This document shows positions 1-64,000 of a stretch of DNA of 64,000 nt, one piece after another (position 1 is the first letter of the stretch; every line of letters begins with the position of its first letter). The stretch spans positions 1,984,001 to 2,048,000 of the forward strand of contig NZ_JAXCIL010000002.1 of assembly GCF_034387475.1 (NCBI RefSeq), read 5' to 3'. The translations under genes and the position numbers were made by a program. The notes beneath the pieces are model-generated. The model was not told the DNA's origin. It saw only the letters and a program-made list of their open reading frames with translations, and did not search any database. Source of the DNA: Pseudomonas sp. Teo4 (GTDB taxonomy: Bacteria; Pseudomonadota; Gammaproteobacteria; Pseudomonadales; Pseudomonadaceae).

Positions 1-2553
1 GAGCGCTTGGCCGGACTGATTCGCGAGCAGTTTCCTGTGGCGCTGATCGACGAGTTCCAGGATACCGACCCGGTGCAGTACGGCATTTTCGAATCCATCT
101 ACCGGATTACCGAGAATCGTCCGGAAACCGGCCTGTTCATGATCGGTGACCCCAAGCAGGCGATTTACGCCTTCCGCGGCGCCGACATCCATACCTACCT
201 GACCGCCCGACGTGCCACCGCTGGCCGCCTGCATAGCCTGGATACCAACTACCGGTCCAGCCAGGCGATGGTCGCCGCGGTCAACCAAGTGTTCCTCCAG
301 GCAGAAAACCGGGTCGAAGGCCGAGGGGCGTTCCTGTTCCGCGAAGAGCATGACAACCCTTTACCCTTCATCGAGGTGAAGGCCAAAGGCCGAAGCGAAC
401 AGTTGCTGATCGACGGCCAGACCAGCACAGCCTTGCAATGCTGGCGGCTGGAAAGTGACGAGCCCATCTCCAGCACGCTTTATCGCCAACAGCTGGCGGC
501 CAGCTGCGCCAGCCACATCGTGGCCTTGCTCAACGGCGGGCAGCAGGGCACCACCGGGTTCAGCAACGGCGAGGGCGAGCTGCGTCCTTGTCTGCCGTCG
601 GATATCGCCATCCTGGTGCGCGACGGCAATGAAGCGCAGTTGATTCGCAGCGAACTGGCCGCACGCAGCGTGCGGAGCGTGTATCTGTCCGACAAGGACT
701 CGGTGTTCGCCGCCCAGGAAGCCCACGACCTGCTGGCGTGGCTCAAGGCCTGCGCCGAGCCAGACTCTGAACGTCTGCTCAAGGCCGCCTTGGCCAGCCT
801 GACCCTCGACCTGCCGCTGGCCAGGCTGGACCAGCTCAACCAGGACGAGCGGGTCTGGGAAGACTGGGTCATGCGTTTTCGTCATTACCGCGAACTCTGG
901 CAGCGCCAGGGCGTGCTGCCGATGCTGCGCCATTTGCTGCATGAGTTCGAGTTGCCCCGCATCCTGATCGGCCGTACCGATGGCGAGCGTGTGCTGACCA
1001 ACCTGTTGCACCTGGCCGAACTGTTGCAACAGGCCGCTGGCGAGCTGGATGGCGAGCAGGCACTGATCCGTCACCTCGCCGAGCACCTGAGCAGCTCGGG
1101 CCAGGCTGGCGAAGAGCAGATCCTGCGCCTGGAAAGCGATGAGCAACTGGTCAAGGTGGTGACGATCCACAAGTCCAAGGGCCTGGAGTATCCGCTGGTC
1201 TACCTGCCGTTCATCTGTACCAGCAAACCGGTGGACGGTTCCCGGCTGCCGCTGGCCTGGCATGACGGCCAGGGCAATGCCCACCTCACCCTTACGCCGA
1301 CCGCAGAGCAGGTTGTGCTGGCCGACGACGAGCGCCTCGCCGAAGACCTGCGCCTGCTCTATGTTGCCCTCACGCGTGCCCAGCATGCCTGCTGGCTCGG
1401 GGTAGCCGACCTCAAGCGCGGCAACCAGAAAAGCTCGCAGCTGCACCGTTCGGCGCTGGGTTACTTGCTCGGCGCAGGGCTGGCGCTTCCGTCCTCGGGG
1501 CAGTTGGCGGACTGGTTGCAGGCATTGCAATCGGCTTGCGACCAAATCGCCTGCACCGGTCTTCCTGAAGCGAATGACGCAGCCTACAGCGCACCCCGCA
1601 GCGAGCGTGAGCTGCTGCCCGCGCGCAAGCCGCGCCGCACAGCTGCCGAGCACTGGTGGATCGCCTCCTACAGTGCACTGCGCGTTGGCGAACAGACCTT
1701 GGGAGCCGACAGTTCCCTGGCCCAGCAACTGCTCGATGACGAACTGGTCGATGCCCAACTGGTGCGTGAAGTGCCGGCCGAAGGTGGCGACATCCACCGC
1801 TTCCCCCGTGGGCCAAACCCCGGCACCTTCCTGCATGGTCTGCTCGAATGGGCCGGTCGCGAGGGCTTTGCCGAAGTCAGCGGCAACCCCAAGTTGCTCG
1901 AACGCACGGTTGGCCAGCGTTGCAATCGTCGGGACTGGACCGGTTGGATTCCGGCCCTGAGCCAATGGTTGCAGCAACTGTTGACCGAGCCGTTGCCAAT
2001 CGACCGGGGCAACGCGACCCTGACGCTCGCCCAGCTACGCCACTATCAGATCGAAATGGAGTTCTGGTTCGCCAGCCACCAGGTCGACGCCGAGCAGCTT
2101 GACCGCCTGGTAGCGCGTCACACGCACCCCGGCGCGGGCCGCCCGGCGGCTCAGCCGACGCTGCTCAACGGCATGTTCAAAGGCTTCATCGACCTGGCCT
2201 TCGAACTCGACGGCCGTTACTACGTGGCGGACTACAAATCCAACTGGCTGGGCGCCGATACCCAGGCCTATGACGCCATGGCCATGGAAAAGGCGATTCT
2301 CGAGCATCGCTATGACCTGCAGTACGTGCTTTACCTGCTGGCCCTGCACCGCCAGTTGCGCGCACGTCTGCCTGATTACGATTACGACCGCCATGTCGGC
2401 GGCGCATTGTTCATTTTCCTGCGGGGGGCCAGCAGTGGCCACGGCGTGTACTTCGCCAAACCGCCCCGTGAGCTGATCGACGCGCTGGACGCCCTGTTCC
2501 GCGGCGCACACCAGCCTGAACAGCAGGACCTGTTTGCCGGAGTCGCGCCATGA
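1..2553 (+). CDS. recB: RecBCD subunit RecB (C-terminal part; start lies before the window)
   Basis: RecB is the 3'-5' helicase and nuclease subunit of RecBCD, which resects double-strand breaks and loads RecA in the cytoplasm. The visible 850 codons begin just before helicase motif II (DEFQDTDP). Then come GDPKQAIYAFRG (motif III), NYRSSQ (IV), TIHKSKGLEYPLV (V) and LLYVALTRAQ (VI). The C-terminal PD-(D/E)xK nuclease domain shows FLHGLLEW, GFIDLAF and the catalytic DYKSN followed by YDLQYVLY. The Walker A region and the rest of the N-terminus are outside the window. Its stop overlaps the start of recD by four bases (ATGA), so the two are translationally coupled. Confidence 0.97.
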   Translation, partial: ERLAGLIREQFPVALIDEFQDTDPVQYGIFESIYRITENRPETGLFMIGDPKQAIYAFRGADIHTYLTARRATAGRLHSLDTNYRSSQAMVAAVNQVFLQAENRVEGRGAFLFREEHDNPLPFIEVKAKGRSEQLLIDGQTSTALQCWRLESDEPISSTLYRQQLAASCASHIVALLNGGQQGTTGFSNGEGELRPCLPSDIAILVRDGNEAQLIRSELAARSVRSVYLSDKDSVFAAQEAHDLLAWLKACAEPDSERLLKAALASLTLDLPLARLDQLNQDERVWEDWVMRFRHYRELWQRQGVLPMLRHLLHEFELPRILIGRTDGERVLTNLLHLAELLQQAAGELDGEQALIRHLAEHLSSSGQAGEEQILRLESDEQLVKVVTIHKSKGLEYPLVYLPFICTSKPVDGSRLPLAWHDGQGNAHLTLTPTAEQVVLADDERLAEDLRLLYVALTRAQHACWLGVADLKRGNQKSSQLHRSALGYLLGAGLALPSSGQLADWLQALQSACDQIACTGLPEANDAAYSAPRSERELLPARKPRRTAAEHWWIASYSALRVGEQTLGADSSLAQQLLDDELVDAQLVREVPAEGGDIHRFPRGPNPGTFLHGLLEWAGREGFAEVSGNPKLLERTVGQRCNRRDWTGWIPALSQWLQQLLTEPLPIDRGNATLTLAQLRHYQIEMEFWFASHQVDAEQLDRLVARHTHPGAGRPAAQPTLLNGMFKGFIDLAFELDGRYYVADYKSNWLGADTQAYDAMAMEKAILEHRYDLQYVLYLLALHRQLRARLPDYDYDRHVGGALFIFLRGASSGHGVYFAKPPRELIDALDALFRGAHQPEQQDLFAGVAP

Positions 2554-4625
2554 GCCGAAGCCTTGACGACCTTTTGCCCACACCGCTGGACGCCGAGTAT
2601 CTGCAGGCACTGGCACCGCAACGTGACAGCAAAGACCTGCTGGAACTGCTCGACCGCTGGGTAGAGCGGGGCTGGTTGCGTGCCCTGGACCGCGCTTTCG
2701 TTTCCTTCCTCGAAGAGCGTGCCCCCGGCAGTGATCCGTTGCTGCTGCTGGCAGCGGCGCTGGCCAGCCATCAGCTGGGTCACGGTCATGTCTGCCTGGA
2801 CCTGCAGCAAACGCTGGCCGAACCAGACTTCGCCCTGTCGCTGCCGCCGGAAGGCGATGCCCTGGCCGGGCCGCTGATGCTGCCTTCGCAGCTGCTGGCC
2901 AAGCTGGACTTGTCCACCTGGCGCCAACGTATCGCCGCCAGCACGTTGGTCGCAGCCGGCGACAACCAGGCGCAGCGCTCGCGTCCGTTGGTACTCAGTG
3001 GCGAGCGCCTTTACCTGCGCCGCTACTGGAGCTACGAACGGCAGATCGACCAGACCTTGCGCCAACGCCTGAGTCAGGGCGAGGCCCCGCCTGGCGAATT
3101 GCCGGGCCGCCTGGCCCAGTTGTTCGACGGCGGCTCACCAGAAGGCCTGGTGGACTGGCAGAAACTCGCCTGTGCCTTGGCCACCCGTGCAGGTTTCAGC
3201 ATCATCACTGGCGGCCCTGGTACCGGCAAGACCACCACAGTGGTGCGCCTGCTGGCGCTGCTGCAGGCTCCAGCGGTGGAGCAGGGCCGGCCACTGCGCA
3301 TTCGCCTGGCCGCGCCGACCGGCAAAGCCGCCGCTCGCCTGACCGAGTCCATTGGCCAGCAGGTCGAGCGGCTGCAGGTCAGCGCCGAGGTGCGCGGGCA
3401 GATTCCCACTGAAGTCAGCACGGTGCATCGCCTGCTGGGCAGTCGCCCTGGGTCGCGGCATTTCCGTCACCATGCCGGTAATCCGTTGCCGTTGGACGTG
3501 CTGGTGGTCGATGAAGCCTCGATGATCGACCTGGAGATGATGGCCAACCTGCTCGATGCCCTACCGCCGCGGGCACGCCTGATTCTGCTGGGCGACAAGG
3601 ATCAGCTGGCGTCGGTCGAGGCCGGTGCAGTGCTGGGAGACCTGTGCCGGGACGCGGAAGAGGGCTGCTATTCGCCTGAAACCCGCGCGTGGCTCGAACA
3701 AGTGGGCGGCCAGTCGCTGGCGGACAGCGGCCTCAAGGCCGGCGATGCGCAACGCAACCCGCTGGCCCAGCAGGTGGTGATGCTGCGGTTTTCGCGTCGT
3801 TTTGGCGAGGGCAGTGGCATCGGCCAACTGGCCCGCCTGGTCAACCGCCAGGAAGCGCAGGCCGCACGTGACCTGCTGACGATGCCACCTGCCGACGTGT
3901 TTGGCCTGGCCCTGCGCGGTGAGCAGGACCGCGCCTTCGACCGCTTCCTGCTCGATGGCCTCAACCGCGGGGCAGAAGGGCCGCAAGGCTATCGTCACTA
4001 CCTGCGTGCCATCGGGCGCTTTCGTCCGGCGCCCGGTACCGCGTTCGACGACGCGCGCTGGCAGCAATGGGCAAGCAAGGTGCTGCAACATTTCGAGGAC
4101 TTCCAGTTGCTGTGCGCGGTGCGTAAGGGGGCCTGGGGTGTGGAAGGGTTGAATGACCGGGTGACGCGCGTGCTGCACAACGCCGGGCTGATCAACAGCC
4201 AGCAGCCCTGGTACGAGGGGCGCCCCGTGCTGGTCACGCGCAACGACTACGGCCTGGGGCTGATGAACGGCGACATCGGCATTGCCCTGTTCCTGCCGGA
4301 TGAGCAGGGCCAGGCATTGTTGCGTGTAGCCTTCCCGCGTAACGATGGCAGTGGCGGTGTGCGCTTCGTCCTGCCTAGCCGCCTGAACGAAGTGGAGACC
4401 GTGTACGCCATGACAGTGCACAAGTCCCAGGGGTCGGAGTTCAGCCATACCGCCCTGGTGCTGCCGGATGCACTCAACCCGGTGTTGACCAAAGAGCTGG
4501 TGTACACCGGTATCACCCGCGCCAAGCACTGCTTCAGCCTGGTCGAACCTCGCCAGGGCATTTTCGAAGAGGCTGTGTTGCGCAAGGTGCGGCGTATTTC
4601 GGGGCTGATGCTGGAGCAGGTCTAG
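2550..4625 (+). CDS. recD: RecBCD subunit RecD, 5'-3' helicase
   Basis: RecD is the 5'-3' helicase motor of RecBCD and sets nuclease and Chi behaviour. The 691-residue protein has Walker A GGPGTGKTTT near residue 220, Walker B VVDEASMID near 315, LLGDKDQLASVEAG (motif III), and the C-terminal UvrD-like block with TVHKSQGSEF and YTGITRAKH. The length is somewhat above E. coli RecD (about 608). The start is the ATG overlapping the recB stop. A short hairpin (GCCGCC/GGCGGC) directly follows the stop, without a clear T-tract. Confidence 0.97.
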   Translation: MSRSLDDLLPTPLDAEYLQALAPQRDSKDLLELLDRWVERGWLRALDRAFVSFLEERAPGSDPLLLLAAALASHQLGHGHVCLDLQQTLAEPDFALSLPPEGDALAGPLMLPSQLLAKLDLSTWRQRIAASTLVAAGDNQAQRSRPLVLSGERLYLRRYWSYERQIDQTLRQRLSQGEAPPGELPGRLAQLFDGGSPEGLVDWQKLACALATRAGFSIITGGPGTGKTTTVVRLLALLQAPAVEQGRPLRIRLAAPTGKAAARLTESIGQQVERLQVSAEVRGQIPTEVSTVHRLLGSRPGSRHFRHHAGNPLPLDVLVVDEASMIDLEMMANLLDALPPRARLILLGDKDQLASVEAGAVLGDLCRDAEEGCYSPETRAWLEQVGGQSLADSGLKAGDAQRNPLAQQVVMLRFSRRFGEGSGIGQLARLVNRQEAQAARDLLTMPPADVFGLALRGEQDRAFDRFLLDGLNRGAEGPQGYRHYLRAIGRFRPAPGTAFDDARWQQWASKVLQHFEDFQLLCAVRKGAWGVEGLNDRVTRVLHNAGLINSQQPWYEGRPVLVTRNDYGLGLMNGDIGIALFLPDEQGQALLRVAFPRNDGSGGVRFVLPSRLNEVETVYAMTVHKSQGSEFSHTALVLPDALNPVLTKELVYTGITRAKHCFSLVEPRQGIFEEAVLRKVRRISGLMLEQV

Positions 4626-4692
4626 CCGCCTGCCGGGCGGCGTTATGCTATCGTTGCGACATAATTTGAAAGGGTTGTGAGAGATTTTCCAC

Positions 4693-5259
4693 ATGACAGG
4701 GGCCGGGGGACGGTTGTCGGGCTGCGCGCTTTCGCTGCTTCTGGCTGCTCTGTTGCTATTGGCGGGCCCTGTGCGCGCCGATGCCACTGCAACGGCCGTA
4801 CAGGCACAGGAACGGGCCAGGGCGGTGACCCAGGTGGTGCTGGGAATCTTCAGCTATGCCCGTTGGCCGGTTGCACCGGTGCCGTTGCGCCTGTGTCTGG
4901 TCGGGCCTACCGAATATGCTGACGACCTGATCAAAGGCAATGTGCAAAACACCGGCCAGCCGCTTCAGGTGCGCCGTCTGCTGGCTGATGATGTCCAGCT
5001 CGCCCAATCCTGCGATGCGCTGTACATCGGCAAGCTGGACCCCGGCCAGCGCGACCGCCTGTTCCAATCGGTCAGTGGTCATCCAGTGCTGAGCATCAGC
5101 GAGGCTGACGACCCCTGCACGGTCGGCAGCCTGTTTTGCCTGCGGGTCAGCGACCAGCAGGTCGCCTTCGATGTGAATCTCGACTCTGTGGCGCGTTCCG
5201 GCGTGCGCATTCATCCCAGCGTGCTGCAATTGTCGCGGCGCCGAGCGGTGCAGCCATGA
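4693..5259 (+). CDS. yfiR: YfiR-family periplasmic repressor of the YfiN cyclase (DUF4154)
   Basis: YfiR binds the periplasmic domain of the diguanylate cyclase YfiN and keeps it off; redox stress or YfiB sequestration releases it. The 188-residue protein has an N-terminal hydrophobic segment (about residues 10-26) ending near VRADA, consistent with Sec export. Four cysteines in the mature part (CLVG, SCDALY, DPCTVG, LFCLRV) match the two disulfide pairs known in P. aeruginosa YfiR. The start is the ATG at 4693. It is first of a three-gene set with yfiN (4-base ATGA overlap) and yfiB, so the whole tripartite switch is encoded here. Confidence 0.9.
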   Translation: MTGAGGRLSGCALSLLLAALLLLAGPVRADATATAVQAQERARAVTQVVLGIFSYARWPVAPVPLRLCLVGPTEYADDLIKGNVQNTGQPLQVRRLLADDVQLAQSCDALYIGKLDPGQRDRLFQSVSGHPVLSISEADDPCTVGSLFCLRVSDQQVAFDVNLDSVARSGVRIHPSVLQLSRRRAVQP

Positions 5260-6497
5260 AACCCGGCAAGCAGCGCAATGCCCGTCCGACCCTGCGCTCG
5301 GTGCTGGGCCGTGGCCACCTCAGCGTAGCGTTGCTGGCCGTGGGGCTGGCGGGTATTTCCCTGACCCTGCTCGGGGTGTTCGCCCTGCAGGCCTATGCCA
5401 ACCACAACCTGCATCTGATTGCCCGCTCGATCAACTACACCGTCGAGGCCGCCGTGGTGTTCGACGACAGCGCCGCCGCCAGCGAGGCCTTGGCGCTGAT
5501 CGCCAGCACCGAAGAGGTGGCAGACGCCAAGGTCTTCAACAACGACGGTGAGGAGCTGGCGCACTGGCAGCGTCAGGATGACAGCATGCTTGCGCACCTG
5601 GAAACCCAGGTGGCGACCGCCTTGCTGGACGAACCGATCAATCTGCCTATCGTGCACCAGCAACAGAAGGTCGGGCACATCGAACTGATTGGCCAGGGCC
5701 GCAGCCTGCTGTTGTTCCTGCTCAGCGGGTTGGGCGGCATCCTGTTCTGCACGCTGTTGAGTGCGGTGGTGGCCCTGTACCTGTCGCAACGTATGCTGGG
5801 CGACATTGTTCGTCCCCTGCGCGGCTTGGCCAGCGTGGCCCACGCCGCACGCCGTGAGCGCAGCTTCGACCGGCGCGTGCCGGAAGCGCCGATAGCCGAG
5901 CTCAACGAGCTGGGTAACGACTTCAATGCGCTGCTGGATGAGCTGGAGGTCTGGCACAGCCACCTGCAGAACGAGAACCAGACCCTGGCCCACCAGGCCA
6001 GCCACGACAGCCTCACCGGCCTGCCCAACCGCGCCTTCTTCGAAGGCCGCTTGAGCCGTACGCTGCGTAATGCGGCCCGGCAGGGCGATCACCTGGCGCT
6101 GCTATTCCTGGACAGCGACCATTTCAAGCAGATCAACGACAGCCTTGGCCATGCGGTGGGCGATGAAGTGTTGATCTGCGTTGCCGAGCGCGTCCGCGCC
6201 CAGTTGCGTGAGCACGATCTGGTGGCGCGCCTGGGTGGCGACGAATTCGCCGTGATCCTGACGCCGATGCAGTCGCGCGAAGACGCCGAGCGCATTGCCG
6301 AGAAGATTGTTGCCAGCATGAAGCTGCCCATGCAGCTGGACAGCGGCAGCAGCATCACCACCTCGCTGAGCGTCGGTATTGCCTATTACCCGCAGGATGG
6401 CGCTGACCCCGCCAGCCTCCTCAATGCCGCCGATGCGGCGATGTACCAGGCCAAGCGCAAGCGCCGTGGCCATTGGCAAGCGGCGCAGACGGAGTAG
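5256..6497 (+). CDS. yfiN: Membrane diguanylate cyclase YfiN/TpbB
   Basis: This inner-membrane enzyme makes cyclic-di-GMP and drives adhesion and biofilm formation. The 413 residues hold TM1 near residues 25-45, a periplasmic CHASE8-like region, TM2 near 150-175, a HAMP segment and a C-terminal GGDEF domain. The active-site GGDEF is intact, and an RxxD inhibitory site (REHD) lies five residues before it, so product inhibition is expected. The conserved HDSLTGLPNR entry to the domain is present. The start chosen is the ATG at 5256 overlapping the yfiR stop; a longer reading from 5136 would overlap yfiR extensively and is unlikely. Confidence 0.92.
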   Translation: MKPGKQRNARPTLRSVLGRGHLSVALLAVGLAGISLTLLGVFALQAYANHNLHLIARSINYTVEAAVVFDDSAAASEALALIASTEEVADAKVFNNDGEELAHWQRQDDSMLAHLETQVATALLDEPINLPIVHQQQKVGHIELIGQGRSLLLFLLSGLGGILFCTLLSAVVALYLSQRMLGDIVRPLRGLASVAHAARRERSFDRRVPEAPIAELNELGNDFNALLDELEVWHSHLQNENQTLAHQASHDSLTGLPNRAFFEGRLSRTLRNAARQGDHLALLFLDSDHFKQINDSLGHAVGDEVLICVAERVRAQLREHDLVARLGGDEFAVILTPMQSREDAERIAEKIVASMKLPMQLDSGSSITTSLSVGIAYYPQDGADPASLLNAADAAMYQAKRKRRGHWQAAQTE

Positions 6498-6529
6498 TCC
6501 GCCGTAGAGAAAAAGACAGGAGTTGAACC

Positions 6530-7021
6530 GTGATGCTGCGTTTTCGTTTCCCCATTCTGGCGTTGTTGCTCGCCCTGCTGGCGCTGGGTGGCTGCCAGAG
6601 CGCGCCACCCAAAGGGCTGAGCGCCGAACAGATTGCTGTGCTCAAGCGTGAAGGGTTTGCGCCGACGGAAGAAGGCTGGGCCTATGACCTGTCCGGCAAA
6701 GTGCTGTTCGGCAGTGACCTGGACAGCCTCAACGGCCAGAGCGAGGCGATTGTCGAGCGGATCGGCAAGGCGCTTTTAGGCGTGGGTATCCAGAATGTGC
6801 GGGTCGATGGCCATGCTGATGCTTCCGGCAAGGCCGCTTACAACCAGCAGCTTTCAGAGCGTCGCGCACAGAGTGTGGCCAAGGCACTGATTGGTGTCGG
6901 CATGCCAGCGCAGAACATTCGAACCCGAGGCCTGGGCAGCAGCCAGCCGGTGGCCGACAACCGCAGTAGCGCGGGGCGCACGGAGAACCGGCGGGTATCG
7001 ATTGTGGTGGCGTCGTACTGA
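6530..7021 (+). CDS. yfiB: OmpA-like outer-membrane lipoprotein YfiB
   Basis: YfiB is the outer-membrane, peptidoglycan-binding lipoprotein that sequesters YfiR and so activates YfiN. The 163-residue product has a lipobox (ALGGC) with the lipidated Cys near residue 22 and a C-terminal OmpA_C domain with DGHADASG, NQQLSERRAQSV and the RRVSIVV end. The start is ambiguous: GTG at 6530 follows an AGGAG with normal spacing, and ATG at 6533 is the next codon. It lies 32 bases after yfiN and completes the operon. Confidence 0.88.
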   Translation: MMLRFRFPILALLLALLALGGCQSAPPKGLSAEQIAVLKREGFAPTEEGWAYDLSGKVLFGSDLDSLNGQSEAIVERIGKALLGVGIQNVRVDGHADASGKAAYNQQLSERRAQSVAKALIGVGMPAQNIRTRGLGSSQPVADNRSSAGRTENRRVSIVVASY

Positions 7022-7078
7022 AGCGTCAGCATCATCAACACCACACCCGCCACGCTCTTGCGTTGCCTTTTCTGGCCC

Positions 7079-7163
7079 TATCGCCGGCAAGCCGGCTCCT
7101 ACAGGAGCTGCAGTGATATTGAGAGCGGCGCGGTCCATGTGGGAGCCGGCTTGCCGGCGATGC
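7079..7163. repeat. Inverted pair of REP elements, CGCCGGCAAGCCGGCTCC type
   Basis: Two REP palindromes face each other (TCGCCGGCAAGCCGGCTCCTACAG and its complement CTGTGGGAGCCGGCTTGCCGGCGA type) across a short spacer downstream of yfiB. This is the common P. putida REP family and recurs at many gene ends in this window. Confidence 0.9.
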
Positions 7164-7208
7164 AGGCAACGCGGTGCATTAGGACGGTAAGGACCGCGCA
7201 GCTTTCGC

Positions 7209-7347
7209 TTACGCCTGAACGAACCGCATCGCCCGCGTCTCACCCATCAACAACGGTGCATTCGCCTCGGTCACTTCACGGATGTAATCCCACAACAGGG
7301 TAATCCGCTTCAACTTGCGCAGATCCTCGCGGCAGTACATCCAGAAC
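7209..7347 (-). pseudogene. Stranded native 3' end of the LysR regulator gene (attL side of the element)
   Basis: Read on the minus strand, this segment encodes the C-terminal tail of the LysR protein whose gene now ends at 16231. The peptide REVTEANAPLLMGETRAMRF-VQA-stop is near-identical to the current end, which finishes GDSREMRF-AQG. Positions 7243-7347 align to 16265-16369 with only 5 mismatches in 105. Homology stops abruptly at 7347. The fragment has no start and joins directly to the chromosomal flank with yfiB, so it is best read as the original 3' end separated from its gene by insertion of the 9 kb element. Confidence 0.88.
7282..7321. repeat. attL core direct repeat
   Basis: This 40-bp block is identical to 16304-16343. 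Single mismatches bound it on each side (G versus T before, G versus A after). It lies in the LysR C-terminal coding sequence and marks where strand exchange must have occurred. Confidence 0.9.
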
Positions 7348-7395
7348 GACAAAGAGGGAAAGGGTTAACCCAGTGATTACAAGGGCTTAACCACC

Positions 7396-8733
7396 ATGAA
7401 CACCCTTCCACAGGAGCACCCTGTCACAAGTGCTGTCACAAACCGCACGCTTCCCTTGAGGCCAGTTTGCCGGTTGGCGAGTCCGTACCATTACCGACGA
7501 CACGGTATCTACTACCTACGCCTTCGTGTGACTGGCAGCGTGAACAGGACGGTTTCTGTCTCTCTGAAGACCACTGATCGCAGATGGGCGATGCAGACAT
7601 CTGGTCATCTCACGTCATCACTTCAGGCATTCCACTTGGATCATCCTGATGCCTCATGGTACGACCTACGGGAGCATTTGCTGGCGTTGGTGAGTAACAC
7701 CGTTGTGTCTGCTGATGAAGGCCACCCATTACGCCATTGGGGGGATTTGTACCGGAACGTCACCGTTGCCCCAAGCCCAGTGGAAACATCGTACAGAGAG
7801 GTGATGAGCACAACGCCAGCAGAGTCACCGATGGCCTTTGATGCACTCGCTCGGTTGTACATGGCTGATCGTGCTGGAGAGCAGAAACCGTCAACCCTGA
7901 AGGAAACGACGTTGTGTCACAAGGTGATCAGTGAGCATCTGGAGGGATTGGACTTCAGGAACCACTCAAGAGAAGACCTTGTAGCGTTCAGGGGGCGATT
8001 AGCCCAAGGACGGATGCCCTCAACGGTAAACAAGTTGATTGTGAAGCTGTCAGCTGTGCTCGCATGGGCTGTCGAGAATGGGCACCTGAGCAAGACATAC
8101 GACAAGAAGCTGAAACTTACAAAGGGGGTTGAATCGACCCGTAAGGCTTTCTCGCAGCATCAGGTGAGCAAGCTGATGGAATATGCGAGCAACCTTCCAG
8201 AGGCATCATGGAAGCGGTGGCTGCTCAGCCTAGGCATCATCACAGGTGGGCGGCTGAAGGAGATATGCCAGTTGACTACGGGTGACGTTGTAACCATGAA
8301 ATCTGGCCTTGTTGCCATTCACATCAACGAGGCAGGTGAGGGTAAGTCCATCAAGAACAAACAGAGCGAGCGACTGGTGCCGCTTACTGACGGTGCGTAC
8401 GGTTTCGACCTAGCAGCATTCTTAAGGTACGTCGATGTTATCCGCCGCAGTGGGAGCACATCGCTAGCGCAGGTTGGTTACAGGCCATCGGGTGAGTGGG
8501 TGAACCAGCAAGCTATACCTGCCGCTTTAGAGGATACATATGAACGTGGCTTAGTATTTCACTCATTGCGACATTCTCTAGCTTCATTGATGCAAGCGAA
8601 GGGGGTTCCTGTCACTCACGCTCAGGCTGTAATGGGTCATGCTTCAGGGACGATCACCTTTGACACCTATGGGTCTAGGGTTCCTGTAGAAGTGATTGAG
8701 AAGATGTTGAAGGTGGTGTTGTGCCCAAGCTGA
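7396..8733 (+). CDS. Tyrosine recombinase (integrase) of the element
   Basis: This is a phage-type site-specific integrase that should catalyse integration and excision at the LysR target. The 445-residue protein has an N-terminal arm-binding/SAM-like region to about residue 250 and a C-terminal catalytic domain. Visible catalytic residues are Arg near 286 (TGGRLKEI), the HSLRH box (His and Arg near 389-392), His near 415 (VMGHAS) and the nucleophile Tyr 425 (FDTYGSR). The start used is the ATG at 7396, which has no good ribosome-binding site, so a later start is possible. The first 50 bases of the frame contain two arm-type repeats, as is common when int abuts attP. Confidence 0.95.
   Translation: MNTLPQEHPVTSAVTNRTLPLRPVCRLASPYHYRRHGIYYLRLRVTGSVNRTVSVSLKTTDRRWAMQTSGHLTSSLQAFHLDHPDASWYDLREHLLALVSNTVVSADEGHPLRHWGDLYRNVTVAPSPVETSYREVMSTTPAESPMAFDALARLYMADRAGEQKPSTLKETTLCHKVISEHLEGLDFRNHSREDLVAFRGRLAQGRMPSTVNKLIVKLSAVLAWAVENGHLSKTYDKKLKLTKGVESTRKAFSQHQVSKLMEYASNLPEASWKRWLLSLGIITGGRLKEICQLTTGDVVTMKSGLVAIHINEAGEGKSIKNKQSERLVPLTDGAYGFDLAAFLRYVDVIRRSGSTSLAQVGYRPSGEWVNQQAIPAALEDTYERGLVFHSLRHSLASLMQAKGVPVTHAQAVMGHASGTITFDTYGSRVPVEVIEKMLKVVLCPS
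7421..7442. promoter_or_regulatory. Left arm-type integrase sites (two TGTCACAA repeats)
   Basis: CTGTCACAAG at 7421 and CTGTCACAAA at 7433 are direct repeats spaced exactly 12 bp, about 100 bp from the attL core. Three copies with the same orientation and the same 12-bp period occur at 16141-16174 near the other end. The symmetrical placement on both sides of the core in the circular form fits integrase arm-binding sites. Function is inferred from position and repetition. Confidence 0.7.
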
Positions 8734-9104
8734 TCTGGAATACATATTGTTAAAAAATTGTTGGTGTAAAGTGCAAAAAAACACTTGCAACGTATGGACA
8801 AATGTGATTTGAAAATGTATAATGGTAACTATTGAGAAAGTAAAGTCTCACAAACTTTTGGGTTGACCATTTCCCTAGACTTCTCAATGGTCCTTAAGGT
8901 CGTATCCTCGACGTACCATGAGCAACTTAGTCCTGCCATTCCTTCTTGGCTATGTTGCTCCTACCACCTTGACCCTCTCTCATGGTGGTACATCTTATCC
9001 TTACCCTCTCGTTCACTTCATTGTGGCGAGAGTTTATTCTGTGCCTGTCAGAATATTCGTTCTGATAGAAACCATTACATCTAATATCTTGGAGGTTTAA
9101 ATCT
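8734..9104 (+). promoter_or_regulatory. Long structured leader upstream of the small-gene cluster
   Basis: This 371-base gap between int and the gene at 9105 is AT-rich and holds no convincing gene. It has several inverted repeats: ATTGAGAA/TTCTCAAT (8831 and 8881) overlapping an alternative GACCAT/ATGGTC (8864 and 8887), TACCACC/GGTGGTA (8962-8990), CTCTCG/CGAGAG (9006-9032) and a 9-bp stem CTGTCAGAA/TTCTGATAG (9045-9068). The last ends shortly before a TTGGAGG ribosome-binding site for 9105. The mutually exclusive first two stems resemble an attenuator. Short open frames here (8863-9084, 8918-9100) look spurious. Confidence 0.45.
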
Positions 9105-9353
9105 ATGGAACACGCACGCCTGTGCCTGGCTTGCCACGCACCACTAACAAACAAGCGGTCTGACGCCAAAACATGCAGCGGGAAATGCAGGAGTAAGAAA
9201 TTTAGGTCATTGAGGGAGCATTCAGTATTGATTTCCTTTCGCCTTCATACTTCTTTACATGCTGATTTGTTTCTAGCCGCCTACGCACGTAATCAAGCCG
9301 TCAATACATACATCACCAGACTAGTTGGCGACCATCTCGCTAACGCCCATTGA
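9105..9353 (+). CDS. Small zinc-ribbon-like protein, unknown function
   Basis: This 82-residue protein starts with a four-Cys cluster: CLACH, then TCSGKC about 15 residues on, followed by basic KKFRS. The pattern is typical of small treble-clef or zinc-ribbon proteins of phages and mobile elements. The second half (SFRLHTSLHADLFLAAYARNQAVNTYITRLVGDHL) resembles the ribbon-helix-helix-like tail of small DNA-binding proteins, with a helix suited to dimerisation. GGAGG precedes the ATG. It is first of four small same-strand genes. A nucleic-acid-binding role is inferred; no specific family is assigned. Confidence 0.7.
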   Translation: MEHARLCLACHAPLTNKRSDAKTCSGKCRSKKFRSLREHSVLISFRLHTSLHADLFLAAYARNQAVNTYITRLVGDHLANAH

Positions 9354-9366
9354 GAAGGAGGACAAC

Positions 9367-9513
9367 ATGACGAACAAAGATATCTACATTCAAATTAGAC
9401 ATTACAGCTCTCTTCGTGCAGCTGCTGCATGTACTGGCAATCGGTCAGAGCATCAACGGTGCAGTGATATTATAGAGCTACTGTCTGAGCACTTAGTAGG
9501 AGGTGCGCGGTAA
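9367..9513 (+). CDS. 48-residue protein of unknown function
   Basis: The start is the ATG at 9367, which follows a strong GAGAAGGAGG ribosome-binding site; a longer reading from 9325 would overlap the previous gene and is rejected. The product is a soluble, mostly helical 48-residue polypeptide (SLRAAAACTGNRSEHQRC, then IIELLSEHLVGG). No family is recognised. It ends overlapping the next start by one base, so it belongs to a tightly packed cluster. Confidence 0.5.
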   Translation: MTNKDIYIQIRHYSSLRAAAACTGNRSEHQRCSDIIELLSEHLVGGAR

Positions 9514-9791
9514 TGAATGAAAACCATGAAGACTACTACATGAGGGGCTTGAGGCGTGGGATTGAACGACTTGCCAAGCAACAAGCAAACACCGCTAGCA
9601 AGTCAGCCAGCATCGAGCCAGCGGTAACTAAACCGGTGTTAGCTAAGCCAGTGCTTACAGCACTCCAACCAGTTAAACTGCAGGCTACTAAGCTGGAAGC
9701 TATCAAGCCCGAATTCAATCTAGAGGCATACCGCCTAGACATAATTGCCAAAGCAATTGCTCACATTCTCAAACAACAGAAAGGAATCTAA
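9513..9791 (+). CDS. 92-residue protein with a Lys/Pro/Val-rich linker, unknown function
   Basis: The ATG overlaps the upstream stop by one base and follows TAGGAGGTG. The N-terminal 25 residues are charged and helical (YMRGLRRGIERLAKQQ). A repetitive middle follows with KPVLAKPVL and QPVKLQATKLEAIKPE, then an amphipathic C-terminal helix (LDIIAKAIAHILKQQ). The low-complexity linker between two helices suggests a tether or adaptor. No homologous family is recognised from the sequence alone. Confidence 0.55.
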   Translation: MNENHEDYYMRGLRRGIERLAKQQANTASKSASIEPAVTKPVLAKPVLTALQPVKLQATKLEAIKPEFNLEAYRLDIIAKAIAHILKQQKGI

Positions 9792-9793
9792 CA

Positions 9794-10270
9794 ATGAAAG
9801 ATAAGATTGTCATAAACGGAACTCCACCTGCCTGGGACCAAGCAGAGTATGCCCGTCGAGTAGAATCGTGGGTCCACGCGTATCGTCACACGGAAAAGTC
9901 CATGGAACTGGTCAGTGCAAGCCTAGGCCATGAGTTCCTTCAAGCTGTGATTGACAAGGCTAATCAGGGTTACACGATCACTCATACCAAGCGTCTGCAA
10001 CATGGCGAGCTTTACCATTCGACCTACATGGTGAAACCTTTGGAGATGCAAGAACAGGACATTGAGGCTATCAAGGCCAAAGTGAAATCTGAGTACGTCG
10101 CATGGCTGGAAAGCGAACATGCACGCTATCAGAGCTTATTGCGTGAACAACTGGTTCAGGCACAAGAAGAAAAAGAGCGTAAGGCAGCAGAAGTAGCTAA
10201 GGCAAAGCAGCTGGCAGCCATCGAAAAAGAGGTTCAAGCTTGCTACAAGCCACTTGTCATTCCCGACTGA
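9794..10270 (+). CDS. 158-residue coiled-coil protein, unknown function
   Basis: This gene starts two bases after the previous stop and so is probably co-transcribed and coupled. The N-terminal half is globular (TPPAWDQAEYARRVESWVHAY). From about residue 95 a charged, Ala/Gln/Glu/Lys-rich stretch (REQLVQAQEEKERKAAEVAK) predicts a coiled coil. No catalytic motif is visible. A strong intrinsic terminator follows 40 bases downstream, so the 9105-10270 cluster ends here. Confidence 0.6.
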   Translation: MKDKIVINGTPPAWDQAEYARRVESWVHAYRHTEKSMELVSASLGHEFLQAVIDKANQGYTITHTKRLQHGELYHSTYMVKPLEMQEQDIEAIKAKVKSEYVAWLESEHARYQSLLREQLVQAQEEKERKAAEVAKAKQLAAIEKEVQACYKPLVIPD

Positions 10271-10312
10271 TTATCCACATGAACTAGGTCAATAACAATG
10301 AAATTACAGGAT

Positions 10313-10347
10313 GCTCCGCATTGTCTAACCGCAGTGCGGAGCTTTTT
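10313..10347 (+). terminator. Rho-independent terminator of the small-gene cluster
   Basis: GCTCCGCA (10313-10320) pairs perfectly with TGCGGAGC (10335-10342) and is followed by TTTTT. It lies just after the last gene of the 9105-10270 set. Confidence 0.85.
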
Positions 10348-10852
10348 CATATCTGCAAGAAAGTGGCTTCACCCCGATAAACGTTGGTGATGATCGTGAT
10401 GGTACTGAACACACCTGACGCTTTCGCCAAAAAACTTAGTAATTTCAACGGATAGGAACGTATTCAGGTAGGTTTTTACAGAATACTATGGGTAGCGTGA
10501 CAGGAAGGCATCAACCGATTGATCCTGAGCGATTTAACTGCTCGGACATAAAAGGGTAGCGGGTAGGTCCTAGCATTGCTTAAATCGAAGCTGGCGAGCT
10601 TACAGAGGCTTGATGTGTAGTAGATGAGAATTGATTTTATCTAAATAAGAATTACTTGCATTTGAGTCCGCTTTCGTGTAGTTTACGCACCCTCAATCCA
10701 GTACGCCATTCTCCACACGACCCGCTTTCGTAAAACGAACTGCGCATCGTAGGGGCTTCGTCGTGTCCGCGATTTGAGCAGTTACGTCACTACACACATG
10801 GCACCACCCGAGAGGAATGCCTATGCAAAAGAACTGAAAAGGAGAATGAAGA
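10348..10852. other. Non-coding stretch upstream of the HTH protein
   Basis: About 500 AT-rich bases hold no convincing gene. A repeated CCGCTTTCGT occurs at 10669 and 10722, the second running into a TTCGT-AAA-ACGAA hairpin. TTGCAT with TAGTTT 17 bases on (10656-10684) could be a weak promoter. A perfect DnaA-box 9-mer, TTATCCACA, sits at 10271-10279 just after the previous stop. A minus-strand frame at 10693-10902 is judged spurious. The ribosome-binding site for 10853 is AAAGGAG at the right end. Confidence 0.4.
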
Positions 10853-11692
10853 ATGCTTACTAATGAAGAACTATCAAAACTGAATGCTCGGTTTGAGAAC
10901 AATGCAAACGCCCTAATCTCTGCGCGTCAAGCTGGCAGCATTAAGGCTGAGCGGTCAGCTACTGGTAGCGACTACGAAAAATTGGCAAACCCTTTTTCAG
11001 GGTACATTGTCTGTCCGATGTATCCAGTTGACAATGCATCCAAGGACTTCACTCTATATCCGAAGTGGTGTCTTGATGTTGTCGAGGGTGTTGCTAGATT
11101 GAACTGGTATCGCCCTGAAGGTGATCAGCGTCCATTGTCGGTTAAGAAGATTCTGCTGATACTGCAAACATGTAAGCAGATCGACAAATACACCATTGGT
11201 GAGATGTTTGGATTTGATTCTCGGCAAGCTGAGCGTTATGTTCAAGCCGTCCGCATCATCATTCCGCAACTTGAAAAGGTTGTACCTGATGGTTTGAAAG
11301 TGAAGATCAAAAGTTGCACGCCATTGTTTGAGAAGTCTTCACAGATTGTCGGAGTCGCGTCTAGTGTTGACCTGACTGACGATGTGCCAGATGTTCTTGA
11401 TTGGAAACAACACAAGGCCGTGTGGCTTGACAAACTACATCGTGACTATGAAATTGTTTTTACCGAGTACAACACACGTGAATTCTATGAGGCTGACAGG
11501 CTGGAAATCCTATCAGAAGCTACCGTGCGTTACCCGGTGAGGGAGCCGGTTGTTGTTGAAGTGCTGAGGGTTGAGCATCCAATGCAAGCCAAAGCCCTTG
11601 AGCTGATCCGGGGCGGTCTGTCCGTGGCCAAGGTAGCACGGGAGACTGGCGTTCACAGGAACACCGTCAGCAAGTGGAAAAAGGCAGCTTGA
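10853..11692 (+). CDS. Putative DNA-binding protein with C-terminal recombinase-type HTH
   Basis: This 279-residue protein starts at an ATG nine bases after AAAGGAG. The last 30 residues (LIRGGLSVAKVARETGVHRN then TVSKWKKAA) form a clear helix-turn-helix like the C-terminal HTH of Hin-type recombinases. A second possible HTH lies near residues 103-130 (DKYTIGEMFGFDSRQAERYV). There is no serine or tyrosine recombinase catalytic core, nuclease or ATPase motif. It stands alone with 580 bases upstream and 540 downstream. A regulator or replication initiator of the element would fit, but this is inference. Confidence 0.65.
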   Translation: MLTNEELSKLNARFENNANALISARQAGSIKAERSATGSDYEKLANPFSGYIVCPMYPVDNASKDFTLYPKWCLDVVEGVARLNWYRPEGDQRPLSVKKILLILQTCKQIDKYTIGEMFGFDSRQAERYVQAVRIIIPQLEKVVPDGLKVKIKSCTPLFEKSSQIVGVASSVDLTDDVPDVLDWKQHKAVWLDKLHRDYEIVFTEYNTREFYEADRLEILSEATVRYPVREPVVVEVLRVEHPMQAKALELIRGGLSVAKVARETGVHRNTVSKWKKAA

Positions 11693-11699
11693 GAAGTGC

Positions 11700-12125
11700 A
11701 CACCTAAGTGCGTCGCATTATATTTAAGGGGAACCCGATCTAGGGGGAACCGAAAATATAACCGCTTTTCTTCTGTGGAGATTGTCCACAGAGCATGCTT
11801 TCTTCAGGGTGTCCACCCTGCATTGATACTCTGAGAAATTGGAAAGGAGAGGATGGGTAAACCATCCCGAACTAGCGATAATTATTCATAGCTTCGCTAT
11901 GCATGTTGCTTTCCTGTACTGAGTACAGAAGACAGTTCAAGAGCTTGGTAGGCTGTCTGCCTCCCTATTGAAAAGCATTCGCCTTGCGGCTCACCTGCGG
12001 ACACTGAATGTATGAGAGTGATAATGTTCTGATTGACAATCAGTGAGCGCCAAGGAAACCGTAGGTTGACGTTCTTGAGGATTCATCCTCGATAATCATT
12101 CTTCAGCGTCTACGCTGAATAGGGT
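11700..12125. ncRNA. Candidate structured non-coding RNA: run of small perfect hairpins
   Basis: This gene-free stretch contains at least eight short stems with 3-5 nt loops. They are TCTGTGGA/TCCACAGA (11772-11792), CAGGGT/ACCCTG (11805-11820), GGATGG/CCATCC (11851-11867), CATAGC/GCTATG (11887-11901), CTGTAC/GTACAG (11914-11928), CTGATT/AATCAG (12029-12043), GAGGA/TCCTC (12077-12090) and TTCAGCG/CGCTGAA (12102-12119). A longer AGACAG/CTGTCT stem spans 11930-11958. Three hairpins are preceded by the same GATAAT-N2-TTC word (11876, 12020, 12091). Strand and transcription are unknown; the call rests on hairpin density only. It could instead be a replication or packaging site. Confidence 0.4.
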
Positions 12126-12215
12126 AATCCTAAATCATTCGAAAGTGAGGGTAAGAGGAACGAACCCACAAACCCGTGTCATCATCCTCACCCTCGAACG
12201 GTGTGAACTGCCACC

Positions 12216-12231
12216 CCTTGCACGTGCAAGG
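12216..12231. terminator. Perfect 16-bp palindrome after the lipoprotein gene
   Basis: CCTTGCAC-GTGCAAGG is an uninterrupted palindrome seven bases beyond the minus-strand stop at 12238. There is no T-tract on either strand, so it may be a weak terminator or a protein-binding site rather than an intrinsic terminator. Confidence 0.4.
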
Positions 12232-12237
12232 AATTCG

Positions 12238-12660
12238 TCAGTAAGACGATGGGCGAATGTCCAGCATTGGTTGGAATGCAATGCGGAAAGTTTGGCGTTC
12301 ACCAACCTCAATCCATGTAGCCACTTCTCTTTTGTATTGGCTGTTTCCTGAGCAAGGACCCACCCCTTGCGGGTCGGAGCCAACACCAACGAGTCTTCTA
12401 CCGGGCTTTACATGGAAGGTTGCTTTCTCGTTGTTATCCAGCCTTGCCACCAGCTTTCCGTCGATGAAGACGCCAAAGAAGCAGTGACCGGCTTGTATCG
12501 CACTTTCACGTACCACAGTCACAGCTGCGTCCTTGCCGTGATCCTCGGTTTGCATTGTCAGCAAGCGATTGCCTGGAGCAGGTACAGCCTCACCAACCGT
12601 TGGTGGTGCAGCACAGCCACTCAACATTGCGATAGCTGCGGCGGTAATCAGTGGTCGCAT
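12238..12660 (-). CDS. Small lipoprotein, DUF2846-like
   Basis: This 140-residue protein has a type II signal peptide: MRPLITAAAIAM then lipobox LSGC with the lipidated Cys at residue 16. The mature part contains FFGVFIDGKLVARLDNNEKA and HVKPGRRLVGVGSD, the pattern of small envelope lipoproteins related to DUF2846 (a beta-sandwich with a PGrh turn). Two further cysteines (GHCFFG, GPCSG) could form a disulfide. As cargo of the element it could alter the host envelope, for example by surface exclusion; that is inference. It is divergent from the resolvase across the res-like region. Confidence 0.75.
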   Translation of the reverse strand: MRPLITAAAIAMLSGCAAPPTVGEAVPAPGNRLLTMQTEDHGKDAAVTVVRESAIQAGHCFFGVFIDGKLVARLDNNEKATFHVKPGRRLVGVGSDPQGVGPCSGNSQYKREVATWIEVGERQTFRIAFQPMLDIRPSSY

Positions 12661-12744
12661 TAGTTTCGTCCTTGTTATCGTGAAGGCACAAAGCTATCAC
12701 TCCCCTACGGACGCTCCAAGCGCTTCTGCCCTACTCATGCGCTC

Positions 12745-12864
12745 TTGGTGTCAACAATCGCTCGGTTTACGACACCAGCGGGAAGGGTGTTCGATTGGTG
12801 TCATTAAATTATGGTTTGCATTTTATGATGCTATTGATATTATGACACCACCTTAAGCGACACC
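12745..12864. promoter_or_regulatory. res-like recombination/operator region upstream of the resolvase
   Basis: Repeats of GGTGTC/GACACC are arranged as two inverted pairs plus a fifth half-site. TGGTGTC (12746) faces GACACCA (12771); TGGTGTCAT (12796) faces ATGACACCA (12842); GACACC lies at 12859. TGTC followed by AT-rich sequence resembles Tn3-family res half-sites, and the array sits directly upstream of a serine recombinase. The promoter of that gene and of the divergent lipoprotein gene must lie in the same interval, so autoregulation is likely. Confidence 0.65.
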
Positions 12865-12890
12865 CTGACGGGCAACCAAGGATCATCATC

Positions 12891-13463
12891 ATGTCTCGCA
12901 CCTTCCTGTACTGCCGTGTTAGCACCTCGACCCAATTCACAGAGAATCAGGTACAGGAAGTGAAAGCCGCTGGTTTCAACGTACAGGCCAGCCGAGTTGT
13001 TGAAGAAACAATCTCAGGCAGTACTTGTGCAGCAGACCGACCCGGCTTTGCAAAGCTGCTGGATCGTATGGAAGGTGGCGACATTCTCATTGTTACCAAG
13101 CTTGACCGTCTAGGTCGCAATGCTATGGATGTACGCTCCACCATTGAGCGATTGGCAGAGACTAAGATTCGCGTGCATTGCCTAGCCCTTGGTGGCGTAG
13201 ACCTCACCAGTCCAGCAGGAAAGATGACTATGCAAGTGCTGTGTGCAGTCGCTGAATTTGAGCGTGATCTGCTGATCGAGCGTACACAGTCAGGCTTGAA
13301 GCGTGCGAAGGCGGAGGGTCGAAAGTTGGGCCGACCAGAGGCAACAGGAACAACCAAGGATGTACAGACAGCCCGCTCTGAGGGTATGAGCCAATCGCAA
13401 GTGGCTGAACACCTGAACATCAGTCTCGCTACTGTCAAACGGCACTGGAACAAGGCCGCATAA
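12891..13463 (+). CDS. Serine resolvase/invertase
   Basis: This is a 190-residue small serine recombinase. The catalytic Ser is in the N-terminal YCRVST motif (Ser 11). The core includes RPGFAKLLDRMEGGD, VTKLDRLGRN and FERDLLIERT, then the E-helix and GRKLGRP linker. A C-terminal HTH follows (MSQSQVAEHLNISLATVKRH). The length matches Tn3 resolvases and Hin/Gin invertases. No invertible segment is evident, and the upstream array looks like a res site, so multimer or cointegrate resolution is favoured. A resolvase is unusual in an element that already has a tyrosine integrase and hints at a circular episomal stage. Confidence 0.93.
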   Translation: MSRTFLYCRVSTSTQFTENQVQEVKAAGFNVQASRVVEETISGSTCAADRPGFAKLLDRMEGGDILIVTKLDRLGRNAMDVRSTIERLAETKIRVHCLALGGVDLTSPAGKMTMQVLCAVAEFERDLLIERTQSGLKRAKAEGRKLGRPEATGTTKDVQTARSEGMSQSQVAEHLNISLATVKRHWNKAA

Positions 13464-13926
13464 AAGCTAGCCCCATATAGAGCCGCATCGGCTTACCCTG
13501 TGGGGTGGAATAGACATGCACTCAATCGCCTCGCTATGAGCTTCCTATAAGCTTGTGGTGGGGCGTTCTTGTTTGTATTGCCAGCAGTCACCACAGGATT
13601 CGACATTTCTTGTGTAGGGGGGGGTTCTGAAACAGTCGGGTGTTAAGACCGGTCGCTAACCCAAAGGGATTTTCCGTGATCAACATATCCCGGGCCGGTG
13701 TGAATTCAATCCCTGTTTTCAGGGGGGGGGTGAAAACCACGGAGATTGCAATGACCTAGGACCACGTAAAGCATTTCTACGCTAAGCTGTCCTATCGTGC
13801 TTCAACGGAGTGTTGGTAGCAATATAAATGGAACGATAGCATCTGACGCATTTAGAGTTGTGTCTATGAGTCGATATAAATAAGCTCAGTCATTACCCAG
13901 TTAGGTCAAGGATATGAGGTATAGCA
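13464..13926. other. Non-coding stretch with two long G runs and hairpins
   Basis: After the resolvase a nested hairpin occurs (CCCCA...TGGGG enclosing AGCCG-CAT-CGGCT, 13470-13506). Two homopolymers stand out: a run of 8 G at 13617-13624 and a run of 9 G at 13722-13730. The second run forms the loop of a perfect 7-bp inverted repeat, GTTTTCA (13715) and TGAAAAC (13731). No gene is supported. The right end carries the GAGGT ribosome-binding site of the next gene. Confidence 0.5.
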
Positions 13927-14754
13927 GTGGGAAATTATGCAAGCAAACTTACAGAAAGATGGAAGCACAGTCAGATACCTCAAGGATACTGCTTGATTTG
14001 TGGAGCTTATGGAAAACTGAGTTGGGATCATGTGCCCCCGCAAGGCAGCGTAACAATAACGAAAGTTGAACAGGTTCACTTGACTGAAATAATGGGGGTC
14101 AACCCAGTTCCTGTGAGGGGAATAAAATCAACGAACGGTAGTAAATTCAAAACCATTTGTAAAGATTGCAATAGCACGCACCTTGGTCGAAATGATGATG
14201 AGGTAGCGAAGGTTTATAGGAGTCTTACCAGCCTAGTAATGCACCATTTCACATACCTGAACAATCCATATAATCACGTAACGATACCGTTTGATGCAGT
14301 CAGATTCTGTCGGGCAATGATTGGTCATATTCTTTCTGCAACCACTGTCGAGGAGTGTAGGCAAGAGCCAGTAGAGTCACCTTACTTTACGCCGCTGCAA
14401 AAGTTTGTAATGGGCGACGATGCAGCCATTGATGATACGCATGATATCTACTGTTGGTTTTATCCCCATCGCCATCACTTGAGTGCAAAGATGTTTGCCT
14501 TTAAAAACAAAGGGAACACCTGCACAATTAGCGTTTTGTCTTTTTACCCACTGGCGTTCTCCGTGACTGAGAAAGGAAAAGGAATTTATCCATCAGGGGC
14601 TACTAAGGTTTTGCTTACTGACAAGCAAATGTTTGTAGACCTATCATCAGGAAATTTTCCGTATTCCGGCTTTCCTTTTACGGGTTTGACTGGTGATCAG
14701 ATGATGCTTTTGTCGTCTGCTCAAGCGATTGTAAGCTATCCAATTAAATCTTAG
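13927..14754 (+). CDS. HNH-like zinc-binding protein of unknown function (possible defence nuclease)
   Basis: The 275-residue product begins at GTG 13927, six bases after GAGGT; no in-frame ATG is nearby. The N-terminal third has an HNH/treble-clef signature: YCLICGAYG (CxxC near residues 22-25), WDHVPPQG (the DH of HNH, residues 33-34) and TICKDCNSTHLG (CxxCN near 78-82). The rest has no recognised domain; it contains FYPHRHHL and ends without a membrane segment. HNH proteins with DHVPP are frequent in bacterial islands, and an AbiJ-like gene lies 400 bases away. Nuclease activity is inferred from the motif, not shown. Confidence 0.65.
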   Translation: MGNYASKLTERWKHSQIPQGYCLICGAYGKLSWDHVPPQGSVTITKVEQVHLTEIMGVNPVPVRGIKSTNGSKFKTICKDCNSTHLGRNDDEVAKVYRSLTSLVMHHFTYLNNPYNHVTIPFDAVRFCRAMIGHILSATTVEECRQEPVESPYFTPLQKFVMGDDAAIDDTHDIYCWFYPHRHHLSAKMFAFKNKGNTCTISVLSFYPLAFSVTEKGKGIYPSGATKVLLTDKQMFVDLSSGNFPYSGFPFTGLTGDQMMLLSSAQAIVSYPIKS

Positions 14755-14895
14755 CAGCAGCGTACGTAGAGCAAAAGAGTATCGTATCGTGTAGCACCAT
14801 ATCTCTACGTACTGAACTGGGACACAGGTTTTGAAATGCGGTGACTTTCCGCCCGAGGGTACGCAGAATGCAAATCCTCCCACTGAGGACTACAC

Positions 14896-15108
14896 ATGGA
14901 CAAAGCCACCACCACCGCTGACGCACTTGAACTTCTTCATCTGAACCAGATAGCCATACGTGCGGCGATAGAGGAAGTCAGCACATGGATACGCCAACGC
15001 GGTTCGGTCAACGTTCACGAAAACGTGATGGGCACCCTGCAGACTCTCGACACAAATGCCGAAGCAATCACCCTAGCAGTTGAGCGGTTGCGGAATGAAA
15101 GCTTGTAG
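14896..15108 (+). CDS. 70-residue helical protein of unknown function
   Basis: The ATG at 14896 follows GAGGA with normal spacing. The product is fully soluble, predicted as two or three amphipathic helices (DALELLHLNQIAIRAAIEEV and LQTLDTNAEAITLAVERL). No family is recognised. It is convergent with the AbiJ-like gene; the two share the hairpin at 15121. Confidence 0.55.
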   Translation: MDKATTTADALELLHLNQIAIRAAIEEVSTWIRQRGSVNVHENVMGTLQTLDTNAEAITLAVERLRNESL

Positions 15109-15120
15109 TAGCAGTTGACC

Positions 15121-15151
15121 CTCCAGCAAGGCATGGAAGGTCTTGCTGGAG
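15121..15151. terminator. Bidirectional hairpin between convergent genes
   Basis: CTCCAGCAAG (15121-15130) pairs perfectly with CTTGCTGGAG (15142-15151), an uninterrupted 10-bp stem with an 11-nt loop. It lies between the stop at 15108 and the minus-strand stop at 15155. No T-tract follows, so termination efficiency is uncertain. Confidence 0.65.
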
Positions 15152-15154
15152 TGC

Positions 15155-16003
15155 TCAGTCTTCGATGCTGTCGATTGCGAAGTTGATGAAGGCTGAACAG
15201 CAAATTAGCATGAATCGGGCATCAGCTTTGGTAGGCGGGGTGGTATTGTCCAATATTGCATGCCTAATGCCGCCGGCATCGCTGGTGTAACCGTAAAGTG
15301 TCATAAATGCTGACTTCAAACTTCCATGGAGGCCATGTTTTTCTTCCAATATTTTTAGCGCCTGACCAAGCGTTGCCTTGTCGTCTTGAACTACTTTTTT
15401 CGCGAGAGATTCTACAGCGCTTATGCTTTCTTTAATCGAATTTCGATAATCAGGACTTTCCCTGTCTGTTAGCAAGCTTAACGCTGTTTGGATATGGGTC
15501 CTTACGCCGGCGTAGCAATCCGAGTTGCGGATGGCTGACTCGATTTCTGATATCTCTTCACTGGAGGTTATAGGTGATAATTGCCCGGAAACAAAGCGAT
15601 ACGCAGAGTTTTCACGATCCAGTACTTTGTTGAATGCTAATATAAGCAGTTGTTGTTCTACTTCTTTTTCTGAGGATGATACAATGAACTCTACGAAGCT
15701 GTACTGGCGGTGCCATTCCATTTTAAAGAAGCTTTCGCGTACAGTTTTTTTAAAGTCTGTCCACTTATAAGGAATGGTGTCCAGAGGGGCTTTGTAAAAT
15801 TCTGAGTATAATTGTGTGGCAAGCCAGCTTAAGTTTGATCCTGCAACTTTGTCCCAATCTTTTGGATGCCTAAATTTTGCGAATTTCAGCGAAACAACGA
15901 CATTCCATAGGGAGTTTTTAAGATCACGATCAATACTGTCAACTTGAGCTACTTTAGTCGCTGGAGCCATTCCCATGCGCTGCGAGAAATCCATTGTCAC
16001 CAT
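15155..16003 (-). CDS. AbiJ-like abortive-infection protein (AbiJ N-terminal domain 4 type)
   Basis: The 282-residue protein starts MVTMDFSQRMGM and continues with DSIDRDLKNSLWNVV, the F-S-x-R-x-G ... LRN-LWN pattern of the AbiJ N-terminal domain 4 family. The C-terminal half (from about residue 165) has YRNSIKESISAVESLAKKVV, TLGQALKILEEKHGLH, LYGYTSDAGGIRHAI and a hydrophobic final helix, the layout of the conserved AbiJ C-terminal domain. AbiJ proteins abort phage infection by an incompletely known mechanism. The start at 16003 follows GAGGTG. The gene is the last cargo before attR. Family assignment is from recalled motif patterns; function is inferred. Confidence 0.75.
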   Translation of the reverse strand: MVTMDFSQRMGMAPATKVAQVDSIDRDLKNSLWNVVVSLKFAKFRHPKDWDKVAGSNLSWLATQLYSEFYKAPLDTIPYKWTDFKKTVRESFFKMEWHRQYSFVEFIVSSSEKEVEQQLLILAFNKVLDRENSAYRFVSGQLSPITSSEEISEIESAIRNSDCYAGVRTHIQTALSLLTDRESPDYRNSIKESISAVESLAKKVVQDDKATLGQALKILEEKHGLHGSLKSAFMTLYGYTSDAGGIRHAILDNTTPPTKADARFMLICCSAFINFAIDSIED

Positions 16004-16140
16004 TGCACCTCATTTCTACTAGTCGTAGCCAAACGGCGGCTTGATCCATGAGCGACATTGTACACGGTGGCTGATTGCCAGTGGCCACTGTCGGAGGTTG
16101 GGCGTAGTGCAGATATGTAGCAAGGAGCTATGGATGTGAG

Positions 16141-16174
16141 CTGTCACAAGAGGTGTCACAACCACTGTCACAAG
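16141..16174. promoter_or_regulatory. Right arm-type integrase sites (three TGTCACAA repeats)
   Basis: CTGTCACAAG (16141), GTGTCACAAC (16153) and CTGTCACAAG (16165) repeat with exact 12-bp spacing, 130 bp inside the attR core. The same word, spacing and orientation occur at the left end, supporting arm-type integrase binding. Confidence 0.7.
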
Positions 16175-16230
16175 GCGTTGCGACAACCCCTTGCCCTAGG
16201 TAGGATGAGCAACCCTTACTTTTTGTCGAT

Positions 16231-17181
16231 CTACCCCTGGGCAAACCTCATTTCACGGCTATCCCCCATCAACAAAGGTGCATTGGCCTCGGTCACTTCA
16301 CGTATGTAATCCCACAACAGGGTAATCCGCTTCAACTTGCGCAAATCCTCCCGGCAGTACATCCAGAACTGCCGTGTCACCTCGATCTCTTCTGGCAGCA
16401 CCGTCACCAGCCGCGCATCTTGCGCAGCCAAGAAACACGGCAGAATCGCCAGCCCACGCCCTTGCAGTGCGGCGGTGAACTGGGCGATCACACTGGTGCT
16501 GCGCAGGTGCGCACTGGCATTGGGAATCAGGTTGGCCAGGTACAGCAGCTCCGAACTGAACGCCAAATCGTCCACATAGCTGATGAACGGATGGTCGACC
16601 AGATCGCTCACCTGGCGGATCGGCGCATGGCTGTCCAGGTATTCCTGGGTCGCATACAACCGCAGACGGTAGTCGCACAGCTTGCAGCACACATACGGCC
16701 CATGTTCAGGGCGTTCCAGGGCAATCACGATATCCGCTTCGCGCTTGGACAGGCTGATGAAGTGCGGCAACGGCAGGATATCCACCGAAATGGCTGGCCA
16801 GGCGTCGACGAAGTGGCTCAATTGAGGCGTGACGAAGAAACTGCCGAAGCCCTCGGTGCAGCCCATGCGCACATGCCCCGACAACGCCACACCCGAGCCA
16901 GACACCTGTTCGCAGGCCATGTGCAGGGTGCTTTCGATCGATTCGGCATAGCCCAGCAAGCGCTGGCCCTCGGCGGTGAGCACGAAGCCGTTGGTGCGCG
17001 ACTTCTCGAACAACAAGGTGCCCAGTGCCCCTTCGAGCGAACTGATGCGCCGCGACACCGTGGTGTAGTCGACGCTCAGGCGCTTGGCGGCGCTGCTGGC
17101 CTTGCGGGTACGTGCCACTTCGAGGAAGAACTTGAGGTCGTCCCAGTTCAGCGCGCTCAATGAGGTGAGGTCTTTTTGCAT
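16231..17181 (-). CDS. LysR-type regulator, 3' end supplied by the integrated element
   Basis: This 316-residue LysR regulator is divergent from mmsA and so probably controls valine/3-hydroxyisobutyrate catabolism. The N-terminal HTH spans about residues 10-65 (LKFFLEVARTRKASSAAKRL, TTVSRRISSLE); the effector domain follows. The start chosen is ATG 17181 (MQKDLTSLSALNWDDL); an upstream extension would run into the mmsA promoter. Codons past the 40-bp core at 16304-16343 come from the element: the tail reads MGDSREMRFAQG, whereas the native tail left at 7209 reads MGETRAMRFVQA. The protein is therefore a host-element hybrid in its last residues. Confidence 0.88.
   Translation of the reverse strand: MQKDLTSLSALNWDDLKFFLEVARTRKASSAAKRLSVDYTTVSRRISSLEGALGTLLFEKSRTNGFVLTAEGQRLLGYAESIESTLHMACEQVSGSGVALSGHVRMGCTEGFGSFFVTPQLSHFVDAWPAISVDILPLPHFISLSKREADIVIALERPEHGPYVCCKLCDYRLRLYATQEYLDSHAPIRQVSDLVDHPFISYVDDLAFSSELLYLANLIPNASAHLRSTSVIAQFTAALQGRGLAILPCFLAAQDARLVTVLPEEIEVTRQFWMYCREDLRKLKRITLLWDYIREVTEANAPLLMGDSREMRFAQG
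16304..16343. repeat. attR core direct repeat
   Basis: Identical to the 40 bp at 7282-7321. The wider block 16265-16369 matches 7243-7347 with 5 mismatches, three to the left and two to the right of the core. Confidence 0.9.
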
Positions 17182-17321
17182 GATGATCCGGTTTTTTTGT
17201 GCGTTCTTGTTGGATGTTTGCACATCTATACTCGAAAAAAGCCCCAAGACCCAAGCGCCACCTCGCGTTTGCCCCCGGCGCTGGCGATCTCGTCCTGACA
17301 ATAATTCCAAGGAGAACGCAG

Positions 17322-18848
17322 ATGAACGCACCGCAATCCCCCGACCAGACCAAGGTCGAGCAGGTCAAGCTGCTGATCGATGGCCAGTGGGTCGAATCGA
17401 AAACCACCGAATGGCGTGACATCGTCAACCCGGCCACCCAGCAGGTGCTGGCGCGGGTCCCGTTCGCCACCGTCGAAGAAGTCGATGCCGCCGTGGCCGC
17501 TGCCCAGCGCGCCTTCCCGAGCTGGCGCGATACCCCGATTGGCGCACGCATGCGCATCATGCTCAAGCTGCAGGCGTTGATCCGCGAGCACACCAAGCGC
17601 ATCGCCCAGACCCTCAGCGCCGAGCAGGGCAAGACCCTGGCCGATGCCGAAGGCGATATCTTCCGTGGCCTTGAAGTGGTCGAACATGCAGCGTCGATTG
17701 GCACCCTGCAGATGGGCGAGTTCGCCGAGAACGTCGCCGGGGGCGTGGACACCTACACCCTGCGCCAGCCCATCGGTGTATGCGCTGGCATCACCCCATT
17801 CAACTTCCCGGCGATGATTCCGTTGTGGATGTTCCCCATGGCCATCGTCTGCGGTAACACCTTCGTCCTCAAGCCGTCCGAGCAGGACCCGCTGTCGACC
17901 ATGATGCTGGTCGAGCTGGCGCTGGAAGCCGGTGTACCGGCGGGTGTGTTGAACGTGGTGCATGGCGGCAAGCAAGTGGTGGATGCGATCTGCACCCATC
18001 AGGACATCAAGGCCATTTCCTTCGTCGGCTCTACCGAAGTCGGTACCCACGTCTACAACCTGGGTAGCCAGCACGGCAAGCGCGTGCAGTCGATGATGGG
18101 CGCCAAGAACCATGCCGTGGTGCTGCCTGACGCCAACCGCACGCAAACCGTCAACGCCCTGGTTGGCGCCGCCTTTGGCGCGGCAGGCCAGCGCTGCATG
18201 GCCACCTCGGTGGCGGTACTGGTGGGCAAGGCCCGCGACTGGCTGCCGGACATCAAGGAGGCTGCGAGCAAGCTCAAGGTCAATGCCGGCTGTGAGCCAG
18301 GCACCGACGTTGGCCCGGTGGTGTCCAAGCGCGCCAAGGAACGTGTGCTGGGGCTGATTGAAAGCGGCATCCAGGAAGGTGCCAAGCTTGAACTGGACGG
18401 GCGCGATGTGAAGGTGCCAGGTTACGAGCAGGGCAACTTCGTTGGCCCGACCCTGTTCTCCGGGGTCAAGACCGACATGCAGGTCTACACCCAGGAAATC
18501 TTCGGCCCGGTGCTGGTGACCCTGGAAGTCGACACCCTCGACGAAGCCATCGCCCTGGTCAACGCCAACCCGTTCGGCAACGGCACCGGCCTGTTCACCC
18601 AGAGCGGCGCGGCGGCGCGCAAGTTCCAGAGCGAGATCGACATCGGCCAGGTTGGTATCAACATCCCGATTCCGGTGCCGGTGCCGTTCTTCAGCTTCAC
18701 CGGTTCGCGCGGCTCGAAGCTGGGAGACCTTGGCCCATACGGCAAGCAAGTGGTGCAGTTCTACACTCAGACCAAGACCGTCACCGCCCGCTGGTTCGAT
18801 GACGACAGCGTCAATGACGGTGTGAACACCACCATCAGCCTGCGCTAA
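17322..18848 (+). CDS. mmsA: Methylmalonate-semialdehyde dehydrogenase (CoA-acylating)
   Basis: MmsA converts methylmalonate semialdehyde to propionyl-CoA with CoA and NAD+ in valine (and malonate semialdehyde) catabolism. The 508-residue aldehyde dehydrogenase has the N-terminal [10 protein letters not shown], the [12 protein letters not shown] segment typical of MmsA, FVGSTEVG for cofactor binding and the catalytic Cys in AGQRCMATS. The start is ATG 17322 behind AAGGAGAAC; the longer open frame from 17199 is promoter region. mmsB follows 10 bases downstream, so they form an operon, divergent from the LysR gene. Confidence 0.95.
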
Positions 18849-18858
18849 GGAGTTCGTC

Positions 18859-19749
18859 ATGCGTATCGCATTCATCGGTCTGGGCAACATGGGCGCCCCC
18901 ATGGCCCGCAACCTGATCAAGGCCGGGCACCAGTTGAACCTGTTCGACCTGAACAAGACTGTGCTGGCCGAACTCGCCGAGCTGGGCGGGCAGGTCAGCG
19001 CCTCGCCCAAGGACGCGGCTGCCGACAGCGAGCTGGTGATTACCATGTTGCCGGCAGCGGCCCATGTGCGCGCCGTGTACCTCAATGAAGAAGATGGCGT
19101 GCTGGCGGGCATCCGTCCAGGTACGCCGACGGTGGATTGCAGCACCATCGACCCGCAGACTGCCCGCGATGTGTCCAAAGCCGCAGCGGCCAAGGGCGTG
19201 GATATGGGCGATGCACCGGTTTCCGGCGGCACCGGCGGCGCGGCGGCGGGCACGCTGACCTTCATGGTCGGCGCCAGTGCCGAGTTGTTCGCCACCCTCA
19301 AGCCGGTACTGGAACAGATGGGCCGCAACATCGTGCATTGCGGTGAGGTGGGGACCGGGCAGATCGCCAAGATCTGCAACAACCTGCTGCTGGGCATCTC
19401 GATGGTCGGCGTGTCCGAGGCCATGGCGCTGGGCAATGCGCTGGGCATCGACACCAAGGTGTTGGCCGGCATCATCAACAGCTCGACCGGGCGTTGCTGG
19501 AGCTCCGACACCTACAACCCTTGGCCGGGCATTATCGAAACCGCGCCGGCCTCACGGGGCTACACCGGAGGTTTTGGCGCCGAGCTGATGCTCAAGGACC
19601 TGGGCTTGGCCACTGAAGCTGCACGGCAGGCGCACCAACCGGTGATTCTTGGTGCGGTGGCCCAGCAGCTGTATCAGGCGATGAGCTTGCGTGGTGACGG
19701 CGGCAAGGACTTCTCGGCGATTGTCGAGGGGTATCGCAAGAAGGATTGA
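18859..19749 (+). CDS. mmsB: 3-Hydroxyisobutyrate dehydrogenase
   Basis: MmsB oxidises 3-hydroxyisobutyrate to methylmalonate semialdehyde, the step before MmsA. The 296-residue protein shows the N-terminal Rossmann motif FIGLGNMGAPMARNL, the substrate-binding DAPVSGGTGGAAAGTL, and GQIAKICNN with the catalytic Lys near residue 171. AAGGAG precedes the ATG. It is the second gene of the mmsAB operon and is followed by an intrinsic terminator. Confidence 0.95.
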   Translation: MRIAFIGLGNMGAPMARNLIKAGHQLNLFDLNKTVLAELAELGGQVSASPKDAAADSELVITMLPAAAHVRAVYLNEEDGVLAGIRPGTPTVDCSTIDPQTARDVSKAAAAKGVDMGDAPVSGGTGGAAAGTLTFMVGASAELFATLKPVLEQMGRNIVHCGEVGTGQIAKICNNLLLGISMVGVSEAMALGNALGIDTKVLAGIINSSTGRCWSSDTYNPWPGIIETAPASRGYTGGFGAELMLKDLGLATEAARQAHQPVILGAVAQQLYQAMSLRGDGGKDFSAIVEGYRKKD

Positions 19750-19762
19750 CGAGCGAGGCTTG

Positions 19763-19833
19763 ATCGCGGGGCAGGCGGCCTTCCCTTTGTAACTGCGCAC
19801 CAAAGGGAAGGGTGCCTGTCTCGCGATTTTTTT
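19763..19833 (+). terminator. Intrinsic terminator after mmsAB
   Basis: A long stem with outer ATCGCG/CGCGAT and inner GCAGGC/GCCTG plus CCTTCCCTTTG/CAAAGGGAAGG is followed by seven T residues, ending about 80 bases past the mmsB stop. Confidence 0.9.
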
Positions 19834-19864
19834 CGTACTCGGCTTTTACCAGACGCAGAATGCC

Positions 19865-19943
19865 CCTGTGGGAGCGGGTTCACCCGCGAATGCGGTGGTG
19901 AACTCACCGACGCATTCGCGGGTAAACCCGCTCCCACAAGGGC
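19865..19943. repeat. Inverted REP pair, CGCGGGTAAACCCGCTCC type
   Basis: GTGGGAGCGGGTTCACCCGCGAATGCG and its complement face each other across a short spacer. This is the second REP subfamily of the window, distinct from the CCGGCAAGCCGG type. Confidence 0.88.
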
Positions 19944-19959
19944 GATGTTTGGCTTGAAG

Positions 19960-20304
19960 TCAGGCGAAGACGAAATACTTGCGCACGGTCTCGACCACTT
20001 CCCAAGTGCCCTTCATCCCCGGTTCGATCACGAACACATCACCCGCTTTCAGGTGCTTCGGCTCTTCACCTTCCGGGGTGATGATGCAGTAGCCATCGAG
20101 GAAGTGGCAGAACTCCCACTTCTCGTAATTCACCTCGAACTTGCCCGGCGTGCAGATCCAGGTGCCCATGATCTTGCTGCCGTCGGCCGACAGGTAGGCG
20201 TTGAGGTTGACGGTGTGCGGATCGCCGCCGATGCGCTTCCACTTGGTGGCGTCCACGACCGGCGTCGGGCAGGTTTCGCGCAGGACGGTGATGAAATCGG
20301 ACAT
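19960..20304 (-). CDS. Single-domain cupin (Cupin_3/DUF861)
   Basis: This 114-residue protein is a minimal cupin. GTWICTPGKFEVNYEKWEFCHFLDG contains the E-x-C-H-x-L cupin motif 1, and GEEPKHLKAGDVFVIEPGMKGTWEV is motif 2 of the ureidoglycine-aminohydrolase-like Cupin_3 family. Members of this family are often small stand-alone proteins of unknown substrate. It is a single gene on the minus strand between two REP regions; its mmsB neighbour is convergent. No function is assigned beyond the fold. Confidence 0.85.
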   Translation of the reverse strand: MSDFITVLRETCPTPVVDATKWKRIGGDPHTVNLNAYLSADGSKIMGTWICTPGKFEVNYEKWEFCHFLDGYCIITPEGEEPKHLKAGDVFVIEPGMKGTWEVVETVRKYFVFA

Positions 20305-20400
20305 GGCACAACTCCTGGTGACTGGCTGAATGACTCGTCACCATAGGGCCATCGTCCGAGCCGCAGTTGCCTGGGCTCGACGTCCAGCTGTCTGACCGCG

Positions 20401-21342
20401 CTATGGCAGCGCATTTACCTCTACGGTCACATGGGCCAGTTCTTCATGGACGCCGAGGGCCTGGCGCACGCTATCGGCGCTCAGTTCCCCTTGGGTTGCG
20501 AGGCTGAGGATACAGGCGTACTGGTCTTTGCCCACGCGCCAGACGTGCAGGTCGGTGATGGTGGCAGGTGCAGGCAACTGAGCGACCACTTCACGAATTT
20601 CCTCGACCACCGGTGCGTCCATTTCGGCGTCCAGCAACACCCGGCCAGTATCGCGCAGCAGGCCGCGCGCCCACAGCGCCACCAGTACCGCACCTACCAG
20701 TCCCATCACCGGGTCGAGCCAGCTGGCGCCCCAGAACTTGCCTGCAAGCAGGGCGATGATGGCCAGTACCGAGGTGGCGGCGTCGGCGATGACGTGCAGG
20801 TAGGCCGAGCGCAGGTTCAGGTCGTGGTGGTGATGGCTGTGATCGTGGTGGTGGTCGTGGCCATGGCCATGATGATGGTCATGGTGATGGTCATCGCGCA
20901 GCAGCCAGGCGCAGACCAGGTTCACGGCCAGGCCCACGATGGCGATGAAAATTGCTTCGTCGTAGTGGATCGGCCCCGGTGTCAGCAGCCGTTCGATGGA
21001 CTGGAAGGCCATCAGCCCGGCCACACCGAGCAGCAGCAGGGCGCTGGAATAACCACCAAGGATTTCGATCTTCCAGGTGCCGAAGGCGAAGCGCCGGTCT
21101 GCGGCATAGCGTCGCGCTGCGGCATACGCCAGCAATGACAAGCCGAGCGCCAGGGCATGGGAGCTCATGTGCCAGCCGTCGGCCAGCAGGGCCATGGAGT
21201 TGAAGAACCAGCCACCAGCGATTTCCGCCACCATCATCACGGCCGTCAGCCACACCGCCAGGCGAGTCTTGCGTTCGGCGCCGAGATTTCCGGTATGGAA
21301 CTGGTGGGTGTGCTGCCAGCGGTCTGAGGTTTGCGTCGCCAT
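20401..21342 (-). CDS. dmeF: Cation diffusion facilitator, DmeF-like Co/Ni exporter
   Basis: This inner-membrane antiporter exports divalent metal (Co2+/Ni2+ in DmeF relatives). The 313 residues have about six TM segments, ADGWHMSSH in TM2, a His-rich cytoplasmic loop near residues 150-174 (HHHDHHHGHGHDHH), HVIADAATS in TM5 and a cytoplasmic ferredoxin-like C-terminal domain (TDLHVWRVGKDQYACIL). It is divergent from an RcnR-family repressor with an operator between them. The metal is inferred from this partnership and the TM2 motif. Confidence 0.88.
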   Translation of the reverse strand: MATQTSDRWQHTHQFHTGNLGAERKTRLAVWLTAVMMVAEIAGGWFFNSMALLADGWHMSSHALALGLSLLAYAAARRYAADRRFAFGTWKIEILGGYSSALLLLGVAGLMAFQSIERLLTPGPIHYDEAIFIAIVGLAVNLVCAWLLRDDHHHDHHHGHGHDHHHDHSHHHHDLNLRSAYLHVIADAATSVLAIIALLAGKFWGASWLDPVMGLVGAVLVALWARGLLRDTGRVLLDAEMDAPVVEEIREVVAQLPAPATITDLHVWRVGKDQYACILSLATQGELSADSVRQALGVHEELAHVTVEVNALP

Positions 21343-21372
21343 GGTTTATCATGCTCCCGGAATGTCGAGAAA

Positions 21373-21391
21373 TATACTATACCCCAGTATA
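21373..21391. promoter_or_regulatory. RcnR/DmeR-type operator between dmeF and its repressor gene
   Basis: TATACT-N7-AGTATA is a perfect inverted repeat whose centre contains CCCC (GGGG on the other strand). This is the TACT-G-rich-AGTA layout of RcnR/CsoR-family sites. It sits in the 70-bp divergent promoter region. Confidence 0.75.
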
Positions 21392-21412
21392 CCTATGATG
21401 GTGTGAAAGCGA

Positions 21413-21688
21413 ATGGCACATACACTCAAGAGCAAGAAGCAGCTGCTGACTCGCGTGCGCAAGATCAAAGGCCAGGCTGCGGCCCTGGAGACTGCGCTCG
21501 AGCAGGAAAAGGACTGCCTGGCCATCCTCCAGCAGATTGCTGCCGTGCGCGGCGCGGTGAACGGGCTGATGGCCGAAATGATGGAGGGGCACATCCGTGA
21601 ACACCTCGTGGCGGATGGCTTGAGCGCGGAGCAGCGACAGGAAGAGGCAGACAAGGTGGCGGCGTTGCTGCGTTCCTACCTTAAATGA
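21413..21688 (+). CDS. dmeR: RcnR/CsoR-family metal-sensing repressor (DmeR-like)
   Basis: This 91-residue all-helical repressor releases DNA on metal binding. Its metal ligands match the Ni/Co sensor RcnR exactly by position: His3, Cys35, His60 and His64. That argues for Co/Ni rather than Cu (CsoR) or formaldehyde (FrmR, which lacks His60/His64). The start codon follows the operator by about 20 bases. Divergent arrangement with the CDF exporter gene supports a dmeR-dmeF circuit. Confidence 0.85.
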   Translation: MAHTLKSKKQLLTRVRKIKGQAAALETALEQEKDCLAILQQIAAVRGAVNGLMAEMMEGHIREHLVADGLSAEQRQEEADKVAALLRSYLK

Positions 21689-21708
21689 TGGGCGGCGGCA
21701 CCGGCCAA

Positions 21709-21838
21709 TCGCCGGCAAGCCGGCTCCCACATGGACCGCGCTGATCTTGAGATCACTGCACTGCCTGTGGGAGCAACTGTCTTGCTCAGTTTCTAAAAAG
21801 CTGCGCGATCCCTGTGGGAGCCGGCTTGCCGGCGATGA
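21709..21838. repeat. REP cluster, CCGGCAAGCCGG type
   Basis: A REP at 21709-21733 and an inverted REP at 21811-21838 flank a spacer with a partial CTGTGGGAGCAA copy near 21766, that is, two full elements and one fragment. It separates dmeR from the convergent lipid operon. Confidence 0.88.
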
Positions 21839-21914
21839 GGCCGGTACAGGCAGCACAAGGCGATCTTCCCACCGAGTGAGCGGCGGACAGTCTCCTGCAT
21901 ACCCCAGGGGGGTA

Positions 21915-22856
21915 TCAGGCCCACCAGTAGCGCACGAAGTGGAAGAACACGGGGGCGGCAAAGCACACCGAATCCATCCGGTCGAGCATGCCGCCGTGGC
22001 CTTCGATCATGTGCCCCCAGTCCTTCACCCCGCGGTCGCGCTTGATCGCCGACATCACCAGCCCACCGAAAAAGCCCATGGCGTTGACCGTCAGCGCCAT
22101 CAATGCGGCCTGCCAGAAGTTGAAGGGGGTGATCCAGCACAGCAGGGCGCCGACCAGAGTGGCCAAGGCGACACCGCCGGCCAAGCCTTCGACGGTCTTG
22201 GACGGTGACAGGTTGGGCGCCACCTTGTGCTTGCCGAACAGTTTGCCGCAGACGTACTGCAGCACGTCGCTGATCTGCACCACCAGAATCAGCCAGGCGA
22301 TCAGCAACAGGTTGCGGCCTTCGTAACCGGGAATATCGAGGGTCAACAGGGCCGGCACCGAAGACAGGCAGTACACCGCGATCATCAAGCCCCACTGCAC
22401 CTTCGAGGCCCGCTCCAGAAAACGCGTGGTGTCACCGCCGAAGCTGGCCAGAATCGGCAGCAGCAGGAACAGGTACACCGGAATGAAGATGCTGAACATC
22501 CCGTACCAATCCATGGCGATCAGCAGGTATTGCACCGGCAGCGCCACGTAGAAGGCGGCCACCAGCGCCGGGTAGTCGCTGCGTCGGGTCGGGGTGAGGG
22601 TCATGAACTCGCGCAGGGCGTAGAACGAAACACCGTAGAACAGCACGATCACGCCGTATTTGCCGAACACGAAGGCGATGCCGATCACCAGCACCATCAC
22701 CCACCAGGCATTGATGCGGGCATTGAGGTTGTCGATCACCGCATGCGGGGCTGGGCCGGCGCGCCATTTGAGCAAGCGGCCGATCACGCTGGCGAGCAAC
22801 AGCAGGGCGCCGATGCCGGCAAACAGAAGCAGGGTGTTGTCGTCCATGTCAGGCAT
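21915..22856 (-). CDS. ynbB: CDP-diglyceride synthase-family cytidylyltransferase (YnbB-like)
   Basis: This polytopic membrane protein (313 aa, about eight TM segments) should activate phosphatidic acid with CTP to CDP-diacylglycerol. The CdsA signature is complete: SPSKTVEG, then SAIKRDRGVKDWGHMIEGHG and DRMDS. It is the last gene of the minus-strand operon running from 27613 and overlaps the acyltransferase gene by 8 bases. The essential housekeeping cdsA is expected elsewhere; this copy fits the YnbB paralogue found next to a CDP-alcohol transferase. Confidence 0.85.
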   Translation of the reverse strand: MPDMDDNTLLLFAGIGALLLLASVIGRLLKWRAGPAPHAVIDNLNARINAWWVMVLVIGIAFVFGKYGVIVLFYGVSFYALREFMTLTPTRRSDYPALVAAFYVALPVQYLLIAMDWYGMFSIFIPVYLFLLLPILASFGGDTTRFLERASKVQWGLMIAVYCLSSVPALLTLDIPGYEGRNLLLIAWLILVVQISDVLQYVCGKLFGKHKVAPNLSPSKTVEGLAGGVALATLVGALLCWITPFNFWQAALMALTVNAMGFFGGLVMSAIKRDRGVKDWGHMIEGHGGMLDRMDSVCFAAPVFFHFVRYWWA

Positions 22857-23472
22857 CCTTTGGCGCCAGGTTCAGCAAGGCCTGGCTGGCCCGCTCGAGA
22901 AAGGCCTGCTTGCCTTCGTCGGCTTGCAGGTGAAGGGGCTCACCAAAACTCAAGGTGCACAACAGCGGCAACGGCAGGGCACGGCCTTTGGGCATTACGC
23001 GGTTGAGGTTGGCGATCCATACCGGCACCAGCTCCACGTCGGGATTGGTGGCGGCCAAATGGAACAATCCGCTTTTGAAGGGCATCAGCGGCTCATCGCC
23101 CAGATTGCGGGTGCCCTCTGGGAAGAAGATCAGCGAATCGCCCTGGGCCACGGCATCGAAGATCGGTTGCAACGGGCTGCCCTGGCCTTCGACCCGTTGC
23201 CGGTCGATCAGCACCCCGTTGAACACCTTGCGAATCAGAAAGTCGCGGACCCCAGGCTTTGCCCAGTAGTCGGCACCTGCCACGGGCCGAGTGCGACTGC
23301 GCAGTGGCGCGGGGAGCGAGGCCCAGATCAGTACGAAATCGCCATGGCTGCTGTGGTTGGCGAAATACAGGCGTTGCACCGGTTGTGGCGTGCAGCCGAG
23401 CCACAGGGCGCGGGCGCCGGTGATCAGGCGCGCTGCACTGGTGATGATGAAAGCGGTCAGGGCGGCAAGCAT
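22849..23472 (-). CDS. PlsC-like 1-acyl-glycerol-3-phosphate acyltransferase
   Basis: This 207-residue membrane-associated acyltransferase has the catalytic NHSSHGDF (NHx4D) near residue 38 and FPEGTR near 116, plus the PVWIANLNRVMP segment of the PlsC family. One N-terminal TM anchor is likely. It overlaps ynbB by 8 bases and follows the 143-residue gene by 9. Its place in the operon suggests it supplies the phosphatidic acid used by the YnbB-like enzyme. E. coli ynbABCD has no such member, as far as I recall. Confidence 0.85.
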   Translation of the reverse strand: MLAALTAFIITSAARLITGARALWLGCTPQPVQRLYFANHSSHGDFVLIWASLPAPLRSRTRPVAGADYWAKPGVRDFLIRKVFNGVLIDRQRVEGQGSPLQPIFDAVAQGDSLIFFPEGTRNLGDEPLMPFKSGLFHLAATNPDVELVPVWIANLNRVMPKGRALPLPLLCTLSFGEPLHLQADEGKQAFLERASQALLNLAPKDA

Positions 23473-23481
23473 GGCGCGTGG

Positions 23482-23913
23482 TTATCCAATCAAAGGCATT
23501 GTCAGCAGGGTAGCCAACGTCAGCAGCACTTGCAGGCCCAGGCACAGGGCCTGACGCCGCAGCAGCGCCAGTGCGGCCTTGCTGCGGGCAGGCCAGTCAC
23601 GGGTGTCCTGCGCCCCGGCCTTGAGGCGCAGGTCGAACAGGGCCTGGTCCAGGGCTTGTGTGTCCGCCGACAAGTCGGAACTGGAGTCGAGTCGGCTGAA
23701 CAAGTCAGCGTCCAGGGCGACACGCATCGCCCAGTATTTGTGCAGCACACCAAGGGCCAGCAGCACAGCGCACAGCAAACTCGCCAAGGGCTGTAGCGAT
23801 GCTCCCAGCAGCGGCGCCAGGCCGTAGGCCAAGGCCAGCAGGCTGATGCCGTCGGACAGGCGCTCCAACTGGGCGCCACGGCCAAGCAGACTGGCCACCA
23901 CCATCATCTTCAT
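23482..23913 (-). CDS. Small membrane protein of the lipid operon, unknown function
   Basis: This 143-residue product starts at ATG 23913, overlapping the upstream stop by four bases (ATGA); a longer reading would lie inside the phosphatase gene. Two or three hydrophobic segments are visible: GISLLALAYGLAPLLGASL near residue 22, PLASLLCAVLLALGVL near 42 and a C-terminal LGLQVLLTLATLLTMPLIG. A charged central part with LDADLFSRLDSSSDL lies between. No family is recognised. Tight coupling on both sides says it works with the lipid enzymes. Confidence 0.65.
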   Translation of the reverse strand: MKMMVVASLLGRGAQLERLSDGISLLALAYGLAPLLGASLQPLASLLCAVLLALGVLHKYWAMRVALDADLFSRLDSSSDLSADTQALDQALFDLRLKAGAQDTRDWPARSKAALALLRRQALCLGLQVLLTLATLLTMPLIG

Positions 23914-25223
23914 GGCTGCGCGTCCAACTGTTGCAGCGCCAGGCGATGAGCAGGGGACAGGACCACGCCCTGGCGAACCTTGTGGATCAGAACCTGCGCC
24001 TGGGCGATGTCGCTGCAGCGGCCAGTCAACAGCAGCCAGGCGGCGACCGCGCTGGCGCTGCGCGAGTAGCCCAGCGCGCAGCAGACCAGTAGCGGGCCTT
24101 GCTGGCGCAACCGCTCGATGGCCACGGCGGCTTGCTGCAACAGTTGGCTTTGCGGGGCGACCAGATCGAGCGTCGGCAGCAACTGGTAATCGATGCCCTG
24201 GGTCGTCGAGCAGGGCAGTTCGGCACACAGATCGACGATGGCAACGAAGGTCGAGGCTTCGCCCCGCCCTGGAATGCGCCCTAGAAAAACGCCGTCACAG
24301 ATTTCGTCGGCTTGGGGGTGACGCCATGTCCATAGCCGCGAATTGATCCACGCCCCAAGCGTGTATGGCGCAAGCAAGGCGCTGGCGGCAACCGAGAGTC
24401 GCCCGTCGCTTCCTTTCTGAAAACCTTGCGCGCCCAGCGCGCCGTAGTTCAGCGCCACTAGCAACAGCGCCAGGGCCGGCCATAACAGCCACAGTCCAGC
24501 GCCACCCACAAGCAGCGCCAGCGCTGCACACCCCAACGCCCCGGCCCCATAACGCAGTGCCAACCGCCAGCGATGCGGGTTTCGAGCGAGCTGGGCGTGC
24601 TGCCAGGGCAGGTGGCCTTCGGACGGCCACAGCCAGAGGCAGACGAACCCGGCCAATGCCCCGGTGGGCAGGTCGATGAAATGATGTTGCCAGGTGGTCA
24701 GCACGGACAGCCCGATCAGCGCCATCCAGCCATGCATTGCCCAGCGCCAGGGGTTCTGCTGCAGATGTCGGGCAAACAGGGTCCAGATAATCACCAGCAG
24801 GGCGATGTGCAGCGACGGGGCCTGGTTGAACGGTTTGTCGAAGCCCATCAGCACCTCGAACAGCCAGCCGAACAGTCCGCTCATTTCCGGCCGCTCGAAA
24901 GTGAAGCGCAGGGGCCAAAGCAGGAAGCAGCTGACGCTGATTACTTGCGCGGTGAGCAAGGCCAAGGCATGGCGGTCCATTTCCCGGCGCGTGCGTGGCA
25001 GCAGGAAGGACAGGCCGTAGAGCAGGTCGATCGACCAATACGGCAGGATGGTCCACGGCCAAAGCGGTATGTGCCGTTCCCAGGCGAACACCAGGCTGCC
25101 GACGTCGTCGCGGCCAGCGGTGTGGCTGTTGGCCAGGCCATAGCTCAGGAAGAAGAATGGCCCGAGTAGCAGCAGCCACAGCACGCCCCGGCGGATCAGC
25201 CCTGGTTCGCGCATCGGGTTCAC
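23910..25223 (-). CDS. ynbD: Membrane PAP2-like / dual-specificity phosphatase fusion (YnbD-like)
   Basis: The 437-residue protein joins an N-terminal six-TM PAP2-type domain to a C-terminal protein-tyrosine-phosphatase-like domain. PAP2 features are APSLHIALLV (in place of PSGH) and TWQHHFIDLPTGALAG with the HxxxD pair. The phosphatase signature Cx5R is CALGYSR with flanking SASAVAAWLL near residue 385. The start overlaps the upstream stop (GTGA) at GTG 25223; an alternative ATG lies at 25214. Size and layout match E. coli YnbD (about 430). It probably dephosphorylates a lipid intermediate such as a phosphatidylglycerol-phosphate-like product; substrate is inference. Confidence 0.8.
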   Translation of the reverse strand: MNPMREPGLIRRGVLWLLLLGPFFFLSYGLANSHTAGRDDVGSLVFAWERHIPLWPWTILPYWSIDLLYGLSFLLPRTRREMDRHALALLTAQVISVSCFLLWPLRFTFERPEMSGLFGWLFEVLMGFDKPFNQAPSLHIALLVIIWTLFARHLQQNPWRWAMHGWMALIGLSVLTTWQHHFIDLPTGALAGFVCLWLWPSEGHLPWQHAQLARNPHRWRLALRYGAGALGCAALALLVGGAGLWLLWPALALLLVALNYGALGAQGFQKGSDGRLSVAASALLAPYTLGAWINSRLWTWRHPQADEICDGVFLGRIPGRGEASTFVAIVDLCAELPCSTTQGIDYQLLPTLDLVAPQSQLLQQAAVAIERLRQQGPLLVCCALGYSRSASAVAAWLLLTGRCSDIAQAQVLIHKVRQGVVLSPAHRLALQQLDAQP

Positions 25224-26977
25224 TCACGCACCCGCTGCGCCAGGCTTACGCTGAAGATGCCCCATTCATCGATGCGTTGCGCCAGCTTGCGGAAACCAGC
25301 GGCCTCCACCAGTTGGTCCATCTCAACCTGGCTGCGTCGGCGCATCACCCAGGCCTCGCCGCCACGGTGGCTGGTGAGGGCGCGAGCGATCATCTCCAGC
25401 TGCGGGTGCCAGGGCTGGCCGGTGTAGACCAGATAGCCGCCGTCCTCCACGGCGTCGGCAAGCCCGGCCAGGGAATTTGCGACCTGCGTGTTGCTGGCGA
25501 ACAGTTCATACAAGCCGGACACCACCGCCAGCGTCGGGCGTGGGTCCAGGACCGCCAGGCTTTGACGGTCGAATGCATCGCCCTGTACGAAGCGAGCGAT
25601 TGCGGACAGGTTTTTTTCGGCAATCAGCGCGCTGCCTTGTTCTACGTTCAGCTCGCTGTAGTCGCGCAGCAAGATTGAATCTGGCTGCTGTTCCTGCGCC
25701 TGCAGGGCTTCGAGGATGTAGCGGCCATGGCCAGCGGCGATGTCGACGATATGCACAGGCCGTTGTTCTGTCCGCAGGTGCTGCATGGCCAGGCGCAGCA
25801 GTTCCTCGACATGCAGTTTGCGCTGGCGAATGCCACGCCAACCGATGGCGTTCAGGTAGTTCTGGTCGATCGAACGGCCCAGCCGGCCCTTGCCTGTGGG
25901 CTGATTGCGATAGACATAGTCGAGGGTGCTGCCGGAATCGAACCCGGTGTCGAAACCCAGCTTCACGCCCTCGGACAAGCCTTTACCCAAGCGCAACCCG
26001 GCGCGCGTGGCACGCCAGTAAAGGTCGCGAGGCGAATTGCGCGGCAGCGGGGCGGCCAGGCTTTCGGCCTCGGCGCAGCTGGCGCCGGTCTTGTCTGCAT
26101 CGAGCAGGCAGGGGCGCGCTGCGGGTGCATCGAAGTTGTGTTCGACGAAACGCTCGATCCGCTTCAGCACATGGGCGCGGTCCCGCTCACCGAGGGTGTC
26201 GTGGAAAAAACCGGGAAGCACATGCATTTCCTTGCGCGCACTGCCCAGTCGCTCGAAGAAGCGTTCCTGAGGCTGGCGCTCGACCACCAGGTCGGCACCG
26301 GACACCAGCAGTTGGGTCGGTACCTGGATCGCCTGGGCATCGGCCACCACGCGGTCGGCCGCCTCGTAAAGGCCCAGCAGCATGGTCACCGAAATGGGGC
26401 GGCTGATCAGCGGGTCGGCGATGTACGACATGACCCGCTCCGGGTCGTGGGTCAGCAGGCGCGGTTTGACGTAGCTGTTGACGAAGAAGTTGCCGCGCAA
26501 GGCCTTGAGCAATTTCAGGCCGGGGCGGGCGAAGGGCACGTACAGCTTCACCTTGAAGGCCGGCGAGGCCAGCACCAGGCAACGTACCTTGGGTGCGTAG
26601 TCGTGGGCCCAGGTGGCGATCAACACCGCACCGACGCTTTGCGCCAGCACCACCATGTCGTGTTCGGCGATGCCGTGTTGCGCCTGGATGTGTTCGATGA
26701 AGGTCTGTACGTCGCGCACGCTGGTGGCGAACCCTGGGCTGTCGCCGCGTGCACCGGGCGACTGGCCGTGGCCACGGGCATCCCAGGCGAAGAAGTCGTA
26801 GCCCGGCATGTCCAGTTCATCGGCCAGGTGGGCCATGCGCCCGCCGTGCTCATGGCCACGGTGGAACATCACCACGGCCCGGCGCGGTTGATGTTCGTTG
26901 CGTGTGGCAGGCCAATGACGGTAATGCAGCTCGACACCGTCATGGGTGGAGAAGTGCAGCGATTGCGCTTGGCGCAT
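25220..26977 (-). CDS. ynbC: Bifunctional alpha/beta hydrolase / SAM methyltransferase (YnbC-like)
   Basis: This 585-residue fusion has an N-terminal alpha/beta hydrolase: DARGHGQSPGARGD, nucleophile elbow AQSVGA, SGADLVVERQ and the catalytic His in GFFHDTLG. The C-terminal class I SAM-dependent methyltransferase has motif I VDIAAGHGRYILEAL near residue 400 and later YLVYTGQPWHPQ. The hydrolase resembles monoacylglycerol lipase/lysophospholipase types. The length is the same as I recall for E. coli YnbC. It is the second gene of the operon. A combined lipase-methyltransferase in a phospholipid operon suggests head-group or acyl-chain modification of an unusual lipid. Confidence 0.85.
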   Translation of the reverse strand: MRQAQSLHFSTHDGVELHYRHWPATRNEHQPRRAVVMFHRGHEHGGRMAHLADELDMPGYDFFAWDARGHGQSPGARGDSPGFATSVRDVQTFIEHIQAQHGIAEHDMVVLAQSVGAVLIATWAHDYAPKVRCLVLASPAFKVKLYVPFARPGLKLLKALRGNFFVNSYVKPRLLTHDPERVMSYIADPLISRPISVTMLLGLYEAADRVVADAQAIQVPTQLLVSGADLVVERQPQERFFERLGSARKEMHVLPGFFHDTLGERDRAHVLKRIERFVEHNFDAPAARPCLLDADKTGASCAEAESLAAPLPRNSPRDLYWRATRAGLRLGKGLSEGVKLGFDTGFDSGSTLDYVYRNQPTGKGRLGRSIDQNYLNAIGWRGIRQRKLHVEELLRLAMQHLRTEQRPVHIVDIAAGHGRYILEALQAQEQQPDSILLRDYSELNVEQGSALIAEKNLSAIARFVQGDAFDRQSLAVLDPRPTLAVVSGLYELFASNTQVANSLAGLADAVEDGGYLVYTGQPWHPQLEMIARALTSHRGGEAWVMRRRSQVEMDQLVEAAGFRKLAQRIDEWGIFSVSLAQRVRE

Positions 26978-27007
26978 GGCGAAGATCCTTGTCCGGCGAC
27001 AATAGGC

Positions 27008-27613
27008 TCAGCGGGTTTCGGCCAGACCCTGGCGAACCCGGTTGTAGAGGGTATAGAGCGAGAGTGCGAGGATGACCAGCAGCAGGCCGTTGATCCAGTC
27101 AGCGCCGAGCACGTTGAACGCCACGCCAGCGCCCAGCACGCCGAAGGCGAAGGCCCGATCGCTCTTGCCCATCGGCCCGTCATAGCGCCGCGAGGCGCCT
27201 GCCAGCGGCCCCATGACCCCGGCGTACTCGCTGATGAGCGCGCTGATCACCACCAGTACTACCAGCGGTGGCGACACTCCGGGCAAGCATGCGAACGGCA
27301 GGTAGAGCGCGGTGTCGGCAATCACGTCGCACAACTCATTCAGGTAAGCGCCGAGTTTCGATTGCTGGCCGAACTCCCGGGCGAGCATGCCGTCGACGGC
27401 ATTGAGCGCCATGCGCAGCAGCATCCAGACGGGGAGCAGGATGAACAGCCAGGCAATGTGGCTTAGCCATGTGAGCAGCAGGCCCAGTAATACGGACACC
27501 AGCGCTGCCGTGATTGTGACCTGGTTCGCGGTGACGCCTCGGTCGTGAAGGCGTTGCACTGAAGGGCGCAGTAAGGACTGGAAGCGGGGTTTTAGCTGGT
27601 AGATCGATAGCAC
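27008..27613 (-). CDS. ynbA: CDP-alcohol phosphatidyltransferase (YnbA-like)
   Basis: The first gene of the operon encodes a 201-residue membrane enzyme that should transfer a phosphatidyl group from CDP-diacylglycerol to an alcohol. The start is GTG 27613, six bases after GGGAG; the longer reading from 27754 contains REP sequence. The signature region reads N-x2-DG-x2-AR-x8-G-x3-N-x3-D (residues about 73-95), so two of the four aspartates of the canonical motif (first and third) are asparagine. The rest has four to six TM segments. A family trait rather than inactivation seems likely, since the neighbours are intact. Confidence 0.82.
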   Translation of the reverse strand: MLSIYQLKPRFQSLLRPSVQRLHDRGVTANQVTITAALVSVLLGLLLTWLSHIAWLFILLPVWMLLRMALNAVDGMLAREFGQQSKLGAYLNELCDVIADTALYLPFACLPGVSPPLVVLVVISALISEYAGVMGPLAGASRRYDGPMGKSDRAFAFGVLGAGVAFNVLGADWINGLLLVILALSLYTLYNRVRQGLAETR

Positions 27614-27715
27614 GTGAGGCTCCCTTTCCGAGCGGTCTGTCGTTTGAGCAATGGTAGCCAAGGACCGGAAGGAGAGGTGTTGCGATCCTTGATAGCGAGT
27701 AGCCTGGGCTGACGC

Positions 27716-27786
27716 ATTCGCGGGTAAACCCGCTCCCACAGGTGCTCTGCGCAATCCAGTTGTGGGAGCGGGTTTACCCGCGAATG
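27716..27786. repeat. Inverted REP pair, CGCGGGTAAACCCGCTCC type
   Basis: GCATTCGCGGGTAAACCCGC and its complement are separated by about 30 bases, between ynbA and the convergent-side LysR gene. Confidence 0.88.
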
Positions 27787-27812
27787 CTGCCGCTACAGTC
27801 GCAGCTCAATGA

Positions 27813-28697
27813 TCATGCGTTCACTAGCCGATCAACCAACCCCGCCGCATAGCCCGGTAACTCCGCGAAATCCCGCGCGCACAGCAGTAAACGGCGATTC
27901 GCCCAATTTTCCTGCAGTGCCATCCAATGCAGCGGCAACACACCCGCCCAGCGCTTCACCGAGGCCAGCGGCACCACGCCAACTCCGGCCCCTCCCGCGA
28001 CCATGCGTATTACCCCGTCGAATCCTTCTGCCCGTACCCTTACAGACATCCGCCGCCCTTCGCGCAGGGCCTGTTCTTCGAGGTACAACGCCAGGGCACT
28101 GTTGGCCCCCAATCCGACATGACCATAGGCAAGGCTGTCGACGAAGTTCGGCGCAGGTTCCGCACTGAGCGGATGGCCCTGAGGTGTAACCAGCACTAGC
28201 GGGTCATCGCGAAACGCAAGTGTCTGCAAATGTTCACTGGCTACGGCGGTAGAGATGATGCCGAGGTCGGCCATCCCTTGGGTGATCGACTGGACGATGC
28301 GCAGGCTCGGCAGCTCCTGCACATCGATGCTGACACCCGGCTGCTCCGCCAGGTAGCCGGCCAGCAACTCCGGCAGGTACTCGGTCAGTGCCGCCGTGTT
28401 GCACAGCAGGCGCACCTGGCCCTGTTGCCCTTGGGCATATTGCGCCAGGTCGTACTGCAAGCGCTCGACTTGCTGCCCGATCAGCCGGGCATGCTGCAAC
28501 AGCGCCTGCCCTGCGGGGGTCGCTTGCACGCCGCGCCGGTTGCGGGCCAGCAGCGGTATCCCAAGTGAGCTTTCCATCGCGCGAATACGCGCACTTGCGG
28601 CAGGCAGGGACAAATGGCTGCGTTGGGCGCCAGCGGTGATGCTGCCGCATTCCAGCACATGCTGGAACAGGCTCAGGTCGGTCAGGTCGAAATGCAT
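27813..28697 (-). CDS. LysR-type transcriptional regulator
   Basis: This 294-residue regulator begins MHFDLTDLSLFQHVLECGSI (start ATG 28697; the upstream in-frame codons are probably untranslated). The HTH lies at about residues 18-40 (ITAGAQRSHLSLPAASARIR), followed by a two-lobe effector domain. It is divergent from the TauE/SafE permease gene with a 77-base gap, so that permease is its likely target, perhaps a sulfur or organic-acid exporter. No ligand can be named. Confidence 0.88.
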   Translation of the reverse strand: MHFDLTDLSLFQHVLECGSITAGAQRSHLSLPAASARIRAMESSLGIPLLARNRRGVQATPAGQALLQHARLIGQQVERLQYDLAQYAQGQQGQVRLLCNTAALTEYLPELLAGYLAEQPGVSIDVQELPSLRIVQSITQGMADLGIISTAVASEHLQTLAFRDDPLVLVTPQGHPLSAEPAPNFVDSLAYGHVGLGANSALALYLEEQALREGRRMSVRVRAEGFDGVIRMVAGGAGVGVVPLASVKRWAGVLPLHWMALQENWANRRLLLCARDFAELPGYAAGLVDRLVNA

Positions 28698-28774
28698 GTG
28701 CCTCTTCCGTGGCAATAGTCAGGCTGAGTATATGGCAGATTTTAAAACTCACGGATGCTGGCCATCATGGGCCC

Positions 28775-29539
28775 ATGAACACCCTCATCGCTTTCTATCA
28801 GAACATCGGCCCAGCTTTGTCATTGCTGGTTTTCTTGACCTTCCTGCTGGCGGGAGCGGTCAAGGGCGTCATCGGCCTTGGCCTGCCCACCATTGCCATG
28901 GGGCTGTTGGGCCTGGCTATGGCACCGGCGCAGGCTGCGGCGCTATTGATCGTGCCTTCAACGTTGACCAACCTGTGGCAACTGGCTGCTGGCGGGCACT
29001 TGCTGGCGTTGTTGCGCCGTCTTGGCCCGATGCTGGTGATGATCGTCCTTGGCACGCTTCTAGGTAGTGCCTGGTTGGGTATCAACAATGGTCCGTGGGC
29101 CGCTCAGGCGCTTGGCGCGGCGCTGCTTGCCTACTCGGTATATGGGTTGGTCGGACGTGGTTTTCAGGTGCCGCCTGCTTGGGAAGTGTGGCTTGGGCCT
29201 GTGTGCGGGCTGGTGACAGGCGTAGTCACTGCGGCAACCGGGGTGTTCGTGATGCCGGCCGTACCCTTCCTGCAAAGTCTGGGGTTGAGCCGTGACGAAA
29301 TGATCCAGGCCTTGGGCCTTTCGTTCACGGTGTCGACGCTGGCCTTGGCCGTTGGCCTGGCTGGGCAGGACGCCCTCGGCGGTCAAGCCTTGGGCGCGTC
29401 ATTGCTGATGCTGGCGCCAGCGTTGCTGGGCATGCTGGCAGGCCAGTGGTTGCGCCAGCGCATCAGCGCGGCGCTGTTCAAGCGTTGCTTCTTCGTTGGC
29501 CTGGCCGTGCTGGGCGGCCACCTGTTGGTCAACGGTTAG
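28775..29539 (+). CDS. TauE/SafE-family membrane permease
   Basis: This 254-residue protein has about eight TM segments and the internal repeat of TauE/SafE (DUF81) exporters: GAVKGVIGLGLPTIAMGLLG in the first half and GLVTGVVTAATGVFVMP in the second. Relatives export sulfite, sulfoacetate or related anions. The start chosen is ATG 28775; an extension from 28709 would cover the LysR promoter. Its 3' end overlaps the convergent ABM gene by 11 bases. Confidence 0.87.
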   Translation: MNTLIAFYQNIGPALSLLVFLTFLLAGAVKGVIGLGLPTIAMGLLGLAMAPAQAAALLIVPSTLTNLWQLAAGGHLLALLRRLGPMLVMIVLGTLLGSAWLGINNGPWAAQALGAALLAYSVYGLVGRGFQVPPAWEVWLGPVCGLVTGVVTAATGVFVMPAVPFLQSLGLSRDEMIQALGLSFTVSTLALAVGLAGQDALGGQALGASLLMLAPALLGMLAGQWLRQRISAALFKRCFFVGLAVLGGHLLVNG

Positions 29540-29843
29540 CCGAAGAAGGGCTGAGCATCTCGATCAGTTGGATGTCGAATTCGCGCTCCAGATAGTCCAT
29601 GCGTTTTTCAAAGAACTCGCGCATGTGTGGCAGAGCCGAGTGCACATCCAGGGCGGCCTTGCTGGCCCAGACTTCGTAAAACACGAACAGGCTCGGGTCT
29701 TCCTTGTCGCGCAGCATGTGGTATTCGATGCAGCCCGGCTCCTGGCGGCTTGGTTCTACATAGGCACGGAACAGGGCCTCGAAGGCTTCGGATTGTTCGG
29801 GACGGGTCTTGGCCTTGAGGATGAAGGCGTACTGCTCACTCAT
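29529..29843 (-). CDS. Antibiotic biosynthesis monooxygenase (ABM) domain protein
   Basis: This 104-residue single ABM domain (ferredoxin-like fold, dimer) starts SEQYAFILKAKTRPEQSEAF and contains EPGCIEYHMLRDKEDPSLFV and YEVWASKAALDVH, with the conserved E-x-W and H-x-x-S/L pattern. Such small proteins act as quinol or heme-like monooxygenases or stress proteins (YgiN type). MdaB, a quinone reductase, is encoded 195 bases away in the opposite direction, the same pairing as E. coli YgiN-MdaB, which cycle quinones. Substrate is inferred from that context. Confidence 0.85.
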   Translation of the reverse strand: MSEQYAFILKAKTRPEQSEAFEALFRAYVEPSRQEPGCIEYHMLRDKEDPSLFVFYEVWASKAALDVHSALPHMREFFEKRMDYLEREFDIQLIEMLSPSSANR

Positions 29844-30037
29844 GGGATTTGCCTCTGGGGTTAAAGGACTGAAACGATTCTAAGGCAATAATTAACAAAT
29901 CATTCGTGATTCTCAGGCAAAGGTATTTTGCCGCAGGGTCGCTTTTTCCTCGTTTGCCTGCTGCGTAATCTGCCGCCATCCCACTCGATCGGCAGGCGCA
30001 GCGCCTCGGATCGACACAGACACATTCGAGGCTACCC

Positions 30038-30628
30038 ATGAAAAAGATCCTGTTGCTCAACGGCGGTAAGCAGTTCGCCCATTCCGACGGCCGTCTGAAC
30101 CAGACCCTGCACGACGCGGCCATGGCCTATCTGGACCGTGCCGGTTTCGATGTCCAGGAGACGTTCATCGATGGTGGCTATGACATCGACCAGGAAGTGC
30201 AGAAGTACCTGTGGGCCGATGTGGTGATCTACCAGATGCCAGGTTGGTGGATGGGCGCGCCCTGGACTGTGAAGAAGTACATCGACGAAGTCTTCACCGC
30301 CGGCCACGGCAGCCTCTACGCCAACGACGGCCGTACCCGTTCCGATGCTTCGCAGAAGTACGGCAGTGGCGGCCTGGTGCAGGGCAAGCAGTACATGATT
30401 TCGGCAACCTGGAACGCCCCTCAGCAGGCCTTCGATGACCCGACCGACTTCTTCGAAGGCAAAGGTGTGGACGCGGTGTATTTCCCGTTCCACAAGGCCA
30501 ATCAGTTCCTGGGCATGACTGGCTTGCCGACGTTCCTCGCAGTGGACGTGATGAAACGGCCTGACGTGCCGGCAGCGGTGGCAGCGTATGAGGCGCACCT
30601 GGGCCAGGTGTTCGGCAAGATGCAGTAA
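30038..30628 (+). CDS. mdaB: NADPH:quinone oxidoreductase MdaB
   Basis: MdaB is a cytoplasmic flavodoxin-fold NADPH:quinone reductase protecting against quinone stress. The 196 residues start MKKILLLNGGKQFAHSDGRL and include YQMPGWWMGAPWTVKKYIDE, the FAD-binding block typical of MdaB, and LSATWNAP-like MISATWNAPQQAF. The length equals E. coli MdaB (193) within a few residues. Divergent from the ABM-domain gene, whose promoter shares the 194-base interval. Confidence 0.92.
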   Translation: MKKILLLNGGKQFAHSDGRLNQTLHDAAMAYLDRAGFDVQETFIDGGYDIDQEVQKYLWADVVIYQMPGWWMGAPWTVKKYIDEVFTAGHGSLYANDGRTRSDASQKYGSGGLVQGKQYMISATWNAPQQAFDDPTDFFEGKGVDAVYFPFHKANQFLGMTGLPTFLAVDVMKRPDVPAAVAAYEAHLGQVFGKMQ

Positions 30629-30715
30629 AAGACCACCAATTTCACTGGATTGTGCTGCAAACTGGACTGCCCTCGAGGGTTGGATTGGTGTCCAAATTCT
30701 TGGGGAAAGTCCAAA

Positions 30716-30848
30716 CCGTGGGAGCTGGCGTCAGCCTGCGATCGAGGGCGTAAGCCCTCGCATAAGCCGATGTTGCCGCCTGCACAGCGCCAATGTACTG
30801 CTGCGAGGGCTTACGCCCTCGATCGCAGGCTGACGCCAGCTCCCACGG
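30716..30848. repeat. 47-bp perfect inverted repeat with 39-bp loop
   Basis: Positions 30716-30762 are the exact reverse complement of 30802-30848. Each arm contains an internal palindrome, CGAGGGCGTAAGCCCTCG, and ends in CCGTGGGAGCTGGCGTCAGC. The sequence differs from both common REP subfamilies of the window. It fills the gap between mdaB and the LysR gene. Confidence 0.93.
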
Positions 30849-30908
30849 CTTGCGCAGTGCCCTGTGACCCGCTATCAATCACGTCACTCCTTGACACAGG
30901 CCCGACAC

Positions 30909-31805
30909 GTGAAAACCCGATCCGAAGAACTCCAGGTTTTCGTCGCCGTCATCGACAGCGGCTCGATTTCCGCCGCTGCCGAGCAACTGGGCCAGACGCC
31001 CTCTGCCGTCAGCCGCACTTTGTCGCGGCTGGAGGCCAAGCTCGATACTACGCTGGTCAACCGTACTACCCGACGCATGGACCTGACCGAGGAAGGCCGC
31101 TTCTTCCTCGAGCGCTCGCGGCTCGTCCTCGAACAGATGGATGAAATGGAAGAGCGTCTGTCGATGAACCGCCAGACCCCTTCCGGCCGCCTGCGCATCA
31201 ACGCCGCCGCACCGTTCATGCTGCATGCCATCCTGCCCTGGATCGGCGAGTTCCGGCGCCAGTACCCCGGCATCGAGCTGGAACTGAACACCGACGACCT
31301 GATCATCGACTTGCTGGAGCAAAGCACCGACGTGGCCATTCGCATCGGCGAGCTGGCCGATTCCAGCCTGCATGCGCGTTCGCTGGGTTGCAGCCCGGTG
31401 CAGATTCTGGCCAGCCCAGCCTATTTGGAGCAGTACGGCACGCCGCAAAGCGTGGAAGACCTCAACGACCACTGCCTGCTCGGCTTCAGCCAGCCAGAAG
31501 CACTCAACCAGTGGCCGCTGCGCCATGCCCACGGTGATCGCTGGGCCATCCGCCCGGCGCTAATCGCTTCCAGCGGCGAGACCCTGCGCCAGCTGGCCCT
31601 GGCGGGGGAGGGTATCGTCAGCCTGTCGCACTTCATGACCCACGAAGATATTCGCAGCGGCCGCCTGCAGGTGCTGCTGAGCGAGGCCAACAACGGCTAC
31701 CGGCAACCGATCAACGCGGTGTACTACCGCAACACGCAACTGGCCCTGCGTATCCAGTGCTTCCTGGATTTCATCCAGAACAAGTTGGCGAAGTACGCCT
31801 GCTGA
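30909..31805 (+). CDS. LysR-type transcriptional regulator
   Basis: This 298-residue regulator has an N-terminal HTH (IDSGSISAAAEQLGQTPSAV, SRTLSRLEAKL, TTRRMDLTEEG) and a LysR substrate domain with ELNTDDLIIDLLEQSTDVAI, typical of the CrgA/YhjC-like clade. The start chosen is GTG 30909 (VKTRSEEL), which gives the usual family length; GTG 30864 is in frame but would put the start at the edge of the inverted repeat. It lies on the same strand as mdaB, with a large inverted repeat between them. Confidence 0.85.
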   Translation: MKTRSEELQVFVAVIDSGSISAAAEQLGQTPSAVSRTLSRLEAKLDTTLVNRTTRRMDLTEEGRFFLERSRLVLEQMDEMEERLSMNRQTPSGRLRINAAAPFMLHAILPWIGEFRRQYPGIELELNTDDLIIDLLEQSTDVAIRIGELADSSLHARSLGCSPVQILASPAYLEQYGTPQSVEDLNDHCLLGFSQPEALNQWPLRHAHGDRWAIRPALIASSGETLRQLALAGEGIVSLSHFMTHEDIRSGRLQVLLSEANNGYRQPINAVYYRNTQLALRIQCFLDFIQNKLAKYAC

Positions 31806-31922
31806 GTTGCCTGAGGGCGACAATTTCTGTTCAAGGGCGGCGAAAGCTCCTACGGTTGTTTGCACGGTCGGTAAGTTTCGGTATTACTGACTGATCAACA
31901 AAAACAACACCAAGGAAGTGTT

Positions 31923-33590
31923 ATGCGTATCGTCCTGTTGAAGTCCATGGCTCTCGGAGCCGCGATTCTCAGCTGTTCTTCAGCCTACGCGGTGACCCTC
32001 GAGGGCGGCGCGGTGGCTGCGCCTGATCAATATGCTGCACAGGTGGCTGCCGATACTCTTAAAAAGGGTGGTAACGCAGTGGATGCCGCCGTGGCCACCG
32101 CCTTCACCTTGGCCGTGACTTACCCCGAGGCCGGTAACATTGGCGGTGGCGGTTTCATGACCCTGTTCGTCGACGGCAAGCCGTACTTCCTCGACTACCG
32201 CGAAGTGGCGCCCAAGGCCGCAACGCGCAACATGTACCTGGACGACAAGGGCGAGGTGATCGAGAACCTCAGCCTGGTCGGCGCCCGTGCCGCAGGCGTG
32301 CCGGGTACCGTGATGGGCTTGTGGGAGGCGCACCAGAAGTTCGGCAAGTTGCCCTGGAGCGAGCTGCTGACGCCCGCCATCGGCTATGCCAAGAATGGCT
32401 TCAAGGTCGCGAAGAAGCAGTACCAGTACCGTGACGACGCCCAAGGCCTGTTCAAGGCCGGCACCAACTTCAACGATTATTTTGCCAGCATGAAAATGGA
32501 CGAGCTGTTCAAACAGCCGGAAATGGCCCAGACCCTCGAACGCATCGCCGACAAAGGTGCCAGCGAGTTCTACCAGGGCAAGACCGCTGACCTGCTGGTC
32601 GCGCAGATGCAGGCCGACAAAGGCCTCATCACCAAGGAAGACCTCAAGGACTACAAGGCCGTGTGGCGTCAGCCGATGGCACTCGACTGGCGGGGTAATG
32701 TGGTCTACACCGCGCCGCCGCCCAGTTCAGGTGGCGTCGCCCTGGCGCAGCTGCTGGGCATCAAGGCCAACCGCGAAGCCGACTTCAAGGGCGTGGCGCA
32801 CAACTCGGCGCGCTACATCCACTTGCTGGCCGAGATCGAAAAGCGGGTGTTCGCGGACCGTGCCGACTATCTCGGTGACCCTGCCTTCACCAAGGTGCCG
32901 GTGGATCAGCTGATTGCCAAGGATTACCTGGCCAAGCGCGCCGCCCAGGTCAACCCGAATGCCATTTCCGATACCGATGGCGTAAAGCCGGGACTGGAAT
33001 CGCACCAGACCACGCACTTCTCCATCGTCGACAAGCAGGGCAACGCGGTCAGCAACACCTACACCCTCAACCTCGATTACGGCAGTGGCGTGGTGGTCAA
33101 GGGCGCGGGCTTCCTGCTCAACGACGAGATGGACGACTTCAGTGCCAAACCCGGGGCGGCCAATGCCTTTGGTGTGGTGGGCGGCGCGGCCAATGCCATC
33201 GAGCCTGGCAAGCGCATGCTCTCGTCCATGAGCCCGAGCCTTATGACCCGTGATGGCAAGGTGGTACTGGTGATCGGCACACCGGGTGGTTCGCGGATCT
33301 TCACCTCGATCTTCCAGGTGATGAACAACCTGTACGACTACGGCATGCCGCTGGAGAAAGCGGTGGCGGCCCAGCGCGTGCACCATCAGTTGCTGCCCAA
33401 GGACACCATCTATTACGACAGCTATGCCCCGCTGAAAGGGCCGGTGGCGGATGAACTGAAGAAGATGGGCTATGTGTTGGAGGATCAGGGCTGGGAGATG
33501 GGCGACATCCAGGCGATTCGGGTGACCGGTGACAAACTGGAGACCGCTTCCGATCCGCGTGGGCGCGGGGTGGGGATTATCGTCAAATAG
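31923..33590 (+). CDS. ggt: Gamma-glutamyltransferase (periplasmic)
   Basis: Ggt cleaves or transfers the gamma-glutamyl group of glutathione and related compounds in the periplasm. The 555-residue precursor has a Sec signal peptide (MRIVLLKSMALGAAILSCSS, cleavage after AYA). It matures autocatalytically into two subunits at the conserved Thr of SHQTTHFSIVD near residue 363. NIGGGGFMTLF and RMLSSMSPSLM (substrate loop) are also present. Preceded by AAGGAAGTG. It is a single gene followed by a REP pair. Confidence 0.94.
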   Translation: MRIVLLKSMALGAAILSCSSAYAVTLEGGAVAAPDQYAAQVAADTLKKGGNAVDAAVATAFTLAVTYPEAGNIGGGGFMTLFVDGKPYFLDYREVAPKAATRNMYLDDKGEVIENLSLVGARAAGVPGTVMGLWEAHQKFGKLPWSELLTPAIGYAKNGFKVAKKQYQYRDDAQGLFKAGTNFNDYFASMKMDELFKQPEMAQTLERIADKGASEFYQGKTADLLVAQMQADKGLITKEDLKDYKAVWRQPMALDWRGNVVYTAPPPSSGGVALAQLLGIKANREADFKGVAHNSARYIHLLAEIEKRVFADRADYLGDPAFTKVPVDQLIAKDYLAKRAAQVNPNAISDTDGVKPGLESHQTTHFSIVDKQGNAVSNTYTLNLDYGSGVVVKGAGFLLNDEMDDFSAKPGAANAFGVVGGAANAIEPGKRMLSSMSPSLMTRDGKVVLVIGTPGGSRIFTSIFQVMNNLYDYGMPLEKAVAAQRVHHQLLPKDTIYYDSYAPLKGPVADELKKMGYVLEDQGWEMGDIQAIRVTGDKLETASDPRGRGVGIIVK

Positions 33591-33599
33591 GTTGTGAAC

Positions 33600-33683
33600 C
33601 TATCGCCGGCAAGCCGGCTCCCACAGGTAATGCGCTCATCTCAAGGTCGGCGCGGTCCATGTGGGAGCCGGCTCGCCGGCGAT
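33600..33683. repeat. Inverted REP pair, CCGGCAAGCCGG type
   Basis: TATCGCCGGCAAGCCGGCTC and its inverted partner (one base changed to GGCTCGCCGG) lie between ggt and the convergent chemoreceptor gene. Confidence 0.88.
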
Positions 33684-33713
33684 GGGCCGCGAAGCGGCCC
33701 CAGGGTCTGGAAA

Positions 33714-35633
33714 TCAGACGCGGAACTGGCTCACCAGCATCTGCAACTGCCCACCCAAGCGCGCCAGCTCCACGCTGGACGCCGCGGTCTCGTCACTGGC
33801 CGCCGCAGTCTGCTCCGACACATCCCGCACATTCAAAATGCTGCGGCTGATTTCTTCAGCCACCGCGCTCTGCTGTTCGGCCGCCGCCGCAATCTGCTGG
33901 TTCATCGACTGGATGTTCGACACGGTGCTGGTGATGCTTTCCAGCGATGCACCGGCCTTGCGCGCCAGCTCGACGCTGCTGTCGGTGAGTGTGCGGCTGC
34001 CCTGCATGGCATTGGCCACCTGCTGGGTGCCGCTTTGCAGGCTGGCCACCAGCTCTTCGATCTCTTCGGTGGACTTCTGCGTGCGCTGTGCCAGCCCGCG
34101 TACCTCATCGGCAACCACTGCGAAACCACGACCGGCTTCACCAGCACGGGCGGCTTCGATCGCGGCGTTCAGCGCCAACAGGTTGGTCTGCTCGGCCACC
34201 GACTTGATCACGTCCATGACGCTGCCGATCTTCTGGCTTTCCTGCTGCAGCAGGTTCATGGCTGCAGTGGAGCGGTGCACTTCTTCGGCCAAGCGCTCGA
34301 TCTGGCTGATCGCTTCACCCACCACGCGGTCACCCGCGCGGGCTTCGTCGTCGGCACCGGTGGCCGCGTGTGAGGCTTGTTCGGCGTTGCGTGCCACTTC
34401 CTGAACGGTGGCGGCCATTTCGTGCATGGCAGTGGCCACCTGGTCGGTTTCAACCTTCTGGCTATTGGCACCGGCGCTGGTCTGCTCGGTGACGGCCGAC
34501 AACTCTTCGGCGGCGCTGGCGATCTGGGTAACGCCGTCGCGGATGCCGGTGATCAGTTCGCGCAGGGTGGTACCCATGCGGGCGATGCCCTGTTGCAGCA
34601 CACCGATTTCGTCACGACGGGTCACCCGCAGGTCGTGGGTAAGGTCGCCGCCAGCGATTCGCTCCACGGCTTGCAGGGTTTCGCGCAGCGGGCGAGTGAT
34701 CTGGCGGGTGATGATGACTGCCGCCAGCACGCCCACCAGCAGTGCCAGCAGTGTGGCGATGGTCTGCAGGCTGCGGGCCTGGGCGCTTTCCGCGTCACGG
34801 CGATCCAGCTGGATCTTGTACAGCGCATCGCTGCGTTTGACGATGTCGGCGCCTTGCACGGTCATTTCTGCTCGCGCAGTGGTGATTCCCGCGACGGCAT
34901 CGCGGAATTGGCGTACGGCTTCACGGTAGGCCTGCACCGACTGCTCGAACTGTTGCAGACGATTGGCGTCGGCAGGCAGCTGGCGCTTGAGGGTATCGAT
35001 TTCGACCAGCGCCGACTCGAGCTGGCGCAAGGCGGCTTGTTCGTTGGCGGCGGTGTTGTCGGCAATGTAACCGCGCACATCGATGCGCACTTGCAGCAAT
35101 TGCTGGCGCGTCTTGCTGATCAGCTGGTATTGGGCCAGGCGTACGCTGTCGGACTCAGGGCGGGCCATGACGTCCTGGCTGAGGGCGTCCAAGGCCTCGT
35201 CAGCCTTGATGGCCGAGGCGTTCATGGCATCGCGGGCTGCCTGGGAGCTTTTGTAGCCGGCGCGCATCTTGTTCAGCGATACCTTGTACTCGCTGATGGT
35301 TTGCCCCAGTTCATTCAGCAGCTTGACGTTCTCAGGGCTCTTGAAGGTGTTAGCCAGGTGTTGCTGCTGTTTGCTGAAGGCGTCCAGCTTGGCCTGGGTG
35401 TTGGCTGCCGCTGCATCGTCGCCGTTGGCGATCATGTATTGCAGGCGCGCCACCCGCATGTCGGTCAGGTCTTTGTTGAGCTGACCGATGTCGCCCATCC
35501 AGTTGCTTCGGTCTATGAGGCTGCCGAGGCTGGTCCAGCCAGTCAGGGCCAGCAGGCCGGTCAGGATCAGGACCAGGCCGAAGCCCAGGCCCAGCTTGAG
35601 GTTTACGCTGATGTTGGCGAACCAGCTGTTCAT
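33714..35633 (-). CDS. mcpS: Methyl-accepting chemotaxis protein with HBM sensor, McpS-like
   Basis: This 639-residue transmembrane chemoreceptor has TM1 near residues 12-32 and a long, all-helical periplasmic domain of about 250 residues (helical bimodular type). TM2 near 290-310 ([20 protein letters not shown]), HAMP, and a cytoplasmic signalling hairpin with [19 protein letters not shown] and [19 protein letters not shown] follow. P. putida McpS, which senses TCA-cycle intermediates, has this HBM layout and length and lies near ggt and pcaGH, so that identity is likely. No C-terminal pentapeptide for CheR/CheB docking is seen. Confidence 0.85.
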
Positions 35634-35800
35634 GCACGCTCTCCAGAAAAATGATTTCGCTCACTTGATCATCGATCGCTAGGCGTTGTTCTTCTGGGTG
35701 CCTGCTGATTCGTGCAGCAGTTATCGGCAAAAAAATCGGAAGCTGAAACGCTTTTTCAGCAGATTTGTAACCTCATGAAAACGTTTGCGCTTTCAAAGGC

Positions 35801-35869
35801 CCATTCGCGGGTAAACCCGCTCCCACAGGATGAAGCGCTGTGCTTGTGGGAGCGGGTTTACCGGCGAAT
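35801..35869. repeat. Inverted REP pair, CGCGGGTAAACCCGCTCC type
   Basis: CATTCGCGGGTAAACCCGCT and a partner with one changed base (TTTACCGGCGAA) lie between the chemoreceptor promoter and the 3' end of the metallopeptidase gene. Confidence 0.86.
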
Positions 35870-35870
35870 C

Positions 35871-36761
35871 TCAGAGACTCCGCGCGCTGAAGGTATCGCA
35901 GCTGTTCACATCCCCTTGCGCGAACCCGGCCTTGAACCAGCGCACCCGCTGTTGCGAGGTGCCATGGGTGAACGAATCGGGCACCACACGCCCTTGGCCC
36001 TGCTGCTGCAGACGGTCATCACCGATGGCATTGGCGGCATTCAGCGCTTCTTCGACGTCGCCCGGCTCCAGCCAGTTCAGGCGCTGCTGCGCCTGGAAGG
36101 CCCATACGCCGGCCAGGCAATCGGCCTGCAGCTCCTGACGCACCAGCAGGCCATTGTCGCCCTCCATGCGCTGGCCGTTGCGACGTGCGGCATCGACCTT
36201 GGCCGATACCCCAAGCAAGGTCTGCACGTGGTGGCCGATTTCATGAGCGATGACATAGGCCTGGGCAAAGTCGCCCGCAGCGGCAAAGCGGGTTTCCATT
36301 TCACGGAAGAACGACATGTCCAGGTACACCCGTTGGTCCGCCGGGCAATAGAACGGCCCGACCGCCGCCGAAGCAAAGCCACAGGCCGAGTTGACCTGGC
36401 CACTGAACAGCACCAGTTTGGGGTCGCGGTATTGCTTGCCTGCCTGGGAGAACAGGGCCTTCCAGGTGTCCTCGGTGTCGCCCAGGATCGAGGCGACGAA
36501 TTCGGCCTGCTCGTCGTTGGCCGGCGGCGCCTTGCCGCCCGCGCCGCTGGGGGCCTGCTGTTGCTGCTGTTCCATCTGCCCGGTGAGCTGGCCGAGGATC
36601 TGCAGCGGGTCCTGCCCGGTGAGCCAGCCGATGCCGACGATCAGCAGGATCGCGCCCAGCCCCAGCCCCTTGCCGCCGCCAAAGCGCATGCCACCGCCGC
36701 CGCCACCTTCGCCCCGGGCATCGACCACATTGTCGCTGCGCCGGCCTTTTCGCCATTCCAT
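35871..36761 (-). CDS. ypfJ: YpfJ-type neutral zinc metallopeptidase
   Basis: This 296-residue protein of the zinc metallopeptidase family YpfJ/KPN_02809 has one TM anchor near residues 28-48 (LGLGAILLIVGIGWLTG), preceded by a Gly-rich basic N-terminus, and a globular domain. The zinc motif HEIGHHVQ is present near residue 173, with the later ELQADCLAGVWAF. FYCPADQRVYLDMSFF is a family hallmark. Its physiological substrate is unknown. The gene stands alone on the minus strand, divergent from pcaHG with 200 bases between. Confidence 0.9.
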   Translation of the reverse strand: MEWRKGRRSDNVVDARGEGGGGGGMRFGGGKGLGLGAILLIVGIGWLTGQDPLQILGQLTGQMEQQQQQAPSGAGGKAPPANDEQAEFVASILGDTEDTWKALFSQAGKQYRDPKLVLFSGQVNSACGFASAAVGPFYCPADQRVYLDMSFFREMETRFAAAGDFAQAYVIAHEIGHHVQTLLGVSAKVDAARRNGQRMEGDNGLLVRQELQADCLAGVWAFQAQQRLNWLEPGDVEEALNAANAIGDDRLQQQGQGRVVPDSFTHGTSQQRVRWFKAGFAQGDVNSCDTFSARSL

Positions 36762-36962
36762 GAGGTGCTCTCCAGAGCGTGAAACATGAAGACAAAGGTT
36801 AGTTCAGTGCAGCGGAACCTGTTAGCCCAAGGTGGTTATGCATAACTGTTTGGTTATGTATTTGGCGCGTGTTTTCAATATTAATCCCGCGCGACTTATC
36901 TGAAACTGCAAGTCCGCCTGCCACCTACAGGCGTTCTGATAATTCCAAGAGAGGAAACCGGC

Positions 36963-37682
36963 ATGCCCGCCCAGGACAACAGCCGCTTCGTGATCCGTGA
37001 TCGCAACTGGCACCCCAAGGCCCTCACGCCCGACTACAAGACGTCCATTGCCCGCTCGCCGCGCCAGGCACTGGTCAGCATCCCGCAGTCGATCAGCGAA
37101 ACCACCGGCCCGGACTTTTCCCACCTGGGCTTCGGCGCCCACGACCATGACCTGCTGCTGAACTTCAACAACGGTGGCTTGCCGATCGGCGAGCGCATCA
37201 TCGTTGCCGGCCGCGTCGTCGACCAGTACGGCAAGCCTGTGCCGAACACCCTGGTCGAGATCTGGCAAGCCAACGCCGGCGGCCGCTACCGGCACAAGAA
37301 CGACCGTTACCTGGCGCCGCTGGACCCGAACTTCGGCGGTGTCGGCCGCTGCCTGACCGACCGTGACGGCTACTACAGCTTCCGTACCATCAAGCCAGGC
37401 CCATACCCATGGCGCAACGGCCCGAACGACTGGCGCCCGGCGCACATCCACGTCTCCGTCAGCGGCCCGTCGATTGCCACCAAGCTGATCACTCAGCTGT
37501 ATTTCGAAGGTGATCCGTTGATCCCGATGTGCCCGATCGTCAAGTCGATCGCCAACCCAGAAGCCGTACAGCAGTTGATTGCCAAGCTCGACATGAGCAA
37601 TGCCAACCCCATGGACTGCCTGGCGTACCGCTTCGACATCGTGCTGCGCGGCCAGCGCAAGACCCACTTCGAGAACTGCTGA
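36963..37682 (+). CDS. pcaH: Protocatechuate 3,4-dioxygenase beta subunit
   Basis: PcaH carries the non-heme Fe(III) site that cleaves protocatechuate to beta-carboxy-muconate in the beta-ketoadipate pathway. The 239-residue protein contains the iron ligands: Tyr in [11 protein letters not shown], Tyr in [14 protein letters not shown], and two His in [21 protein letters not shown] and GHDHDLLL-type HDHDLLLNF lead in. The start follows AAGAGAGGAAACC. pcaG follows 10 bases downstream. Regulation by PcaR/PcaU-type IclR proteins is usual but no site is assigned here. Confidence 0.96.
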
Positions 37683-37692
37683 GGACCCCGAC

Positions 37693-38298
37693 ATGCCTAT
37701 CGAACTGCTGCCGGAAACCCCTTCGCAGACCGCCGGCCCCTACGTACACATCGGCCTGGCCCTGGAAGCGGCCGGCAACCCGACCCGAGACCAGGAAATC
37801 TGGAACCGTCTGGCCAAGCCGGACGCGCCGGGCGAGCACATTTTGTTGATCGGCCAGGTGTATGACGGCAACGGCCACCTGGTGCGTGATTCGTTCCTGG
37901 AAGTCTGGCAGGCGGATGCCAACGGCCAGTATCAGGATGCCTACAACCTGGAAAACGCCTTCAACAGCTTCGGCCGCACCGCTACCACGTTCGATGCGGG
38001 CGAGTGGACGCTGCAGACGGTCAAGCCAGGTGTGGTGAAAAACGCTGCGGGCGTGCCGATGGCGCCGCACATCAACATCAGCCTGTTTGCCCGAGGCATC
38101 AACATTCACCTGCACACGCGGCTGTATTTCGATGACGAGGCAGAGGCCAACGCCAAGTGCCCGGTGCTCAACCTGATCGAGCAGCCGCAGCGCCGTGAGA
38201 CGCTGATTGCCAAGCGTTGCGAAGTGGATGGGAAGACGGCGTACCGTTTCGATATCCGTATTCAGGGGGAAGGGGAGACGGTCTTCTTCGACTTCTGA
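37693..38298 (+). CDS. pcaG: Protocatechuate 3,4-dioxygenase alpha subunit
   Basis: PcaG forms the alpha-beta protomer with PcaH and shapes the active site without binding iron. The 201-residue protein starts MPIELLPETPSQTAGPYVHI, close to the known P. putida alpha subunit length of 200. EVWQADANGQYQD and HINISLFARGINIHLHTRLY are typical. ATG 37693 lies 10 bases after the pcaH stop, so the two are co-expressed. A REP pair follows. Confidence 0.96.
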   Translation: MPIELLPETPSQTAGPYVHIGLALEAAGNPTRDQEIWNRLAKPDAPGEHILLIGQVYDGNGHLVRDSFLEVWQADANGQYQDAYNLENAFNSFGRTATTFDAGEWTLQTVKPGVVKNAAGVPMAPHINISLFARGINIHLHTRLYFDDEAEANAKCPVLNLIEQPQRRETLIAKRCEVDGKTAYRFDIRIQGEGETVFFDF

Positions 38299-38310
38299 GT
38301 CTGTAAAAGA

Positions 38311-38381
38311 GCATCGCCGGCAAGCCGGCTCCCACAGAGAGCAATGCAATCCTCTGTGGGAGCCGGCTTGCCGGCGATTTA
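38311..38381. repeat. Inverted REP pair, CCGGCAAGCCGG type
   Basis: GCATCGCCGGCAAGCCGGCT and its exact complement are separated by about 20 bases between the convergent pcaG and trmA genes. Confidence 0.9.
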
Positions 38382-38391
38382 GCCTTTGAAC

Positions 38392-39477
38392 TTAGCGCCG
38401 AACCAGCAGCACCCCACTCTCCATATGGTGGGTGTAGGGGAACTGGTCAAACAACGCGCAACGTTCGATACGGTGCGTGTCCTGCAATTGGGCAATGTTC
38501 GCCGCCAGTGTTTCCGGGTTGCACGAGATGTACAGAATCCGCTCGAAACGCCGGGTCAGCTCGCAGGTGTCCGGGTCCATGCCGGCCCGTGGCGGGTCGA
38601 CGAACACCGTACCGAACTCGTAGCTCTTGAGGTCGATCCCTTCCAGCCGACGGAACGGGCGCACGTCATTCAGTGCCTGGGTCAGCTCTTCCGCCGACAG
38701 GCGCACCAGCCGCACGTTATCCACAGTGTTCTCGTCGAGGTTGCTCAGCGCGGCATTGACCGAGGTCTTGCTGATCTCGGTGGCCAGCACCTTGCGCACG
38801 CGGGTGGCCAGCGGCAGGGTGAAGTTGCCGTTGCCGCAATACAGCTCTAGCAGGTCGTCATCGCGCTCACCAATCGCTTCATAAGCCCAGCTCAGCATCT
38901 TCTGGTTCACCGCGCCGTTGGGCTGGGTGAACGCGCCTTCCGGCTGGCGATAGCTGAAGACGCGGCCAGCCACGTCGAGCTTTTCCACGGCATAGTCACG
39001 GCCGACCACCAGACGCTTGCCCTTGGAACGGCCGATGACGCTCACTTCCAGGTCGCTGGCCAGCTGGCGTGCAGCCACTTCCCAGGCTTCGTCCAGCGGG
39101 CGGTGATAGCACATCGTGACCATCGCATCGCCGGCCAGGGTGGTGAGGAACTCCACCTGGAACAGGCGATTGCCCAGCTCCTCGCTGGCCTGCCAGGCCG
39201 CTTTCAGGCGCGGCATCAGCGCATTGATGCGCTCGCTGGCGATGGGGAAATCGTCGATCAGAATCGCCTTGTGCTTCTCGCCGGGGGCGAACATCGCATA
39301 GTGGCGCTGGCCTTCTTCGCGCCACAGGCGGAACTCGGCGCGCAGGCGGTAGTGCTCGCGTGGCGAGTCGAAAACAGCCGGTTCCGGCGCACCGAAGGGC
39401 GCCAGCAGCTCACGCAGCCGGGCCACCTTGGCCTCCAGCTGGGTGGCGTAGGAGGAGGGGTCGAAGACAGCACTCAT
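38392..39477 (-). CDS. trmA: tRNA (uracil-5-)-methyltransferase
   Basis: TrmA makes m5U54 (ribothymidine) in the T-loop of tRNAs. The 361-residue protein shows the SAM motif [26 protein letters not shown] and the catalytic Cys in [12 protein letters not shown], with the C-terminal general base Glu in HMESGVLL. No TRAM domain is present, which separates it from RlmC/RlmD. It overlaps the upstream permease gene by four bases. Confidence 0.95.
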
Positions 39478-40769
39478 GCGTTGAACCAGCCCAACTTGAT
39501 GACGAACAGAATGGAAAGGATCACCAGCGCCGGGTTCAGGTCGCGGTGGCGGCCGGAGATCAGCTTGACGGCGGTCCAGGCGATGAAGCCGAAGGCGATG
39601 CCGTTGGCGATCGAGTAGGTCAGCGGCATGGCCAGGGCGGTCACTACCACAGGGGCCGCTTCGGTGACGTCGTCCCAGTTTATTTCCGCCAGGCCCGAGG
39701 CCATCAGTACCGCGACGAACAGCAGCGCTGGGGCGGTGGCGAAGGCGGGCACGCTACCGGCCAGCGGGGCGAAGAACAGTGCCAGCAGGAACAGGATGGC
39801 GACCACGATGGCGGTCAGGCCGGTGCGGCCGCCGGCGCTCACGCCAGCCGCCGATTCGATGTAGCTGGTGGTGGTCGAGGTGCCCAGCAGCGAGCCGGCC
39901 ATGGCGGCGGTACTGTCGGCGATCAGGGCACGGCCCATTTTCGGCATGTGGCCGTCCTTGCTCATCAGGCCGGCACGCTTGGCCACGCCGATGAGGGTGC
40001 CGGAGTTGTCGAACAGGTCGACGAACAGGAAGGCGAAGATCACGCTGACCAGGCCGATGTCCAGGGCGCCCTTGATGTCCAGCTGCAGGAAGGTTGGTGC
40101 CAGCGAAGGCGGCATCGAGACCACGCCACCGAACGGGGTGACGCCCATCAGGATCGAAGCCAGGGTGACCGCGAGGATGCCGATCAGCACCGCGCCACGC
40201 ACTTTCAGCGACTCGAGGCCAACGATCAGGAAGAAGCCCAGGGTGGCGAGGATCGGGGCCGGTTGCTTGAGGTCGCCCAGGCCCACCAGGGTCGCCGGGT
40301 TATCGACGACGATGCCGGCATTGTGCAGGGCGATCAGTGCCAGGAACAGGCCGATGCCCGCAGCGATGGCCGAGCGCAGCGGCAGCGGGATGCTGTTCAC
40401 GATCCACTCGCGGATGCGGAAGATCGACAGCAGGAAGAAGCACACCGCCGAGAGGAATACCGCGCCCAGCGCCACTTGCCAGGTATGGCCCATGTGCAGG
40501 ACCACGGTGTAGGTGAAGAAGGCGTTCAGGCCCATGCCCGGCGCCAGGGCGATCGGGTAGTTGGCGATCAGGCCCATGGTCACCGAGCCGATGGCCGCGG
40601 CCAGGCAGGTGGCGACGAAGATCGCGCCTTTGTCCATGCCTGTTTCGCCGAGGATGCTCGGGTTGACGAACAGGATGTAGGCCATGGCCAGGAAGGTGGT
40701 GACGCCCGCGAGAATCTCGGTGCGCACATTGGTGTCGTGTGCTTTTAGTTGAAACAGCCTTTCCAGCAT
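39474..40769 (-). CDS. AzgA-type NCS2 purine permease
   Basis: This 431-residue inner-membrane symporter of the AzgA subfamily (adenine, guanine, hypoxanthine) has about 12-14 TM segments. [20 protein letters not shown] and [20 protein letters not shown] are the family's N-terminal hallmark; [13 protein letters not shown] and [18 protein letters not shown] are also diagnostic. It is first of a two-gene operon with trmA (4-base overlap). No purine riboswitch was recognised in the 270 bases upstream, which mainly hold a REP pair. Confidence 0.9.
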
Positions 40770-40941
40770 GCCCGCTCCCCAAGGCGCCCCCGGCGCCGTG
40801 AATGTATCGACCCCATCAGCAAAGCACAGGTCGTTGGCAACCGTGGTTTGTGTGGGGCGGAAAAAAGCCGCGCATCATACCAGCATGCTTGGCGGGGGCC
40901 TATGGCCGTTGGGGAATGGGGATCTGCTTTGCCTGTACCGG

Positions 40942-41031
40942 CCCTATCGCCGGCAAGCCGGCTCCCACATGGACCGCAACGCCCTCAAGATCACTGCAGT
41001 ACCTGTGGGAGCCGGCTTGCCGGCGATAGGG
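40942..41031. repeat. Inverted REP pair, CCGGCAAGCCGG type
   Basis: Two facing REPs with a spacer (ACATGGACCGC...GATCACTGCAGTACC) closely similar to the spacer at 21733-21780, so the whole pair has been propagated as a unit. Confidence 0.9.
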
Positions 41032-41040
41032 CCAGAAAGA

Positions 41041-42261
41041 TCAACCGTTATGCAGCCGATCCCGCTTGGCCAAGGTCGGGAACAGTTTTATCCACACCCC
41101 CGTCACCACCAGCGTGCCCACGCCGCCCAGCACCACGGCCGGCACCGTGCCGAACCAGTGCGCCGTCACCCCCGACTCGAACTCGCCAAGCTGGTTGGAA
41201 GCCCCGATGAACAAGCCGTTCACCGCGCTGACCCGCCCGCGCATTTCGTCCGGTGTCTCCAGCTGCACGAAAGCACCGCGGATGACCATGCTGATCATGT
41301 CTGCCGCGCCAAGCACCACCAGCACGGCCAGCGAGAACCAGAACGAGGTCGACAGGCCGAAGGCGATGGTCGCCACGCCAAACACCCCAACTGCGGTGAA
41401 CATGGTCCGGCCCACCTTGCGTTCAACCGGGAAGCGCGCGAGCCACAGCGACATCAGCAGCGCCCCGACTGCGGGCGCCGAACGCAGCAGGCCAAGGCCC
41501 CAGGGGCCGGTGAGCAGGATGTCCTTGGCGAATACCGGCAACAGCGCGGTGGCGCCGCCCAGCAACACGGCGAACAGGTCGAGCGAAATCGCCCCGAGGA
41601 TGTCCGGCCGGCTGCGGATGAAGCGAATGCCAGCCATCAGCGACTCCAGGCTGGCGCGGCCGCGCTGGGCCACCTGCTGGCGGGATTCCAGGCTCAGCAT
41701 CAGCAGGCACGCCACGGCATACAGGGCCACGGTCGGGCCATACACCCAGATGCTGCCAAAGGCGTAGAGGAAACCGCCCACGGCCGGGGCGACGATGGTC
41801 GCCGCCTGGGTTGCCGAGGCCGACGCCGCCACCGCCCGTGGGAACAGCCCCGGTGGTACGACGTTGGGCAGCAGGGCCTGGGTTGCCGGCATCTCGAACG
41901 AGCGGGTCGCGCCCAGGAAGAAGGCCAACACGAAGATCAGCTCGCGGGTGACGTTGTCGGTCATGCTGCCCAAGGCCAGGGCCAGTGCGATCAGGCCCTG
42001 CAGGCTCTGGCACAAAGCGGCGACCTTGCGCCGGTCATAACGGTCGGCGACATGCCCGGTGTGCAGCATGAACAGCACGCGGGGGGCGAACTCCACCAGG
42101 CCGACCAGGCCCAGGTCGAGGACATTGCCAGTGAGTTGGTAGAGGTGCCAGCCGATGGCCACGGTGAGCATCTGGAAGCCGCTGGCGGTGAACACCCGGG
42201 CCAGCCAGAAGGCCATGAAGGGGCGGTGGTGGCGCAACAACTGCGGTGCGGAATCGGACAT
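41041..42261 (-). CDS. MFS transporter, EntS-like exporter family
   Basis: This 406-residue, 12-TM major facilitator protein resembles the MFS_3/EntS group of drug and siderophore exporters: FMAFWLARVFTASGFQMLTV in TM1, GHVADRYDRRKV (motif A) after TM2, and ETPDEMRGRVSAVNGLFIGA in the second half. The start is ATG 42261; the longer reading from 42348 has no support and covers a palindrome. Substrate unknown. It is divergent from the cio operon. Confidence 0.85.
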   Translation of the reverse strand: MSDSAPQLLRHHRPFMAFWLARVFTASGFQMLTVAIGWHLYQLTGNVLDLGLVGLVEFAPRVLFMLHTGHVADRYDRRKVAALCQSLQGLIALALALGSMTDNVTRELIFVLAFFLGATRSFEMPATQALLPNVVPPGLFPRAVAASASATQAATIVAPAVGGFLYAFGSIWVYGPTVALYAVACLLMLSLESRQQVAQRGRASLESLMAGIRFIRSRPDILGAISLDLFAVLLGGATALLPVFAKDILLTGPWGLGLLRSAPAVGALLMSLWLARFPVERKVGRTMFTAVGVFGVATIAFGLSTSFWFSLAVLVVLGAADMISMVIRGAFVQLETPDEMRGRVSAVNGLFIGASNQLGEFESGVTAHWFGTVPAVVLGGVGTLVVTGVWIKLFPTLAKRDRLHNG

Positions 42262-42310
42262 CGGAAACCTGTGGCCTCGGCGCAGTAGAGGGGTCGGCAG
42301 GGTATCATCT

Positions 42311-42323
42311 GTTTGTAACAAAC
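42311..42323. promoter_or_regulatory. 13-bp palindrome upstream of the MFS gene
   Basis: GTTTG-TAA-CAAAC is a perfect inverted repeat 50 bases upstream of the MFS start, within TTGTAACAAACGGTTA. A near-identical 16-mer (TTGTAACAAATGGTTA) lies directly upstream of mscL at 48749. TetR-type operators have this form; the regulator is unknown. Confidence 0.4.
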
Positions 42324-42445
42324 GGTTACTGTTTGCCGAAATCGGCACTTTTCCACACTTGGGTAAAGAGGGTGGGGCAACCGGTCACGCGGCAATCAAC
42401 CACACGGCCCGCCGGGCCATTCAGGACTATGCTTCCAGACAATTG

Positions 42446-42459
42446 TTGATCTGGGTCAA
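42446..42459. promoter_or_regulatory. Anr/FNR-like box upstream of cioA
   Basis: TTGAT-CTGG-GTCAA matches the TTGAT-N4-ATCAA Anr/FNR consensus in nine of ten defined positions. It lies 159 bases before the cioA start. Just after it is a perfect 8-bp hairpin, ATCGTTGC-GGTT-GCAACGAT (42459-42478). Anr represses cio in P. aeruginosa under low oxygen, so oxygen control is expected here. Confidence 0.7.
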
Positions 42460-42617
42460 TCGTTGCGGTTGCAACGATCAGGCAACGATTTTGGCCTCCG
42501 GGCCGGATTCCCTGCAGTCGAACAGAACAATTCCAACGCGCCGCACTCGACTACCGTGGGGGCAGTGGGCGACAGGGCCACGAACCCGTTCGCCGGATTA
42601 TCTGAAGAGGAAGCACC

Positions 42618-44054
42618 ATGTTCGGCTTAGAAGCCCTTGAGCTCGCCCGAATCCAGTTTGCCTTTACCGTGTCCTTTCACATTTTGTTCCCGGCCATCAC
42701 CATCGGTCTGGCGAGCTACCTGGCGGTCCTCGAAGGCCTTTGGCTCAGGACCCACAACGATGTCTACCGTGACCTCTACCACTTCTGGTCGAAGATCTTT
42801 GCCGTCAACTTCGGCATGGGCGTGGTGTCCGGCCTGGTCATGGCTTACCAGTTCGGCACCAACTGGAGCCGATTCTCCGATTTCGCCGGAGCCGTCACCG
42901 GGCCTTTGCTGACTTATGAAGTGCTCACCGCCTTCTTCCTCGAGGCAGGCTTCCTTGGCGTCATGTTGTTTGGCTGGAACCGTGTCGGTCGCGGCCTGCA
43001 CTTCTTCGCCACGGTCATGGTGGCACTCGGCACCCTGGTCTCGACCTTCTGGATCCTGGCGTCCAACAGCTGGATGCAGACACCCCAAGGCCACGAGATC
43101 ATCGATGGCCGGGTGGTGCCGGTGGATTGGTTGGCAGTGATCTTCAACCCATCGTTCCCCTACCGCCTGATGCACATGGCCACCGCCGCCTTCGTCTCCA
43201 CCGCGTTCTTCGTCGGTGCCTCGGCGGCCTGGCACCTGCTGCGTGGGCGGGACAACCCGGCGGTGCGCAAGATGTTGTCGATGGCCATGTGGATGGCCTT
43301 GATCGTGGCGCCGGTGCAAGCGGTGATCGGCGACTTCCACGGCCTCAACACCCTCAAGCACCAGCCGGTGAAGATCGCTGCAATCGAAGGCCACTGGGAG
43401 AATGTCCCGGGCGAGCCGACTCCGCTGATTTTGTTCGGCATTCCCGACATGAAGGCCGAGACCACCCATTTCAAGCTCGAGATCCCGGCGTTGGGCAGCC
43501 TGATCCTGACCCACAGCCTGGACAAGCAGGTCCCGGCGATGAAGGAGTTCCCGCCTGAAGACCGACCCAACTCGACCATCGTGTTCTGGTCGTTCCGGAT
43601 CATGGTCGGTCTTGGCTTCCTGATGATCTTCGTCGGCCTGTGGAGCCTGTGGCTGCGCAAGCGGGGCACCTTGTACAGCAACAGGCCGTTCCTCTACCTG
43701 GCGTTGTGGATGGGCCCTTCCGGGCTGATCGCCCTGCTGGCGGGCTGGTTCACCACCGAGATCGGCCGTCAGCCATGGGTGGTGTATGGCTTGATGCGTA
43801 CTTCCGAAGGGGTTTCCAACCACAGCTACGGCCAGCTCGGTTTCACTCTGGTGGCGTTCGTGGTGGTGTACTTCGCCCTGTTCGGCACCGGCCTTGGCTA
43901 CATGATGCGCCTGGTTCGCAAAGGGCCGAAGACCGGCGAAGGCGAGGAGCACACCCCCGGTGGCCCTGGCCAGAAACGCACGCCGGCGCGGCCGCTGTCC
44001 GCCGCCGATGATGGCCATGAGGCCAAGCCCGTCAGCCTGAGCAAGGAGAACTGA
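42618..44054 (+). CDS. cioA: Cyanide-insensitive quinol oxidase subunit I (bd-type)
   Basis: CioA is the heme-bearing subunit of the bd-type quinol oxidase that keeps respiring when cyanide or NO blocks the heme-copper oxidases. The 478-residue, about nine-TM protein starts MFGLEALELARIQFAFTVSF with the heme ligand His near residue 21 (SFHILFPAITIG). GWNRVGRGLHFFATVMVALG and GWFTTEIGRQPWVVYGLMRT are typical. The Q-loop is short, as in CIO-type enzymes. GAGGAAGC precedes the ATG. cioB follows three bases after the stop. Confidence 0.95.
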   Translation: MFGLEALELARIQFAFTVSFHILFPAITIGLASYLAVLEGLWLRTHNDVYRDLYHFWSKIFAVNFGMGVVSGLVMAYQFGTNWSRFSDFAGAVTGPLLTYEVLTAFFLEAGFLGVMLFGWNRVGRGLHFFATVMVALGTLVSTFWILASNSWMQTPQGHEIIDGRVVPVDWLAVIFNPSFPYRLMHMATAAFVSTAFFVGASAAWHLLRGRDNPAVRKMLSMAMWMALIVAPVQAVIGDFHGLNTLKHQPVKIAAIEGHWENVPGEPTPLILFGIPDMKAETTHFKLEIPALGSLILTHSLDKQVPAMKEFPPEDRPNSTIVFWSFRIMVGLGFLMIFVGLWSLWLRKRGTLYSNRPFLYLALWMGPSGLIALLAGWFTTEIGRQPWVVYGLMRTSEGVSNHSYGQLGFTLVAFVVVYFALFGTGLGYMMRLVRKGPKTGEGEEHTPGGPGQKRTPARPLSAADDGHEAKPVSLSKEN

Positions 44055-44057
44055 GCC

Positions 44058-45065
44058 ATGGGTATCGACCTTCCGCTGATCTGGGCCGTGATCATCATTT
44101 TCGGCGTCATGATGTACGTGGTGATGGATGGTTTCGACCTGGGAATCGGCATGCTCTTCCCCTTCGTGAAGGATGAGCGTGACCGCGACGTGATGATGAA
44201 TACCGTTGCCCCCGTGTGGGACGGCAATGAAACCTGGCTGATTCTTGGCGGTGCCGGGCTGTTCGGCGCGTTTCCGATGGCCTATTCGGTGGTGCTCGAA
44301 GCGTTGTACCTGCCACTGATCCTCATGCTGATCGGCTTGATCTTCCGTGGCGTGGCATTCGAGTTCCGCTTCAAGGCCAAGGCTGACAAACGTCACATCT
44401 GGGACAAGGCCTTCATCTGGGGTTCGCTGGTTGCAACGTTCTTCCAGGGTGTTGCGCTGGGTGCGTTCATCGAGGGCTTCAAGGTCGTCGATCGCCATTT
44501 CGCGGGTGGAACCCTCGATTGGCTGACCCCATTCAGCCTCTACAGCGGCCTGGGGCTGATCGTCGCCTACACGCTGCTTGGGTGCACCTGGCTGATCATG
44601 AAAACCGAAGGGCCGCTGCAGCAACAGATGCATGACCTGGCCAAGCCTCTGGCGCTGGTACTGTTGGCGGTGATCGGCATCGTCAGCCTGTGGACGCCGA
44701 TTGCCTACCCGCAGATTGCCGAGCGCTGGTTCAGCATGCCCAACCTGTTCTGGTTCATGCCAGTGCCGATCCTGGTACTGGTGACCTTCTACGGGTTGCT
44801 CAAGGCGGTGGCGCGTAATGCCCACTACACCCCGTTCCTGTTGACCCTGGTGCTGATTTTCCTCGGCTATAGCGGCTTGGGCATCAGCTTGTGGCCGAAC
44901 ATCATCCCACCGTCGATTTCGATCTGGGATGCCGCAGCACCGCCGCAGAGCCAGGGCTTCATGCTGGTGGGGACCTTGTTCATCCTGCCGTTCATCCTGG
45001 GGTATACCTTCTGGAGCTACTACGTGTTCCGCGGCAAGGTGACCCATGACGACGGCTATCACTAG
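44058..45065 (+). CDS. cioB: Cyanide-insensitive quinol oxidase subunit II
   Basis: CioB is the eight-TM partner of CioA. The 335-residue protein shows MMYVVMDGFDLGIGMLFPF and VWDGNETWLILGGAGLFGAF, which define CydB-family subunits. It starts three bases after the cioA stop with a ribosome-binding site inside cioA (AGGAGAAC). A 51-residue third gene follows nine bases downstream. Confidence 0.95.
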   Translation: MGIDLPLIWAVIIIFGVMMYVVMDGFDLGIGMLFPFVKDERDRDVMMNTVAPVWDGNETWLILGGAGLFGAFPMAYSVVLEALYLPLILMLIGLIFRGVAFEFRFKAKADKRHIWDKAFIWGSLVATFFQGVALGAFIEGFKVVDRHFAGGTLDWLTPFSLYSGLGLIVAYTLLGCTWLIMKTEGPLQQQMHDLAKPLALVLLAVIGIVSLWTPIAYPQIAERWFSMPNLFWFMPVPILVLVTFYGLLKAVARNAHYTPFLLTLVLIFLGYSGLGISLWPNIIPPSISIWDAAAPPQSQGFMLVGTLFILPFILGYTFWSYYVFRGKVTHDDGYH

Positions 45066-45074
45066 GAGGGCCAC

Positions 45075-45230
45075 ATGATGACCGGTAAACATGGCCTGGA
45101 AGAGAAAAAGCCACTGTGGCAGCGGCTGGGTTGGCTGGTGCTGATCTGGGCGATGAGCGTCGCGGCGCTGGGCGTGGCGGCGTATGTGATGCGGCTGTTC
45201 ATGGGCGCGGCCGGGCTCACTACCCACTGA
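45075..45230 (+). CDS. Small third subunit gene of the CIO oxidase (DUF2474, CydX-like)
   Basis: This 51-residue protein begins at ATG 45075 (or the ATG one codon later) after AGGAGGG, nine bases past cioB. It has a charged N-terminus (GKHGLEEKKPLWQRL) and one TM helix (GWLVLIWAMSVAALGVAAYV). That is the layout of DUF2474 proteins and of the single-TM accessory subunits CydX/CydS of other bd oxidases. Position in the operon makes a role in assembly or stability likely. It is easily missed in annotation because of its size. Confidence 0.8.
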   Translation: MMTGKHGLEEKKPLWQRLGWLVLIWAMSVAALGVAAYVMRLFMGAAGLTTH

Positions 45231-45260
45231 ACCTCACCGCTTTGCCAGTGCCTTGCACTG

Positions 45261-45345
45261 GATCGCCGGCAAGCCGGCTCCTACAGGTTCTGCAATGATC
45301 CCGAGATCGGTGCAAAACCTGTGGGAGCCGGCTTGCCGGCGATGA
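45261..45345. repeat. Inverted REP pair, CCGGCAAGCCGG type
   Basis: GATCGCCGGCAAGCCGGCTC and its complement flank a spacer with TGATCCCGAGATCGG, between the cio operon and the convergent rlmG. Confidence 0.9.
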
Positions 45346-45364
45346 GGCCGGTCACCTCGGCGAG

Positions 45365-46489
45365 TTATTTACGGGCTTTGAGAATCACGAACTTCGGCGT
45401 CGCCGCCACTTGCTCCACGCCCCGGAACAAGCGCGCCAGCTTGCTGTGGTAACCCAGGTGACGGTTGCCGACTATATAAAGCGCGCCCCCCACCACCAGA
45501 GCTTCACGCGCCTGCTGGAACATGCGCCAGGCGAGGAAGTCGCCCACCACCTGTTGCTGATGGAACGGCGGGTTGCACAGCACCACGTCCAGCGATTGTT
45601 TTTCCTGTCCAGCCAGCCCATCACCCGGCATGACGTTCACGGCACGGTCGCCCAGCGCGGCCTGCCAGTTTTCCCGGGCAGACTGCACGGCCATGTACGA
45701 TTCGTCGACCAGGGTGTAATGGGCATCCGGGTTGTCCAATGCACTGGCGATTGCCAACACGCCATTGCCGCAGCCCAGATCCGCCACCCGGGCCTGACCC
45801 AGATTGCGCGGAAGGTGCGGGAGGAAGGCGCGGGTGCCGATATCCAGGCCTTCGCGACAGAACACGTTGGCATGGTTGACCAGCTCCAGCGCTGGCGCCT
45901 CCAGGCGGTAGCGAGTGGGGTAGGGCGAGCGCGCGGCAGCTTTCTCGGTGACCGTGGCCGTCAGCAGGCGTGCTTTTTTCTGTGCCAGCGATGCCTGCAC
46001 CGGGCCGATGTACTTCTCCATCAGGTCGCCTGCGGCCCGCGGCAGGTGCTTGATCATGGCGCCGGCAATCACCTGAGCCCCGGGTGCCAGGTGGCCTTGC
46101 AGGCGAATCAGCTGTTCTTCGAGCAGGGCCAGGGTCTTGGGCACACGTACCAGCACGCGGTCGAAAGGCCCTTGCCAGTGTTCGCTGGCGGGTACGAAGT
46201 GCACGCTGTCGTAAGCCTGGCCATTACGTGCAAGGTTCTTTTCCAGAGCCAGGCGGGCCAGGTGCGAGTCGCCGCTGCTGACAACCTGGCAGTGTCCGAC
46301 CAGGCTGGCGGCCACGGCGCCGAAGCTGTCATTGAGCACCAGGACCCGGCAGCCTGCGTCGTTCGACTGGGCGTGCAAGTGCTCGAGCAGATACTCATCG
46401 GCGGCGTCGAAAGCCTGCAAGGGGTCGTTGGCCTGCTCCGGCTGGCGGATCAGGTCGAGTTCGGCAAAGGGGGTGGTCAACAGGGGCAT
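45365..46489 (-). CDS. rlmG: 23S rRNA (guanine-1835-N2)-methyltransferase
   Basis: RlmG makes m2G1835 in 23S rRNA. The 374-residue protein has two tandem methyltransferase-like halves. The C-terminal catalytic half contains VADLGCGNGVLAIASAL (SAM motif I), LVDESYMAVQSARENW and the N-P-P-F motif in VVLCNPPFHQQQ that binds the target guanine. The N-terminal half (VLVLNDSFGAVAASLVGH) is a degenerate copy, as usual in this family. Single gene, convergent with cio across a REP pair. Confidence 0.93.
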   Translation of the reverse strand: MPLLTTPFAELDLIRQPEQANDPLQAFDAADEYLLEHLHAQSNDAGCRVLVLNDSFGAVAASLVGHCQVVSSGDSHLARLALEKNLARNGQAYDSVHFVPASEHWQGPFDRVLVRVPKTLALLEEQLIRLQGHLAPGAQVIAGAMIKHLPRAAGDLMEKYIGPVQASLAQKKARLLTATVTEKAAARSPYPTRYRLEAPALELVNHANVFCREGLDIGTRAFLPHLPRNLGQARVADLGCGNGVLAIASALDNPDAHYTLVDESYMAVQSARENWQAALGDRAVNVMPGDGLAGQEKQSLDVVLCNPPFHQQQVVGDFLAWRMFQQAREALVVGGALYIVGNRHLGYHSKLARLFRGVEQVAATPKFVILKARK

Positions 46490-46585
46490 GGCGTCTGGCT
46501 CGGGTACGAATCTGCCCGTCGCGGATCGCCTCGGGCTTTGCTGCGCGATTCTACAGGGCTTTGCCGAAGGTCGCAGGAAAGGCTG

Positions 46586-47293
46586 TCAGATCCACCCGCG
46601 AAGCGCGGCGATGGCGATGGCGCCGGCCTTGTTGGCGGCATTGGTCTTGGTGATCACGCTGCGGATATGGAAATTCACCGTGCTCTGCGACAGTGAAAGG
46701 ATGCAGGCGACATCGGCGGCAGTCTTGCCGGCGGCCGACCACTTGAGCACCTCCAGCTCCCGCTCGCTCATCTTCGGTTGCGGTGGACACAACGCATTCA
46801 GGTGGTGCTCAGCGAGCACCGCATGCAAGGTTTGACACAGCCAAAGGACACTCGCGCCTTTTTCATAGAGTTCATGGATGCCAATCGGTTTCGAGTGCCT
46901 GGCAACGCTCAGCTGGCTTTCGTTGTGCTGCAGGTCATGCACCGATTGTGTCCAACCATGGCGCAAGCCGTGAAGGCAGGCAGCCTCACGAAACTGAGGG
47001 GCCTCACGATACAGCTCGTCAGTCCAGAGGACAGGCAAGTTCGAGTTGTGGCTCAGCGCTGTTATGGGGTCTTGCTTGTGGAAGTCATCGCACTGACAGC
47101 GTGCGATCCATTCATTCGGGTAGTTGCTATAGAGGTACAGCTTGGGCGTTTGTGTAGCGATCTGTATGCGAATCTTGAGGCCGACCGACTCCATGTCGAG
47201 GTCCTGCGCCAGATGCACTGCCAGATTGAACAGGCGAGAGGGATTGCGCTCGGTGGCCAGCTCATGAAGATGCTCAGGCTTCCAGTTAAGCAT
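46586..47293 (-). CDS. ppoR: LuxR-family solo regulator with autoinducer-binding domain (PpoR-like)
   Basis: The 235-residue protein has an N-terminal autoinducer-binding domain and a C-terminal LuxR HTH (MSERELEVLKWSAAGKTAAD, LSQSTVNFHIRSVI). No luxI gene is nearby, so it is a solo. P. putida PpoR has this neighbourhood and binds 3-oxo-acyl-homoserine lactone. Acyl-HSL pocket residues visible are Tyr and Trp in SNYPNEW, Asp-Pro in KQDP, Trp in LPVLW and Gly in HGLRHGW; the position matching LasR Tyr64 is Cys (EWIARC). The start is ATG 47293, eight bases after GGAG; GTG 47302 is the alternative. Confidence 0.83.
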   Translation of the reverse strand: MLNWKPEHLHELATERNPSRLFNLAVHLAQDLDMESVGLKIRIQIATQTPKLYLYSNYPNEWIARCQCDDFHKQDPITALSHNSNLPVLWTDELYREAPQFREAACLHGLRHGWTQSVHDLQHNESQLSVARHSKPIGIHELYEKGASVLWLCQTLHAVLAEHHLNALCPPQPKMSERELEVLKWSAAGKTAADVACILSLSQSTVNFHIRSVITKTNAANKAGAIAIAALRGWI

Positions 47294-47508
47294 CGGTCGC
47301 ACTCCCTAGGGGTGTAGAAGGATCCAATCCATTTGCGTACGGGAGGATTGTAGGAAAAGTCCGAGCGTCATGTTCGGATTTTTTTGTTATAGCGATCAGG
47401 TTTCTCTGCGAACTTGGCATGATCGTCTGGCTGAGGCCCTACAATCCAGCGGTTTTTATCCGGCCCGCTTTGCGCGACACTGGGCCCACGCCAACCATGG
47501 AGCCCGAC

Positions 47509-48285
47509 ATGACCGCCAGCGCCGACAAGTTCACCCGCCAGACCCTGCTCGATGTGCAGCCGCTGACCCCCAGCCTGTTCAGCTTGCGGGTGACGCGTGA
47601 CCCAGGCTTTCGTTTTCGCTCCGGCCAGTTTGCACGGCTGGGCGTGACCAAGGCTGACGGCAGTGTGGTGTGGCGTGCCTACTCGATGGTCAGCGCACCC
47701 CATGACGAGTTTCTCGATTTTTTCTCGATCGTGGTGCCGGGCGGCGAGTTCACCAGGGAACTGAGCCGGCTGAAGGAGGGCGACTCGTTGTTGATCGATC
47801 GCCAGGCTTTCGGCTACCTCACACTGGACCGTTTCGTCGGTGGTCGCGACCTGTGGTTGTTGGCCACCGGCACTGGCATTGCGCCATTCATGTCGATCCT
47901 GCAGGACTTTGAAGCCTGGGAGCGTTTCGACAACATCAAGCTGGTGTATTCCGTGCGCGAGGCGAAGGAACTGGCTTATCTGGATGAAATCGCCGGGTTG
48001 GAGCAGCGTGACTACCTGGCCGAGCACGCCGGCAAGTTGCAGTTCATTCCGGTGGTGACCCGCGAACAGCACCCAGGCGCATTGAATGCGCGTATTACCA
48101 CGCTGATCGAAAACGGCGAACTGGAGAAGGCTGCGGGGCTGGAGCTGTCTACCGAGCACTCGCGCATCATGCTGTGCGGCAACCCAGAGATGATCGACGA
48201 GACACGCAAGGTGCTCAAGGCGCGGGATCTGCAACTGAGCCTGAGCAAGCGCCCAGGCCAGGTTGCGGTGGAAAATTATTGGTGA
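47509..48285 (+). CDS. fpr: Ferredoxin/flavodoxin-NADP+ reductase
   Basis: Fpr moves electrons between NADPH and ferredoxin or flavodoxin, feeding Fe-S assembly, heme oxygenase and oxidative-stress repair. The 258-residue protein has the FAD motif RAYSM near residue 54, the NADPH motif ATGTGIAPFMSIL near 115, MLCGNPEM near 223 and the C-terminal aromatic VENYW. The start chosen is ATG 47509 (MTASADKF); an in-frame ATG at 47497 adds four residues. It is convergent with mscL. Confidence 0.93.
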   Translation: MTASADKFTRQTLLDVQPLTPSLFSLRVTRDPGFRFRSGQFARLGVTKADGSVVWRAYSMVSAPHDEFLDFFSIVVPGGEFTRELSRLKEGDSLLIDRQAFGYLTLDRFVGGRDLWLLATGTGIAPFMSILQDFEAWERFDNIKLVYSVREAKELAYLDEIAGLEQRDYLAEHAGKLQFIPVVTREQHPGALNARITTLIENGELEKAAGLELSTEHSRIMLCGNPEMIDETRKVLKARDLQLSLSKRPGQVAVENYW

Positions 48286-48318
48286 GCGACAAGCCGTAAG
48301 CTTGCCGCTTGCCGCTGT

Positions 48319-48738
48319 TCAAGGCAACCGATTCTGGTTCTGCGACTTGAGCAGATCGCGAATCTCGGTCAGCAAAGTTTCCTCGGCGCTCGGCACTGGC
48401 GGCGCGGACGGCGCCACGGCTTCTTCACGCTTGAGGCGGTTGATCGCCTTCACGCCCATGAAGATGGCGAAGGCCACGATCACGAAGTCGATGACTGTCT
48501 GAATGAACTTGCCATAGGCCAGCACCACCGCCGGTACATCGCCCTCGGCGGCTTTCAGGGTGACAGCCAGGTCACTGAAGTCGACACCACCGATGATAAG
48601 GCCCAGTGGCGGCATGATCACATCGCCCACGAAGGACGAGACGATCTTGCCGAACGCGGCGCCGATGATGATACCTACCGCCATATCGACGACATTTCCC
48701 TTGACCGCGAAGGCCTTGAACTCACTGAGCATGCCCAT
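48319..48738 (-). CDS. mscL: Large-conductance mechanosensitive channel
   Basis: MscL is the inner-membrane pressure-release channel opened by hypo-osmotic shock. The 139-residue protein starts [20 protein letters not shown] with TM1 near 16-40 ([20 protein letters not shown]), TM2 near 75-97 and the C-terminal helix bundle ([13 protein letters not shown]). The start is ATG 48738 behind AAGGAATC; the longer reading is upstream DNA. The motif TTGTAACAAATGGTTA (48749-48764) overlaps the leader. Confidence 0.95.
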
Positions 48739-48914
48739 GCTTGATTCCTTGTAACAAATGGTTAGGTAAACGCAGTGTAAGCCACTAAAACGCGTCATGC
48801 GTTGCATTCAGGCCTACTGACTTCGGCTGCGACGAATAGTTTTGTCGCATCCCAAGGCGTTCGAGGCACGTCCCGCTCGGCTATCATGGCGGTTTTTTCC
48901 AGGAGACCGAGTCC

Positions 48915-50282
48915 ATGGCCAAGGCCAAGCGCTTGTATGGCTGCACCGAGTGCGGCGCGACCTTCCCCAAATGGGCCGGACAGTGCGGCGAATGTGGGGC
49001 CTGGAACACCTTGGTCGAAACCATGATCGAAAGCGGCGGTGCAGCCGCACCCAGCGGCCGCACGGGTTGGGCCGGGCAGCAGGCTCAAATCAAGACCCTG
49101 GCCGAAGTCAGCGTCGAGGAAATCCCGCGTTTTACCACCAGCAGCGCTGAGTTGGACCGCGTACTGGGTGGTGGCCTGGTGGACGGCTCCGTGGTGTTGA
49201 TCGGCGGTGACCCGGGTATCGGCAAGTCGACCATTTTGCTGCAGACCCTGTGCAACATCGCAACCGGCATGCCTGCGCTGTACGTCACTGGCGAAGAGTC
49301 CCAGCAGCAGGTGGCCATGCGCTCACGCCGCCTGGGGTTGCCGCAGGACCAGTTGAAGGTGATGACCGAGACCTGCATCGAGACGATCATCGCCACCGCA
49401 CGTGTGGAAAAACCTCGGGTGATGGTGATCGACTCGATCCAGACCATTTTCACCGAGCAATTGCAGTCGGCCCCCGGCGGCGTGGCTCAGGTGCGCGAGA
49501 GCGCGGCGCTGCTGGTGCGCTACGCCAAGCAGAGCGGCACGGCGATCTTCCTGGTCGGTCACGTCACCAAGGAAGGCTCGCTGGCCGGGCCGCGGGTGCT
49601 GGAACACATGGTCGACACCGTGCTGTATTTCGAAGGTGAGTCCGATGGCCGCTTGCGTTTGTTGCGAGCGGTGAAGAACCGTTTTGGCGCGGTCAACGAG
49701 CTGGGCGTGTTCGGCATGACCGACCGTGGTCTGAAGGAGGTCTCCAACCCCTCGGCGATTTTCCTCAACAGAGCCCAGGAAGAGGTGCCGGGCAGCGTGG
49801 TGATGGCCACCTGGGAAGGCACCCGGCCGATGCTGGTTGAGGTACAGGCGTTGGTCGATGACAGCCATCTGTCCAACCCGCGTCGAGTCACCCTGGGCCT
49901 GGATCAGAACCGCCTGGCGATGTTGCTGGCGGTGTTGCACCGTCACGGTGGTATTCCAACGCACGATCAGGATGTTTTCCTTAACGTCGTGGGTGGGGTC
50001 AAGGTGCTGGAGACGGCCTCTGACCTGGCCTTGCTGGCGGCAGTGATGTCCAGCTTGCGTAATCGCCCGCTGGCCCATGGCTTGCTGGTGTTTGGGGAAA
50101 TCGGCCTGTCTGGCGAGGTGCGCCCGGTGCCCAGTGGCCAGGAGCGCCTGAAAGAGGCGGCCAAGCATGGCTTCAAGCGCGCCATCGTGCCCAAGGGCAA
50201 TGCACCGAAGGAAGCGCCGGCGGGGTTGCAGATCATTGCGGTTACGCGCCTGGAGCAGGCGTTGGATGCATTGTTCGAGTGA
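48915..50282 (+). CDS. radA: DNA repair protein RadA
   Basis: RadA is a RecA-like DnaB-type helicase that extends D-loops in recombinational repair. The 455 residues hold the N-terminal four-Cys zinc finger (YGCTECGATFPKWAGQCGEC), Walker A GGDPGIGKST near residue 96, the RadA-specific KNRFGAVNELG near 255 and a C-terminal Lon-protease-like domain (GEIGLSGEVRPV). Preceded by CAGGAGA. A REP pair follows. Confidence 0.96.
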   Translation: MAKAKRLYGCTECGATFPKWAGQCGECGAWNTLVETMIESGGAAAPSGRTGWAGQQAQIKTLAEVSVEEIPRFTTSSAELDRVLGGGLVDGSVVLIGGDPGIGKSTILLQTLCNIATGMPALYVTGEESQQQVAMRSRRLGLPQDQLKVMTETCIETIIATARVEKPRVMVIDSIQTIFTEQLQSAPGGVAQVRESAALLVRYAKQSGTAIFLVGHVTKEGSLAGPRVLEHMVDTVLYFEGESDGRLRLLRAVKNRFGAVNELGVFGMTDRGLKEVSNPSAIFLNRAQEEVPGSVVMATWEGTRPMLVEVQALVDDSHLSNPRRVTLGLDQNRLAMLLAVLHRHGGIPTHDQDVFLNVVGGVKVLETASDLALLAAVMSSLRNRPLAHGLLVFGEIGLSGEVRPVPSGQERLKEAAKHGFKRAIVPKGNAPKEAPAGLQIIAVTRLEQALDALFE

Positions 50283-50297
50283 TGTTTAGCCTGTTCT

Positions 50298-50388
50298 GGC
50301 CTCTTCGCGGGTAAACCCGCTCCCACAGGATCACCAGCGTCCGGAAGACTGCTCGATCCCTGTGGGAGCGGGTTTACCCGCGAAGAGG
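50298..50388. repeat. Inverted REP pair, CGCGGGTAAACCCGCTCC type
   Basis: CCTCTTCGCGGGTAAACCCG and its complement lie between the convergent radA and permease genes. The flanks are also palindromic (CTCTTCG/CGAAGAG). Confidence 0.9.
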
Positions 50389-50458
50389 ACAGACCAGGCA
50401 AACGAAAAGGGGAGCCGACGATGCGCATCAGCTCCCCTCATTACCGCTCAGTCAGCGG

Positions 50459-51979
50459 TCAATGCTCTGCGACCGGCGTGCGCCTGGGTGCGGCATTGCC
50501 ATGCTCATCCAGCTCCATCACCGGCACTTCGTTACCCTCGGCATCGAACAGCTTGCCATCCTTGAAGTAATCGCCATCACGCAGCGCCGAGATGTCCGAG
50601 TACTGGATGGTGCGCTCGTAGGCCGCAGCGAATACCGACTGCTGGTCCGAGTTGCCCGCCGTAAAATGGTTGAAGATCAGGTTCAGCAGAATGGCCATGA
50701 TGGCGGCCGAGCTGATGCCGGAGTGGAAGATGGTCTCGAACCAGTTCGGGAAGTGGTGATAGAAGGTCGGTGCTGCGATCGGGATCATGCCGAAGCCCAG
50801 CGAGGCGGCGACGATGATCAGGTTCACGTTGTTCTTGTAGTTGACCTTCGACAGGGTACGGATACCACTGGCCGCCACGGTGCCGAACAACACGATACCC
50901 GCGCCACCCAGCACCGGCGTCGGTACTGCGGCAATCACCCGGCCCATGATCGGCAGCAGGCCGAGCACCACCAGGATCACACCACCGGTGGCCACGACAT
51001 AACGGCTCTTGACCCCGGTAACGGCCACCAGGCCGACGTTCTGGGCGAAGGCACTCTGGGTGAACGAGCCAAAGATCGGCGCCAGGATGCTCGAAGCCAT
51101 GTCGGCACGCAGGCCATTGCCCAGGCGCTTGGAGTCGACCTTGGTGTCGATGATCTCACCCACCGCGAGAATGTCGGCCGAGGTCTCCACCAGGGTCACC
51201 ATGATCACGATGCACATCGACAGGATCGCGGCGATGTGGAATTCCGGCATGCCGAAATGGAAGGGCGTCGGGAAGGCGAACATCGGGCCTTGGGTGACCT
51301 TGCTGAAGTCGGTCATGCCCAGTCCCCAGGCGATCAGGGTGCCGATGACCATGGCCAGCAGGATCGACAGGCGCGAGATGGTCGCGCTGCCCAACTTGCT
51401 CAGCAGCAGGACGATGGCGAAGGTCAGCGCTGCCAGGCCGATGTTGGCCACGCTGCCGAACTCCGGCGAGGCGCTGTTGCCGCCCATCACCCAACGTGCC
51501 GCTACGGGCATCAGGGTCAGGCCGATGGTGGTGATGACGATGCCGGTGACCAGCGGTGGGAAGAACTTGGTGATGCGCGAGAACACTGGGGTGATCAGAA
51601 AGCCGATCAGCGACGCCGCCATGACCGCGCCCAGCACGCCCGGCAGGCCACCACCGCCTTCACTGCTGAGAATTGCCCCCATGGTGGCCACGCCCGCGAA
51701 CGAGACCCCCTGAACCAAGGGCAGCTGACAACCGAAGAACGGCAAGCCCAGCGTTTGCAACAATGTGGCCAGGCCACCGGCGAACAGCGAGGCGGCGATC
51801 AGCATGCCGATTTCGGCACCATTCAGGCCTGCAGCCTGCCCAAGTATCAGGGGTACCGCGACGATCCCTCCATACATGGTCAGCACATGCTGCAGACCAT
51901 AGGCCAGGTTGGCACCAAGACCGAGGTTTTCGTCCTCGGGGCGTTTGGCGGGAGACGTGCTAGGGGACGACGTAGTCAT
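50459..51979 (-). CDS. NCS2-family xanthine/uric acid-type permease
   Basis: This 506-residue nucleobase:cation symporter-2 protein has about 14 TM segments. The NAT signature region reads QNVGLVAVTGVKSRYVVATG after SAFA. LGANLAYGLQHVLTMYGGIV with the conserved TM1 Gln-His is diagnostic. The C-terminus has a long hydrophilic tail (about 60 residues). Xanthine or urate is more likely than uracil from the length and TM8/TM10 context, but this is not certain. A perfect palindrome lies 67 bases upstream of the start. Confidence 0.85.
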   Translation of the reverse strand: MTTSSPSTSPAKRPEDENLGLGANLAYGLQHVLTMYGGIVAVPLILGQAAGLNGAEIGMLIAASLFAGGLATLLQTLGLPFFGCQLPLVQGVSFAGVATMGAILSSEGGGGLPGVLGAVMAASLIGFLITPVFSRITKFFPPLVTGIVITTIGLTLMPVAARWVMGGNSASPEFGSVANIGLAALTFAIVLLLSKLGSATISRLSILLAMVIGTLIAWGLGMTDFSKVTQGPMFAFPTPFHFGMPEFHIAAILSMCIVIMVTLVETSADILAVGEIIDTKVDSKRLGNGLRADMASSILAPIFGSFTQSAFAQNVGLVAVTGVKSRYVVATGGVILVVLGLLPIMGRVIAAVPTPVLGGAGIVLFGTVAASGIRTLSKVNYKNNVNLIIVAASLGFGMIPIAAPTFYHHFPNWFETIFHSGISSAAIMAILLNLIFNHFTAGNSDQQSVFAAAYERTIQYSDISALRDGDYFKDGKLFDAEGNEVPVMELDEHGNAAPRRTPVAEH

Positions 51980-52045
51980 GGAGCAGGCTCTCTGTTTATT
52001 GTTGTGCGACTACTGTAGACATTTCCTACAAAGTATTGCCACAAC

Positions 52046-52059
52046 AATTGTATACAATT
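52046..52059. promoter_or_regulatory. GntR-like operator palindrome upstream of the permease gene
   Basis: AATTGTATACAATT is a perfect 14-bp palindrome with the TGTATACA core common to GntR-family operators, about 67 bases upstream of the permease start. TGTAGACA also occurs at 52014 and 52191. No regulator gene is adjacent, so the cognate protein is unknown. Confidence 0.5.
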
Positions 52060-52242
52060 TTTTGATTGGAGCAGAAACACAGGTGCCCGCAAGGGGCACA
52101 TTCCGTGAATGCAGAATGCGTTCCAACTTGTGAAAAGCTGTGTCAGAGAGGTGTGTACAAAATGTCGGAAGCCCAGCTGAAAGCTGTCTGTGTAGACAAG
52201 AAACGCGAAGTGGGAACTACGATAGCTAGCTAAGAGATTTCA

Positions 52243-52605
52243 TTATTCGATGAGTTCGCGCAGTTCACGCATCATTTCGGTGCTGTCGGCCACGTTGAGT
52301 TCCACAAGACGGTGCAGATGGGTCAGCGATTCAATATCGATATAGAGGCAGACGAAGCCGAGGCGGGTGGGTTCTTCGTGGCGTAGTTCCACCTGCATCT
52401 GCACAAGATTTTCCGGGTCGAGTTCGATGATTGCATCGAAATCCTGGGTCAGGTCGGCATCCCAGGGTTTGGGGCATTCGATCAGCAGGCCCTTGAGCGA
52501 CAAATCGATCAGTTTTACCGGCCAACGGCGATCGCCCTGGCGCAGTTCGGTGGGGGCATCGAAGTCGATGCGCTGAAAGCGGCGGCGTTCGTCGTGTTCG
52601 CTCAT
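52243..52605 (-). CDS. PilZ-domain cyclic-di-GMP receptor, MapZ-like
   Basis: This 120-residue stand-alone PilZ protein binds c-di-GMP through RRRFQR at residues 7-12 and DLSLKG at about 34-39; both motifs are intact. P. aeruginosa PA4608 (MapZ), which couples c-di-GMP to the chemotaxis methyltransferase CheR1, has the same length, a similar start (EHDERRRF) and a similar C-terminus (HLHRLVELN). PA4608 also lies next to radA in that genome, as I recall. The gene is divergent from cstA. Orthology is probable, not proven. Confidence 0.83.
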   Translation of the reverse strand: MSEHDERRRFQRIDFDAPTELRQGDRRWPVKLIDLSLKGLLIECPKPWDADLTQDFDAIIELDPENLVQMQVELRHEEPTRLGFVCLYIDIESLTHLHRLVELNVADSTEMMRELRELIE

Positions 52606-52772
52606 GGTGAAAGCCCTCGAGGGTTCAACCTGACTATAGTTATTCCTGTAGAGAAATCAGCTGTCACAAACTGGCCGCAGAGGCTCTAGGCCAAAGCAGG
52701 TATGGCAATGCGCGATGACACGCCCTAGACTCGATGGGCGGTCTTTTCCAATCCACCAGCTGGAAGCAAACC

Positions 52773-54839
52773 ATGAACAACAATAATAGCCTGCTACGCC
52801 ACATTCCGTGGTTGGCGCTGGCAGTCATAGGCGCCTGCGCGCTGGGCGTGGTTGCCCTGCGTCGCGGCGAGGCGATCAACGCCTTGTGGATCGTGGTCGC
52901 GGCAGTGGCCATCTACCTGGTCGCCTATCGCTACTACAGCCTGTTCATCGCCACCAAGGTGATGCAACTCGACCCCCGGCGGGCCACCCCGGCGGTACTC
53001 AACAACGACGGCCTGGACTACGTCCCGACCAACAAGCACATTCTTTTCGGTCACCACTTCGCCGCCATCGCTGGTGCAGGCCCCTTGGTCGGCCCGGTTC
53101 TGGCTGCGCAAATGGGCTATTTGCCCGGCACGCTGTGGCTGATTGCCGGCGTGGTGCTGGCCGGTGCGGTGCAGGACTTCATGGTCCTGTTCCTGTCCAC
53201 CCGCCGCAACGGTCGCTCGCTGGGCGACATGGTGCGCGAGGAGATGGGCCGCATTCCTGGGACCATCGCCCTGTTCGGTTGCTTCCTGATCATGATCATC
53301 ATCCTCGCGGTGCTGGCGCTGATCGTGGTCAAGGCCCTGGCCGAAAGCCCATGGGGCATGTTCACGGTGATGGCGACCATCCCGATCGCGATGTTCATGG
53401 GCATCTACATGCGCTACATCCGCCCGGGCCACATCGGCGAGATCTCGGTCATCGGCGTAGTCCTGCTGCTGGCGTCGATCTGGCTGGGGGGCCAGATTGC
53501 CGCAGATCCGGTCTGGGGCCCGGCGTTCACCTTCACCGGCGTGCAGATCACCTGGATGCTGGTGGGCTATGGCTTCGTCGCGGCCGTGCTGCCTGTCTGG
53601 CTGGTGCTGGCACCGCGTGACTACCTGTCGACCTTCCTCAAGATCGGCACCATCGTCGGCCTGGCCATCGGTATCCTGATCATCGCGCCCGAGCTGAAAA
53701 TGCCAGCGCTGACCCAGTTCACCGACGGTACCGGCCCTGTGTGGAAGGGCACCCTGTTCCCGTTCCTGTTCATCACCATCGCCTGTGGCGCGGTGTCCGG
53801 TTTCCACGCGCTGATCTCCTCGGGGACCACGCCCAAGCTGCTGGACAACGAAACCAACGCCCGTTACATCGGCTACGGCGGCATGCTGATGGAGTCGTTC
53901 GTCGCCATCATGGCCATGGTCGCCGCTTCGGTGATCGAGCCGGGTGTGTACTTCGCCATGAACAGCCCGGCCGCAGTGGTCGGTGCCGACGTCGCTACGG
54001 TGGCGCAAACGGTCAGCAGCTGGGGCTTCATGATTACCCCCGAGCAGCTGGAAGCCACTGCTCGTGACATTGGCGAACACACCGTCCTGGCCCGTGCCGG
54101 TGGTGCGCCGACCCTGGCGGTGGGTATTGCGCAGATCCTGCACCAGGTGCTGCCGGGTGAGAACACCATGGCCTTCTGGTACCACTTCGCGATCCTGTTC
54201 GAAGCGCTATTCATCCTCACCGCGGTGGACGCCGGTACCCGTGCTGGCCGCTTCATGCTGCAGGACCTGCTGGGCAGCTTCGTGCCAGCCCTGAAGCGCA
54301 CCGAGTCGTGGACCGCCAACCTGATCGGCACCGCAGGCTGTGTGGCGCTGTGGGGTTACCTGCTGTACCAGGGCGTGATCGACCCGCTGGGTGGCATCAA
54401 CACCCTGTGGCCGCTGTTCGGCATCTCCAACCAGATGCTGGCCGGTATCGCCCTGATGCTGGGCACCGTGGTGCTGATCAAGATGAAGCGCCAGCGCTAC
54501 GTCTGGGTCACCCTGCTGCCGGCTGTGTGGCTGCTGATCTGCACCACCACCGCAGGCCTGATCAAGCTGTTCGACCCGAACCCGGCAGTCGGCTTCCTGG
54601 CCCTGGCCAAGAAGTACAGCACTGCTCTGGACGCTGGCCAGGTACTGGCCCCGGCCAAGGACATCGGCCAGATGCAGCATGTGATCTTCAACGCCTACAC
54701 CAACGCCGGCCTGACCGTGCTGTTCCTGCTGGTGGTGTTCAGCGTGCTGTTCTTCGCCATCAAGGTCGGCTTCGCCGCCCTGGGTCGCAAGGAACGCACC
54801 GACAAGGAAACCCCGTTCCAGGCTCTGCCTGACGCTTAA
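52773..54839 (+). CDS. cstA: CstA-family pyruvate/peptide transporter
   Basis: CstA transporters import pyruvate or peptides under carbon limitation. The 688-residue protein has about 16-18 TM segments and the CstA hallmarks VPTNKHILFGHHFAAIAGAG and QDFMVLFLSTRRNGRSLG, and FHALISSGTTPK. The start is ATG 52773; an upstream reading from 52734 lacks a ribosome-binding site. The small YbdD-like gene follows 18 bases downstream, the usual partner of cstA, and yjiA comes next. Confidence 0.93.
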   Translation: MNNNNSLLRHIPWLALAVIGACALGVVALRRGEAINALWIVVAAVAIYLVAYRYYSLFIATKVMQLDPRRATPAVLNNDGLDYVPTNKHILFGHHFAAIAGAGPLVGPVLAAQMGYLPGTLWLIAGVVLAGAVQDFMVLFLSTRRNGRSLGDMVREEMGRIPGTIALFGCFLIMIIILAVLALIVVKALAESPWGMFTVMATIPIAMFMGIYMRYIRPGHIGEISVIGVVLLLASIWLGGQIAADPVWGPAFTFTGVQITWMLVGYGFVAAVLPVWLVLAPRDYLSTFLKIGTIVGLAIGILIIAPELKMPALTQFTDGTGPVWKGTLFPFLFITIACGAVSGFHALISSGTTPKLLDNETNARYIGYGGMLMESFVAIMAMVAASVIEPGVYFAMNSPAAVVGADVATVAQTVSSWGFMITPEQLEATARDIGEHTVLARAGGAPTLAVGIAQILHQVLPGENTMAFWYHFAILFEALFILTAVDAGTRAGRFMLQDLLGSFVPALKRTESWTANLIGTAGCVALWGYLLYQGVIDPLGGINTLWPLFGISNQMLAGIALMLGTVVLIKMKRQRYVWVTLLPAVWLLICTTTAGLIKLFDPNPAVGFLALAKKYSTALDAGQVLAPAKDIGQMQHVIFNAYTNAGLTVLFLLVVFSVLFFAIKVGFAALGRKERTDKETPFQALPDA

Positions 54840-54857
54840 CCCAAGAGGAATGCCGTG

Positions 54858-55055
54858 ATGTTCAACGACCTGGGTCGACTGGGTAAGTACCTGGGGCAGG
54901 CAGCCCGCCTGATGGTCGGCATGCCCGACTACGACAACTATGTCGAGCACATGCAGACCAAGCACCCGGACAAGCCGGTGATGACGTACGAGGAGTTCTT
55001 CCGGGAACGCCAGGAGGCGCGTTACGGCGGCAAGTCCGGACCCAAGTGCTGTTGA
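54858..55055 (+). CDS. YbdD/YjiX-family small protein (DUF466)
   Basis: This 65-residue soluble protein has the DUF466 pattern: [39 protein letters not shown] and a C-terminal Cys-Cys. Members are encoded right after CstA/BtsT-type transporters and, in several bacteria, are needed for their activity. The start is ATG 54858 seven bases after AGAGGAA; the GTG just before it is less well placed. Confidence 0.88.
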
Positions 55056-55083
55056 ACATCGACCTCTGCTAGCTTGTCCCGGC

Positions 55084-55156
55084 CTCATCGCCGGCAAGCT
55101 GGCTCCTACAGGATCTGCGCTGTACCTGTGGGAGCCGGCTTGCCGGCGATGAGGCC
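55084..55156. repeat. Inverted REP pair, CCGGCAAGCCGG type
   Basis: CTCATCGCCGGCAAGCTGGC (one base changed) and CCGGCTTGCCGGCGATGAG lie within the cstA-ybdD-yjiA gene run, an intra-operon position. Confidence 0.88.
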
Positions 55157-55186
55157 GCTGTTTTTTCCGCCAAGGAGATATTCCGC

Positions 55187-56164
55187 GTGCAAACGCCGAT
55201 TCCCGTTACCGTGCTGACCGGCTTTCTCGGTGCCGGCAAGACCACCTTGCTCAAGTACATGCTAAAGGCCGAGCACGGCCTGAAGATTGCCGTGATCGAG
55301 AACGAATTCAGCGAGGCCGGCATCGACAGCCAGCTGCTGGGTGACGAACCCGTGCAGGTCATGACCTTGGCCAATGGCTGCGTGTGCTGCAGCATCCACG
55401 GTGACCTCACCCGCGCCCTGTACCTGTTGCTCGAACGCCTGGATGCCGGCGAAATCGCCTTCGACCGCCTGGTGATCGAGTGTACCGGCCTGGCCGACCC
55501 GGCCCCCGTGGCCCAGACCTTCTTCATCGACGAGGAACTGCGTGATCGCTACATCCTCGACGGCATCATCACCCTGGTCGACGCCGCCCACGCCGACGTG
55601 CACCTGACCCAGGCCATCGCCCAGGCACAGGTCGGTTTTGCCGACCGCCTGCTGCTGAGCAAGACCGACCTGGTCGAACCGGCGACAGTGGAGGCGCTGC
55701 GCGAGCGACTGGCGCGCATCAACGGCCGGGCATCCATCCGGGTGGTGGAGCATGGCCGCATCGACCTGGCCGAGCTGCTCGATGTGCGAGGCTTCAACCT
55801 CAACCCCGATCTTGGCGGCAGCCTGAAAGCAACCCTGCGCCCGGTGCTCAAACCCGCCACCCCGGACCGTATCTCGACCCTGGTGCTGCGCACCGAAACA
55901 CCGCTGGACATCGACCGGCTCAGTGACTTCATGAACGCGTTGCTGGAAGACCACGGCAAGCAGTTGCTGCGCTACAAAGGCGTGCTGAACATCGCAGGTG
56001 AGTCGCGCCGCCTGGTGTTCCAGGGCGTACTCAAGCTCTATGGTTTCGACTGGGATGCCGAGTGGGCCGAGGGTGAAGCACGTGAGAGCGTGATGGTGTT
56101 CATTGCCGATGAGCTGCCGGAGGAGACGATTCGGGCAGGCTTCGAGGCGTTGAGCGCGCATTGA
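55187..56164 (+). CDS. yjiA: CobW/YjiA-family GTPase
   Basis: This 325-residue G3E GTPase of the CobW/YjiA type is a putative zinc or metal chaperone. It has Walker A GFLGAGKTTLL near residue 9, the metal-binding GCVCC (CxCC) near 64, ECTGLADP (Walker B region) and SKTDLVEP for guanine recognition. The C-terminal CobW_C domain ends the protein. GTG 55187 follows AAGGAG. It belongs to the cstA-ybdD-yjiA gene set. Its last 65 bases overlap the 3' end of the convergent MTHFR-like gene. Confidence 0.9.
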   Translation: MQTPIPVTVLTGFLGAGKTTLLKYMLKAEHGLKIAVIENEFSEAGIDSQLLGDEPVQVMTLANGCVCCSIHGDLTRALYLLLERLDAGEIAFDRLVIECTGLADPAPVAQTFFIDEELRDRYILDGIITLVDAAHADVHLTQAIAQAQVGFADRLLLSKTDLVEPATVEALRERLARINGRASIRVVEHGRIDLAELLDVRGFNLNPDLGGSLKATLRPVLKPATPDRISTLVLRTETPLDIDRLSDFMNALLEDHGKQLLRYKGVLNIAGESRRLVFQGVLKLYGFDWDAEWAEGEARESVMVFIADELPEETIRAGFEALSAH

Positions 56165-57608
56165 CCCGAGGCGCCTGTGCATCGAACCACTGCGGCCACG
56201 AACTGTGATGGCGGCTTTGGACTTCGATGCACGGGATCAGCCGCTCGCTCAGCACCGCAGTTTGCGCCACGGCCTTGGCGGTGCGGTATTTCACGCTGTG
56301 GATGCACTCGCGGTCGCCGAATTCGCAGCGGTTGAGCGAGGTGCCGCCGCATGGGCCGTTGGCCAGCCCCTTGGGGCAGGTCTCCGGGCAGATGTAGAGC
56401 GTGTCTTCCAGGCGGCAGCGGCCGCAGGTGTCGCAGCCCAGCAGCGGGCGTTTGACGCTGCGCTCCAGGCGATGCAGCAGTTGTGCGCCTTTGGCACTTT
56501 GCCAAAGCGGCAGGCGGACGGCCCAGCCGAAGGCCTTGCTCAACAGGTTCTGGCGGTTGAACAGCAGCGCATGCATGCCATGCAGAAGGTGGTAGCGTGC
56601 CGTTTCGCGGCGTGAGGCAGTGATTCTCGACTCACCGAGGCGCCAGTTGCTTTCCGGGGGGTGGAAACTCACCGCTGGCAGGCCAGGCATCTGCCAGCTG
56701 GCGTTCCAGGCCGGCGTCCACTGTTCAAGCGAGTGAATGCACGCCTGCCAGTGATCGATGCGCTGCTCCAGTTCAAGCAACTGCTTGAGTTCATGAATGC
56801 CCGACAGGTGTACTCCGGCGTACCCCATCAACTTCACCCCGATGATCTGCAGGGCCAGGCGGTCGACGCTGCGTGCCTGGGCATAGGCTTTGGACACGGC
56901 CGTTTCGGCTTCGAGCATGGCGCGCATCGAGGGCGTGACGATAACCCCCGCCACATGGTCGAGCATCGTGGCACGCCCGTGGGTGAGGCTCATCAGGCAG
57001 GCCAGTAGTGGTTTTGGGGAGGCCTGACGGCTCATCCAGCGCACCGCTTCCTGGTGTTTGCTGGCATCGAAGCCAAGCTGCAAGGTGAGGAAGTCGGCCC
57101 CCGCAGCAAGTTTCTTCTCGGCCTTGAGGTATTGCGCGCCGCCTTCTTCCTCGCGGTATTTGAATGGGTTGAGGGCCGCACCGAGCAACCAGTGAGGGCA
57201 GGCCTGGCGGGCAATCTGCAAGGCGGCAACCGATTCCAGGTAGCGGACTGGGCGTTCGCCGGGCTGATGGCCTGGCAGGCGGTCGCCAGTGAGCAGCAGC
57301 AATTGATCGAGGCCGGCGGCGTCCATGCGTTGCAACTGGGCAAGCAGGTGGTGGCGTTCACGGTCCTTGCCGGAGAAGTGGGGCAGGGCAGGGACAGGCG
57401 TGCTGAAGCTGGACAAGGCATCCAGGGGCGAGAGGTCCAGCGGGCTGCCGACGCGGTCGCCAATCGCCACGGTCATGGGCCAGCCACACAGGTGCGCGCG
57501 GGCCATGATCGCTTCCATGGCAGCAAAGCGTTGCGCGGAGGGCTTGGGAACGAACTCCATGACGCAGACGAAGGTGTTTTCGCGCAGCGCCGTTTTCAGC
57601 AGGCTCAT
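56100..57608 (-). CDS. Methylenetetrahydrofolate reductase-like protein with MetV-type C-terminal zinc domain
   Basis: The 502-residue product joins an MTHFR-like TIM-barrel (start MSLLKTALRENTFVCVMEFV; VTLAIGDR-type TVAIGDRVGSPL; LLLTGDRLPGHQ) to a Cys-rich C-terminal domain (LLGCDTCGRCRLEDTLYICP, ETCPKGLANGPCGG). The latter is the MTHFR C-terminal domain (PF12225 type) of acetogen MetV proteins. Such fusions may reduce methylene-THF using a partner electron donor rather than NADH. Start ATG 57608. It is divergent from metE across two MetR-like sites, so a methionine role is likely. Its last 30 residues are encoded over the yjiA end and look unconserved. Confidence 0.82.
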   Translation of the reverse strand: MSLLKTALRENTFVCVMEFVPKPSAQRFAAMEAIMARAHLCGWPMTVAIGDRVGSPLDLSPLDALSSFSTPVPALPHFSGKDRERHHLLAQLQRMDAAGLDQLLLLTGDRLPGHQPGERPVRYLESVAALQIARQACPHWLLGAALNPFKYREEEGGAQYLKAEKKLAAGADFLTLQLGFDASKHQEAVRWMSRQASPKPLLACLMSLTHGRATMLDHVAGVIVTPSMRAMLEAETAVSKAYAQARSVDRLALQIIGVKLMGYAGVHLSGIHELKQLLELEQRIDHWQACIHSLEQWTPAWNASWQMPGLPAVSFHPPESNWRLGESRITASRRETARYHLLHGMHALLFNRQNLLSKAFGWAVRLPLWQSAKGAQLLHRLERSVKRPLLGCDTCGRCRLEDTLYICPETCPKGLANGPCGGTSLNRCEFGDRECIHSVKYRTAKAVAQTAVLSERLIPCIEVQSRHHSSWPQWFDAQAPRVNARSTPRSLPESSPPAAHRQ

Positions 57609-57783
57609 GGGGTCACCTGGTTGGGGCAGGGGCACATTGTGCGGCAGGCAGGGGGCAGGGCCATGTCTGAATGCGCAGGGAATTGTTTCGAACGAGACAA
57701 AGCCCGACACCGCCCGCGTAGCAGCCGGCTTGCCGGCGATGTGGCCAGTTCAAACAGCACAATTAGCCAATCATGAACAAATC

Positions 57784-57818
57784 TTGAGTTCATCTCAAAT
57801 TTAATGAGTTTGTCTCAA
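57784..57818. promoter_or_regulatory. Two tandem MetR-type sites between metE and the MTHFR-like gene
   Basis: TTGAG-TTCAT-CTCAA (57784-57798) and ATGAG-TTTGT-CTCAA (57804-57818) are inverted repeats with the TGAA-N5-TTCA spacing of MetR sites (here TGAG-N5-CTCA), offset by 20 bp or about two helical turns. They sit in the divergent promoter region, 56 bases before metE. A single partial REP (57719-57742) lies beside them. Confidence 0.65.
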
Positions 57819-57873
57819 GATAGCCCTTGCCTGAAAATTCCCTCATTCACTTATGCATTCTGAGGGACAAGAC

Positions 57874-60177
57874 ATGGCACTGGCACACAACCTGGGCTTC
57901 CCGCGTATCGGCCGCGATCGCGAACTGAAAAAAGCCCAGGAGGCCTTCTGGAAAGGCGAGCTGGACGAAACCGGCCTGCGCGCCGTAGGCCGTCAGCTGC
58001 GTGCCAGCCACTGGCAGCTGCAGAAGGATGCCGGCATCGACCTGCTGCCGGTCGGCGACTTCGCCTGGTACGACCAGGTCCTCACTCACTCGCTGACTTT
58101 CGGCGTGATTCCCGAGCGCTTCCGTGGGCACGGCGGTGCCAAGCCGACCCTGCAGACCCTGTTCGCCATGGCCCGAGGCGCCGTAGCGAGCGGCCACGGT
58201 GAAAGCTGCTGCGGCGGTGCCCACGCCCAGGAAATGACGAAGTGGTTCGACACCAACTACCACTATCTGGTCCCTGAATTCACTGTCGACCAACAGTTCG
58301 CCCTGAGCTGGGAGCAGTTGTTCGAAGAAGTCGAGGAGGCCAGGGCCTTGGGCCATGCGGTCAAGCCGGTGGTGATCGGCCCGCTGACCTATCTGTGGCT
58401 TGGCAAGACCAAGGGTATCGACTTCGACAAGCTGGACCTGCTCGACCGTCTGCTGCCGCTCTACGATGAAATCTTCAACCGTTTGGCCGCCCAAGGCGTG
58501 GAATGGGTGCAGATCGACGAGCCGATCCTGGTGCTGGACTTGCCACAGGAATGGAAGAACGCCTACGAGCGCGTCTACAACATCCTGCAACGCGCACCGT
58601 TGAAGAAACTGATCGCCACCTACTTCGGTGGGCTGGAAGAAAACCTTGGCCTGGCCGCCAACCTGCCGGTCGACGGCCTGCACATCGACCTGGTACGTGC
58701 GCCTGACCAATACCCGACCATCCTCGACCGCCTGCCCACCTACAAAGTCTTGTCGCTGGGGCTAGTGAACGGGCGCAATGTCTGGGCCTGCGATCTGGAA
58801 AAAGCCCTTGCTTTGCTGCAGCACGCCGCGGAACGCCTGGGCGATCGCCTGTGGGTTGCGCCATCCTGCTCGCTGCTGCACAGCCCGGTCGACCTGGCCC
58901 GTGAAGACAAGCTCGATGCCGAGCTCAAGAGCTGGTTGGCCTTCGCCGTGCAGAAGTGCCAGGAAGTGGCCGTGCTGACCAAGGCGGTCAACGAGCCAAC
59001 GGCCGCGGACGTGGTTGCTGCCCTGGAGCGCAGCCGCGCAATCCAGGCCGGCCGCGCTGCTTCGCCGCGCATCCACAAACCAGCGGTGCAGGCCCGTCTG
59101 GCGGCTATCAAGCCTGCCGACAGTCAGCGTCAATCGGCCTTCGAGCAACGTATCGCCAAACAGCGTGCAGGCCTGGACCTGCCGGCCTACCCGACCACGA
59201 CCATCGGTTCGTTCCCGCAGACATCGGCGATCCGTCTGGCCCGACAGTCATTCAAGCAGGGCAAGCTGACCGAGTCCGAGTACATCGAAGCGATGCAGAG
59301 CGAGATCCGTCATGCCGTGCAGATCCAGGAAAACCTGGGCCTGGATGTGTTGGTACACGGTGAGGCCGAGCGCAACGACATGGTCGAGTATTTCGCCGAG
59401 CAGTTGGACGGCTATGTGTTCACTCGCTTCGGCTGGGTACAGAGCTACGGTTCGCGCTGCGTGAAACCGGCCGTCATCTTCGGCGACCTGAGCCGCCCGA
59501 AGGCCATGACCGTGGGCTGGATCAAGTACGCCCAAGGCCTCACCGACAAGGTGATGAAGGGTATGTTGACTGGCCCGGTGACCATGCTGATGTGGTCCTT
59601 CCCCCGCGAAGACGTGAGCCGCGAAGTGCAGGCCCGCCAACTGGCCCTGGCCATTCGCGACGAGGTGGTCGACCTTGAGGCCGCCGGCATCAAGATCGTG
59701 CAGATCGACGAAGCGGCGTTCCGCGAAGGCTTGCCGCTACGTCGCAGTGCCTGGGCGGCTTACCTGGAGTGGGCGACCGAGGCTTTCCGCCTGTGCGCTT
59801 CGGGTGTGCGGGATGAGACCCAGATCCACACCCACATGTGCTACAGCGAGTTCAATGACGTGATCGAGTCGATCGCCGCCATGGACGCGGACGTGATCAC
59901 CATCGAGACATCGCGTTCGGACATGGAGCTGCTGGAAGCCTTCGAGAAGTTCGATTACCCGAACGAAATCGGCCCAGGTGTGTATGACATCCACTCGCCG
60001 CGGGTGCCAAGCCGTGAAGAGATGGTCAAGTTGCTGCGCAAGGCGGCGCAGCGGATTCCGGCCGAACGGCTGTGGGTGAATCCGGACTGTGGGCTGAAGA
60101 CCCGTGGCTGGCCGGAAACCGAAGCGGCGCTGGTGAATATGGTTGCTGCGGCGCAGGAGCTGCGCAGAACCCTGTAA
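57874..60177 (+). CDS. metE: Cobalamin-independent methionine synthase
   Basis: MetE transfers the methyl group of 5-methyl-THF-triglutamate to homocysteine, without B12. The 767-residue protein has two related barrels. The N-terminal half starts [20 protein letters not shown]. The C-terminal catalytic half has [24 protein letters not shown], the zinc ligands in HTHMCYSEF and the Cys in [11 protein letters not shown] near residue 735. ATG 57874 follows TGAGGGAC; the in-frame ATG at 57853 is less likely. Probably controlled by MetR through the sites at 57784-57818. Confidence 0.96.
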
Positions 60178-60186
60178 ATCGCGCCA

Positions 60187-60278
60187 GCCTCTTCGCGGGT
60201 AAACCCGCTCCCACAGGAACACCGCAGCTTTCAACAGCTGCGGCGCACCTGTGGGAGCGGGTTTACCCGCGAAAGGGA
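60187..60278. repeat. Inverted REP pair, CGCGGGTAAACCCGCTCC type
   Basis: CCTCTTCGCGGGTAAACCCG and its complement lie between the convergent metE and thiolase genes; a CAGCTTTCAACAGCTG palindrome is in the spacer. Confidence 0.9.
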
Positions 60279-60303
60279 CGGAATTGACCGAACCAGCCCT
60301 GAA

Positions 60304-61482
60304 TCAGCGCTCGATTGCCAGGGCAACACCCTGCCCGCCACCAATGCACAAGGTAGCCAGCCCTTTCTTCGCATCGCGCTTGATCATCTCGTGCAGCAAC
60401 GTCACCAGCACTCGGCAGCCCGACGCGCCAATCGGGTGGCCCAGGGCAATCGCCCCGCCATTGACGTTGACCTTTTCGGCATCCCACTCCAGCGCCTTGC
60501 CCACCGCCAATGCCTGTGCCGCGAACGCCTCGTTGGCCTCGATCAGGTCCAGATCGGCCAGCTGCCAGCCGGCCTTGTCCAGGCAACGCTGGGTGGCGGA
60601 CACCGGGCCAATGCCCATGATCGCCGGGTCCACGCCCGCGCTGGCGTAGGCGGTGATCTTCGCCAGTACCGGCAGGCCCAGGGACTGGGCTTTGCTGGCG
60701 CTCATCAGCAGTACGGCGGCGGCGCCGTCATTGAGGCTGGAGGCGTTGCCGGCGGTCACGCTGCCGTCCTTCTTGAACGCAGGGCGCAACTTGGCCAGGG
60801 AGTCTGCGGTGGTGTCGGGACGTGGTTGCTCGTCACGGTCGAAGACCTTGGGGTCACCTTTTTTCTGCGGCAGCACGATCGGGGTGATCTCGTCCTGGAA
60901 GCGCCCAGACTCGATGGCGGCCACGGCCTTGCGCTGGGATTCGGCGGCGAAGGCGTCCTGCTGTTCACGGCTGAGGCCGTACTTGTCCACCAGGTTTTCG
61001 GCGGTGATGCCCATGTGGTAGTCGTTGAACGCATCCCACAGGCCATCGGTGATCATGCTGTCGATCAGCTGGCCATGGCCCATGCGCTGGCCGGTGCGGG
61101 CCGACGGCATGACATAGGGCGCCAGGCTCATGTTCTCCTGGCCGCCGGCAATCACCACTTCTGCATCGCCACAGCGAATCGCCTGGGCGGCCAGGTGCAG
61201 GGCCTTCAGGCCCGAGCCGCACACCTTGTTCAGGGTCAGCGCCGGCACGCTGTAGGGCAGGCCGGCCTTGATCGCAGCCTGACGGGCAGGGTTCTGGCCT
61301 GCGCCGGCCGTGAGCACCTGGCCGAGGATTACTTCGTCGACCTGGGCCGGGTCAAGCTGGGTTTGTGCCAGCAGCTGCTTGATCACGGCCGCGCCAAGGT
61401 CGACGGCGGACACGTTGGCCAAGGCGCCCTGGAAGCTGCCGATGGCGGTGCGGGTTGCGGCGACGATTACCACGTCGTTCAT
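60304..61482 (-). CDS. atoB: Acetyl-CoA acetyltransferase (thiolase)
   Basis: This biosynthetic/degradative thiolase condenses or cleaves acetoacetyl-CoA. The 392 residues are standard for the family. The nucleophile Cys is in [12 protein letters not shown] near residue 88, the active-site His in [15 protein letters not shown] near 348, and the second Cys in [14 protein letters not shown] near 378. [20 protein letters not shown] is the usual start. Single gene; the physiological direction cannot be read from the context. Confidence 0.93.
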
Positions 61483-61702
61483 CTTGTTGTTCTCCGGGCA
61501 AGGGGGCGCCGGGCAGGCGCATTACCGCCAGCATCGGTGGGTTGGGTTCATTTGTTAAGTTTGTTTTTCTTTGGCATTCATATGAAAAACAAATGAGTGT
61601 TTGGCGTTGAGAATGGGCCTCATCACGTGGAACGGCAGGCTAAGCTTGTGAGGCTTGGCCACGCATCGTGCAGTATCACTCAACACACTGGAGCCCAATG
61701 CC

Positions 61703-61993
61703 ATGCGTACCCTCGTCGTCCTCACCCTGCTAATCGGCAGCAGCAGTGCCTTCGCCGCCACCCAGTGCACCACCGCTGATCGCAGTACCTGGCAAGATCA
61801 GGAAAAGTTTCAGGCTCATTTGGACGAGCAGGGTTACACGATCAACAAGTTCAAGGTCACCAAAGGCAACTGCTACGAGATCTACGGCCTCGACAAGGAC
61901 GGGCGCAAGGTCGAGATTTACTATGACCCGGTCTCGGGCAAGGCGGTGAAGACCGAGTACGAGGACAAGGAAGAGTCCAAGTCGAGCTACTGA
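61703..61993 (+). CDS. Small periplasmic PepSY-like protein
   Basis: This 96-residue precursor has a Sec signal peptide (MRTLVVLTLLIGSSSAFA) with cleavage before ATQC. The mature 75 residues have one PepSY-like beta-alpha-beta unit: DQEKFQAHLDEQGYTINKFK, then GNCYEIYGLDKDGRKVEIYY and a charged tail (EYEDKEESKSS). Two cysteines may form a disulfide. ATG 61703 is preceded by TGGAG. Such proteins are common in Pseudomonas and may inhibit proteases or bind metal; function unknown. Confidence 0.83.
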   Translation: MRTLVVLTLLIGSSSAFAATQCTTADRSTWQDQEKFQAHLDEQGYTINKFKVTKGNCYEIYGLDKDGRKVEIYYDPVSGKAVKTEYEDKEESKSSY

Positions 61994-62020
61994 GGTCTGC
62001 CTTCGCCAACGCGAGTTGGA

Positions 62021-63130
62021 TCACACGGCGGGGCATTGATGGGTTACGCAGTGAATGCCCCCGCCACCCGCCGCAATCGCGTCGATGTCCAACTGCACGA
62101 TGTCTCGCCGCGGATACAACTGCGCGAGCAATGCCCGCGCTTTCTCGTCCGCTTGTGAATCCCCGAATTGCGGGGCGATGACCGCGCCGTTGATCACGAA
62201 ATAGTTGATATAGCCGGCCGCGAAGTCCGGGTTGCCCTTGCTGAATCTGTTGCGCCGGCCCTTCGTTGGCGGTGACACCACATGGACCTGCAACCGACGG
62301 CCTTCGGCATCGGTGGCTTGCTTGAGAATGCCCAGGTGTTTTCGAGTGACCTCGTAGTCGTAGGAGTCGGGGTCGTTGTCCAGGTTGGCAATCACCACGC
62401 CCGGTCGTACGAAGCGGGCATAGAAGTCCACATGCCCGTCAGTGATGTCCTCGCCCGCGATGCCCGGAAGCCAGATCACCGTGTTCAAGCCAAGGCGTTC
62501 CTTGAGTTCGGCCTCCACCTCGCTCTTGCTCCAGCCTTTGTTGCGGTTGGCGTTGACCCAGCTGCTCTCGGTCATGATGCCGGTACCGTGGCCGTCCACT
62601 TCGATCGCGCCGCCTTCACCCACCAGTTCGCTGCGTTGATACCGCGCGTTCGCCAGAGCGGCCACCCGCTTGGCCATCTGGGCATCGTTGCGGTGGCGTT
62701 GCTTGTTGCCCCAGCCATTGAAGTTGAAGTCCACCGCGGCCAGGGCGCCGTCATCGTCGACGACGAAGTTGGCGCCGATGTCGCGCATCCAGATATCGTC
62801 CAGCTCGCAGGTCACGAACTGGGTGTTGTGGTTGCCGCAGTGCCGCATGGCCAGCTCACGTTCGCTGGCACGGCAGAACACGGTGACAGGCTGGTAGCGG
62901 GCGATGGCCTGGGCGATTCGACCGAGAGCGGCCTGCACGTCGGTGGTGAAGTCCTCCCAGATTGCGTCCTGGGCGCCGAAGGCAATGAACGCACGCTGCT
63001 GCGGCTCGCCCTCGTCGGGCATGAACCAGCGCCCCGGCTCATTGGCCCTCGCCAGGCCCAGCGGTAGCCCGAAGCCGGCCCCAAGGCCTGCGGCCAATGA
63101 CAGTTGCAGAAAGGTTCTACGGCTTGGCAT
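62021..63130 (-). CDS. Exported agmatine deiminase/peptidylarginine deiminase-family protein
   Basis: This 369-residue protein has a twin-arginine signal peptide (MPSRRTFLQLSLAAGLGAGF) and a guanidine-deiminase domain with DDIWMRDIGANFVVDDDG (substrate Asp residues), GEGGAIEVDGHGTGIMTESS, GEDITDGHVDFYARF (catalytic His) and the nucleophile Cys in GGGGIHCVTHQ. Relatives are cytoplasmic AguA (agmatine to N-carbamoylputrescine) and bacterial PPAD. The Tat signal puts this one in the periplasm. It starts three bases after the polyamine-binding protein gene, so the pair probably handles agmatine or related compounds outside the cytoplasm. Confidence 0.87.
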   Translation of the reverse strand: MPSRRTFLQLSLAAGLGAGFGLPLGLARANEPGRWFMPDEGEPQQRAFIAFGAQDAIWEDFTTDVQAALGRIAQAIARYQPVTVFCRASERELAMRHCGNHNTQFVTCELDDIWMRDIGANFVVDDDGALAAVDFNFNGWGNKQRHRNDAQMAKRVAALANARYQRSELVGEGGAIEVDGHGTGIMTESSWVNANRNKGWSKSEVEAELKERLGLNTVIWLPGIAGEDITDGHVDFYARFVRPGVVIANLDNDPDSYDYEVTRKHLGILKQATDAEGRRLQVHVVSPPTKGRRNRFSKGNPDFAAGYINYFVINGAVIAPQFGDSQADEKARALLAQLYPRRDIVQLDIDAIAAGGGGIHCVTHQCPAV

Positions 63131-63133
63131 GTC

Positions 63134-64000
63134 TCAGTCCTGTGCGGTCTTGAAGCGTGTCCACACCCGCATGCGCGCGCGCATGTCGGCCTGGGGGATA
63201 TCCCGGCCCGGAATCAGCCGGGCATAGGTGGCTTCGTCGAGGTAGATGTCGGGGTTGTCGCGCATGTGCGGGTCCACCGCCAGGCGGGCTTTGGCACTGG
63301 CCGTCGGGTAGCCGGTGAAGTTGCTGATCGCGGCCATGTTTTCCGGGCGCATGACGAAGTTGATGAAACGATAGGCGTACTCGGGGTGCTTGGCATCGGC
63401 AGGTATGGCCATGGTGTCCATCCACACCGTGGTGCCCTGGCGGGGGACGCGGTACTGGAAGTCCAGGGCCTTGCCGGCGGCGCTGGCGGTGCGCTGGGCT
63501 TGAATCACGTCGCCGCTGTAACCCAGCGACAGGCACAGGTTCTCGTTCACCAGCTCGGTCACTGGCTGGGACTGGAACTTGCGGATGTAAGGCCGTACCG
63601 CCTTGAGCAGTTCGCTGGCTGCGGCCAGGTCTTCACGCTTGGCGCTGCGCGGCTCGCGGCCCAGGTAGTTGAGGACTACGGCCAGTACTTCGTCGGGCGA
63701 GTCGATGATCGAGATGCCGCAGTCGGCGAACTTGGCCGCCAGCTCGGGTTTGAACAGCAGGTCGAGGTTGTCCAGCTGGGCATCGGGCATGCGCTGGCGC
63801 ACCTTGTCGGCGTTCGATGTCAGGCCGATGGTGCCCCAGGTGTAAGGCACCGTGGCCTGGCTGGCCTTGGGGTATTGCGCGTGAAGCTTGCGCAAGCCGG
63901 GTTCGACATCGTCGAGCGCTTCCAGGCGGCTGTGGTCCAGCGGTTGCAGGCTGCCGGCCCGCATCAACCGCTCGGCCACGGTGTCGCCGGGGAATACCAA
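63134..64000 (-). CDS. Polyamine ABC transporter substrate-binding protein, PotF-like (N-terminus outside window)
   Basis: The visible C-terminal 288 residues belong to a periplasmic PotD/PotF-type receptor: VPYTWGTIGLTSNADKVRQR, LGYSGDVIQAQ, YRVPRQGTTVWMDTMAIPAD and AYRFINFVMRPENMAAISNF, which form the polyamine pocket. The signal peptide and first lobe are beyond 64000. The stop is three bases before the start of the deiminase gene, so the two are an operon read on the minus strand. Exact ligand (putrescine, spermidine or agmatine) is not resolved. Confidence 0.9.
   Translation of the reverse strand: MVFPGDTVAERLMRAGSLQPLDHSRLEALDDVEPGLRKLHAQYPKASQATVPYTWGTIGLTSNADKVRQRMPDAQLDNLDLLFKPELAAKFADCGISIIDSPDEVLAVVLNYLGREPRSAKREDLAAASELLKAVRPYIRKFQSQPVTELVNENLCLSLGYSGDVIQAQRTASAAGKALDFQYRVPRQGTTVWMDTMAIPADAKHPEYAYRFINFVMRPENMAAISNFTGYPTASAKARLAVDPHMRDNPDIYLDEATYARLIPGRDIPQADMRARMRVWTRFKTAQD

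Follow-up and report, generated by a model that had tools for sequence, protein, structure and literature searches.

An integrative element of Pseudomonas that supplies the regulator gene mmsR with a replacement 3′ end and appears to spare its target

Results

In the window, a 64,000-nucleotide stretch of the Pseudomonas sp. Teo4 genome, an insert of 9,022 bp with a tyrosine integrase was found in the 3′ end of a LysR gene divergent from mmsAB. The favoured reading, to which a probability of roughly 0.93 was assigned, is that this integrative element re-ends mmsR by means of a replacement tail borne on its attP, sparing the gene and not altering it. The structure of the insert, its site specificity, the existence of empty sites and the separate histories of the two tails are all shown by comparison among loci.

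According to the proposed mechanism, a circular attP carrying approximately 138 bp homologous to the mmsR 3′ end would recombine with an attB located in the conserved WMYCREDLRKLKRIT codons of mmsR, using a dedicated tyrosine integrase. Because of this homology, mmsR would be complete after integration, with its last ~45 codons encoded by the element, and the native end would be displaced to the element's opposite side. The substitute tail would then be passed down with the integrase, its frame kept open by ordinary purifying selection.

The flanking repeat and its neighbourhood

The LysR-type gene (16231–17181, minus strand; PF03466, PF00126) was designated mmsR by position. It is divergent from mmsA, encoding methylmalonate-semialdehyde dehydrogenase (17322–18848, plus strand; TIGR01722 at 761 bits, cut-off 448.5), which is followed by mmsB for 3-hydroxyisobutyrate dehydrogenase (18859–19749, plus strand; TIGR01692 at 434.6 bits, cut-off 291.6); in P. 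putida KT2440, mmsR is likewise described as divergent from mmsA (excerpt of PMC5431877). The chromosomal neighbour beyond the insertion is yfiB, coding for an OmpA-type outer-membrane lipoprotein (6530–7021, plus strand; NCBIfam NF053585 above cut-off). No tRNA or tmRNA was found in the window using ARAGORN.

A single direct-repeat family was detected between positions 6000 and 18500, comprising 7210–7347 and 16232–16369 (138 nt, 88% identical, spaced by 9,022 bp) with a sharp inner edge at 7347/16369. The left copy was assigned as attL (7209–7347, minus strand), the displaced native mmsR 3′ end, which has no start codon and ends in GETRAMRFVQA with its stop at 7209–7211. The right copy was assigned as attR (16231–16369, minus strand), the element-borne end GDSREMRFAQG with its stop at 16231–16233, closing an intact gene of 316 codons whose body is of the host and whose end is of the element; the two peptide ends differ at 5 residues. 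Both assignments are based on the repeat search, the alignment and the comparison of 25 loci described below. An earlier sequence-only reading had held that the LysR gene stays full length through the element's own last codons and that the native end lies displaced at 7209–7347 with its own stop, and both points agree with the intact gene and with the alignment. Its figures for the shared block, 105 bp with 5 mismatches and a 40-bp core, are numerically correct (alignment of 7243–7347 with the right copy, identical block at 7282–7321), but the repeat really extends over 138 bp with 18 mismatches, those outside 7243–7347 lying toward the stop codon, and the 40-bp block is probably not the crossover. 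An imperfect inverted repeat was found with its left arm at 7348–7364 and its right arm at 16212–16230, the latter abutting the element-borne stop codon; in the circular attP, these arms would flank the mmsR-tail segment.

Related elements at the same gene

A displaced mmsR end was present beside the close integrase at 17 of 17 non-self loci (L040–L056; 298 genomes), and an mmsR end lay just 5′ of the integrase at all 28 named Pseudomonas loci, the close integrases at these two sets of loci being 55–87% identical. Since the arrangement recurs at the 28 named loci, the repeat at 7209/16231 is not due to chance. Beside distant integrases, an mmsR end was found at 0 of 12 loci (L057–L068), with ~1.5 kb or less examined per side. 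An uninterrupted mmsR at most 400 bp from yfiB was found in 36 of 57 stretches, which come from those best-matching genomes that lack a close integrase there and belong to other species only. The proposal that the LysR 3′ end serves as attB for an element with its own integrase was thus borne out, by these uninterrupted sites and by the 25-locus test, and the comparison with element-free relatives called for at the outset gave a continuous site linking the yfiB side with the LysR body in the same 36 stretches. These comparisons argue for an integrase clade specialised for the single gene mmsR in Pseudomonas, which adds a regulator gene as the dedicated integration site of such a clade.

Histories of the two tails and position of the crossover

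Mapping the core as the longest identical block gave blocks that were inconsistent across loci and was rejected; for this reason, core mapping was replaced by a history test. Partial Mantel correlations were computed over 25 loci, with permutation p-values from which shared ancestry is not wholly removed, any near-duplicate strains being retained. At positions 66–135 (the last ~23 codons), the displaced end followed the host MmsR body (0.57, p 0.0005) versus 0.07 for the element, and the rebuilt end followed the element, represented by its integrase (0.65, p 0.0005), versus 0.07 for the host. By this comparison, the rebuilt end derives from the element and the displaced end from the host. At positions 12–54, the rebuilt end already tracked the element (0.25, p 0.002), and the displaced end did not track the host (0.08, p 0.19) or the element (0.09, p 0.12); at positions 0–12, displaced and rebuilt ends both leaned toward the host (0.21 and 0.23). 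Because the rebuilt end tracks the element from positions 12–54 onward, the crossover is placed near the inner edge, probably within the 18-bp block that borders the gene body (7330–7347 in attL, identical to 16352–16369) and not within the 40-bp block. At the equivalents of 7336–7343, attL and attR differed in 0 of 25 loci. In four loci (L069, L071, L079 and L087), the differences between attL and attR lie mostly on the inner side, and an inner crossover fits these less well.

Within this window alone, the two tails are poorly separated, the nearest non-occupied tail being at a distance of 0.130 from attL and 0.159 from attR. How the LysR genes of element-free relatives end had been proposed as a check on the displacement, and the outcome was divided: at the DNA level, the distance averaged over a first batch of 17 non-occupied tails was slightly smaller for the left copy (0.185 vs. 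0.224 for the right), but the amino acid ends of three non-occupied relatives (L092, L105, L106), REMKFAQG, are nearer to the right REMRFAQG than to the left RAMRFVQA. The assignment of native and element-borne ends is therefore drawn from the 25-locus test and from the geometry, with the left copy joined to yfiB and the right copy to element DNA, and not from resemblance of the tails to relatives.

Integrase, putative arm sites and cargo

The integrase (445 aa, 7396–8733, plus strand) was identified by PF00589 (5.8e-18) and phrog_1, with a weak N-terminal match to DUF6538 (PF20172, 8.1e-5, below its cut-off). R286, H389, R392, H415 and Y425, which we take to be the catalytic residues, were invariant in 17 sequences. 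Two arm-like repeats TGTCACAA with a 12-bp step lie at 7422–7441 (plus strand) within integrase codons 9–16 (PVTSAVTN), and three with the same step lie at the right element end (16142–16173, plus strand); the repeat search of the window gave 3 matches where 0.03 were expected. Allowing one mismatch, 19 of 25 elements have the left pair with a 12-bp step and 21 of 25 have a right pair spaced by 12 or 24 bp, and TGTYACAA units occurred at 6.8 and 10.0 per kb at the element ends versus 0.30 inside. These repeats are putative integrase arm sites, to which the enzyme may bind.

Downstream of the integrase, the plus strand carries a small ORF with weak HicB-like similarity (9105–9353; PF05534, 0.0012, below its cut-off), a 158-aa ORF of unassigned function (9794–10270; matched at 70% identity by an ORF of element L069 and at 76% by one of L075), a probable DNA-binding protein of 279 aa (10853–11692; HTH_23; phrog_3360, unknown function), a small serine resolvase/invertase (12891–13463; PF00239, 2.5e-37) and a phrog_21495 protein of unknown function with weak endonuclease-like similarity (13927–14754). 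On the minus strand, a phage-type lipoprotein (12238–12660; phrog_890) and a candidate anti-phage defence gene (15155–16003; AbiJ N-terminal domain 4; PADLOC PDC-S32) were annotated. PADLOC applied to 111 ORFs of the elements returned PDC-S32, AbiU, an oligonucleotide cyclase with 4TM effector, bSEFIR, PD-T7-4 and methyltransferases; elements at the mmsR site thus carry candidate phage-defence cargo.

Discussion

Class of the element and known systems

Compatible with the replacement-tail reading, the carrier may be a phage satellite or a temperate-phage remnant using the mmsR site, a suggestion that we regard as tentative and rather doubtful. The 25 elements span 2.8–13.5 kb and carry phage-type genes, T7-like internal virion proteins are encoded in two of them, and the integrases of five Pseudomonas phage records (~40–42 kb) match at 37–43% identity. 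Against this, the element in the window has no convincing structural or replication gene, its helix-turn-helix-type matches to small terminase subunits being weak (E at least 0.007). No integrase reaching 60% identity was present in the collections of phages and plasmids. Among the nine element ORFs scanned, no relaxase or transfer gene family was matched, and the element was not classed as an ICE; nor was it classed as a regulated gene integrity island, in which the target is disrupted, mmsR being intact. The following features of the e14/icd kind were found: an integrase at the edge, repeats of a coding end, an open target, a displaced end without a start, an uninterrupted site in relatives (of other species) and a rebuilt end derived from the element.

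Besides e14, phage 21 also uses icd. Published systems are described below as given in excerpts of the papers cited. In E. coli, e14 duplicates 163–165 bp of the icd 3′ end; as at mmsR, the element supplies C-terminal codons and a displaced pseudo-3′ end stays behind, but target gene, host and integrase all differ (PMC6379469, PMC11148124). Moreover, e14 makes two conservative replacements, compared with 5 differing residues here and as many as 10 in other members of the mmsR family, and some tails of mmsR-site elements are longer. For integrases that target tRNA or protein genes, a replacement sequence on attP is described as the norm, with identity blocks of up to ~250 bp in genomic islands, which share the attP-borne target end with the mmsR element (PMC10111431). 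The design is therefore already known from e14 in icd and the published attP rule, and the mmsR family is a further member. GInts, genomic islands of Pseudomonas among others, also lie in some cases at gene 3′ ends but need four recombination genes in an operon at one end, in contrast to the one tyrosine integrase here (PMC5385486). The dusA-targeting integrases are likewise tied to one protein-coding gene, but use its 5′ end (PMC4482086). None of the top literature matches listed described mmsR as an integration site, which is not a claim of absence from print.

Does the new end retune MmsR?

The sequence-only reading had further suggested that the new C-terminus may retune the regulator of mmsAB. 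In its full form, a changed inducer response, stability or oligomerisation of MmsR would alter valine/3-hydroxypropionate catabolism to the benefit of element or host, which we consider very improbable. Some variation is in its favour: elements of one integrase subclade bring a tail of their own, VTELN[RG]PLLLGETR..., into most hosts with the displaced end VTE[RQ]NQ[GA]LLMGETREM..., the two ends of a single locus can differ at as many as 10 of their last 23 residues (L085), and the element tails of L081, L083 and L120 are longer by 11–14 residues. However, pN/pS in the tail was ~0.3, against an average of 0.10 in the MmsR body and 0.03 in the preceding block, which indicates looser constraint, and was about equal in element copies (0.34) and host copies (0.30). 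Solved LysR chains (n = 5, E ≤ 1e-10) align only up to residue 293 at most, and the variable part of the tail lies past the aligned stretch. Furthermore, C-terminally His-tagged MmsR of P. denitrificans equalled native MmsR in complementation, as excerpted from PMC6441110. Tail pN/pS, chain alignment and His-tag result together leave retuning unsupported. Just as improbable is the wider proposal of genus-wide mobile MmsR C-terminus cassettes with lineage-specific and partly lengthened tails that are swapped into hosts of different lineages, and through which a resident element would alter the response of valine/3-hydroxypropionate catabolism. An AlphaFold model of MmsR (15-row alignment) had a mean pLDDT of 41 and was set aside. 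From sequence comparison, we infer that the tail swap is neutral and spares the target.

That the repeat is the footprint of a segmental duplication or transposition, and not attL/attR, would account for a 9-kb insert with a partial copy of the same gene end on either side, but has a negligible probability given the 12% divergence of the copies, their different histories at 25 loci, the integrase adjoining the displaced copy at all close loci examined and the presence of arm-like repeats.

The many natural C-terminal swaps show which MmsR end tolerates exchange, and the mmsR site, together with the arm-like repeats and the integrases, is a possible integration tool for P. putida.

Element and target gene

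The insert is bracketed by a 138-nt direct repeat, 88% identical between its copies (7210-7347 and 16232-16369, spacing 9,022 bp). An intact LysR gene of 316 codons (16231-17181) has the right copy as its 3' end and is divergently transcribed from mmsA and mmsB (TIGR01722 and TIGR01692, respectively, both above cut-off); the left copy has no start codon of its own and adjoins yfiB. The sequence-only reading, a full-length LysR gene with an element inserted at its 3' end, was borne out. The gene was named mmsR by position, because the same arrangement relative to mmsA/mmsB is described for P. putida KT2440 mmsR in PMC5431877, according to which KT2440 MmsR works with 3-hydroxypropionate. The first gene of the insert, reading inward, encodes a tyrosine integrase of 445 aa, and further genes encode a resolvase, a DNA-binding protein, a phage-type lipoprotein and a candidate defence protein (AbiJ_NTD4/PDC-S32). 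A REP-like repeat with dozens of similar genome copies lies at 7100-7180, in the gap separating yfiB from the displaced end of mmsR.

Distribution of the integrase

Among 298 genus genomes, some integrase similarity was found in 98, and the joined empty-site query matched somewhere in 272 (E <= 0.001), not always at mmsR. Loci were examined over stretches extending about 1.5 kb or less past the integrase. Within this range an mmsR end was present at 17/17 close integrase loci (L040-L056; 55-87% identity; one decayed) and at 0/12 more distant ones (L057-L068). Fragments of the same integrase occupied the mmsR site in five further genomes (L087-L091); the L088 stretch starts within the integrase, so that the rebuilt end alone is visible. 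Scanning genome contigs with a 17-row integrase alignment gave 28 loci, all from Pseudomonas and partly from strains also in the 298-genome set: an mmsR end lay just 5' of the integrase in all 28, and the rebuilt end or gene was visible in the examined stretch at 16.

Empty and atypical sites

Best mmsR matches were read in 57 stretches from genomes in which the integrase search had placed no close integrase at the site. The distance from the mmsR stop to yfiB was no more than 400 bp in 36 of these and 1,187 bp in one. The 36 uninterrupted sites near yfiB agree with the expectation that element-free relatives carry an uninterrupted gene. By amino acids the comparison of tails is ambiguous: three non-occupied relatives end in REMKFAQG, closer to the element tail.

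yfiB was not seen in the other 20 short stretches, which were re-read at lengths of up to 15 kb. Three of them (L210, L215, L222) had mmsR ends that were displaced or degenerate, with no recognised integrase; yfiB was 0.8-6.9 kb away, with no displaced end, in seven (L207, L208, L211, L216, L220, L221, L223); recD stood near mmsR in place of yfiB in eight and 11 kb distant in L224; L209 showed neither marker over this range. The 11 kb between recD and mmsR in L224 (3700-15129), with an ELN-type tail and no recognised integrase, is possibly another occupied site. L210 (11265-15085) combines a displaced EANAPLLMGETREMKFAQG end with a rebuilt ELNGPLLLGQTRELRFVD end, the type usual in elements of another integrase subclade, with no recognised integrase between them. 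In two genomes, L113 (8909-9622) and L222 (685-1438), the interval from yfiB to mmsR contains two degenerate extra mmsR ends, apparent fossils of earlier insertions. At L125 (7279-9956), yfiB and the displaced end are ~2.5 kb apart and the displaced end is itself element-type, which would fit an earlier element whose tail became fixed in the lineage.

Histories of the two tails

Tail distances were compared with MmsR body distances (host) and integrase distances (element) at the 25 of 35 loci in which the mmsR body, the integrase and both ends were present, positions being counted from the FWMYC codon. At positions 66-135 the displaced end tracked host distances, with a partial r of 0.57 (p = 0.0005) against 0.07 for the element. 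The rebuilt end tracked the element, with a partial r of 0.65 (p = 0.0005) against 0.07 for the host. The element signal was already there at positions 12-54 of the rebuilt end (0.25, p = 0.002), where neither host nor element was significant for the displaced end; at positions 0-12 both ends leaned to the host (0.21, 0.23). The two ends differed at positions 3-10 in 0/25 loci, and homology with the gene stopped sharply at the inner edge. The simplest reading would place the crossover within the 18-bp block 7330-7347/16352-16369; L069, L071, L079 and L087 run counter to it, with most differences on the inner side. The window's own tails were poorly separable by nearest relatives (0.130 displaced vs. 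0.159 rebuilt; mean distance to 17 tails 0.185 vs. 0.224).

Putative arm sites and an inverted repeat

TGTCACAA repeats with a 12-bp step occur at both element ends (7422-7441 and 16142-16173; 3 pair matches observed, 0.03 expected) and are putative integrase arm sites. Allowing one mismatch, the left pair (12 bp) was found in 19/25 elements and the right pair (12 or 24 bp) in 21/25; unit density was 6.8 and 10.0 per kb at the ends vs. 0.30 inside. The left pair sits in codons 9-16 of the integrase itself, an overlap that may be why its VTSAVTN-like start is conserved. In a circular form of the element, the mmsR segment of attP would be bordered by an imperfect inverted repeat (7348-7364 and 16212-16230), whose arms match better within an element (10.9 of 16) than across elements (9.3; shuffled 7.1).

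Consequence of the tail swap

For the 21 codons of the tail at positions 66-128, pN/pS from pooled, non-independent pairs was 0.34 among element tails and 0.30 among displaced host tails, compared with 0.03 in the block before the tail and 0.10 in the gene body. Element tails have therefore been kept coding about as well as host tails, and by these ratios the tail is a loosely constrained part of MmsR. Alignment to the solved LysR relatives found reaches residue 293 or earlier only. PMC6441110 reports unimpaired complementation by P. denitrificans MmsR with a C-terminal His tag. These results weaken the suggestion that the new C-terminus may retune the regulator, which is possible but unsupported; sparing the target gene is the likely function of the element tail. 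In L081, L083 and L120 the longer tails seem to have lost the usual stop codon, so that the frame runs on into the inverted repeat.

Comparison with known systems

The same design is classic in e14 at icd, where 163-165 bp are duplicated (PMC6379469 and PMC11148124). That attP usually carries replacement sequence for its target gene is given as a rule in a 2023 paper, in which the blocks of identity reach about 250 bp (PMC10111431). The mmsR site was not found among the literature matches listed, the main catalogue lying outside that coverage. Added over the known cases are mmsR as target, a dedicated clade, many tail histories and arm-like sites within the integrase gene.

Cargo of the element family

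The cargo scan covered 111 of 132 ORFs from 25 elements, with PADLOC matches drawn from the 25 listed of 98 families. Within these families, PDC-S32 matched two ORFs, and AbiU, oligonucleotide cyclase, 4TM effector, bSEFIR, PD-T7-4 and methyltransferase families one each. Eight ORFs matched the resolvase domain. T7-like internal virion proteins (phrog_342, 805, 308) occur in two elements of ~13 kb each, by direct matches at L076 3150-8603 and, judging from counts and ORF sizes, probably at L081 2834-8088. In L076 (11958-13010) and L077 (2402-3379), the main integrase gene is followed by another integrase-like gene, which is shorter.
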